DNA of 32,637 nucleotides from Blastocatellia bacterium (GTDB lineage Bacteria > Acidobacteriota > Blastocatellia > HR10 > J050). The translations under genes and the position numbers were made by a program. Location of the stretch: contig JANWZE010000043.1 in the NCBI GenBank assembly GCA_025054955.1, positions 1 through 32,637 on the forward strand. Reading direction: 5' to 3'. Shown one piece after another: positions 1 to 32,637 of this stretch (positions are counted from its first letter, which is position 1; the number at the start of each line of letters is the position of its first letter). The notes beneath the pieces are model-generated. The model had not been told where the DNA came from. It saw nothing but the letters and a program-made list of their open reading frames with translations, and did no database searches.

Positions 1-1
1 G

Positions 2-163
2 TTGTTTAATCACTTCCACTGGAATCCCTACTCTACCGTTGAAATGAATCAAGAACGAGCTGCGGCGCGACTGTTGCGTCGAAAGCCCGAGCTCTACAAA
101 TGGATCGTGGCGCACGGTCACAACCATCCCGTAGATTTTGAGTTCGATAAAGAGGCGGAATAG
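2..163 (+). CDS. C-terminal fragment of a truncated protein, possibly a Fis-type helix-turn-helix
   Basis: An open frame enters from the left edge and ends at TAG 161-163, giving 53 codons with no start in the window. The stretch MNQERAAARLLRRKPELYKW resembles the C-terminal Fis-type helix-turn-helix of sigma-54-dependent response regulators, in which an Asn/Arg-Ala-Ala-x-x-Leu helix is followed by a recognition helix ending in Leu-Tyr. A tail of about 18 residues rich in Asp, Glu and His follows. The helix assignment is a visual guess from a short fragment. That the frame is coding is supported only by its being open to the edge. The upstream sequence is needed to name it. Confidence 0.4.
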   Translation: MFNHFHWNPYSTVEMNQERAAARLLRRKPELYKWIVAHGHNHPVDFEFDKEAE

Positions 164-250
164 ACGCGCTCATCAGGAAATCGCGTCAACTGAAGACCCT
201 CCAAAAAAACCAGCGATAGGGCGTTTCGGCTGGTCTCGCCGCTAGCTGAC

Positions 251-300
251 GAGGCAGCAGGAACGGCCTCTATGAGGTTCCTACTGCCTCTCGTTTTCTG
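251..300 (+). terminator. Stem-loop, possible Rho-independent terminator
   Basis: Bases 251-264 and 277-290 are inverted repeats of 14 bp with one mismatch (a G-U pair in RNA) around a 12-nt loop. They are followed by TCGTTTTC. This could end the transcript of the truncated gene that stops at 163. The T-tract is short. The decamer CTACTGCCTC in the right arm recurs at about 353-362, so the arms may instead be part of a repeat. Confidence 0.4.
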
Positions 301-417
301 AAGGGCTTTAGGGTGAAGCCCTGTGGGAGCAGAAGCAGCTTCCGCGAGACCCCTACTGCCTCGCTGGGTGATGAGTCAAGTTCAGCCAGGAAAGTTGGCT
401 TAATGGGTCGTATCCCT

Positions 418-501
418 GTTGACTCATTTGCGTCACACGTTGACTGATTCACGTCAATTGTTGGCTTATTCATTTCAGGTGTTAACTCATTCACGTTAGC
501 T
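418..501. repeat. 21-bp degenerate tandem repeat, four units
   Basis: Four consecutive 21-bp units start at 418, 439, 460 and 481. Each begins GTTGACT, GTTGGCT or GTTAACT, followed by a CATT/GATTC-like centre. A weaker related unit may precede them at about 394. Read on the minus strand the period is seven codons with a repeated Asn-x-x-Thr pattern (ELT, KPT, QST, EST endings). Function unknown. Confidence 0.7.
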
Positions 502-623
502 TCGACGTGCTGGCGAGCGATCTTGTTTCGCCGGCCTTTGGCCGTGTCCTGCAAACATCCACACCGGAGCGGCAGATTCAATTTGCCTTGAAGCTGACAT
601 TTTGATTAGGGAGGCAAAAAGCT

Positions 624-1031
624 ATGAGCGAAGCGACACAGACCACCACCCAGTACCCGCGCCAATACTTCGTTGACATGGTGACGCGGTATTTCCAGGC
701 CGTTGACAACCGCGATGTTGAGGCCACCGTTGATTGTTTCAATGAGGATGCCGTGTTGATTGTGCAGACCGACCATAAGCGGTTTGAAGGCAAGCAAGCC
801 ATTCGCGATATGTTCTCCGCGTTTTATGAGAACTCGACCTATGTCTATCACGAAGTGCTCAACTGGGTGGTCGAACCGGAGCGCAATAAATGTGCGACTG
901 AGCAAATTTATCGTGGCACGTTGAAGGATGGAACAGTCAACGACATGCACAATTGCAACTTCTTCGACTTCGAGAATGGCAAATTCAAGCGCGTGATCAT
1001 CTTCATGAGTGGACGCAATCCGCTGCAATGA
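624..1031 (+). CDS. SnoaL-like / nuclear transport factor 2 family protein
   Basis: A 135-residue protein of the size expected for a single cone-shaped alpha+beta NTF2/SnoaL domain. The N-terminal helix (VTRYFQAVDNRDVEATVDCF), then NEDAV, a RFEGKQAIRDMF segment, and the closing strands FFDFENGKFKRVIIFM are typical of the family. Family members act as small-molecule isomerases, cyclases or hydrolases, or as ligand-binding proteins, in the cytoplasm. The exact reaction cannot be read. A strong Shine-Dalgarno (AGGGAGG, 608-614) supports the ATG at 624. The stop is 31 bp before the FAD oxidoreductase gene, so the two are probably co-transcribed. It may process the same substrate as that flavoenzyme. 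Confidence 0.8.
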   Translation: MSEATQTTTQYPRQYFVDMVTRYFQAVDNRDVEATVDCFNEDAVLIVQTDHKRFEGKQAIRDMFSAFYENSTYVYHEVLNWVVEPERNKCATEQIYRGTLKDGTVNDMHNCNFFDFENGKFKRVIIFMSGRNPLQ

Positions 1032-1062
1032 TCGGCGACTGTGAGCAGGGGTGTGACCGAGT

Positions 1063-2496
1063 ATGATCGGTCCATTAGGCGATTGGGATTTGATTATTGT
1101 TGGCGCGGGCACGGCGGGCATGGCCTGCGCCATCACGGCGGCTGAGCATCACGCCAGGGTGGTGGTCATCGAAAAGGCATCTGAGGTTGGCGGCACACTG
1201 CACATTACCGGCGGCCACATGAGCGCCGCCGGCACGCGTCGCCAACGCCAGAAGGGAATTGAGGATTCCCCTGATCGCCATTTTCAAGACGTCATGAGGA
1301 TCAGCCGCGGGACAGCCGATCCCGTGCTGGTTCGATTAGCCGTTGATGAAGCGCCGCGCACAATTGACTGGCTCGATGATCTGGGCTTTCCCTTTGCACC
1401 CGAAACGCCGGCGCTGGTCTATGGCCATGAACTTTACTCCGTGCCCCGCACCTACTGGGGTGTTGAGGCAGGAAAATCCATTTTGCAGACGATCCGCCCT
1501 CTGTGGGACAGGCACGTTGCCTCAGAGCGCATCACCGTTTTGCTGAAGCATGAGCTGACCGAGCTTGTCGGAGATAATCGGCGAGTCGTCGGCGTGGTCG
1601 CACGTGGACCCAACGGCGCTAATGAATTACGTGGTCGAGCAGTTGTTTTGACAACCGGCGGGTATGCCTCGAATCCTTCGTTTTTCGCTGAAGTGACGCC
1701 GGGGCATCCGCGGTTGATCAGCACAGCTCGGCAGACATCCACCGGCGATGGCATTCTGGCGGCGCGGCGCCTTGGCGCGCAGTTTCGTGACGCAGACAAG
1801 TATCTGGCCAGCTTGGGCGGTCTTGAATTAGAGCCCGGCTCAGGCCGCGCTGACTGGTGGACTGCTTGGGCGCTCGTGTTTTCTCCGGCCTATCGCCTGC
1901 CGCGCGAAATTTACGTCAATCTTCATGGCCAGCGATTCATTGCTGAGGATGAGCCAAGCCCCGACCGGCGCGAGCGCGCTTTGCTTGAGCAGCCTGGCCA
2001 TAAGTTCTGGTGCATTTTCGATGAAGCGGCGCTCGCAGAGGAAACAACAATCGTTCGCCAATGGAGCGCGGCGCAACTTCGCGCTGAGGCCGTTAAAGGA
2101 ACGGTCATCTGGTCAGCCGACACGCTGGAAGAATTGGCGCATCGGGCAGGCATTGATGCCAACGGATTGATTCAGACGGTCAGGAGTTATAACGAGGCGG
2201 TGTTGTGCGGGCGCGATCCGCTGGGTCGGACTCATCTGACACACCCGATTGAGAAGCCACCGTTCTATGCCTTGTTGACCTACGGCACGTCGCTGATCAG
2301 TTTTGGCGGATTGGCGGTTGATGCTCGGCTTCGAGTGTTGGACGAGCAGGCAAAGCCGATTCCCGGACTCTATGCAGCCGGTGAAATTCTGGGCGCAGCG
2401 GCCACCAGCGGCCAGGCGTTCTGCGGCGGCATGTTGCTGACGCCGTCGCTAAGCTTCGGTCGCCTGCTTGGACGTTGGCTGACAGCCACAGGCTGA
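1063..2496 (+). CDS. FAD-dependent oxidoreductase, fumarate reductase / 3-ketosteroid dehydrogenase type flavoprotein
   Basis: A 477-residue flavoprotein of the FAD-binding-2 family. Visible are the N-terminal dinucleotide motif GAGTAG (residues 14-19), the ribose-binding acidic residue in VVVIEKASEVGGT (Glu37), and the C-terminal FAD segment GLYAAGE (435-441) followed by CGGMLLTPSLSFGRLLGR. Family members reduce or dehydrogenate activated C-C bonds (fumarate, urocanate, 3-ketosteroids). The protein has no haem-binding CxxCH, no obvious signal peptide and no Tat motif, so it should be cytoplasmic. It follows the SnoaL-like gene by 31 bp, and AGGGG upstream of ATG 1063 may be the ribosome-binding site. 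The substrate cannot be deduced. An enoate or cyclic enone is a reasonable class guess. Confidence 0.8.
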   Translation: MIGPLGDWDLIIVGAGTAGMACAITAAEHHARVVVIEKASEVGGTLHITGGHMSAAGTRRQRQKGIEDSPDRHFQDVMRISRGTADPVLVRLAVDEAPRTIDWLDDLGFPFAPETPALVYGHELYSVPRTYWGVEAGKSILQTIRPLWDRHVASERITVLLKHELTELVGDNRRVVGVVARGPNGANELRGRAVVLTTGGYASNPSFFAEVTPGHPRLISTARQTSTGDGILAARRLGAQFRDADKYLASLGGLELEPGSGRADWWTAWALVFSPAYRLPREIYVNLHGQRFIAEDEPSPDRRERALLEQPGHKFWCIFDEAALAEETTIVRQWSAAQLRAEAVKGTVIWSADTLEELAHRAGIDANGLIQTVRSYNEAVLCGRDPLGRTHLTHPIEKPPFYALLTYGTSLISFGGLAVDARLRVLDEQAKPIPGLYAAGEILGAAATSGQAFCGGMLLTPSLSFGRLLGRWLTATG

Positions 2497-2612
2497 AGCA
2501 CGGGCGGCACTGATCGAATGACGCTGTGATCGCCAACCAGTGTCGTGTGGACGAGCTGGCATGTAGGATCGAGAGACTGTTTATTTTTTCAGTCAATTGT
2601 CTCTACTGCTCT

Positions 2613-2641
2613 TGACGAACCGATGAGGATGCTCTATATTC
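2613..2641 (+). promoter_or_regulatory. Sigma-70-type promoter for TonB receptor 1
   Basis: TTGACG (2613-2618) and TATATT (2636-2641) are separated by exactly 17 bp, which is near consensus for both boxes. Transcription would start near 2648 and leave a leader of about 267 nt before the receptor's ATG at 2915. Seen by eye only. No start-site data. Confidence 0.55.
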
Positions 2642-2914
2642 CCCTGCTGCATTTCGCATACGGCGGCTAGCGAGGGCTGAATTCACAGCAGGCCGTTACA
2701 AACGAGCGGAGCAGCCAGCCAAGGTGGGCAGGCTTATGACTACCCCCGTTGTTCATAGAGGTGGGAGGTATAAGTCGCTTAATAGCGAGTCAACCAGATG
2801 TACGCCATCAACCATGAAAACAGTTGCCGCACGGCGACCGAGCCGCAAGGATGAGCCGAGATGCTCTCTGGCGTCTTGGTGCTAGCGGCTGTTTCCGAAA
2901 GGGAGGAGAAATTT
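2642..2914 (+). other. Long 5' leader of TonB receptor 1
   Basis: This is about 270 bp between the predicted promoter and the receptor start, without a convincing gene. It contains an imperfect hairpin around 2733-2772 (CTTAT paired with ATAAG, and CTACCCCC with GGTGGGAG), a small CGCT/AGCG hairpin just after it, and a GC-rich stretch at 2825-2890. It ends in a strong Shine-Dalgarno (GGGAGGAG, 2901-2908). I looked for cobalamin and c-di-GMP riboswitch landmarks and did not find them. A cis-regulatory RNA is possible but unproven. Confidence 0.35.
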
Positions 2915-5794
2915 ATGTCAAGGAGCATGGTGAGATACGCCACGCAGGTAGTGATGCTTCTGTGGTTGGTGGGGTGGACCGTGACAGTCAAGGCGGCTCA
3001 AAGCGGTGTGCGCGGGACGGTGCTCGATACAGAAGGCGCAGCAGTTGTCGGTGCCAAGGTTGAACTGATCAACCTGGCGTCCAGTCGGGTTCGCTCTACA
3101 GAAACGGACAACAGAGGCGAATATCAAATTACGAATGTGCCAAGCGGTTCTTACCGGTTGGTTGTCAAGGCGGCCGGATTTAACAGTCACGGACGCACCT
3201 TCGTCATCGAAGGAGAGATGAGAACAGAAGATGTCGTGCTGACGCCGGGCACGATTCAAGAAGAGCTGGTGGTGACAGCCGGTCGTGGGTTGGCAGCCGA
3301 GCAAGATATTCCGTTGAATGTGACAACCTACGTAGCTGAAACCATCGAGCAGCGAGTTCCCACCAGCGTGGGAGAGCTTCTAAAAAACACACCAAGTTTG
3401 TTCATATTCAATCCGGGTCCGGTGCTCGGTTCTCCCAATCTGCGCGGGTTGCAGTCGAGCCGCGTGCTCATTGTGGTAGATGGCGAGCGGGTGAATAATT
3501 CGCGCACAGAGATTCAAACGTTTGGTCCTTCGGTCGGCGCCTTCATCGAAACGTTCCAGATTGATACGGCCGAGGTCGTCGCGGGGACGGGGTCCTCGCT
3601 CTATGGAACGGATTCGTTGGTGGGAACGATTAACTTTACCTCCAGGGTACCGGCGCGTCCGAACCAGGGCTGGATTCTCGGAACGCGCTTTCAAGGGCTC
3701 TACAGCCAGAACGAGGATGGTCGTAAAGGGAATGTGACGCTGAACATTTCCAATCCGTGGGTCTCGTTTAATCTGTCGGGTTCGCTCTACCGATACGGCT
3801 ACTATCACTTTGGCAACACAGGCGGGACCGTCCCATTGGCAGCCGTGCAGTTGCAGCAGGATTTCCTGAAATTCCTCTCCAACAGCAACGATAACCGGAT
3901 AGATTTCGAGTTGTCGCAGGAATGGAACCGGCGATTTGTCAACCTCGGCGTTCCGGCCAATGCGACAGCCACAACCGTTTTTGGCACGCAGGCTCATGGC
4001 GCGACCGGGTTCTTCAACATCTGGGTGCATCCGCATTCGAACCATTACATTCGTTATAAGCAGATGAATACGCACCTGGGCAAATACGGCTATCCGGGCG
4101 AAGCTGTGCCCTGGCATCCTGAGTATTTCTTTGCTTCGTTTGATCGAGTGGATCGTTACGGCGTGCGCTATCAGGGGGTGGAACTCAATCGCGTGATTTC
4201 GCGGATCGCTGGCGGGTTTTATCGGCAGTATCTATACCGGCCTGGCGACAGCCTAACCTTCTTCCGCACCAGTCCGCCACGCGCGCCTGGAGGCCCGCTG
4301 ACCACGCTGGACACGTACATTCGTCCGAGCGCGTTGACTTTCAGCAAGCAGGGCGTGAGAACTACCGGCTTCGATGTCAACGTCAATTTGCAACTGATTC
4401 CTCGCAACAACCTGCTGCTCGGTTATCAATTCTGGCGTGACCGTTCGGCTGACGAGTTCCAACAATGGCGTTACAACAGCACACGTGGCGGCACAGGTCG
4501 AGTCTTGTTGCCGTGGTCACCGTTGGATGGTTTTTTGTTGTCCGATGCGGGAAGCTTTGGCAAAGGGGTGCCGGATGGGTATACGCAGGAAGCAGCCTTT
4601 TTCCTGCAAGAGCAGTATGACGTAGCTCGCTGGCTGCGGCTGGAAGGGACGTTCCGCTATAGCCGCTTCAGAACGCAATTCCAGCCGTCTAATGGATTCC
4701 CACTGCCTGGCTTTGATATTGCCATCAACGGACCGTTTCCTGCCGGCATTGATGGGACCGGTGTGACGCCGCTGGCTGCGGTCATCAACAAGACAGGCAA
4801 TGCTACATTTGATCGGAATGTCTACACGGGCAGTTTTGCCGTGATTGGACGGCCTCATCCGACGGTGAGTCTGTTTGGGCGGATAGGAAATAGCTTCCGC
4901 CAAGCGGCGTTGGTTGAGGCTGGGCTGTTTCGCGGATTTCCCTTTGGCACATTTGGTTTCATCTTTGTTCCCAATGGGAATCTGCGGCCGGAGCGCGGCG
5001 TCAACGTTGACACAGGAGTCAAGGTCAACAACCGATACTTCCGCGCTTCGCTCACATACTTCAACAATACGTACACAAACTTCATCGAGCAAACACCGCC
5101 CCTATTTCAAGCCGGCGGCCCCGGCTCATTGGCTCAGCGATTGGGCTTCCAGTTCCTGTTATGGGTGCAACGGCTCAACACAGGTCGGGCGCGCGTTCAA
5201 GGGCTAGAAACAGACTTCGACGTGCCGTTCAAATTGGGCGACCTCGCCAACCTGACCATCTCTGGGACGACCAGTTGGGGGCATGGCGAAGACCTGTTAC
5301 CGACGCGCGGCCAGTTTGATTTTCTGGAACGCCAATTTCAGGCCAACGCGCGCGCGGGCAAGAAGCTGTTTGAATTTGGCGAGCGCACAACTGATGCGGC
5401 GGGCAGACCGGTCTTTTCCGATGTGCCGTTTGAGCGCGTGATCCCGTTCATGGCCACGTGGGCGGTTCGGTTGTCTGACAAACGGGATCGGTTGTGGACG
5501 GAATATGACGCGCGAACCCATACGCGCGTGAAGCGTCTAGACCCAGACATTCAGCCCAATTTTCTCCGACTCAATTATTTTGGTTGGGCTGGATTGGCCG
5601 GCAAGACGGTTCACAATTGGCGCAGTGGATACACCCATCGGGCGGAAAACTACAAGATGTCGTTCACGCTCTCGTTGGATAATCTGGGTAACAAATTCTA
5701 CACCGATCCGTTCCAACGAGCGCCGGCGCGCGGTCGCAGCGTCATCTTTGGTGTTGTGCTCGAATCGTTTGATTTGTTCAAGGCATTTCAGTAA
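2915..5794 (+). CDS. TonB-dependent outer-membrane receptor 1 with N-terminal carboxypeptidase-regulatory-like domain
   Basis: A 959-residue outer-membrane active transporter. Order: signal peptide (about 1-28, hydrophobic core VVMLLWLVGW, cleavage near VKA-AQS); carboxypeptidase-regulatory-like domain (about 30-115, GTVLDTEGAAVVGAKVELIN); a plug with NLRGLQSSRVLIVVDGERVN and GSSLYGTDSLVGTINF; then a beta barrel to the end. The ATG at 2915 is preferred over one at 2861 because of the Shine-Dalgarno GGGAGGAG and the signal peptide that follows. Such receptors import bulky or scarce ligands with TonB/ExbBD energy; the ligand is not predictable. Its last residue is Gln (LFKAFQ), with the aromatic one position in, unlike the usual terminal Phe. 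It lies downstream of the FAD oxidoreductase with its own promoter. Confidence 0.88.
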   Translation: MSRSMVRYATQVVMLLWLVGWTVTVKAAQSGVRGTVLDTEGAAVVGAKVELINLASSRVRSTETDNRGEYQITNVPSGSYRLVVKAAGFNSHGRTFVIEGEMRTEDVVLTPGTIQEELVVTAGRGLAAEQDIPLNVTTYVAETIEQRVPTSVGELLKNTPSLFIFNPGPVLGSPNLRGLQSSRVLIVVDGERVNNSRTEIQTFGPSVGAFIETFQIDTAEVVAGTGSSLYGTDSLVGTINFTSRVPARPNQGWILGTRFQGLYSQNEDGRKGNVTLNISNPWVSFNLSGSLYRYGYYHFGNTGGTVPLAAVQLQQDFLKFLSNSNDNRIDFELSQEWNRRFVNLGVPANATATTVFGTQAHGATGFFNIWVHPHSNHYIRYKQMNTHLGKYGYPGEAVPWHPEYFFASFDRVDRYGVRYQGVELNRVISRIAGGFYRQYLYRPGDSLTFFRTSPPRAPGGPLTTLDTYIRPSALTFSKQGVRTTGFDVNVNLQLIPRNNLLLGYQFWRDRSADEFQQWRYNSTRGGTGRVLLPWSPLDGFLLSDAGSFGKGVPDGYTQEAAFFLQEQYDVARWLRLEGTFRYSRFRTQFQPSNGFPLPGFDIAINGPFPAGIDGTGVTPLAAVINKTGNATFDRNVYTGSFAVIGRPHPTVSLFGRIGNSFRQAALVEAGLFRGFPFGTFGFIFVPNGNLRPERGVNVDTGVKVNNRYFRASLTYFNNTYTNFIEQTPPLFQAGGPGSLAQRLGFQFLLWVQRLNTGRARVQGLETDFDVPFKLGDLANLTISGTTSWGHGEDLLPTRGQFDFLERQFQANARAGKKLFEFGERTTDAAGRPVFSDVPFERVIPFMATWAVRLSDKRDRLWTEYDARTHTRVKRLDPDIQPNFLRLNYFGWAGLAGKTVHNWRSGYTHRAENYKMSFTLSLDNLGNKFYTDPFQRAPARGRSVIFGVVLESFDLFKAFQ

Positions 5795-5827
5795 GCGCGG
5801 CCTGGATTCGTGATTCGTGATCCGTAA

Positions 5828-5975
5828 CCCCTGTGGGGAAGTCCGAAGCACGAAACCCCAAGCCCCTGCGGGGAAATCCGAAATCCGAATATCGAAATCC
5901 GAAACGTTTCGGATTTGGGATTTCGTGCTTGGAATTTCCCTCGAAGAGGGCTTGGGATTTCCCTCGAAGAGGGCT
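5828..5975 (+). repeat. Palindromic intergenic repeat, copy 1
   Basis: Begins with CCCCTGTGGGG, repeats the CCCCTGCGGGG hairpin once more, and runs through ATCCGAA words to a perfect 14-bp palindrome CCGAAACGTTTCGG (5899-5912). It then returns with TTTCGTGCTTGGAATTTCCC and ends in two CCCTCGAAGAGGGCT units. It is preceded at 5804-5827 by TTCGTGATTCGTGATCCG words. The last GAGGG is 119 bp before the ATG of the alcohol dehydrogenase, the largest such distance of the seven copies. Confidence 0.85.
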
Positions 5976-6092
5976 ACGGTCCACGGACGAAGGGGGCGCT
6001 AGGCTGATCCGTGTCAGCGCAAGACGCGCAAGAAGCAGATGCTCGTTGATGCTCCGCAGACGAGCTTAAAGCGGCTTGATTCACCAGCCGTG

Positions 6093-7106
6093 ATGAAGGC
6101 AGCCGTCGTGCATCAGTTCAGCCGACCGTTGGTGGTGGAGCAAGTGCCTGTTCCATCACCGGCGAGTGGTGAGGTGCTGGTCAAGGTGGTGGCCAGCGGC
6201 GTCTGCCACACAGACTTGTCGGCGATTGATGGCTTGTGGCCGGTTAAACCCAGGTTGCCGTTCATCCCCGGTCATGAAATTGCCGGATATGTCGCAGCCG
6301 TTGGCTTGGGAGTGACTACGGTCAAAGAAGGCGACCGAGTCGGCGTAGCCTGGCTTCATTCAACGTGTGGTCGCTGTGATGAATGCCTCAGTGGACACGA
6401 GAACGTATGCGCGCATCAGCAAAACACCGGTTATTCGGTTGACGGCGGCTACGCTGAGTATGTCATCGCGCAGGCAGCTTACCTGGCGCATTTGCCGGCG
6501 GCGTTAGGATTTTTGGAATCGGCGCCGATTTTATGCGCCGGGCTGACGCCTTATCGGGGACTGAAAGAAACCGGTGCCAGGCCAGGCGAATGGGTCGTCA
6601 TATTGGGTGTTGGTGGCTTAGGTCATCTGGCCGTTCAATACGCCAAAGCTATGGGACTGCATGTCGTCGCTGTAGATGTGGTAGATGAGAAGCTGGCGAT
6701 GGCGCGTCAATTGGGCGCTGAGATCGCTATTCATGCGCTGCATCAAGACACCCGGCGTGAAGTGCGCCGACAGATTGGCGGGGCGCATGCTGTTCTAGTC
6801 ACGTCATCGTCGCTCGCTGCTTATGAACAAGCAATCCATCTGCTCAGGCGTCGTGGAACGTGTGTCTTTATTGGGCTGCCTCAGGGTGAGTGTCCGGTTT
6901 CGGTGCATACGATGGTGGCTAAGCAGCTCACGCTGAAAGGCTCGACCGTCGGCACGCGAAAGGATTTGCAGGAAGCGCTCCAGTTCGCTGCTGAAGGAAA
7001 AGTGCATGGTTTGATCGAAGTGCAGCCGCTTGAAGCGATCAACGACGTGCTTCAACGATTGAGAGCCGGTCAGATTCACGGGCGCGTCGTACTCCAGATG
7101 GCGTGA
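6093..7106 (+). CDS. Zinc-dependent alcohol dehydrogenase (MDR family)
   Basis: A 337-residue medium-chain dehydrogenase oxidising an alcohol to an aldehyde or ketone with NAD(P)+. Catalytic zinc ligands are Cys38 (GVCHTD), His61-Glu62 (PGHE) and Cys148. The structural zinc is held by Cys92, Cys95, Cys98 and Cys106 (CGRCDECLSGHENVC). The nucleotide-binding loop GVGGLG is at 172-177. Length and motifs match typical bacterial AdhP-like enzymes. The frame is open to an ATG at 6039, but family alignment favours MKAAVV at 6093. There is no good Shine-Dalgarno there, and a GTG lies one codon upstream. The PNPOx-like gene follows after 56 bp. Its real substrate is unknown. The surrounding redox genes suggest a catabolic role rather than ethanol turnover. 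Confidence 0.9.
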   Translation: MKAAVVHQFSRPLVVEQVPVPSPASGEVLVKVVASGVCHTDLSAIDGLWPVKPRLPFIPGHEIAGYVAAVGLGVTTVKEGDRVGVAWLHSTCGRCDECLSGHENVCAHQQNTGYSVDGGYAEYVIAQAAYLAHLPAALGFLESAPILCAGLTPYRGLKETGARPGEWVVILGVGGLGHLAVQYAKAMGLHVVAVDVVDEKLAMARQLGAEIAIHALHQDTRREVRRQIGGAHAVLVTSSSLAAYEQAIHLLRRRGTCVFIGLPQGECPVSVHTMVAKQLTLKGSTVGTRKDLQEALQFAAEGKVHGLIEVQPLEAINDVLQRLRAGQIHGRVVLQMA

Positions 7107-7162
7107 GGTCGAATCAGATAGAGAAAGGTCACGCTCCAGGCGTGACACAGAAGAGGGAAGTG

Positions 7163-7585
7163 ATGAGCGAGAAACTATCGGGCCAATGGGCAGTCTATGT
7201 TGGACAGCAGAAGGTGGGGCGTCTGTCAACGGTTGATCCCGATGGCACGCCGCATACCACGCCGGTGTACTATGCGCTGATGGATGGCGAACTCTATATG
7301 GGCACACAGCGAAACCGAAAGAAGTTTCGCAATATCCTCCGCAACCCCAAAGTGTGCTTCACGATTGATACCACAGAGCCAACCATCAAGGGGATTGTCA
7401 TTCAGGGACGGGCTGAGATTATCGAAGACCCGGTCATGCATGAGCGGTTTCGCCAAGCGTTGATCTATCGCTACTATGGGCATCCGGATCATCCCGCTTG
7501 GCAATATATCCAGAGCCTTGGTCAATCGGTGTTGCTGAAGATCGTTGCTGAGAAGATTTTTCATTGGGAGTTTCCTGCCGAGTGA
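7163..7585 (+). CDS. PNPOx-like split-barrel flavin/F420-binding protein
   Basis: A 140-residue protein of the pyridoxamine 5'-phosphate oxidase-like split-barrel superfamily. Characteristic segments are GRLSTVDPDGTPHTTPVYYALMDGELY near the N-terminus, TQRNRKKFRNILRNPKVCFTID in the middle, and GIVIQGRAEIIEDP afterwards. Members bind FMN, F420 or haem and reduce small molecules. True PNPOx activity is unlikely at this size. ATG 7163 is chosen because AGAGGGA stands 7-8 nt upstream and the domain begins immediately; an in-frame start at 7103 would overlap the dehydrogenase gene. Cofactor choice cannot be read. The LLM-type gene at 15702-16715 makes F420 one possibility. Confidence 0.75.
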   Translation: MSEKLSGQWAVYVGQQKVGRLSTVDPDGTPHTTPVYYALMDGELYMGTQRNRKKFRNILRNPKVCFTIDTTEPTIKGIVIQGRAEIIEDPVMHERFRQALIYRYYGHPDHPAWQYIQSLGQSVLLKIVAEKIFHWEFPAE

Positions 7586-7680
7586 TGAGCGCCGTTCGGT
7601 GTTGATCGAGCACGCGTGCAGTAACGGCGGCATGCTGGATTGGCGGGTGTATCATGGCCGCTTGTGCGGCTCATAGGAAA

Positions 7681-7713
7681 TGAAGCCACAGATTGCACAG
7701 ATTAGCACAGACG
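7681..7713. repeat. CACAG-word intergenic repeat, copy 1
   Basis: The 31-nt core TGAAGCCACAGATT...GCACAGA matches the segment at about 16747-16777 in 29 of 31 positions. It lies in a 192-bp gap between the PNPOx-like gene and the first VOC gene. No other feature is seen in that gap except the GAGG ribosome-binding site before 7778. Confidence 0.6.
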
Positions 7714-7777
7714 TGACGAACATGAGCTGTGAGACAACGAGTGAGTCAGGAGAACCGTTTCAGAGGATGAGGCATTC

Positions 7778-8704
7778 ATGATCAGTGAAATCAGAACTGT
7801 GACGCTTCATGTGTCGCGGATGGATGAATCGCTGAGCTTCTACACGGCGTTCACCGGATGGCATCTGCGACATCGTTACCGAATGGGCGGCGAGCTGCTC
7901 AAGAAACACTGGGGCCTGCCGGATGAACGCGAGATTGAAGTGGCGTTGCTGTGCAATGAGCACAATCCGATGGCGGGCCAGCTTCGATTGATCCGGTGCG
8001 CCGGGGTTGAACCTCGCCCGATGCGAGACCATCAGCGTCCGTGGGATGTAGGGCTTTTTGGTGTCAATTTCATGGTTGCAGATATTCACGCTCGACTGGA
8101 TGAGTTGAAACGCCGCGGCGCTCGCTTGCCCTCGGATGGTCCTGTTTCATACACCGCTGGCGACCGGCTCGTCAAAGAAGCGATGGTGCGTGGTCCTGAC
8201 GAGGAGGCGATCATGCTCATTGAGGTCAATCCGCCGCGGCCGGAGCTGACACCGCCCGGTGAGGCCTACAGCGAAGTGGTGACCTGCCCGCAGGTCGTCC
8301 ATGATGTGGATCGAGCCGTCGCCTTTTATCGAGACGCGCTCGGCTTGAGCGTCTGGCTGCGCACAGAGTTGTGCATGCCGGCCTTGGATGCGCTGATTGG
8401 CTTGCCGCCGGGGACGAGGCTAGGGTTAGTGTTGCTCACATCGGGCGAGAGCGTGACCGGCAAGGTGGAATTACTGCACTACCCGGAGCTTGATTCTCGA
8501 CCATCAGGCGGGTTGCCGCGCACCGGTTATTGTATGCTGAGTTTCACGGCGGATGACCTCGATCACCTGGCGCACCGGCTCGCGGGCGAAGGCGTGCAGA
8601 TTGTGGCCGCGCCGGAGGTTGTGGATTTCGGCCCAGAAGGCTCGTTCACTGCGATGAGCGTGCGGTCACCTGACGGCTTGTTGCACGAGTTCATTCAGCG
8701 TTGA
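7778..8704 (+). CDS. Two-domain VOC (glyoxalase / extradiol dioxygenase fold) protein 1
   Basis: A 308-residue cytoplasmic protein with two vicinal-oxygen-chelate units, about residues 5-150 and 165-308. Each shows the DxxxSLSFY / DRAVAFYRDALGL opening and an acidic-ending last strand (IMLIEV, LLHEFIQ). Family members are metal-dependent lyases, isomerases or dioxygenases. By eye, the usual first metal ligand (His at the start of the first strand of each module) is replaced by Thr in both units, so ordinary metal chemistry is doubtful. The C-terminal half is clearly paralogous to the protein at 16989 (shared GLPxGxxLxxVLL, GKxxLLxY and PDGxxxEFxQR patterns). Start supported by GAGG 9 nt upstream. 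Confidence 0.8.
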   Translation: MISEIRTVTLHVSRMDESLSFYTAFTGWHLRHRYRMGGELLKKHWGLPDEREIEVALLCNEHNPMAGQLRLIRCAGVEPRPMRDHQRPWDVGLFGVNFMVADIHARLDELKRRGARLPSDGPVSYTAGDRLVKEAMVRGPDEEAIMLIEVNPPRPELTPPGEAYSEVVTCPQVVHDVDRAVAFYRDALGLSVWLRTELCMPALDALIGLPPGTRLGLVLLTSGESVTGKVELLHYPELDSRPSGGLPRTGYCMLSFTADDLDHLAHRLAGEGVQIVAAPEVVDFGPEGSFTAMSVRSPDGLLHEFIQR

Positions 8705-8713
8705 GTGCGTGGT

Positions 8714-8796
8714 GGGGAAATCCGAAATCCCAAATCTGAAATCCCAAGCGTTTTGAATTTCGGATTTTGTGCTTGGGATTTCCCTCGGAAAGGGCT
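8714..8796 (+). repeat. Palindromic intergenic repeat, copy 2, abutting a start codon
   Basis: A short, diverged copy: GGGGAAATCCGAAATCCC, a degenerate centre (AAGCGTTTTGAATTTCGG), then the right end CCCTCGGAAAGGGCT. The SDR's ATG at 8797 is the very next base, so the repeat constitutes the whole immediate leader. AAGGG, 2 nt before the ATG, is the only purine-rich candidate for ribosome binding. Confidence 0.8.
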
Positions 8797-9510
8797 ATGT
8801 CCACCGTTTTGGTCACTGGATCAAATAGAGGCTTAGGGCTGGAATTCGTCCGCCAGTATGCTGCTGACAACTGGCGTGTTCATGCCTGTTGCCGAAATCT
8901 GCAGGCGGCCGCAGAGTTGCAGGCGCTAGCAAAATCGTATCAACCGTTGATTGAGATTCATGAGCTGGACGTAACCGATTTCGCCGCGATCGACGCGCTG
9001 GCCGATAGGCTGCGGGGCACGGCAATTGATGTCTTGATCAACAACGCTGGCGTGTATGGCCCGAAAGTTCGCTCAGAGAATGATCCGCGACAACAGTTCG
9101 GCATGATGGACTATGACATTTGGTCAATGGTAATACGGACCAATACCATGGGGCCGCTCAAAATGGCCGAGGCGTTCATCGAGCACGTGGCCATGAGCGA
9201 GCAAAAAAAGCTGGTCTATATTTCCAGTTCATTAGGCTCGATCGCCAGAACCGATGGTGGAACCTATGCCTATCGTTCCAGCAAAGCGGCGGGCAATATG
9301 GTGATGGCGACGCTGGCTCGCGATGTCGCGTCGCGCGGTATCAGTGTGTTGATTTTCTGTCCGGGTTGGGTCAAGACAGCGATGGGCGGAAAGCACGCGC
9401 TGCTGGAGGCGTCCGACAGTGTGCGCCACGTGAGGCAGTTGATTGCTGAGGCGACAATCGAGCAATCGGGGAGGTTCATTCACTATGATGGCGAGCCGCT
9501 GCCGTGGTAA
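8797..9510 (+). CDS. Short-chain dehydrogenase/reductase (C-factor-like SDR)
   Basis: A 237-residue NAD(P)-dependent oxidoreductase of classical SDR design. The cofactor loop TGSNRGLG is at 7-14, LINNAG at 80-85, the catalytic Ser in YISSSLGS (143-145), and Tyr159 and Lys163 in YAYRSSK. PGWVKTAMGG closes the site. It resembles the CsgA/C-factor-like subgroup but the substrate is open. The frame extends ten codons upstream into the repeat, which would give a repeat-encoded N-terminus. ATG 8797 is chosen because the Rossmann fold starts at residue 4. Translation initiation therefore depends on the end of palindromic repeat copy 2. Confidence 0.88.
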   Translation: MSTVLVTGSNRGLGLEFVRQYAADNWRVHACCRNLQAAAELQALAKSYQPLIEIHELDVTDFAAIDALADRLRGTAIDVLINNAGVYGPKVRSENDPRQQFGMMDYDIWSMVIRTNTMGPLKMAEAFIEHVAMSEQKKLVYISSSLGSIARTDGGTYAYRSSKAAGNMVMATLARDVASRGISVLIFCPGWVKTAMGGKHALLEASDSVRHVRQLIAEATIEQSGRFIHYDGEPLPW

Positions 9511-9643
9511 GTCGGGCGCTCGGGTGACGTCGGACAGGCCGAAGATAGTGGGTCAACGGACTCAGGGATGTCGCCTGCAAGGCCAGCAGCAATAGACCTA
9601 ATATTGGTGGCGTGGTTCACGAGCCTTGTTGCGGAGATGAGCG

Positions 9644-10087
9644 ATGACTGAACGGGAACGATTGCAAGCGATTGCTGGTGTTTGGTTGGGCACGTACACG
9701 CATCTGACGCCTGATGGCACAGTGTTGGATCGGTATACCAGTCGGCAGGAGTGCCGGTTGGAAGGCGACCAGTGGTATGAACGCATCATTTACAGAGTTG
9801 GCACAGATGAGCAGCAAACGTTCGATTTTCGCGCGCGTTTCGTGGGCGAGGAGTTGGTGTTTGAAGACGCTCAATTGCATGGTCAGACAACTCGCGTCAG
9901 CGATGACGTTTCGATCTTTGATTACTACTGGAAGGACCGGCCTCACATCCGCATCGTTGAGACGATTGTGGTCAGTCGGCCTGATCGAAAATCGCGCATC
10001 TGGCAAACGTTTGAGCACGGCCAGTTGGTCAAGGTGACCATCATTGACGAGCGCCGAAGCGATGAGCAGCCAGCCATCTGGTATTAA
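9644..10087 (+). CDS. Unrecognised small beta-rich protein, possibly calycin/lipocalin-like
   Basis: A 147-residue protein without signal peptide or membrane segment. It begins with GVWLGTYTHLTPDGTVLDR and continues as alternating strands with many Tyr, Trp and charged residues (WYERIIYRV, FDFRARFVGEELVFEDAQLHG, SIFDYYWKD). This pattern recalls lipocalin/fatty-acid-binding beta barrels; that is only an impression. The coding call rests on length, sensible composition and a tight 14-bp spacing to the next gene, with which it probably forms an operon. It could bind the pathway's hydrophobic substrate. Confidence 0.65.
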   Translation: MTERERLQAIAGVWLGTYTHLTPDGTVLDRYTSRQECRLEGDQWYERIIYRVGTDEQQTFDFRARFVGEELVFEDAQLHGQTTRVSDDVSIFDYYWKDRPHIRIVETIVVSRPDRKSRIWQTFEHGQLVKVTIIDERRSDEQPAIWY

Positions 10088-10101
10088 GGGCGGAAGATTG
10101 C

Positions 10102-10791
10102 ATGGGCCAATTTCAGCATCTATATGGCAAGCTCTCCTACCGCCAGAAAGCGACAGGTCGCGAGCGGGGGCGCGAGTTTTGGTCATTGACGCGCAATCGC
10201 GATGGAACACGCACGATGAGGTGTTTATCCATGACCGATGACTCCGCGTTTGTTCGTGATGCAACCTATACGCTTGGTCTTGATCATCGGCCCGCTGATG
10301 TGTTTGTTCGCTTGCAGGTCGCTGATCAATTTGTTGGCGCTGGTTATTTTCGTGTTGACGGAGATCAGCTTCATGTCGTCGCCGATGGCGCTGCGTTCGG
10401 TCGCGCTGTTCAGACGCTACAGGTGCCCCGGCTGTTTCACATTGAGACCCATGCGGTGATGTTGGATGGTTGGTTCTGTTGGTGTCTCGACCTGTCGCAA
10501 CCCGGCGAGCAGCAGGTTGTCCACTACAATACTTCGACGCGGTGGAATGGCATCGATGGCCCGCTTGGGCGATTGGAAGCGATCTCTGCAACCATCATCG
10601 GCGATGAGCAAATTCGCGTGCCGGCGGGCACATTTCAGGCGACCCACTTTCGCCTCACATCCGGCGAGAAAAGCATTGCTCCAGCCGACCTGTGGGTGAC
10701 CGGCTCCGACCATCTGTTAGTGAAGTACGATTGGAATGAATTCGGTCTGGAGTACATCCTTGAATCACTGGCTCCCGAAGGCGCGTCCTAG
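10102..10791 (+). CDS. Conserved-looking hypothetical protein, possibly DUF3108/DUF6134-like
   Basis: A 229-residue protein, beta-rich, lacking a signal peptide. The C-terminal pattern (IRVPAGTFQATHFRLTSG, then PADLWVTGSDHLLVKYDW) resembles the end of DUF3108-type proteins, where a VPAGxFxxxH segment is followed by a W-V strand. That match is from memory and only moderate. GGAAG lies 5-6 nt before ATG 10102. It starts 14 bp after the preceding small protein and is probably co-translated with it. No catalytic motif was recognised. Confidence 0.65.
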   Translation: MGQFQHLYGKLSYRQKATGRERGREFWSLTRNRDGTRTMRCLSMTDDSAFVRDATYTLGLDHRPADVFVRLQVADQFVGAGYFRVDGDQLHVVADGAAFGRAVQTLQVPRLFHIETHAVMLDGWFCWCLDLSQPGEQQVVHYNTSTRWNGIDGPLGRLEAISATIIGDEQIRVPAGTFQATHFRLTSGEKSIAPADLWVTGSDHLLVKYDWNEFGLEYILESLAPEGAS

Positions 10792-10840
10792 AAGAGTGGT
10801 TCATATCGTCGGTGAGGACGCGGGAGAAAAGATGAAGAAC

Positions 10841-10911
10841 AAGCACAGATTCACTGCAAGCACAGATTCACTGATTGACCAATTGAAAATCTCTTCGTCA
10901 GTGAATCTGTG
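10841..10911. repeat. CACAGATTCACTG direct and inverted repeat (hairpin)
   Basis: A 17-bp unit (AAGCACAGATTCACTG plus one base) is tandemly duplicated at 10841-10857 and 10858-10874. The second copy forms a perfect 14-bp inverted repeat with 10898-10911 (TCAGTGAATCTGTG) around a 23-nt loop. It sits just before the Sel1-like gene. It may act as a transcript-stabilising or terminating hairpin; the following TCTGCGTTTTC is a weak T-tract. Confidence 0.7.
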
Positions 10912-10932
10912 TCTGCGTTTTCGGAGTAGAAA

Positions 10933-11547
10933 ATGAGCAAACTGCATTTTGTGTTGATGTCTCTATTTCTGTTGTGTTGCGCTGAGAGGATAAGCGTTTA
11001 TGGGCAGGTGACCGAATGTGACCGGCTGGCCGCGCATCCGTCTGATCCAGACAAGCTGACCGAGGGCGTAGCCACAGCGACGCTGATGCAGGCGCTGGCG
11101 CCGGCCATTGCGGCGTGTGAGCAAGCGGTGACCGCCGAGCCTGACAATCCTCGTCTGAACTATCAACTGGGGCGCGTCTTGTTCTACAACAAAGAATATG
11201 CTCGTGGCTTCCGCTATGTGGAGAAAGCCGCTGCGCTGGGGTATCGTCAAGCTCAATTCGTGGCCGGTTTGATTTACGCTGACGGACAAGAGGGATTCAT
11301 GAAGCCAGACCATTGCCGTTCGCTTCCGCTTTGGCAACAGGCTGCCGATCGCGGCCACTATGCCGCCGAAGTGAGCTTGAGCCGGAATTACCTGCGCGGC
11401 GTCTATGATCGGTGTGATGCCCAGTTGAAGCGGGAGGCAATTGTCGGGTATCTGCAGTCAGCCAGCAAGAAGACGAAGAGCTATTATGAAAAGCTGTTAG
11501 TCGAATACCTGCTTGAGCAAGCAGAGAAGAGCAAACGCAAGCGATGA
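10933..11547 (+). CDS. Exported Sel1-like / TPR-like repeat protein
   Basis: A 204-residue protein with an N-terminal signal peptide (hydrophobic LHFVLMSLFLLCC, likely cleavage near VYG-QV), so it is periplasmic or an anchored envelope protein. After it come helical repeats: EPDNPRLNYQLGRVLFYNKEYARGFRYVEKAAALGYRQAQFVAGLIYADG and PLWQQAADRGHYAAEVSLSRNYLRG. These match the alternating Ala/Gly/Leu spacing of Sel1/TPR units. Such repeats usually mediate protein-protein contacts. The C-terminus is very basic (KSKRKR). Its stop overlaps the start of the exported VOC gene (ATGA at 11544-11547), implying translational coupling and possibly a shared periplasmic function. Confidence 0.75.
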   Translation: MSKLHFVLMSLFLLCCAERISVYGQVTECDRLAAHPSDPDKLTEGVATATLMQALAPAIAACEQAVTAEPDNPRLNYQLGRVLFYNKEYARGFRYVEKAAALGYRQAQFVAGLIYADGQEGFMKPDHCRSLPLWQQAADRGHYAAEVSLSRNYLRGVYDRCDAQLKREAIVGYLQSASKKTKSYYEKLLVEYLLEQAEKSKRKR

Positions 11548-12650
11548 GGCTCATCAGTATGAGATGGCGCGCGATTGTGTTACTCATTGGGATAACGATG
11601 TGGGCCATGCCCACGCAGGCGGATCGCCTGACGATCGGCGGCATCTACGAAGTCTGCATTGGCGTGACCGACCCGATTCCTCAGCTTCGATATTGGGAGC
11701 TGTTTGGCTATCGCATTGGGGTGAGTGGCCACTTCAGCGCCTCGCAGGCGAAAGCATTGTACGGCGTGGATTCTGCCCTACGCTCCATCCGGCTCTATCA
11801 TCAGGAGGCTGATCATGGGTTGGTGCGGTTGATGGTGTGGGAGCGGCCGGTCAATGAAGGTCTTGGCCTGGCGAAGATGTTAGCGCCGGGAAGCCGGTGG
11901 ACGTCTACGCTGACCAAGGATGTGTTGGACCTCTTCAACCATGCTGAAGCGGCTGAGCGGGCTGGCTATCCAATTAAAATTGTGCCGCCTCAGTATTCAG
12001 AGATTTACGATTTTGGTAAAGCTGAACCGTTTGTCGGAAAACTGATGGGTGTGCGCGAGCTGATCGTTTTGCAGCCACTGACGCGAAATATGTTCTTCCA
12101 ACGATTTGGTTACGATTTGCCGCATTATGGCCGAGTCAATGAAGCCGCCAAATTCCGCGCCAGCCAGATCACGCATGTTGGTTTGGTCTTTCAGAGTGAC
12201 AATCCCGATGACGCTACGTTTTATCGTGACGTGCTCGGCCTGAAGCCCCAGAGCCTGGAACGGCATGTAACCTACCACACGCTGGATGAATCCTCACGAC
12301 GACTCTACGGCATGCAGCCAGGCGATCAGTATTTTGGCTCAACGTTTGATAATCCGCGCTCGGGATCACGGCCTGAAGAAGCCATCTCAGGGCGACTCCT
12401 GCTCAGGCGAATTCCAACCGCTGTCAAGGAAGAAAACCTCATGCACCGATCCAAGCCAGGCTGTTTAGGCTTATCGCTCTACACCTATCGAGTCGCTCCG
12501 CTTGAGTCCTATCACGAACGTGTCAAAGCCAGTCGCGCCTCCGGCGTCACGCCGATCATGGTCAACGAATTCGGCGAACGCAGTTTCTCGTTCGTGGCGC
12601 CGGATGGACACTTCTGGACGCTGATAGAGACTGAGTCTACGGCGAGATAG
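11544..12650 (+). CDS. Exported two-domain VOC protein 2
   Basis: A 368-residue VOC-superfamily protein that, unlike its three neighbours, begins with an export signal (WRAIVLLIGITMWAMPTQA, cleavage near TQA-DR), pointing to the periplasm. Module 1 runs about 30-180, module 2 about 205-365 (ITHVGLVFQSDN...ATFYRDVLGL, ending FVAPDGHFWTLIETE). By eye, module 2 keeps the opening His and a terminal Glu that usually bind metal, and module 1 has Glu at the opening position. A metal-dependent reaction is therefore more plausible here than in the other three. The ATG overlaps the previous stop; an internal ATG at 11559 would still leave a complete signal. The reaction is unknown. Confidence 0.75.
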   Translation: MRLISMRWRAIVLLIGITMWAMPTQADRLTIGGIYEVCIGVTDPIPQLRYWELFGYRIGVSGHFSASQAKALYGVDSALRSIRLYHQEADHGLVRLMVWERPVNEGLGLAKMLAPGSRWTSTLTKDVLDLFNHAEAAERAGYPIKIVPPQYSEIYDFGKAEPFVGKLMGVRELIVLQPLTRNMFFQRFGYDLPHYGRVNEAAKFRASQITHVGLVFQSDNPDDATFYRDVLGLKPQSLERHVTYHTLDESSRRLYGMQPGDQYFGSTFDNPRSGSRPEEAISGRLLLRRIPTAVKEENLMHRSKPGCLGLSLYTYRVAPLESYHERVKASRASGVTPIMVNEFGERSFSFVAPDGHFWTLIETESTAR

Positions 12651-12677
12651 TTTCGGGCGATTGATTGCCATGCGGAA

Positions 12678-12829
12678 CCCCTGCGGGGAAATCCGAAATC
12701 CGAAGCACGAAATCCCAAGCCCTCTTCGAGGGAAATCCGAAATCCGAAATCCGAAATCCGAAACGTTCGTATTTGGGGTTTCGTGCTTCGGATTTCCCCG
12801 CAGGGGCTTGGGATTTCCCTCGAAGAGGG
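12678..12829 (+). repeat. Palindromic intergenic repeat, copy 3 (most symmetric)
   Basis: The left arm reads CCCCTGCGGGG ... GCACGAAATCCCAAG and then CCCTCTTCGAGGG. The right arm returns TTTCGTGC, CCCCGCAGGGG and CCCTCGAAGAGGG. Both hairpin modules therefore occur on both arms, in opposite orientation, and could fold into one long hairpin. The centre is degenerate (CCGAAACGTTCG). It sits between two VOC genes. The right end is 60 bp before the chosen start of VOC 3. Confidence 0.85.
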
Positions 12830-12889
12830 TGTGGTGGTTTTCGTAGTCAAATCGTTTTCATCATGTCATGATGAGTGAGGTACTCTTCA

Positions 12890-13804
12890 ATGCTCGAACC
12901 CCTGCTGAGATTCATCATGATCGTCACGATCGCGGCGCACGACTTGGAAGCCGTCGAACGAGCATACCGTCAGTATTTCAACTACCAGGTCGTGGCTCGC
13001 GGCAAAGTCACCGCAGCTTTAGCCAGAGCGTGGGGCGCGCCGAACGTAGTTGGTCGGCGTTATCTCTTGTTGCAGCCGGAGAGCGGCCAGCCGGTCTACT
13101 TGCGTTTCATTGAGATGCCGCTGGTGCCCGGCTATGAGCCGCTGCGCACATTCGGATGGAATTGCACAGAAATCCTCGTCAAGGATGTTGACCGGCTGGC
13201 GCATCAATTGGAGGGGTCGCCTTTTCGCATCATTGGGCCGCCGAGAAATCTATCTTCGGACGAGAACATTCGCGCAATGCAAGTGCTTGGCCCGGCCAAT
13301 GAGGTGCTGTATCTGACGCGGATCATTCCCGGCGCGTCAGGCTTCAATCTAGGCAGCGCGCAGACGGACGTAGATCGCGTCTTCATCGTGGTGCTGGGCG
13401 TCAAGGATATTGAGCAAGCAACACGGTTCTATCGTGAGCAGTTCAACATGCCGACAACGAAGCCGATGGGCGTGCGTATGTCAGCTTTATCTAAAGCGCA
13501 CGGGCTTGATCCTGAGCAATTACATCCGCTCGCGATTGTGCAATTCGTCAAAGATTTTTTGATCGAAGTTGACCAGTATCCTGCGTCGGCGACAGAGCGG
13601 CCACAGCGAGCAGGTGATATGCCGCCGGGCCTGGCGATGGTTTCGTTCATTGTGAACTCGCTCGATTCGTTGCGCGTCAAGTTTGTGGCTCCGCCGAAGA
13701 AGATCAATACAGCCCCATACGATGGGCGGCGCGTTGCTGTCACGGTTGGACCATCGGGTGAATGGATCGAGCTGGTTGAAGATCGCCGGTTCAAGTCCGA
13801 ATGA
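12890..13804 (+). CDS. Two-domain VOC protein 3
   Basis: A 304-residue cytoplasmic VOC protein. Module 1 (about 8-145) opens with IVTIAAHDLEAVERAYRQYF and module 2 (about 160-300) with VFIVVLGVKDIEQATRFYREQF, ending GPSGEWIELVED. At the position of the first metal ligand both modules have Ile in my hand alignment, so metal binding looks lost. The frame opens with a GTG at 12875, but ATG 12890 has GAGG (12877-12880) at a normal 9-nt spacing. Flanked on both sides by palindromic repeats (copies 3 and 4), like a cassette. Function unknown; it may bind or isomerise a pathway intermediate. Confidence 0.75.
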   Translation: MLEPLLRFIMIVTIAAHDLEAVERAYRQYFNYQVVARGKVTAALARAWGAPNVVGRRYLLLQPESGQPVYLRFIEMPLVPGYEPLRTFGWNCTEILVKDVDRLAHQLEGSPFRIIGPPRNLSSDENIRAMQVLGPANEVLYLTRIIPGASGFNLGSAQTDVDRVFIVVLGVKDIEQATRFYREQFNMPTTKPMGVRMSALSKAHGLDPEQLHPLAIVQFVKDFLIEVDQYPASATERPQRAGDMPPGLAMVSFIVNSLDSLRVKFVAPPKKINTAPYDGRRVAVTVGPSGEWIELVEDRRFKSE

Positions 13805-13832
13805 AGCTCAGTAGCATGCCCAAGCGCCGAAG

Positions 13833-13920
13833 CCCCTGCGGGCAAATTCCAAGCGCGAAACCCGAAATCCGAAACGTTTCGGATTTCGGATTTGGAATTT
13901 CGGATTTCCCTCGAAGAGGG
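13833..13920 (+). repeat. Palindromic intergenic repeat, copy 4, abutting a start codon
   Basis: CCCCTGCGGGC, AAGCGCGAAACCC, a perfect CCGAAACGTTTCGG palindrome (13869-13882), TTTCGGATTTGGAATTTCGG and a terminal CCCTCGAAGAGGG. Only TT separates it from ATG 13923 of the first membrane protein. Confidence 0.85.
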
Positions 13921-13922
13921 TT

Positions 13923-14633
13923 ATGGAGCTTCTCTATGACATTCTGAAGGCGATTCACATTCTGATGGCGGTTCTGTGGTTAGGAACCGACATCGGGACA
14001 TTTGCTTCGTTTCGGCGTATGCGCGACGCGACGCTCTCGGTTTCAACGCGGCTTTCGATGAGTCACCTTTCAGACTTGCTCGATATGGGGCCGCGCTCAG
14101 CATTGGTGATTCTGTTGATGCTGGGCTTGTACATGACGCATCTGGGTGAGTTCGGCTTGAGCGGCCCGACAGGCAGTCTGCTGGCGCAAGTGAGCGCCTT
14201 GATCGGCTTGTTGTGGCTTGCTGGTGTATGGCATCAATACTGGGTGACGCATCCGCCTGCCGGTCAGACGCGGTCGCCTGCGCATGTTCGGTTTCAACGC
14301 GCCTTTCGCACGTTTGATATTTACTGGCGCGTTGGCGTATCGCTGGCGCTGGCGCTGCTTGCGGTTGCTTCATTGGCCGGCGCGGGGCCGTTCCGCTCAG
14401 CGTGGCTGGCGTGGAAGTTAATCCTGTTTGCCGGTATTGTGGCGTGTGGCGTTGGCATCCGCATCGTGATTCCCCGCATTGTCGCCTGCATGAGCGACAT
14501 TGCTGCCAATGGTTCGTCGCCCGAACGTGAAGCGAGGTTGACACAGGTGGCGCGACCGGCGCAGATGTTCGTATGGAGCATCTGGTTACTACTGATCTTG
14601 ATCAGTTGGTTGGCTGTGGCCAAGCCGGAATGA
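13923..14633 (+). CDS. Six-helix integral membrane protein A (DUF2269/CopD-like)
   Basis: A 236-residue inner-membrane protein with about six hydrophobic segments: roughly 8-28, 59-75, 86-103, 137-155, 160-183 and 214-232. It opens with LKAIHILMAVLWLGTDIG, a His-containing first helix reminiscent of DUF2269/CopD-like proteins, in which such His residues can bind haem or metal. The segment WKLILFAGIVACGVGIRIVI is shared with the next gene (WKSLIFAGVVACGLWARFAL), so the two are paralogues. Start 13923 is preceded only by the repeat's GAGGG, 2 nt away. Its exact role (electron transfer, transport) cannot be told. Confidence 0.75.
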   Translation: MELLYDILKAIHILMAVLWLGTDIGTFASFRRMRDATLSVSTRLSMSHLSDLLDMGPRSALVILLMLGLYMTHLGEFGLSGPTGSLLAQVSALIGLLWLAGVWHQYWVTHPPAGQTRSPAHVRFQRAFRTFDIYWRVGVSLALALLAVASLAGAGPFRSAWLAWKLILFAGIVACGVGIRIVIPRIVACMSDIAANGSSPEREARLTQVARPAQMFVWSIWLLLILISWLAVAKPE

Positions 14634-14724
14634 TGCAACGCAGCAGCCAGGCCTCGGGCATCTTCGCGGCCTGCTCTCGTCCTAGTGGTGGCCAAGCCGG
14701 AATGATGCAACGCAGCAGCCAGGC
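14616..14724. repeat. 37-bp perfect direct repeat over a gene end
   Basis: Bases 14616-14652 and 14688-14724 are identical over 37 bp (offset 72 bp). The first copy includes the last six codons and the TGA stop of the membrane protein A gene; the second lies downstream as a non-coding remnant. It looks like a local duplication. A GGGGGTAAACCCCC hairpin follows at 14738-14751. Confidence 0.85.
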
Positions 14725-14758
14725 GCCATGAGGCCCTGGGGGTAAACCCCCGCCGGGA

Positions 14759-14903
14759 GAAATCCGAAATTCGAAGCACGAAATCCCAAGCCCCTGCGGG
14801 GAAATCCGAAGCACGAAACCCCAAATCCGAAACGTTTCGGATTTCGGATTTAGGATTTCGGATTTCCCTCGAAGAGGGCTTGGGCTTTCCCTCGAAGAGG
14901 GCT
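14759..14903 (+). repeat. Palindromic intergenic repeat, copy 5, abutting a start codon
   Basis: Starts GAAATCCGAAATTCGAAGCACG, contains CCCCTGCGGGG, a perfect CCGAAACGTTTCGG palindrome (14827-14840), and ends in two CCCTCGAAGAGGGCT units. The final GAGGG stands 3 nt before ATG 14905 of membrane protein B. Confidence 0.85.
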
Positions 14904-14904
14904 G

Positions 14905-15612
14905 ATGTTTGATTCATTTGTTTTGCTCAAGACCGCTCACATTCTGCTGCTGGCCACCTGGTTGGGCGTGGACATTGGCGTGCTGGCCTGCGGTTGGTTG
15001 ATTGGTCGGCATCAATCGTCTGTTGAAACGCGCGCGCAATTCGCTCGTTTGATGGTCTGGCTGGGGCTGTGGCCGGCGCTGAGTCTGGTGTTGACGGTGC
15101 TGGTCGCATTGGCGCTTGTATTCGTGGGACGTTTGGGGTTCGTGGGATGGCCTGCGGATACAACCGCTCAATGGATGCAGTGGCTGGCTGCGCTGACGTT
15201 TCTCTGGTTGATTGCAACTGTGACCGCGTTTGCTCTCAACGTTCGTGATGCGGGCGTCGCGTGGTTGCGAACGTGCCAGCGCGGTTTCATCTGGTTCGAT
15301 ACATTGCTTCGTTGCGCTGTGGTGATTGGCTTTGCTTGGCTCGCGCTGAGAGCTTGGCAGGACGAAACACTTCTTTTTCTCGACTACTTGCGATGGAAAT
15401 CATTGATCTTTGCCGGTGTGGTCGCCTGCGGCCTCTGGGCGCGATTTGCGTTAAGAGAATTCCTACCGACGCTCTCAATCATTGCGCAACAAGGCTCAAC
15501 AGAGGAGCTGGAAAAGCGACTCACTCGCCAGATGCGAGCAGCGACTGTTCCTATGCTGATCAGTTGGGCTGGCCTCGTGGCCAATATCTTTATCGCTGTG
15601 ATCCAATTTTGA
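14905..15612 (+). CDS. Six-helix integral membrane protein B, paralogue of A
   Basis: A 235-residue inner-membrane protein with the same plan as its upstream neighbour: FVLLKTAHILLLATWLGVDIG at the N-terminus, several further hydrophobic helices, and WKSLIFAGVVACGLWARF at a matching position. Both keep the first-helix His and the W-L-G-x-D-I-G signature, which suggests a shared haem, metal or ligand site. Divergence is high, so the duplication is old. The start is set by the short spacing to repeat copy 5 and by the immediate start of helix 1. They may form a heterodimeric membrane complex serving one of the redox enzymes; that is inference. Confidence 0.75.
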   Translation: MFDSFVLLKTAHILLLATWLGVDIGVLACGWLIGRHQSSVETRAQFARLMVWLGLWPALSLVLTVLVALALVFVGRLGFVGWPADTTAQWMQWLAALTFLWLIATVTAFALNVRDAGVAWLRTCQRGFIWFDTLLRCAVVIGFAWLALRAWQDETLLFLDYLRWKSLIFAGVVACGLWARFALREFLPTLSIIAQQGSTEELEKRLTRQMRAATVPMLISWAGLVANIFIAVIQF

Positions 15613-15701
15613 GGCTCGACACAAAGAAGCTGTTCATCGCGCCGGCAGCGACATTCAGAAACGATGAGACTGGAGCGCCGGCGGGAACGCTTGGAGCACA
15701 T

Positions 15702-16715
15702 TTAATGTCTCAGTTGGGGCAGCACGTGTTCGCCAAGCAGTGTCACCGTGCGCATGGCCAGCGCCAGCGGCATATCGCCCGGCGAGATGCGCAGGTTGAA
15801 ATGGGTCACGCCGGCAGCTTGATACTTTCGGATGCTTTCTAAAACTGTCTGTGGGCTGCCGCAGAAGTAGATGTCGTCGCCGACGGCTTCGAATAGATCA
15901 ACACGGCGCGGATCGAGCGGTTGGCCGCTTGCGTCGTGGATCATGCCGAATTGAGCGTAGAAATGGAGCACCTGACTGATATAGGGTCTTCCTTCGTGTC
16001 GAGCTTGCTCGTCGGTCTCGGCCACGAATGCCGTGCGGTTCATCGCCACGACTGCCGATGCCGGGTCTCGACCCTGCGCTGCGAGAAAACCTCGATAGCG
16101 TTCGATCTGCGTCTTGATCAGTTGGAAGTGGTATTGTGTAGCTGCATACCAGCCGTCGGCCAGCGTGGCAGCGCGCCCGACCGAGCGGCGAATTTTTCCT
16201 CCAACCCAGATCGGCGGGCCGCCAGGTTGCATCGGAGCGGGATAGAGGCGGCCCTTGACGTTGAAATGGGTGCCATGAAACCCGTCGCCGCCTGCCCACA
16301 GCGTTTTCAACAGCGTGAGCGCTTCATCCATCCGCGAGCCAACTTCGTGGTATGGGATGCCGTAACGTTTCATCAACGCGGGCGAGCCAGCTCCGACGCC
16401 CAGCACGAATCGGCCGCCCGACAAGTGATCAAGCAACGCGACGTCGTAGGCTAGATGCAGTGGATGCCAGAGCGGCAAGAGCAGCACGCCGGTGCCCAGT
16501 CGTAGTCGCGTGCTGCGGGCCAGCGATGCCAGCACCAGCAAAGGAGATGGCACGTGCCCTGGCTCTGGAACCGATGGACGATTTTCGCCAGCCCAGACCG
16601 ATTCGAATCCCAGTTGTTCGGCTAGAGTGAGCAATTGGACGTACTCGTCTAATCGCTGATGAAGTGGTTTGGAGACGCTCCAAAAATCCAATGCCAGTCC
16701 GAAGTGAATGCTCAT
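15702..16715 (-). CDS. LLM-class (luciferase-like) flavin/F420-dependent oxidoreductase
   Basis: A 337-residue TIM-barrel enzyme of the luciferase-like monooxygenase family, encoded opposite to its neighbours. Typical signatures: FGLALDFW at strand 1, LAEQLGFESVWAGEN, ARSTRLRLGTGVLLLPLWHP, LSGGRFVLGVGAGSP, and GGPPIWVGGKIRRSVGRAATLADGWY. Members reduce or oxygenate substrates using F420H2 or FMNH2 in the cytoplasm. The frame runs back into the intergenic repeat to 17090, but that extension is repeat translation; ATG at 16715, preceded by GGAGAG, is preferred. It converges with membrane protein B (89-bp gap, no clear terminator) and diverges from VOC 4 across repeat copy 6. Confidence 0.85.
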   Translation of the reverse strand: MSIHFGLALDFWSVSKPLHQRLDEYVQLLTLAEQLGFESVWAGENRPSVPEPGHVPSPLLVLASLARSTRLRLGTGVLLLPLWHPLHLAYDVALLDHLSGGRFVLGVGAGSPALMKRYGIPYHEVGSRMDEALTLLKTLWAGGDGFHGTHFNVKGRLYPAPMQPGGPPIWVGGKIRRSVGRAATLADGWYAATQYHFQLIKTQIERYRGFLAAQGRDPASAVVAMNRTAFVAETDEQARHEGRPYISQVLHFYAQFGMIHDASGQPLDPRRVDLFEAVGDDIYFCGSPQTVLESIRKYQAAGVTHFNLRISPGDMPLALAMRTVTLLGEHVLPQLRH

Positions 16716-16745
16716 GACCTGCTCTCCGATTCGTGATTCGTGGCA

Positions 16746-16779
16746 GTGAAGCCACAGATTACACAGAGTAGCACAGAAT
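16746..16779. repeat. CACAG-word intergenic repeat, copy 2
   Basis: GAAGCCACAGATTACACAG...GCACAGA, 29/31 identical to the segment at 7681-7711. It is inserted between two TTCGTGATTCGTGATCCG-type stretches (16728-16741 and 16779-16799), just upstream of palindromic repeat copy 6. Confidence 0.6.
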
Positions 16780-16799
16780 TCGTGATTAGTGATCCGTAA

Positions 16800-16972
16800 C
16801 CCCTGTGTGGAAATCCGAAGCACGAAACCCGAAATTCGAAACGTTTGGGATTTCGGATTTAGGATTTCGGATTTCCCTCGAAGAGGGCTGTGGAAATCCG
16901 AAGCACGAAACCCGAAATTCGAAACGTTTGGGATCTCGGATTTAGGATTTCGGATTTCCCTCGAAGAGGGCT
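16800..16972 (+). repeat. Palindromic intergenic repeat, copy 6, tandemly duplicated 83-bp unit
   Basis: An 83-bp unit (16806-16888) is repeated immediately at 16889-16971 with one difference (T at 16852, C at 16935). Each unit contains GCACGAAACCC, a degenerate centre CGAAACGTTTGGG and a terminal CCCTCGAAGAGGG. It lies in the divergent space between the minus-strand LLM gene and VOC 4 and is oriented towards VOC 4, whose ATG is 18 nt beyond the last GAGGG and has its own GGAGG. Confidence 0.9.
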
Positions 16973-16988
16973 TCGTGGAGGTCGTTTC

Positions 16989-17939
16989 ATGCTTAGTCAA
17001 ATTCGTTTCACCACGCTCAGCGTTGCCGATCTGGAGCGTGGCCTGACGTTGTTTCGCGATGTCATGGGTATGGAGGTGATTGCGCGACAAGAACTCTTCG
17101 GCCCAGAAATTGAAAAGTTGTGGGGACTGCCGACGTTCATGTCAGCTCAATCGGTCATTTTGGGAAAGCCTGGCGTCTCCGGTTCACGCATACGGCTTGT
17201 GCGATTCGAGCCAGTCTCAGAGGTGATCATCCGTGAGAAAGCAGAGCCGTGGGATACAGGCGCAATCAAGATTGTGGATTTTATGGTGAGCGATTTTCAG
17301 CAAGCGGAGCAAGCGTTGCTGAGTCATGGCTGGCAATGGCGCACGTCACCGCAGCGGTACGCATTGCCCAACAATGAGGGTGAATCGCTTGAAGGGCACA
17401 TCAATGGGCCTGACGGGACGATACTGGGCGTGATTCAATTGTTTGGCGTGTCGCGCTCCAAATATGTGGAGGTGGCCGATGAGACGTTGTTCAGCGAGAT
17501 GGCGACGACGTCATATCTTGTGCCGGACCTCAATCAAGCATTGGCGTTCTATAGCGGCGCGCTAGGCCTGCGGGTGACCGATGACGTGACGATCAATCAA
17601 GCTGAGCTTCAGCGGTTGATCGGCCTGCCGACAGGGGTCAGTCTCAGAATGGTGTTGCTGGGATCAGAGCAGGGCAAGTCAGGTAAAATCGGATTGCTTC
17701 AGTACCAAGGCATCACGGGCGCTTCATTGGCTGAGATTTCCAAGCCGCCACATCGAGGTGCCCTGCTGATTTCGTTTGAAACTGATGCGCTTGATCACGT
17801 GTACGACACGTTGAAACAGAGCGGTGCACAAATCATCTGCTCGCCGGTTCAAGTGGAGATTGACCCTTATGGCCCTGTCAGCGCCATGACGGCCAAGGCG
17901 CCCGATGGTGTGATGTTAGAATTTTTCCAGCGTCAGTAA
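16989..17939 (+). CDS. Two-domain VOC protein 4
   Basis: A 316-residue cytoplasmic VOC protein. Module 1 (about 4-160) opens IRFTTLSVADLERGLTLF; module 2 (about 170-316) opens SYLVPDLNQALAFYSGALGL and ends APDGVMLEFFQRQ. It is a clear paralogue of VOC 1, with the same order of motifs and nearly the same length. At the expected first metal-ligand position it has Phe (module 1) and Thr (module 2). The frame extends to 16890 through the repeat, but GGAGG at 16977-16981 fixes ATG 16989. Only 7 bp separate its stop from the MFS gene, so the two are likely one operon. Exact function unknown. Confidence 0.8.
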   Translation: MLSQIRFTTLSVADLERGLTLFRDVMGMEVIARQELFGPEIEKLWGLPTFMSAQSVILGKPGVSGSRIRLVRFEPVSEVIIREKAEPWDTGAIKIVDFMVSDFQQAEQALLSHGWQWRTSPQRYALPNNEGESLEGHINGPDGTILGVIQLFGVSRSKYVEVADETLFSEMATTSYLVPDLNQALAFYSGALGLRVTDDVTINQAELQRLIGLPTGVSLRMVLLGSEQGKSGKIGLLQYQGITGASLAEISKPPHRGALLISFETDALDHVYDTLKQSGAQIICSPVQVEIDPYGPVSAMTAKAPDGVMLEFFQRQ

Positions 17940-17946
17940 ACCACAC

Positions 17947-19293
17947 ATGTCAACACTGCCTGAACATGCCGTGACGACCCGCCCGCCGTCATCTGGATGG
18001 ACGCCCATGTGGTCACAGATTCGCGGATATCCGCTGCGGGTGTTCTTCATCTGTCTGATTGGCGTGAGCCTGGAGAATATGGACCAGGCGTTATTCCAGT
18101 TTGTGCTGCCGCAGATCGTCCGTGAGTTTGGCTGGAGCGTGGCGCAAGTTGGATGGTACACAGCGTTGGTATTTGTGTTGGCCGGTTCAGGCATTGCTGC
18201 GTTGGGCGTGTTGACCGATCGCATCGGCCGAAAAGCGGTCTTCAGTTTATCCATGCTGGTCGGCTCATTATTTGTGACGGCGATGTACTGGGCGCATCAC
18301 ACGGTCACGTTGCTGATGCTGCGCACGCTGGGATTTGCGATGGGCGGCATTCAGTCGCCTGTTGTGGGAACGATTGTGGTGGAAGAGTCGCCGCCGCGTT
18401 ATCGCGGGTTGCTATCAGGCATCTTGCAAATTGGGTATCCGCTGGGCTGGTTTTTGGCGTCGCAATGTTCACTGCTGGTGCTTTGGTTGGTCGGGCAGCA
18501 AGCGTGGGAAGCGGGCGCGTGGCGCCGTGTGTTTTTCGTCAGTTTGCTAAGCATTCCCTACATGTGGGTCATCCACAAATACCTGAATGAGACAAAAGCC
18601 TTTCTAGCGGCCAAGGCGCGTCGCGCGGCCTCCGTTGCGGACCCGGTTGGCGGCAATCCGGCTGAGCGTCCGGCGCGATGGTCGGACCTGTTCAGTCCAG
18701 AGCTGCGATTTAAGACGGCGATGCTATTTTTCGGCGAATTCTTTCACGTGTTCGCGTATGGGACGACGATTTTGCTGAATTTGTACTTCCAAAAAGCGCG
18801 CGGGTGGAGTCCGGCTGAGGCCATTGCGCTGGTGGGTTTGTCGTATGGAGTCGGCTCGATTGGTTACATCGTGGCGGCCATCGTGGGCGAGTTCTTCATC
18901 AAGCGGCGGAACGTCATTATCCTGTGGGCGTGGTTAGGATCGTTGGCGTTTGCTTCGATGATCTGGCTGACTGATCAGTGGTGGACAACGGCTGTGAGCT
19001 ACTGCCTGATGACGATCTTCTTCTATGGCACGACGGCGGTGAAGTTCACGTTCATTGCTGAGAATTTTCCTACGCGGCTGCGGGCCACTGGTGTCACCTT
19101 TGCTGGCTCGCTGGCCGTCAACTTGGGCATTGCGTTTGGGCCGCTGGCGCTCACGCAGGTGACGACATGGCTAGGGGGCGACCTCAACGCGTGGAATATC
19201 GCCTACACGGTGTGCGGCATCCTCGCGATTTTCGTCTCTGGCATGTTCTTCCTCACGCTTTCGGCCGACCCGACTGGCCTCGACGAGGGATAA
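17947..19293 (+). CDS. MFS transporter (AAHS/sugar-porter-like)
   Basis: A 448-residue inner-membrane carrier with about twelve hydrophobic helices. It shows the loop 2-3 motif GVLTDRIGRKAV and the helix 4-5 segment VVEESPPRYRGLLSGILQIGYPLGWFLA, which recall the MFS groups that take up aromatic acids and other organic acids. The central loop (about 215-245) is basic and Pro-rich. It follows VOC 4 by 7 bp without a clear ribosome-binding site, implying coupling; an internal ATG at 18007 is an alternative. Probable role: movement of the pathway substrate or an intermediate across the inner membrane. Direction and ligand are not determinable. Confidence 0.85.
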   Translation: MSTLPEHAVTTRPPSSGWTPMWSQIRGYPLRVFFICLIGVSLENMDQALFQFVLPQIVREFGWSVAQVGWYTALVFVLAGSGIAALGVLTDRIGRKAVFSLSMLVGSLFVTAMYWAHHTVTLLMLRTLGFAMGGIQSPVVGTIVVEESPPRYRGLLSGILQIGYPLGWFLASQCSLLVLWLVGQQAWEAGAWRRVFFVSLLSIPYMWVIHKYLNETKAFLAAKARRAASVADPVGGNPAERPARWSDLFSPELRFKTAMLFFGEFFHVFAYGTTILLNLYFQKARGWSPAEAIALVGLSYGVGSIGYIVAAIVGEFFIKRRNVIILWAWLGSLAFASMIWLTDQWWTTAVSYCLMTIFFYGTTAVKFTFIAENFPTRLRATGVTFAGSLAVNLGIAFGPLALTQVTTWLGGDLNAWNIAYTVCGILAIFVSGMFFLTLSADPTGLDEG

Positions 19294-19319
19294 TGGCATG
19301 CAGCCTGAGCGGGCACCAT

Positions 19320-20288
19320 TTAGATCACAATGCCGGCGCGCCATCGCGCTTGCTCAGAGGCGCGCGCATCGAAATCCATTTTCGGCCGTCGCACGCCCTT
19401 GAGTCGTTTGAAGTCAGCCGGCATGTCATCCCAGAGTTTGTTGCTGATGATCATGGTATGACATTCGCCCGACTTCAGCCGCTTTTTCAGGTCGTTGATG
19501 GAGGTAAACGCAATCACTTTGAACAACACGTCCTTGTGCGCGAAGCCGCGTTGATAGTTGTTCAGGATCAGGCCGCCATAGCTAGCAAAGTCATGCTCGT
19601 CCAACACGATTTCGACGACTGAACCATCAGGGATGTGCTGGATCTCTTCGATCATGGCTTCGTTGAATTTTAGCGCCACTGGGATCACCTCAGCGTTCAG
19701 CCGGGCCGCCTGAGCCGAGACCTCACCGTAGCGATAGTAGCTGGTGAACAATTTGAGGTTGACGTCAGCGGCGACTGCTTCCAGTGAGGGAACCTGATGG
19801 GTCGCCAACCCGATAATGCTGATTTGCCACGCTTGACTGATCTGCGCTGCCCGGTCTTGGGCCAGCGGTTCCGTCGTGTCCACGTAGTAGAACCGTTGAT
19901 GGAGGCGCTCCTGTTCCAAGGCCATCTGATACAACATACGGGCGAGCGACGAGGCGACAATCCCAGCCGCGCTGGCTTTGGCGAGCGTTTCTTGGCAGAG
20001 TCGTTGGCTGCGCTTGGCCAGCGAGAGATCGGACGGATACGAAAGGTCATTGTGAACGATGACGCCTTTGCCGTGCTTGAGTTTGAGGATGCCGTACTCT
20101 TCCAATTCCAGATAGGCGCGCCGCACGATGTTACGGCTCAGACCAAGTTCCTTTTCCACATCGCGGATCGAGGGCAGCGTGTCGCCGGGGCGGAGTTGAC
20201 CGGTGAGCAGCGCCAGTTTGATGCGATCGCTGATCTGGACATGCGCCGGAATATGACTGTAGGGTTCCAGGTAAAACTTAACGCTCAT
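19320..20288 (-). CDS. GntR-family transcriptional regulator with C-terminal periplasmic-binding-like domain
   Basis: A 322-residue cytoplasmic DNA-binding protein. Residues about 8-80 form a GntR winged helix (HVQISDRIKLALLTGQLRPGDTLPSIRDVEKELGLSRNIVRRAYLELEEYGILKLKHGKGVIV). The remainder has alternating strand-helix segments (ISIIGLATHQVPSLEAVAADVNLKLF, GSVVEIVLDEHDFASYGGLILNN) that may be a type-1 or type-2 periplasmic-binding-protein-like effector domain rather than the FadR, HutC or aminotransferase types. Its gene is convergent with the MFS gene and divergent from TonB receptor 2, so the receptor-hyu operon and its own gene are the likely targets. The effector is probably a small substrate or intermediate. 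Confidence 0.8.
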   Translation of the reverse strand: MSVKFYLEPYSHIPAHVQISDRIKLALLTGQLRPGDTLPSIRDVEKELGLSRNIVRRAYLELEEYGILKLKHGKGVIVHNDLSYPSDLSLAKRSQRLCQETLAKASAAGIVASSLARMLYQMALEQERLHQRFYYVDTTEPLAQDRAAQISQAWQISIIGLATHQVPSLEAVAADVNLKLFTSYYRYGEVSAQAARLNAEVIPVALKFNEAMIEEIQHIPDGSVVEIVLDEHDFASYGGLILNNYQRGFAHKDVLFKVIAFTSINDLKKRLKSGECHTMIISNKLWDDMPADFKRLKGVRRPKMDFDARASEQARWRAGIVI

Positions 20289-20315
20289 GGAAATGATTCA
20301 CCATCCTTTTGTGAG

Positions 20316-20345
20316 TTGACAACCTCGCTCGATTTACAGCATAAT
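20316..20345 (+). promoter_or_regulatory. Sigma-70-type promoter for TonB receptor 2
   Basis: A perfect TTGACA (20316-20321) and CATAAT (20340-20345) are spaced by 18 bp, reading towards the receptor. The start would be near 20352, leaving a leader of about 180 nt before ATG 20535. Confidence 0.55.
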
Positions 20346-20361
20346 GCCGCCTGTCTGAATT

Positions 20362-20379
20362 TTGAAACAATTGTATAAA
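20362..20379. promoter_or_regulatory. Candidate GntR operator
   Basis: The 18-bp imperfect palindrome TTGAAACAATTGTATAAA matches its own complement at 14 positions, with a perfect ACAATTGT core at 20367-20374. It lies just downstream of the predicted receptor start site and overlaps the -10 of the predicted regulator promoter. It could thus control both divergent transcripts. Assignment is inference. Confidence 0.35.
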
Positions 20380-20400
20380 GACGAGGGAACATTGCAACAA
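20372..20400 (-). promoter_or_regulatory. Candidate promoter of the GntR gene
   Basis: On the minus strand, TTGTTG (complement of 20395-20400) and TATACA (complement of 20372-20377) are 17 bp apart. The -10 box overlaps the candidate operator, compatible with autoregulation. Confidence 0.4.
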
Positions 20401-20534
20401 CTCGCATGTCACAATGCTTCTTGGTGTTGGCATCGGCAACATTTTGCGGATTTGCCTGTCATTTGTCCAGTCATCGAATCACTGGCGTTCAACGCCCCCG
20501 TGGTTTGTATGAAAGAAAAATGGGAGGAATTGGT

Positions 20535-23500
20535 ATGAGGCAAACTCGTATGCGGCAAGTTATGAAAGGCGTGTTCATCGTTGTGTTGGGGTTGATCGCT
20601 GTGGCCTATGGCGGCCCCGACGTGTTGGCGCAACGAACGACAGCCAATATCGAAGGAACGGTGACAGACCCGAAAGGGGACGTGGTGGTTGGAGCGAAAG
20701 TCACGGCGCGGAATGTCGCCACCAATCTTGAGCGGTCCGTGGTGACGAACGAAAGTGGCTCCTATTCGCTGCCGTTTCTTCCGATTGGCACATACGATCT
20801 GACAATCGAAGCGCCGGGCTTTCAGACGGAAGTCCGACGTGGCATCACATTGCAGATTGAACAGACAGCCCGGCTCAACATTGAACTGCGAGTTGGGGCT
20901 CCAACGGAGACCGTCGAGGTGACGGCGGCGCCGCCCTTGACAGACACAGCCACGCCGACCATTGGCGATGTCATCGAAAATCGCCGGATCGTTGAACTGC
21001 CGTTGAACGGGCGCAACTTCATTCAGCTTTCCTTGCTAGCTCCCAATACAGTACCGCAGAACGAAGGTGGCAACGGCGGATTTGATACAGCCAGCTCTGG
21101 CAACGTGGGATTTGTCGTCAACGGCGGACGCAATGATCAGAACGCTTATTTGATTGATGGCATTCAAGCGCAGGATCACTACTTCAACACGGTGACCATT
21201 ACGCCATCCATTGAGGCCATCCAGGAATTTCGCGTGCTGCAAAATTCCTATTCGACTGAATACGGGACCTACGCCTCAGGTCAAGTCGTCATCGCCACCA
21301 AATCAGGCACCAACAGCATTCACGGTTCAGCCTTCCACTTTTTGCGGAATGACAAACTGGATGCGAAGAACTTTTTCGATCTACCCAATCGTCCGATTCC
21401 GGCGTTTCGCCAGAACAACTTTGGTGGGAGCATCGGTGGGCCGTTCGTCAAAGACCGCACATTCTTTTTCTTCACGTATGAAGGGCTGCGCGTCCGCAAG
21501 GAAGAGACTGTACTGTCGGCATTGTTGACGGCTGAGGAGCGGCAAGGCCTGTTTCGCGATCCGGTGAGAAATCCGGCAACGGGTCAGAATTTCCCCACCG
21601 TCACCGTTGGTGGCCGCACGTTCTATCAAGTGCCTATTGCGCCGATAGCGCGGACGATCATTGATCGGTTCTTCCCGGTGCCGAATTTGCGGCCTAACGA
21701 GCGCGGCCTCAATCACGTGTCGGTCAGCCCGCGCATTGAAGATCGCGATCAAGTGGTCGTTCGTGTGGATCACCGGTTCACGGCGCAGAATACATTCTTC
21801 GGCCGGTACATCTGGGGGCGTGGCGACCAGAGCTTGCCGTTTGCCGATAATATCTTGACATTCGATCCGCCGCCCCCGCCAGGATTCGCTACGCCGATTG
21901 AAGACGACAGCCAGAATCTGGCGCTCGGCTTGACGACGGTCTTCACCGACCGCGTGGTCAATGAGCTGCGGCTGGGCTGGAATTTTTATGACGGCAAGCG
22001 CACGGCCTCCAACACGGATGTGAACTTCGCTCGACTCAACGGCGTGAATCAAGAGATTGCCGTGCGCGACCGTGGTTTTCCGGCCTTCACCGTGCCGACC
22101 CTTTCTCAGTTTGGCGACTCAGATGTGTTCAATCCGCTGTTCCGCAAGAACAATGAGTATCAGATTTCCGACAGCCTGGCCTGGACACGAGGCAATCATA
22201 CGCTGAAGTTCGGCGCCGATTACCGGCATGTTCGGTTTGACACGCTCTCGAATTTCTTCACTCGTGGCTTCCCGCAGTTCGGCAGCGGGTTTTTGTCGGT
22301 GACCGGCGATGCGCGCGCTGATTTTCTGTTGGATCGGCCGTTTGCTATCGTCAAATTGCAAGGCGACACGACCGGCAATTTCCGCACCAATTTGTTTGGC
22401 GTGTTCTTTCATGATGAATATCGAGCGACGCGCCGGCTGACGTTGAACTACGGGCTTCGCTATGAGGTCTTCCCGCCAATCTACGAAATCAACAACCGGC
22501 TGGCCGTGTTCGATCAATTCACCGGAGAGATCGTGCTGGCCGGCGATACGTTGCCGCCGGAGGTCAATGGTCGGTTCGTCACGGAGTACAACACGCTGCT
22601 GCGTGCTCTTGGCTTGCCGCCGGTGAAATTTGTCACGGCGAAGTCGCGTGGTTTGGGTCGCTCTGTCACGCGGACGGATTTCAGAAATTATGCGCCGCGA
22701 CTTGGGCTTTCCTACGACGTGTATGGGACCGGCAAGACGGTGCTACGCGCCGCCTATGGCATTTACAATGCGCTTCGTGATTGGTCAGCATCGTCCGATT
22801 CGCGCAATTTGTTGCCGTATACGGTTCAGCTTGTGCTGTTGGATTTTGCCCGATTTGGCGCGCCGTTGCCGCCGCTCCGATATGCTGACGCTTACGGTCC
22901 TGTGTCGGATCCGCACAACATTCCCATCAGCGGCATCAGTCCGCAGATTGATATGCCGATCGGCTATGTGCAGAACTACACGTTGAACATTCAGCAACAA
23001 CTGACTCCCAACATGGTCTTGGAGATTGCCTATGTCGGGTCTACCGGCATCAACCTGAATCGGCTGACCACGGGTAATCCAGAGAACATCGTCACGGGCG
23101 TGCGTCCTGTGCCCAATTTCAGCTTCTACATTCAGGAGGCCAGCGGCGCGACGAGCACCTATCACAGCGGATTTGTGCGGATGGAGCGGCGCTTTTCACG
23201 CGGGCTGGCCTTTGTTGGTTCTTACACCTATGCGAAGGCCATTGACACGGTCTCGTCAGCGCGAGAAGAGGGCGGCGCGCCGACGCGTGAGCAGGACGCG
23301 CGTTGTTTGCGCTGTGAACGTGGTCGGTCCAATTGGGATGTACGCCATCGGTTTGTGGCCAGTTTTCTGTATGATCTGCCGTTTGGGCCGGGCCGAGCTT
23401 GGGCCGGCGACGCCAAAGGGGCGGCTGCCAAGATCATTGGCGGTTGGCAAATCGGCGGCATCGTTTCGTTGAATACCGGACAGCCGTTGACGCCGCAGCA

Positions 23501-23918
23501 CCCGCTTGGCGCAACTGCCGGTTTTCGGTTCCCGCGCCCGGATGTGGTGGGCAATCCAAACTTGCCGGCTAGTCGGCGCGACCCGGCCAGGTGGTTCGAT
23601 ACGACGGTCTTCCGGGCGCCGCCTGTGAGCCCGCAAAGCGGGCAAGCGTTACCGGGCAGCGCCGGGCGCAACATCATTGACGGTCCGGGATTCCAGCAGG
23701 TGGACTTCACCATTCAGAAGCTCACCAACATCACAGAGACCGTCGGGATTCAATTTCGCGCCGAGTTCTTCAATCTGTTCAATCATCCGAATTTCAATCT
23801 GCCGGATCGCGTGTTCATTCCCGGCCCTGACGGGCGCAACATCAACCCTAACTTCGGGGTGATCACTACGGCGAAGAACTCGCGGCAGATTCAATTCGGC
23901 TTGAAATTGATCTTTTAG
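20535..23918 (+). CDS. TonB-dependent outer-membrane receptor 2 (Oar-like, acidobacterial type)
   Basis: A 1127-residue outer-membrane transporter. Signal peptide about 1-33 (VFIVVLGLIAVAYGGPDVLAQ); carboxypeptidase-regulatory-like domain about 34-120 (ANIEGTVTDPKGDVVVGAKV); plug beginning with LPLNGRNF at 155-162 and YLIDGIQAQDHYF, then EYGTYASGQVVIATKSGTN; beta barrel to the C-terminal Phe (QFGLKLIF). ATG 20535 is preferred over one at 20406 because GGGAGG (20522-20527) precedes it and the signal peptide follows. The gene heads a run with hyuA and hyuB on the same strand and is divergent from the GntR regulator, which suggests substrate-induced uptake for the enzymes downstream. The ligand is unknown. 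Confidence 0.9.
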   Translation: MRQTRMRQVMKGVFIVVLGLIAVAYGGPDVLAQRTTANIEGTVTDPKGDVVVGAKVTARNVATNLERSVVTNESGSYSLPFLPIGTYDLTIEAPGFQTEVRRGITLQIEQTARLNIELRVGAPTETVEVTAAPPLTDTATPTIGDVIENRRIVELPLNGRNFIQLSLLAPNTVPQNEGGNGGFDTASSGNVGFVVNGGRNDQNAYLIDGIQAQDHYFNTVTITPSIEAIQEFRVLQNSYSTEYGTYASGQVVIATKSGTNSIHGSAFHFLRNDKLDAKNFFDLPNRPIPAFRQNNFGGSIGGPFVKDRTFFFFTYEGLRVRKEETVLSALLTAEERQGLFRDPVRNPATGQNFPTVTVGGRTFYQVPIAPIARTIIDRFFPVPNLRPNERGLNHVSVSPRIEDRDQVVVRVDHRFTAQNTFFGRYIWGRGDQSLPFADNILTFDPPPPPGFATPIEDDSQNLALGLTTVFTDRVVNELRLGWNFYDGKRTASNTDVNFARLNGVNQEIAVRDRGFPAFTVPTLSQFGDSDVFNPLFRKNNEYQISDSLAWTRGNHTLKFGADYRHVRFDTLSNFFTRGFPQFGSGFLSVTGDARADFLLDRPFAIVKLQGDTTGNFRTNLFGVFFHDEYRATRRLTLNYGLRYEVFPPIYEINNRLAVFDQFTGEIVLAGDTLPPEVNGRFVTEYNTLLRALGLPPVKFVTAKSRGLGRSVTRTDFRNYAPRLGLSYDVYGTGKTVLRAAYGIYNALRDWSASSDSRNLLPYTVQLVLLDFARFGAPLPPLRYADAYGPVSDPHNIPISGISPQIDMPIGYVQNYTLNIQQQLTPNMVLEIAYVGSTGINLNRLTTGNPENIVTGVRPVPNFSFYIQEASGATSTYHSGFVRMERRFSRGLAFVGSYTYAKAIDTVSSAREEGGAPTREQDARCLRCERGRSNWDVRHRFVASFLYDLPFGPGRAWAGDAKGAAAKIIGGWQIGGIVSLNTGQPLTPQHPLGATAGFRFPRPDVVGNPNLPASRRDPARWFDTTVFRAPPVSPQSGQALPGSAGRNIIDGPGFQQVDFTIQKLTNITETVGIQFRAEFFNLFNHPNFNLPDRVFIPGPDGRNINPNFGVITTAKNSRQIQFGLKLIF

Positions 23919-23951
23919 GACGGTTATCGAGGCATTTGATTAGTCGTCATC

Positions 23952-23980
23952 TTGACACAGGCAACAATGATTGCTATTGA
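23952..23980 (+). promoter_or_regulatory. Possible promoter in front of hyuA
   Basis: TTGACA (23952-23957) and TATTGA (23975-23980) with a 17-bp spacer lie in the 87-bp gap between receptor 2 and hyuA. The -35 is perfect and the -10 weak. It may add transcription of the enzymes independently of the receptor promoter. Confidence 0.4.
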
Positions 23981-24005
23981 TGTCGGGACACAATAGGGAG
24001 GTGGT

Positions 24006-26060
24006 ATGGCATATCGCGTAGGCATTGACGTGGGTGGCACGTTCACTGATGTGCTGTTATTCAACGAGAACAACGGTGAGATGATCCTGGCCAAGACGCC
24101 TTCAACGCCGCACGATCAATCCATTGGTGTGCTCAATGGAATTCGCAAGGTCGCTGCGCTGGCCAACATTGATGCGAGCGAGATTCGCTTGATTTTGCAC
24201 GGAACGACGGTGGCCACCAATGCTGTGCTTGAGGGCAAGGGCGCGCGCGTGGGGTTAATCACCAACGCCGGATTTGAGCAGATTTTGCACGTGGCGCGTG
24301 GACAGACGCCGGGGCCGCTGGCTGGCTGGATTATCATGATCAAGCCAGAGCCGCTGGCGCCGCTTGAACTGACGCGAGGCATCTCGGCTCGGATGAATGC
24401 GCGTGGCCAGGAAACCAGCCCGCTTGATGAGGCCGAGGTGCGGCGCTACGTCAAAGAGCTACACGACGCCGGCATTGAAGCGCTGACCGTGTCACTGATC
24501 AATTCCTATGCAAACCCAGCGCATGAACGACGGGTCAAGGAGATCGTTCATGAGATGTATCCAACATTGCCAGTGACGATCTCGACCGACATATTGCCGG
24601 AATTTCGCGAGTACGAACGGACGTTGACAACAGTGATGAATTCCTACGTTCGGCCCAAAATGGCTCATTACTTGAATGGTATCAAGAACAAGTTGAAGGA
24701 AGCCAAGCTGGAGCCGACGGTCAACATTGTGCGTTCTGATGGCGGCGTGATGAGTTTGGAAGGAGCGGCGGAAAAACCGGTGGCGACGTTGATGTCGGGT
24801 CCGTCAGGTGGCGTGGTCGCGGCTAGCTATATTGGCGAGTTGGCCGGTTACAAGAATGTGTTGTCGTTTGACATGGGTGGCACGTCAACGGACGTGGCCA
24901 TTAGCTTTGGCGGCACGCCCAATGTGGTGCGGGAGACGCGCATTGGGTATTACCCGGTGAAAGCCTCTACGGTGGATGTGCAGAGCGTCGGCGCTGGCGG
25001 TGGTTCGATTGCTCACGTGCCCATCACGGGCGCGCTGCGCGTGGGTCCGCAAAGCGCCGGCGCAGACCCTGGACCGGCCTGTTATGGCATGGGCGGAACC
25101 GAACCGACGGTGACCGATGCCAATCTGGTGCTCGGTCATTTGCCGCCAAAACTGTTGGGCGGCGAGATGGAATTAAATGTTGAGCTGGCTCGGCAAGCCG
25201 TGCAAAAGATCGCCGATGCGCTGGGCTTGGGCTTGTACGAAGCGGCGCAGGGCATCATTGACATCGTCAACGAAAACATGTTCGGGGCGCTTCGGTTGGT
25301 GTCCGTGCAGCGAGGCTATGATCCGCGCGATTTCGCGTTGGTAGCGTTTGGCGGCGCTGGCCCGCTTCACGTCAACGCGTTGTCGCGGTTGGCCGGCTCC
25401 TGGCCAGCCATTGTGCCGCCGACGCCGGGTGTGTTGTCGGCGTTGGGATTTCTCCACTCAGACATCAGGAATGAGTTTGCTCAGACTTGCATTCGCACGC
25501 TCGACAAAATTGACTGGCAAGAGATCAAACAGAGCGCTTTGCACCTGGAGGAACAGGCGCGCCAGTGGCTGAGCAGCGAGGGGATTCCGCCGGAGCGTCA
25601 GCGCGTCGAGTTTGAAGTGGATTTGCGCTACTATCGTCAGGGTTATGAATTTCCGATTCGAGTCAGTCCCGAACAGTTTGATTCGGCTGGCGGCATTGAT
25701 AAGCTGATCGCCGATTTCAAGGAGATTCACGAGCGCAATTACGGCTTCAATATTGACTCGCTCATCGAAGTGGTCAACGTGCGCGCGGTGGCCATTGGCG
25801 AGGTCAAAAAAGTGGAGTTGAAGAAATTTGATCTGGATAGTGAAGATGCCTCCAAAGCCGTTGTCGAGGAGCACGCCATTCATTTTCAGGGTGGTTCATT
25901 GCCCACGCTGATTTATGATCGCGAGAAGCTGCGGCCGGGTAACGTCATTAAAGGACCGGCCATCATCATGCAGACTGATTCGACGACGGTGATCTTGCCG
26001 GATCATTACGGAAAAGTTGATCCGTATCTGAACATCCTGATCAGACCGAATGGTTCATGA
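24006..26060 (+). CDS. hyuA: Hydantoinase/oxoprolinase family subunit A (N-methylhydantoinase A-like)
   Basis: A 684-residue ATP-binding subunit of the hydantoinase/5-oxoprolinase/acetone-carboxylase family, of usual length. The N-terminal actin-like nucleotide motif GIDVGGTFTDVLL (residues 6-18) is followed by HGTTVATNAVLEGKGARVGLIT; the second motif DMGGTSTDVA and GAGGGSIAHV, GADPGPACYGMGGTEPTVTDAN come in the middle, and a family-typical C-terminal domain ends the protein. With HyuB it would couple ATP hydrolysis to opening of a cyclic amide, or to carboxylation of a ketone. The sequence alone does not separate these. The Shine-Dalgarno AGGGAGG fits ATG 24006. It precedes hyuB by 78 bp. 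Confidence 0.9.
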   Translation: MAYRVGIDVGGTFTDVLLFNENNGEMILAKTPSTPHDQSIGVLNGIRKVAALANIDASEIRLILHGTTVATNAVLEGKGARVGLITNAGFEQILHVARGQTPGPLAGWIIMIKPEPLAPLELTRGISARMNARGQETSPLDEAEVRRYVKELHDAGIEALTVSLINSYANPAHERRVKEIVHEMYPTLPVTISTDILPEFREYERTLTTVMNSYVRPKMAHYLNGIKNKLKEAKLEPTVNIVRSDGGVMSLEGAAEKPVATLMSGPSGGVVAASYIGELAGYKNVLSFDMGGTSTDVAISFGGTPNVVRETRIGYYPVKASTVDVQSVGAGGGSIAHVPITGALRVGPQSAGADPGPACYGMGGTEPTVTDANLVLGHLPPKLLGGEMELNVELARQAVQKIADALGLGLYEAAQGIIDIVNENMFGALRLVSVQRGYDPRDFALVAFGGAGPLHVNALSRLAGSWPAIVPPTPGVLSALGFLHSDIRNEFAQTCIRTLDKIDWQEIKQSALHLEEQARQWLSSEGIPPERQRVEFEVDLRYYRQGYEFPIRVSPEQFDSAGGIDKLIADFKEIHERNYGFNIDSLIEVVNVRAVAIGEVKKVELKKFDLDSEDASKAVVEEHAIHFQGGSLPTLIYDREKLRPGNVIKGPAIIMQTDSTTVILPDHYGKVDPYLNILIRPNGS

Positions 26061-26068
26061 GGCGGCCG

Positions 26069-26099
26069 GCGCCCGAAAGGCCATGCGCTGTTCGGGCGC
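26069..26099 (+). promoter_or_regulatory. Intercistronic hairpin between hyuA and hyuB
   Basis: GCGCCCGAA (26069-26077) and TTCGGGCGC (26091-26099) form a perfect 9-bp stem with a 13-nt loop. No T-tract follows, so it is more likely an mRNA processing or stability element, or an attenuator, than a terminator. Confidence 0.5.
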
Positions 26100-26138
26100 T
26101 GCCCTGGCCATTTATCGCTTGCCCGGAGAGGTGTTGAT

Positions 26139-27929
26139 ATGAACACGAATGGAAACAAGCTCGACAAAATCACGCTCGACATCATTGAAAACGCGTTGCG
26201 CAACGCGCGCAATGAGATGGATGCGGTGTTGTTCCGTTCGGCGATGTCGCCGGTGATCCGCGAGCAGCACGACGGTTTCCCGATGATCTGTACGCCGGAT
26301 GGGCGCATGGTTGTCGGGCAGTTTGGCTCGTATATCAGCGGCTTCATCAAGGAGTGGAAGCGGGGCATTAACGAAGGGGATGTGTTTCTGATGAGCGACC
26401 CATACAAGTGCCGCGGCGCCATCTCACACATCAACGATTGGATGGTGTTGATGCCCATCTTCTATGACGGCCAGTTGGTGGGCTGGGGCTCGCAGTTTGG
26501 TCATACGTTGGATATTGGCGGCCCTGTGCCGGGCAGTTTGCCGACCGACGCCACGACGATCTACGGCGAAGGGGTGCGCATTCCGCCGGTCAAACTCTTT
26601 GATCGCGGCCAGCCAAATCATGATGTGTTGGACTTAATCATGAACAATACCCGCACGCCGACGATGAACTATTTTGATCTGATGGCCATCGTCGCCGCTT
26701 GCCGCACGGCGGATAAACGGGTCAAGGAACTCTGCCACCGCTTTGGCACGCCGCTGGTGCATGAAGCGTTTGAGGCGCTGCTGGATCGAACCTATCGGGC
26801 GATGAGTCAACTGATCACCAAGAATCTGCCGGAGCATCCGGTCAGCTTTGAAGATTACGTGGATGATGATGGGCGCGGCAACGGCCCCTACAAGATGAAG
26901 CTCACGATCTGGCGCGAAGGCGATCATGGCTACTTCGATTGGACAGGCACAGACCCACAAGCGCCAGGGCCGATCAACTTCTATCTCAATGAAGAGATGT
27001 TCAAGATGTTCATCGGCGTCTATCTGATCATGGTGTTCGATCCGCAGATTTTGTTTAACGACGGCTTCTATCCGCTTCTGCACGTGACACTGCCTGAAGG
27101 ATCGTTGTTGCATCCCAAGTTCCCGGCAGCGCTCGGCTGCCGCACGCATGCGCTGGCGCGATTGTTCGATGTGCTAGGCGGCGCTCTGGGTAAGCAAGCG
27201 CCTGAACTGACGACAGCGGCTGGTTATGGGACGAGTCCTTATCTGCTCTATAACGGTTATGACGAAAACGGCGAGTTCTTCCATCTGATGGAGATCAGTT
27301 TCGGCGGCATTCCGGGGCGGCCCGTAGAAGACGGCCTGGATGCTCACTCGTGGTGGCCGTTGTTTGAGAACATTCCAACCGAGTACTTGGAGAGCTACTA
27401 CCCGCTGACGATTGAAGCGTATGGGTCATTGATTGATTCAGGCGGCGCTGGATTCCATCGTGGCGGTAATGGCGTGTTGAAAATTTACCGCTTCGAAGCC
27501 GATGGAGAGATTGCCATTCACGATGACCGTGAACGCTCGATGCCGTGGGGCATTCTCGGTGGGTTGCCGGGCACGAACTCGGAAAAGACGCTCATCAAGA
27601 AGAATGGCGAGCGAATTGCCTTGCCTTCCAAGATCAGTTGCGTGAAGGTGGAGAAAGGCGATCGGTTGATTTATATCACGGCGGGCGCCGGCGGGTGGAA
27701 AGACCCATTGGATCGTCCGCCAGAACGCGTGCAAAAGGACGTGATTCGCAAGCTGGTCTCAATAGAGAAAGCCCGGCGTGATTACGGCGTCGTCCTTGAT
27801 CCAACAACATTGGAAATTGATCATGCGGCGACCGAATCATTACGCGCTTCGATGCGGCGCGAACGGGGCGAAGTGCCGATGTTTACGTTCGGGCCGACGC
27901 CGGAGCCCATTGGTGTGATGGCTTCGTAG
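26139..27929 (+). CDS. hyuB: Hydantoinase/oxoprolinase family subunit B (N-methylhydantoinase B-like)
   Basis: A 596-residue partner of HyuA, close to the normal length of HyuB proteins. Visible family segments: DIIENALRNARNEMDAVLFRSAMSPVIREQHDGF near the N-terminus; GDVFLMSDPYKCRGAISHINDWMVLMPIF and the GSQFGHTLDIGGPVPGS segment (HxxDxGG-like); then SGGAGFHRGGNGVLKIYRF and TAGAGGWKDPLDRPPE close to the end. The pair would form a cytoplasmic complex that binds the cyclic amide substrate. Acetone/acetophenone carboxylase-like chemistry is an alternative. The gene lies between hyuA and the amidohydrolase gene, with GGAGAGG in front of ATG 26139. Confidence 0.9.
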   Translation: MNTNGNKLDKITLDIIENALRNARNEMDAVLFRSAMSPVIREQHDGFPMICTPDGRMVVGQFGSYISGFIKEWKRGINEGDVFLMSDPYKCRGAISHINDWMVLMPIFYDGQLVGWGSQFGHTLDIGGPVPGSLPTDATTIYGEGVRIPPVKLFDRGQPNHDVLDLIMNNTRTPTMNYFDLMAIVAACRTADKRVKELCHRFGTPLVHEAFEALLDRTYRAMSQLITKNLPEHPVSFEDYVDDDGRGNGPYKMKLTIWREGDHGYFDWTGTDPQAPGPINFYLNEEMFKMFIGVYLIMVFDPQILFNDGFYPLLHVTLPEGSLLHPKFPAALGCRTHALARLFDVLGGALGKQAPELTTAAGYGTSPYLLYNGYDENGEFFHLMEISFGGIPGRPVEDGLDAHSWWPLFENIPTEYLESYYPLTIEAYGSLIDSGGAGFHRGGNGVLKIYRFEADGEIAIHDDRERSMPWGILGGLPGTNSEKTLIKKNGERIALPSKISCVKVEKGDRLIYITAGAGGWKDPLDRPPERVQKDVIRKLVSIEKARRDYGVVLDPTTLEIDHAATESLRASMRRERGEVPMFTFGPTPEPIGVMAS

Positions 27930-28041
27930 GTCGCCTTGGAGTGCGGCGGCAAGCCCGCAGGGCGCGACGCCGCTTTGCCAGTCGCCTTGGCATGTTGCTT
28001 GTAGCAGCCGGAGCTGCGTTCAGCTTCGGGCTGTTACTGGG

Positions 28042-28102
28042 CCACAGATTACACAGTAACACAGACTCCGTGATGGTCTCTGGAAACCTGTGAAATCTGT
28101 GG
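28042..28102. repeat. CACAG-word inverted repeat, copy 3
   Basis: CCACAGATTACACAG (28042-28056) is an inverted repeat of CTGTGAAATCTGTGG (28088-28102), 14 of 15 matching, around a 31-nt loop containing further CACAG words. It lies in the 249-bp gap between hyuB and the amidohydrolase gene. The rest of that gap is GC-rich non-coding sequence and the AAGGAG ribosome-binding site before 28179. Confidence 0.65.
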
Positions 28103-28178
28103 TATGGAGGCGCGGCCCGGGTGAGTTCATCCGAGGAGGCGGCCCGCAGCTTGTCAATGAGAAGGAGAAGAAGCAGGA

Positions 28179-28811
28179 ATGGCTGAGCAGCAAACAGTTG
28201 AGCTCTACAAGCAGCGCGGGTTTGCTCAACGCGTCGGATTTGGCCAGCGGCCGGCGTTGCTGATCATTGACTTTATCAACGGTTTCACCGATTTATCGTC
28301 GCCGCTGGCGGCGAATTTTGACGCGGAAGTTGAGGCAACTCGACAGGTGCTGGAGGTGGCGCGGGGGAAGCGTATTCCTATCTTTTTTACGACCGTGAGC
28401 TACGACGAGGGATTTGCTGATGCCGGCGTATTCATTAAAAAAGTGCCGTCCCTGAGCGTGCTCAAGGCCGGTTCGACGCTGGTTGAGATTGACCGGCGAT
28501 TAGCCCCGCTGCCTGGCGAGCATGTGCTGGTGAAGAAATATGCCAGCGCGTTTTTCGGAACATCGCTGTGGTCAACATTGACCGCTTTGCGTGTAGATAC
28601 AGTTTTACTGACAGGGTGTACAACCAGTGGGTGTGTGCGCGCCTCGGCGGTGGATGCCTGTCAGTCGGGATTTCATACCATCGTGATTGAAGAGGCTGTA
28701 GGCGACCGCGCGCCCGAGCCGCATCAGGCAAACTTATTTGATATTGACGCCAAGTATGGCGATGTAGTTTCGTTGCAGACTGCATTAGATTACCTGCAAC
28801 GACATGTTTGA
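28179..28811 (+). CDS. Isochorismatase-superfamily cysteine amidohydrolase, N-carbamoylsarcosine amidase / maleamate amidase-like
   Basis: A 210-residue cytoplasmic cysteine hydrolase. The catalytic triad is visible: Asp31 (LLIIDFINGF), Lys119 or Lys120 (VKKYASAFFGT) and Cys152 (LTGCTTSGCVRASAVDA). The closing motif EAVGDRAPEPHQANLFDIDAKYGDVVS is typical of the N-carbamoylsarcosine amidase and maleamate amidase subgroup and not of true isochorismatase. It would release ammonia (and CO2 for a carbamoyl substrate) from an acyclic amide. It stands 249 bp after hyuB and 18 bp before the CoA-transferase gene, matching a route of ring opening, then amide hydrolysis, then CoA activation. The natural substrate is inferred only. 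Confidence 0.85.
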   Translation: MAEQQTVELYKQRGFAQRVGFGQRPALLIIDFINGFTDLSSPLAANFDAEVEATRQVLEVARGKRIPIFFTTVSYDEGFADAGVFIKKVPSLSVLKAGSTLVEIDRRLAPLPGEHVLVKKYASAFFGTSLWSTLTALRVDTVLLTGCTTSGCVRASAVDACQSGFHTIVIEEAVGDRAPEPHQANLFDIDAKYGDVVSLQTALDYLQRHV

Positions 28812-28829
28812 TTTTGTTTGTGAGGATGT

Positions 28830-30071
28830 ATGGCAGATCAACACAGGCAAAATGATGTTCAAGTCAACCGTCCAGAGATGCCGCTAAAGGGGCTGCGGAT
28901 TTTAGAACTGGGGCAGTTGTTGGCAGGCCCGTATGCGGCGGTGTTGCTGGCTGGCTTTGGCGCTGACGTCATCAAGATTGAACCGCCTAACGGCGGCGAT
29001 CCGCTGCGCACGTGGCGCAAGATGTACAAAGGGACGGCGCTGTGGTGGTACATTCTGGGACGAAATAAAAAGAGTGTCACGTTGGACCTGCGCCATCCCA
29101 AAGGGCCTGAAATCGTGCGCCGGCTCGTGGCCAGCGGCATTGATGTGGTGCTGGAGAATTTTCGACCAGGCCGTATGGAGCAATGGGGCCTTGGCTATGA
29201 GGACCTCAAAGCTATCAATCCCGGCATCATTATGGTTCGTGTATCGGGGTGGGGGCAAACAGGCCCCTATGCGCATAAGCCAGGATACGCCAGCGTCGGC
29301 GAAGCCATTGGCGGGCTTCGTTACGTGACCGGTGATCCAGACCGTCCGCCGGTTCGCGCTGGTATCAGCCTGGGCGATTCACTCGCCGGATTGCACGCGG
29401 CGCTCGGCTTGCTGATGGCTGTCTACCACCGCGATGTGAAGGGAACCGGAGAAGGCCAGGTCGTGGATGTCTCCATCTATGAGTCGGTGTTTAATGTGAT
29501 GGAGAGCTTGTTGCCTGAATACGATATGTTCGGGCATATCCGCGAGCGAACGGGTAGCAAATTGGACGGCATTGTTCCGACCAATACCTACAAGTGTAAA
29601 GATGGCAAATACATCATCATTGGCGCCAATGGCGATAGCATCTTCAAACGGCTGATGCGCACCATCGGGCACCCTGATATTGCCGATGACCCAAAGTACG
29701 CTCACAACAACGACCGGGTTGAACATGCCGATTTCATTGATTCAACCATCGAAGCCTGGACCATGCAGCACACTTTTTCTGAGGTTATGGAGATTTTGGA
29801 AAAAGCGGAAGTGCCGGTCGGCCCCATCTACAGCATTGCTGACATCGTTAAAGACCCACACTACATCGCGCGCGGAATGTTCGAGGATGTGACGCTGCCC
29901 GATGGTGCTCGAGTGAAGCTTCCCACATTCGTGCCCAAGATGAGCTTGACGCCGGGGCAGACGGAATGGATTGGCCCGACGCTGGGCGAGCATAATGAAC
30001 TGGTCTACAAGGGCCTGCTTGGTATGACCGACGAAGAATACCAGCAACTGGTAGCCGAGAAGGTAATTTAG
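28830..30071 (+). CDS. CaiB/BaiF family (class III) CoA-transferase
   Basis: A 413-residue enzyme that moves CoA between carboxylic acids. The N-terminal PLKGLRILELGQLLAGPYAAVLLAGFGADVIKIEPP and the VTLDLRHPKGPEIVRRLVASGIDVVLENFRPGRMEQWGLGY block are classical. The catalytic aspartate is Asp183 in ISLGDSLAG. The C-terminal part carries EVPVGPIYSIADIVKDPHYIARGMF. Length matches the family. It starts 18 bp after the amidohydrolase stop and is followed by the HMG-CoA-lyase gene after a 147-bp gap containing repeat copy 7. Together they suggest activation of a 3-hydroxy-3-methylglutarate-like or other dicarboxylic acid, then cleavage. The donor (succinyl-CoA or acetyl-CoA) is not readable. Confidence 0.9.
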   Translation: MADQHRQNDVQVNRPEMPLKGLRILELGQLLAGPYAAVLLAGFGADVIKIEPPNGGDPLRTWRKMYKGTALWWYILGRNKKSVTLDLRHPKGPEIVRRLVASGIDVVLENFRPGRMEQWGLGYEDLKAINPGIIMVRVSGWGQTGPYAHKPGYASVGEAIGGLRYVTGDPDRPPVRAGISLGDSLAGLHAALGLLMAVYHRDVKGTGEGQVVDVSIYESVFNVMESLLPEYDMFGHIRERTGSKLDGIVPTNTYKCKDGKYIIIGANGDSIFKRLMRTIGHPDIADDPKYAHNNDRVEHADFIDSTIEAWTMQHTFSEVMEILEKAEVPVGPIYSIADIVKDPHYIARGMFEDVTLPDGARVKLPTFVPKMSLTPGQTEWIGPTLGEHNELVYKGLLGMTDEEYQQLVAEKVI

Positions 30072-30116
30072 TGGTTCGTGGTTCGTGATCCGTGATCCGT
30101 GGTTCGTGATCTGTAA

Positions 30117-30206
30117 CCTCTGCGGGGAAACCTGAAATCCGAATCGCGAAATCCGAAACGTTTCGGATTTCGGATTTGGTGCTTCGGATTTCCCTCGAAG
30201 AGGGCT
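30117..30206 (+). repeat. Palindromic intergenic repeat, copy 7
   Basis: CCTCTGCGGGG, ATCCGAATCGCGAAATCCG, a perfect CCGAAACGTTTCGG palindrome (30153-30166), TTTGGTGCTTCGG and the end CCCTCGAAGAGGGCT. It is preceded at 30073-30116 by five TTCGTGA/TCCGTGA words. The GAGGG end is 14 nt before ATG 30219 of the lyase gene. Confidence 0.85.
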
Positions 30207-30218
30207 ACGGTTCAGTAG

Positions 30219-31091
30219 ATGGCTATGGGGCTGAGCTATCCAAAAAAAGTCGAAATCGTTGACGTCGCGCCGCGTGACGGCTTGCAAAATATTCAAACGA
30301 TTGTGCCAACTGACCAGAAGGTCCGGTTGATTAATGGGCTGACGCGAGCCGGCGTCCGACGACAGGAAGTCACCTCGTTCGTTCATCCGAAGTGGGTTCC
30401 TCAGTTGGCTGACGCAGAGCAGGTGCTGGCCAGCATTGAGCAACCTGCTGGCACACGCATGATGGCATTGATTCCGAACATTCGTGGCTACGAGCGGGCC
30501 AAAGCCACGGGGCGAGTCAAAGAGGTTGCTCTGGTAGTCGCAGCCAGCGAAACGATGAACCAGAAAAACGTCAATATGTCAGTGGACGATTCGTTGAAAG
30601 AATTCGCCGCCATTGCCGAGCGAGCCAAAGCGGACGGATTCTTCGTCCGCGGCTCCATTGGCACGGCATTTGGCTGCCCTTTTGAAGGGTACGTGCCGGT
30701 TGACAGAGTTCTTGCCATTGTCCAGCAGCTCTGGCAGATGGGCGCCGATGAAGTGATGCTGGCCGACACCATTGGATGCGCCAATCCAGCGCAGGTGTAT
30801 GACCTCTTCGCCCAAGCCAAAGACCGATGGCCAGAACGGCCTCTTGCCGCTCATTTCCACGACACGAACCATCTGGGATTGGCCAATGCGTTGGCAGCGT
30901 TGCAAGCTGGGATTGATATCTTTGACGCTTCTGTCGGTGGCTTAGGTGGATGTCCGTTTACACCGACCGGAGCCGGCAATGCGGCCACGGAAAAGTTGGT
31001 GTTTATGCTCCATGAAATGGGCGTGGAGACGGGCATCAACTATCAACTCCTCTTAGAAGTCGCTGAGTTCGCCAAGAGCCTCAAAAAGTAG
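30219..31091 (+). CDS. mvaB: Hydroxymethylglutaryl-CoA lyase family protein
   Basis: A 290-residue DRE-TIM metallolyase. It cleaves HMG-CoA, or a related 3-hydroxyacyl-CoA, to acetyl-CoA plus a keto acid. Key residues match human HMG-CoA lyase spacing: Arg19-Asp20 (VAPRDGLQN), Glu50 (QEVTSFVHPKWVPQLAD), His212 and His214 (HFHDTNH), and Cys245 in GGLGGCPF with Asn254 nine residues later (both spacings match the human Cys266/Asn275). The start at 30219 depends on palindromic repeat 7 for its leader; no strong Shine-Dalgarno is seen, and an internal ATG lies two codons downstream. It pairs functionally with the CoA-transferase. The actual acyl-CoA may be another methylated or hydroxylated dicarboxylyl-CoA. 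Confidence 0.9.
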   Translation: MAMGLSYPKKVEIVDVAPRDGLQNIQTIVPTDQKVRLINGLTRAGVRRQEVTSFVHPKWVPQLADAEQVLASIEQPAGTRMMALIPNIRGYERAKATGRVKEVALVVAASETMNQKNVNMSVDDSLKEFAAIAERAKADGFFVRGSIGTAFGCPFEGYVPVDRVLAIVQQLWQMGADEVMLADTIGCANPAQVYDLFAQAKDRWPERPLAAHFHDTNHLGLANALAALQAGIDIFDASVGGLGGCPFTPTGAGNAATEKLVFMLHEMGVETGINYQLLLEVAEFAKSLKK

Positions 31092-31580
31092 TTCCTCTTT
31101 TAGACATAGCATTCACACATTTGCCGACGTGAGTTGAGGTCAATCGCTCGGATGCTAGCGAGCATGGCCTTCCTGACAGGGCTTTGGCTCGCTGCGGCTT
31201 CAGCGCCCGAACTAATCGCATTATGAAACAGCAAGACGATTGATTCGCCGGAGTAGGGTAGAGCATATGGCCTGGCAGTTTGTTACGGAACGGGAGGACG
31301 GAAGAGCGACCGATTGATTTTCGCCATGAAAAAATGCTATTGTATTGCAGGGCATTGGAGGACTACAAAATAGTGCAACAAGAAATTCGCGGAACACGTT
31401 GAGTTGTTGTGATGTTCAAATGCCTGGGGCGGTGATGGTGTGGGCCTTCCACATCATTTGCCTGGATTATTCATTCTCCATCCCCCCTCGCAGGCAGACC
31501 GCCCCAGACATCTGAACGTCATCCTGCCGAGCAGGAGGTGCTGAGAATATCCCGTCTTTGGAGCGACACGCTTAAACGTT
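31092..31580. other. Non-coding gap between the lyase and the Nit amidase
   Basis: No convincing gene is seen in these 489 bp. There is a possible promoter at 31314-31343 (TTGATT, 18 bp, TATTGT), a 15-codon frame starting at 31326 that is probably not real, and a long inverted-repeat element at 31414-31517. A remnant of a common bacterial intergenic word family follows it (CATCCTGCCGAGCAGG at about 31520). Confidence 0.6.
31414..31517. repeat. Inverted-repeat element, about 104 bp, MITE-like
   Basis: The 20-bp ends 31414-31433 and 31498-31517 are inverted copies with 18 of 20 matches, including TGGGGCGGT/ACCGCCCCA. They surround 64 bp without coding capacity. This could be a miniature inverted-repeat element or a strong hairpin of a non-coding RNA. 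No flanking target duplication is obvious. Confidence 0.6.
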
Positions 31581-32441
31581 ATGTCTTCCCCTCGCGAGTT
31601 GGTTGTCGCCCTGGTGCAGATGTGTTCGACCGACGACGTTGCCGGAAATTGTGACTACGCCGAGCGACAGCTCATCCAGTGCGCCCAAAAAGGCGCCCGA
31701 TGGGTGTTGTTCCCTGAAAACGTCTGCTACCTGCGCAAAGAGGGCGAGCAGGTTGATTGGACTGAGGCCCTCACCAGAGAGATCGTGGCCAGATTTTGCC
31801 AGTTGGCCGAGCGTTGGAATGTTTACATCTTGCTGGGCAGCATTCCGGAACCTGATCCAGCCTCAACGAGGCTCTACAATTCATCCGTGTTGATTAGTCC
31901 ACGAGGGGAGGTGACGGCCAATTACCGTAAATTGCATCTGTTTGACGCGGTGCTTCCCGACGGGCAATTGCTGGTTGAGTCAAAGTTCGTTGAACCAGGA
32001 AACGAGCTGATTTGGGCCGACGTTGACGGCGTCAAAGCGGGATTGACTATTTGCTACGACCTGCGGTTTCCTGAATTGTATCGTGCACTAACGTTTGGTG
32101 GGGCAGCGATCATCACTGTGCCATCGGCATTCACTGTGCCGACAGGGCAAGCTCACTGGGAAGTTCTGTTGCGAGCGCGGGCGATTGAAAACCAGGTATT
32201 CATTCTTGCTCCAGCTCAAACTGGGCAGCACTCCGAGCGCCGCAGCAGTTTTGGGCATAGTTTGATTGTAGGCCCATGGGGTGACGTCATCGCTGCGGCT
32301 GGGCAAGAAGAGACGATTGTTTGGGCGACGCTCGATCTGGAGCAGATTCGAAAGGTGCGCCAGCGGATGCCCTGTTTGGAACATCGTCGGTTTCAGGTGA
32401 GCGGCCCGCATGTTCACGTAAGCAGCCCGCAGGGTGTGTGA
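31581..32441 (+). CDS. Carbon-nitrogen hydrolase, Nit1/deaminated-glutathione-amidase type
   Basis: A 286-residue cytoplasmic nitrilase-superfamily amidase. The triad is Glu46 (LFPEN), Lys117 (YRKLHLFD) and Cys158 (ICYDLRFPELYR). The blocks PSAFTVPTGQAHWEVLLRARAIENQ, APAQTG and SFGHSLIVGPWGDVIAAAG match the Nit branch that hydrolyses deaminated glutathione. That role is a metabolite-repair function unrelated to the cluster, although amidase action on a pathway intermediate cannot be excluded. It is separated from the lyase by 489 bp and is probably its own transcription unit. No good Shine-Dalgarno precedes ATG 31581. Confidence 0.88.
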   Translation: MSSPRELVVALVQMCSTDDVAGNCDYAERQLIQCAQKGARWVLFPENVCYLRKEGEQVDWTEALTREIVARFCQLAERWNVYILLGSIPEPDPASTRLYNSSVLISPRGEVTANYRKLHLFDAVLPDGQLLVESKFVEPGNELIWADVDGVKAGLTICYDLRFPELYRALTFGGAAIITVPSAFTVPTGQAHWEVLLRARAIENQVFILAPAQTGQHSERRSSFGHSLIVGPWGDVIAAAGQEETIVWATLDLEQIRKVRQRMPCLEHRRFQVSGPHVHVSSPQGV

Positions 32442-32595
32442 GCGTGAGCATGTGAGAATGCTTAGAGTCTGATAACCTCCTGAAAAACAACGCCGGACAA
32501 CCATCCCCAAAGCAGCTTGCGAACAAGCCTGCCCGGGAGCACACGCCTAGGACTCTGCCTCGGTTCGCGCCGGTGGTTGTCCCACAAAAATCCCA

Positions 32596-32637
32596 ATGAT
32601 CATCATCAACGAGATCCTCATCAGCGACGAGATAAAA
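32596..32637 (+). CDS. Possible N-terminus of a gene running off the right edge (DUF3109-like?)
   Basis: ATG 32596 opens a 14-codon frame to the end of the window (MIIINEILISDEIK). From memory this resembles the start of DUF3109-family proteins (a hydrophobic strand, then I-S/D-x). The match is short, no Shine-Dalgarno is visible, and the call is weak. Confidence 0.3.
   Translation, partial: MIIINEILISDEIK

Follow-up and report, generated by a model that had tools for sequence, protein, structure and literature searches.

The window analysed here, one entire contig of 32,637 bases from a genome of 4.69 Mb, encodes four tandem VOC proteins, and there is strong evidence, from alignment and structure models, that none of them would hold a canonical metal site in either pocket. 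A first-pass annotation had counted three such proteins from two positions in each. For VOC1, VOC3 and VOC4 that view stands, and the number rises to four once all eight ligand positions are scored. What could such proteins do in a cell? In our reading they are probably metal-independent enzymes of an uncharacterised catabolic pathway.

Results

Genes in the window

The four VOC genes all lie on the plus strand with intact frames, where they had been annotated before, and their preferred starts are 7778, 11544, 12890 and 16989 (Table 1). The frame of VOC3 is open from a GTG at 12875, with the ATG at 12890 favoured; that of VOC4 is open from a GTG at 16890, and its ATG at 16989 lines up with the start of VOC1. 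The start of VOC2exp and the stop of the TPR gene ahead of it share 4 bases. For HyuA and HyuB the closest NCBIfam models are caprolactamase CapA and CapB, with scores below cut-off.

Table 1. Features of the window; G with a number denotes another genome.
Feature	Position	Strand	Remarks
SnoaL_2/NTF2-like protein	624..1031	+	in G001 and G002 its relatives lie near a VOC gene
FAD_binding_2 flavoprotein (flavocytochrome c / KstD-like)	1063..2496	+	81% identity to counterpart in the syntenic G004 cluster
TonB-dependent receptor 1	2861..5794	+	79% identity, G004 cluster
PNPOx split-barrel protein (F420/flavin type)	7103..7585	+	75% identity, G004 cluster
VOC1	7778..8704	+	308 aa; tandem four-module VOC; canonical metal site apparently absent
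DUF3598 lipocalin-like protein	9644..10087	+	64% identity, G004 cluster
hyp10102	10102..10791	+	no Pfam match; recurrent VOC neighbour (G004 61%, G311 59%, G419 60%)
VOC2exp	11544..12650	+	368 aa; exported tandem VOC; N-terminal signal peptide (by inspection)
VOC3	12890..13804	+	tandem VOC; canonical metal site apparently absent
VOC4	16989..17939	+	tandem VOC; canonical metal site apparently absent
MFS transporter	17947..19293	+	directly 3' of VOC4
TonB-dependent receptor 2	20406..23918	+	65-66% identity in G001 and G002, beside HyuA/HyuB
HyuA	24006-26060	+	ATP-dependent cyclic-amide hydrolase type
HyuB	26139-27929	+	ATP-dependent cyclic-amide hydrolase type
Isochorismatase-fold amidase-like	28179-28811	+	
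Class III CoA-transferase	28830-30071	+	
HMG-CoA-lyase-like	30219-31091	+	
Carbon-nitrogen hydrolase	31581..32441	+	

Family assignment and fold

The earlier assignment of all four as two-domain VOC proteins was borne out by the intact reading frames, by PF00903 and by a full-length profile match. PF00903 scores above its cut-off for VOC1 (7e-19) and VOC4 (9e-16) and slightly below it for VOC2exp (0.0016) and VOC3 (0.0013), and the VOC2exp profile matches the VOC1/3/4 profile over the full length (hhalign 99.4%, E 1.5e-21). Structure models were made for VOC1 and VOC2exp; for VOC3 and VOC4 the placement comes from alignment. The AlphaFold model of VOC1 was built from only 7 sequences (pLDDT 77.5, pTM 0.80), that of VOC2exp from 46 (pLDDT 91.5, pTM 0.88). 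Both show four beta-alpha-beta-beta-beta modules and have the VOC fold when compared with solved VOC structures (Z 19-26). The closest solved folds in VIA-align are maize GlxI, GLOD4 and PcpA, with Z of 22.9-25.8 for VOC1 and 18.8-22.1 for VOC2exp; an MhqO-like protein is also among the best matches. A search of solved-structure sequences with the profiles gave remote VOC relatives only, and a scan of the genome contigs with VOC3 alone gave no match. Scores fell far short of the equivalog model of glyoxalase I (TIGR00068, at least 120 bits), being 29.9 bits for VOC1, 27.2 for VOC4 and 13.4 for VOC3, and likewise of that of methylmalonyl-CoA epimerase (TIGR03081, at least 114.95 bits), being 27.2 for VOC1 and 28.3 for VOC4.

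How are the modules grouped into sites? The alignment of a single methylmalonyl-CoA epimerase chain to VOC1 runs from residue 1 to 308 and takes in about 130 residues, which are modules 1 and 4; E. coli glyoxalase I instead matches modules 3 and 4. Because the epimerase chains align over modules 1 and 4, the grouping is fixed as swapped. Judged by models and alignment, all four proteins share this swapped tandem arrangement, in which modules 1 and 4 form site A and modules 2 and 3 form site B; maize glyoxalase I and PcpA are built in the same way. A non-swapped reading, in which E231 and E304 of VOC1 domain 2 share one site, was rejected because of the epimerase chain and also because the ligands of a sister clade described below, four in all, are distributed across both domains.

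Metal-ligand positions

Eight canonical ligand positions were scored in each protein with the two AlphaFold models, an internal control and, as ruler, E. coli glyoxalase I, whose ligands are H5, E56, H74 and E122. Domain-wise and full-length alignments differed by no more than one column, at the His position of the second module. The glyoxalase I sequence used is identical to 1f9z. Results are given in Table 2.

Table 2. Residues at the canonical ligand positions and at those of the PcpA-type triad.
Protein	Site A	Site B	PcpA-type triad
VOC1	T7, R70, C252, E304	T169, E231, G95/V96, M146	T7, C252, E304
VOC3	I, R, A, E	I, E, C/T, Y	I, A, E
VOC4	F, R, L, E	T, G, I/V, G	F, L, E
VOC2exp	E36, R95, L312, T359	H211, L286, W119/T120, F184	E36, L312, T359

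The first-strand residues which had been read by hand (T7 and T169 in VOC1, Ile and Ile in VOC3, Phe and Thr in VOC4, E36 and H211 in VOC2exp) are correct by alignment. The proposal that the exported VOC2exp retains a metal site did not hold up: E36 and H211 fall in different half-sites, and the remaining six canonical positions are lost, the residues there being W/T, L/K/Y and F, and R, L and T. Among relatives, E36 is kept in 52 of 54 and H211 in all 54; H86, H91 and H133 are not kept throughout. In VOC1, VOC3, VOC4 and their orthologues, a site has a single canonical carboxylate or none. No half-site of the four proteins has more than one canonical ligand, so by sequence and model they would not count as VOC proteins in the metalloenzyme sense, and none has a His at the second-module His position. 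The 2-His-1-Glu triad of PcpA type (D1 strand 1, module 4 strand 1, last strand) was likewise found in none of the four. A rescue of the metal site through a shifted alignment had been set beforehand as the refuting observation; it was looked for in the models, against glyoxalase I and by comparison with the sister clade, and no site was rescued. VOC2exp E172 was considered as the canonical last-strand ligand and rejected, since in the model it lies within strand 3 of module 2 (169-176); strand 4 of that module is 181-188, and the invariant E172 corresponds to VOC1 E134.

The same picture is found in 30 proteins of the VOC1/3/4-type clades. His occupies the second-module His column in 0/30, D2 strand 1 in 1/30 and D1 strand 1 in 3/30, and a complete site B (H-E-H-E) is kept in none. 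At the D1 strand-4 ligand position 22 of the 30 have Arg, and R95 is invariant in the VOC2exp family. This Arg in site A (R70 in VOC1, R95 in VOC2exp) occurs together with a Glu, which comes from the last strand in VOC1 (E304) and from the first strand in VOC2exp (E36). From the strand positions in the models we infer the pairs R70/E304 and R95/E36. Neither the VOC1 nor the VOC3 clade has a His or Cys at any invariant position, and the small VOC4 clade has one such His (H137); the invariant acids of the VOC1 clade are D90, D102, E134, D141, E231 and E304. In VOC2exp, 24 positions are strictly invariant in 46 sequences with identity down to 28%, and R83, R95, R118, E172, H211, E342 and E345 are among them.

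Sister clade and evolution

When 396 genomes from the phylum were searched with the profile, a further group of tandem VOC proteins came up with lower scores. In this sister clade the full site B His-Glu-His-Glu is present in 17/17 cleanly aligned Acidobacteriota rows, and one cyanobacterial member keeps it as well. Set against the 30 proteins above, this takes the ligand loss beyond chance. The ligands are laid out as His in D2 strand 1, Glu in D2 strand 4, His in module 2 strand 1 and Glu in the D1 last strand. An exception is found in two proteins of a related clade, from G419 and G022, which have His, His and Glu/Asp at the site A positions; going by these residues, some cousins of this type may hold metal in site A.

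A tree of 58 sequences gives support of 100/100 to the sister clade and likewise to the VOC2exp clade. VOC1 falls with its counterpart from G004 (99/88), VOC3 with proteins of G004, G052 and G311 (100/99), and VOC4 with proteins of G419 and G438 (99/84); the deep forks are weakly supported (16/55). The window proteins are thus paralogues, as had been supposed, but not a recent family, since each of VOC1, VOC3 and VOC4 falls, with strong support, among proteins from other genomes. On this sequence evidence, all four are ancient, separately maintained lineages with orthologues in other genomes. The ligand loss is clade-wide in relatives of other families and phyla, which argues against decay of one locus. 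Relatives of VOC2exp are found in Cyanobacteriota, Acidobacteriota, Bacteroidota and Gammaproteobacteria. Judged by eye, signal peptides stand at the start of the Acidobacteriota forms and of most from Bacteroidota, and most cyanobacterial forms have none.

Gene neighbourhood in other genomes

The VOC lineages are linked to a conserved gene set of HyuA/HyuB, amidase, CoA-transferase and HMG-CoA-lyase-like genes, and the setting in a catabolic cluster suggested by the first-pass annotation is supported by these neighbours. The conserved cluster also has a CN-hydrolase, a TonB receptor and an MFS transporter. In G004, which belongs to another family of the same order, VOC2exp, hyp10102, VOC1, flavoprotein, PNPOx, TonB1, DUF3598, VOC3 and MFS lie in one stretch at 42-81% identity to the window, with 42-64% for the VOC orthologues. 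HyuA, HyuB, isochorismatase, CoA-transferase and HMGL, as a full set or in part, are neighbours of VOC genes in G001, G002, G058, G090 and G419, and in G016 they are neighbours of VOC2exp. A close HyuB occurs in 7 of 10 carriers of the VOC clade, compared with 13 of 396 genomes overall (hypergeometric 7e-10, kinship ignored).

Further VOC neighbours in relatives are CpeT/CpcT, DUF1838, a DUF4437 cupin, SnoaL, amidohydrolase and CN-hydrolase. In the literature on CpeT, DUF1838, DUF3598, DUF4437, GLOD4 and tetrapyrrole/hydantoinase, no account of this pathway was found.

Discussion

Why would a fold known for its metal site be kept without the metal? One explanation is that the VOC proteins are binders or carriers, which by analogy might pass a hydrophobic or reactive substrate or intermediate among receptor, periplasm, MFS transporter and enzymes. 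Metal-free VOC binders have precedent in the phenazine shuttle EhpR and the mitomycin binder MRD, and for EhpR, which is without catalytic and metal residues, a hand-over of its ligand to an MFS pump was proposed (PMC3175449). VOC4 adjoins an MFS gene here, as VOC genes do in G022, G052 and G419, and a lipocalin-like DUF3598 is present in the cluster and CpeT in relatives. However, VOC2exp has invariant charged residues of pocket type, and so does the VOC1 clade with E134, E231 and E304; there are several distinct VOC lineages per cluster, and EhpR and MRD are single-domain dimers. A carrier role is the main alternative but rather unlikely. The strict conservation of charged residues favours enzymes over loose binders.

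It would be more doubtful still that a metal is bound at a non-canonical site, either outside the eight classical positions or made from E36, D90, H91, H211, E342 and E345 of VOC2exp. VOC2exp does retain several near-invariant acids and one His, and the related clade with His, His and Glu/Asp at the site A positions gives this idea some ground, but the VOC1 and VOC3 clades lack any invariant His or Cys, the VOC4 clade has H137 alone, H211 and E36 lie in separate half-sites, and H86, H91 and H133 are not universal in relatives, all of which speaks against it. Are the proteins then simply decayed, non-functional remnants of metalloenzymes? The ligands are gone, but the frames are intact, the G004 orthologues keep their identity level and the same neighbours, and dozens of residues are invariant, so that this explanation is hardly credible.

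If the VOC proteins are metal-independent enzymes, as we favour, their catalysis and substrate are matters of inference. They would handle successive intermediates of the pathway without metal, likely at upstream steps, and one of them, VOC2exp, would work in the periplasm. The chemistry might be that of an isomerase, lyase or hydrolase, run by acid-base groups of the former metal pocket such as, perhaps, the paired Arg and Glu. HyuA/HyuB would then open a cyclic amide or imide, the isochorismatase-fold amidase would remove ammonia, and the resulting acid would be activated with CoA by the CoA-transferase and cleaved by the HMGL-like enzyme. HyuA/HyuB and an isochorismatase-fold amidase are found together in the creatinine/N-methylhydantoin pathway. 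That pathway was considered for the cluster and rejected, as it leaves the CoA-transferase and HMGL unexplained. A more specific scenario can be offered only tentatively: tandem VOC enzymes of several lineages per genome, with Arg-Glu in place of metal in one pocket, might perform metal-free steps in an undescribed catabolic pathway that finishes with ring opening by HyuA/HyuB, hydrolysis of the amide, CoA transfer and lyase cleavage, and whose substrate is perhaps a pyrrole, lactam or maleimide, for example a breakdown product of tetrapyrrole. A substrate of tetrapyrrole type is possible because of the lipocalin-like companions CpeT and DUF3598 and because the exported family is common in cyanobacteria.

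Among VOC proteins, small antibiotic binders are the main known case of metal loss, and here it is conserved in several ancient tandem lineages and in one catabolic gene set. The ligand-keeping sister clade provides a natural control for how a metalloenzyme fold works in metabolism without metal. The cluster also marks an uncharacterised degradation pathway in Acidobacteriota, parts of which recur in Bacteroidota and Cyanobacteriota.

Comparison with other VOC proteins

Maize-type monomeric glyoxalase I (PDB 5d7z, 6bnx) has the same tandem four-module layout and is matched over the whole length, with Z 25.8 and 2.8 A over 256 residues for VOC1 and Z 21.5 and 3.4 A over 262 for VOC2exp. The window proteins differ from it in having none of the His ligands, in an identity of 14-17% and in a score of 29.9 against the equivalog cut-off of 120 bits. 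The same tandem arrangement is found in PcpA-type 2,6-dichloro-p-hydroquinone 1,2-dioxygenase (4huz), an enzyme of degradation pathways, and in the MhqO-like putative dioxygenase (3oaj). The PcpA type is the best VIA match for VOC2exp (Z 22.1, 3.2 A, 266 residues), but the two His of its iron site are absent from VOC1, VOC3 and VOC4, and identity is 8-13%. Human GLOD4 (PDB 3zi1, 9csj) shares the tandem VOC fold (Z 23.9 for VOC1) at 12-14% identity, and our literature search found no paper on its mechanism.

By sequence comparison the ligand loss is like that in EhpR and mitomycin-binding MRD, VOC-fold proteins which have lost metal and catalytic residues. However, these are single domains working as dimers in antibiotic resistance, while the window proteins are tandem, pathway-linked and furnished with invariant charged residues. 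The sister clade (L015, L016, L133-L150, L161) is of the same phylum, tandem, similar in length and found by the same profile; it differs in its complete site B and stands as a separate clade at full support.

Relatives of the tandem VOC proteins and their gene neighbourhoods

In one related VOC clade (L155 and L163), the positions of site A, the pocket formed by modules 1 and 4, hold His, His and Glu/Asp. The clade possibly has a metal site there, in the pocket opposite to that of the sister clade, which keeps His-Glu-His-Glu in site B (modules 2 and 3). Locus L043 of genome G311 (4354-7141) has a head-to-tail row of three distinct VOC genes of the metal-less tandem type. One of them encodes a protein with a signal peptide, and the trio adjoins an aldehyde dehydrogenase gene and a relative of hyp10102. 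The hyp10102 family recurs adjoining VOC genes in G004, G311 and G419, and is a candidate component of the pathway.

Coordinates of the features discussed
Feature	Location	Remark
L155	G419:C32:53594-54481	related VOC clade
L163	G022:C70:3075-3971	related VOC clade
hyp10102 family	window 10102-10791	no Pfam match
Membrane protein pair, consecutive	window 13923-14633 and 14905-15612	between VOC3 and VOC4
HyuA-HyuB-isochorismatase-CoA-transferase-HMGL gene set	window 24006-31091	

Relatives of the exported VOC protein are common in cyanobacteria (among loci L051-L104), mostly lack a signal peptide there, and are often encoded next to a DUF1838 gene; a described function for this pair was looked for and not found. 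In bacteria that do not photosynthesise (L066, L067, L077, L096, L100), CpeT/CpcT-type (phycobiliprotein-lyase-like) genes occur close to the gene for the exported VOC protein.

The two membrane proteins are alike in size and opening motif, and one matches DUF2269. All or some of the HyuA-HyuB set is conserved in families far apart within the phylum (G016, G058, G090, G419, G434). The set appears to be a module, so far uncharacterised, for the catabolism of a cyclic amide or imide.
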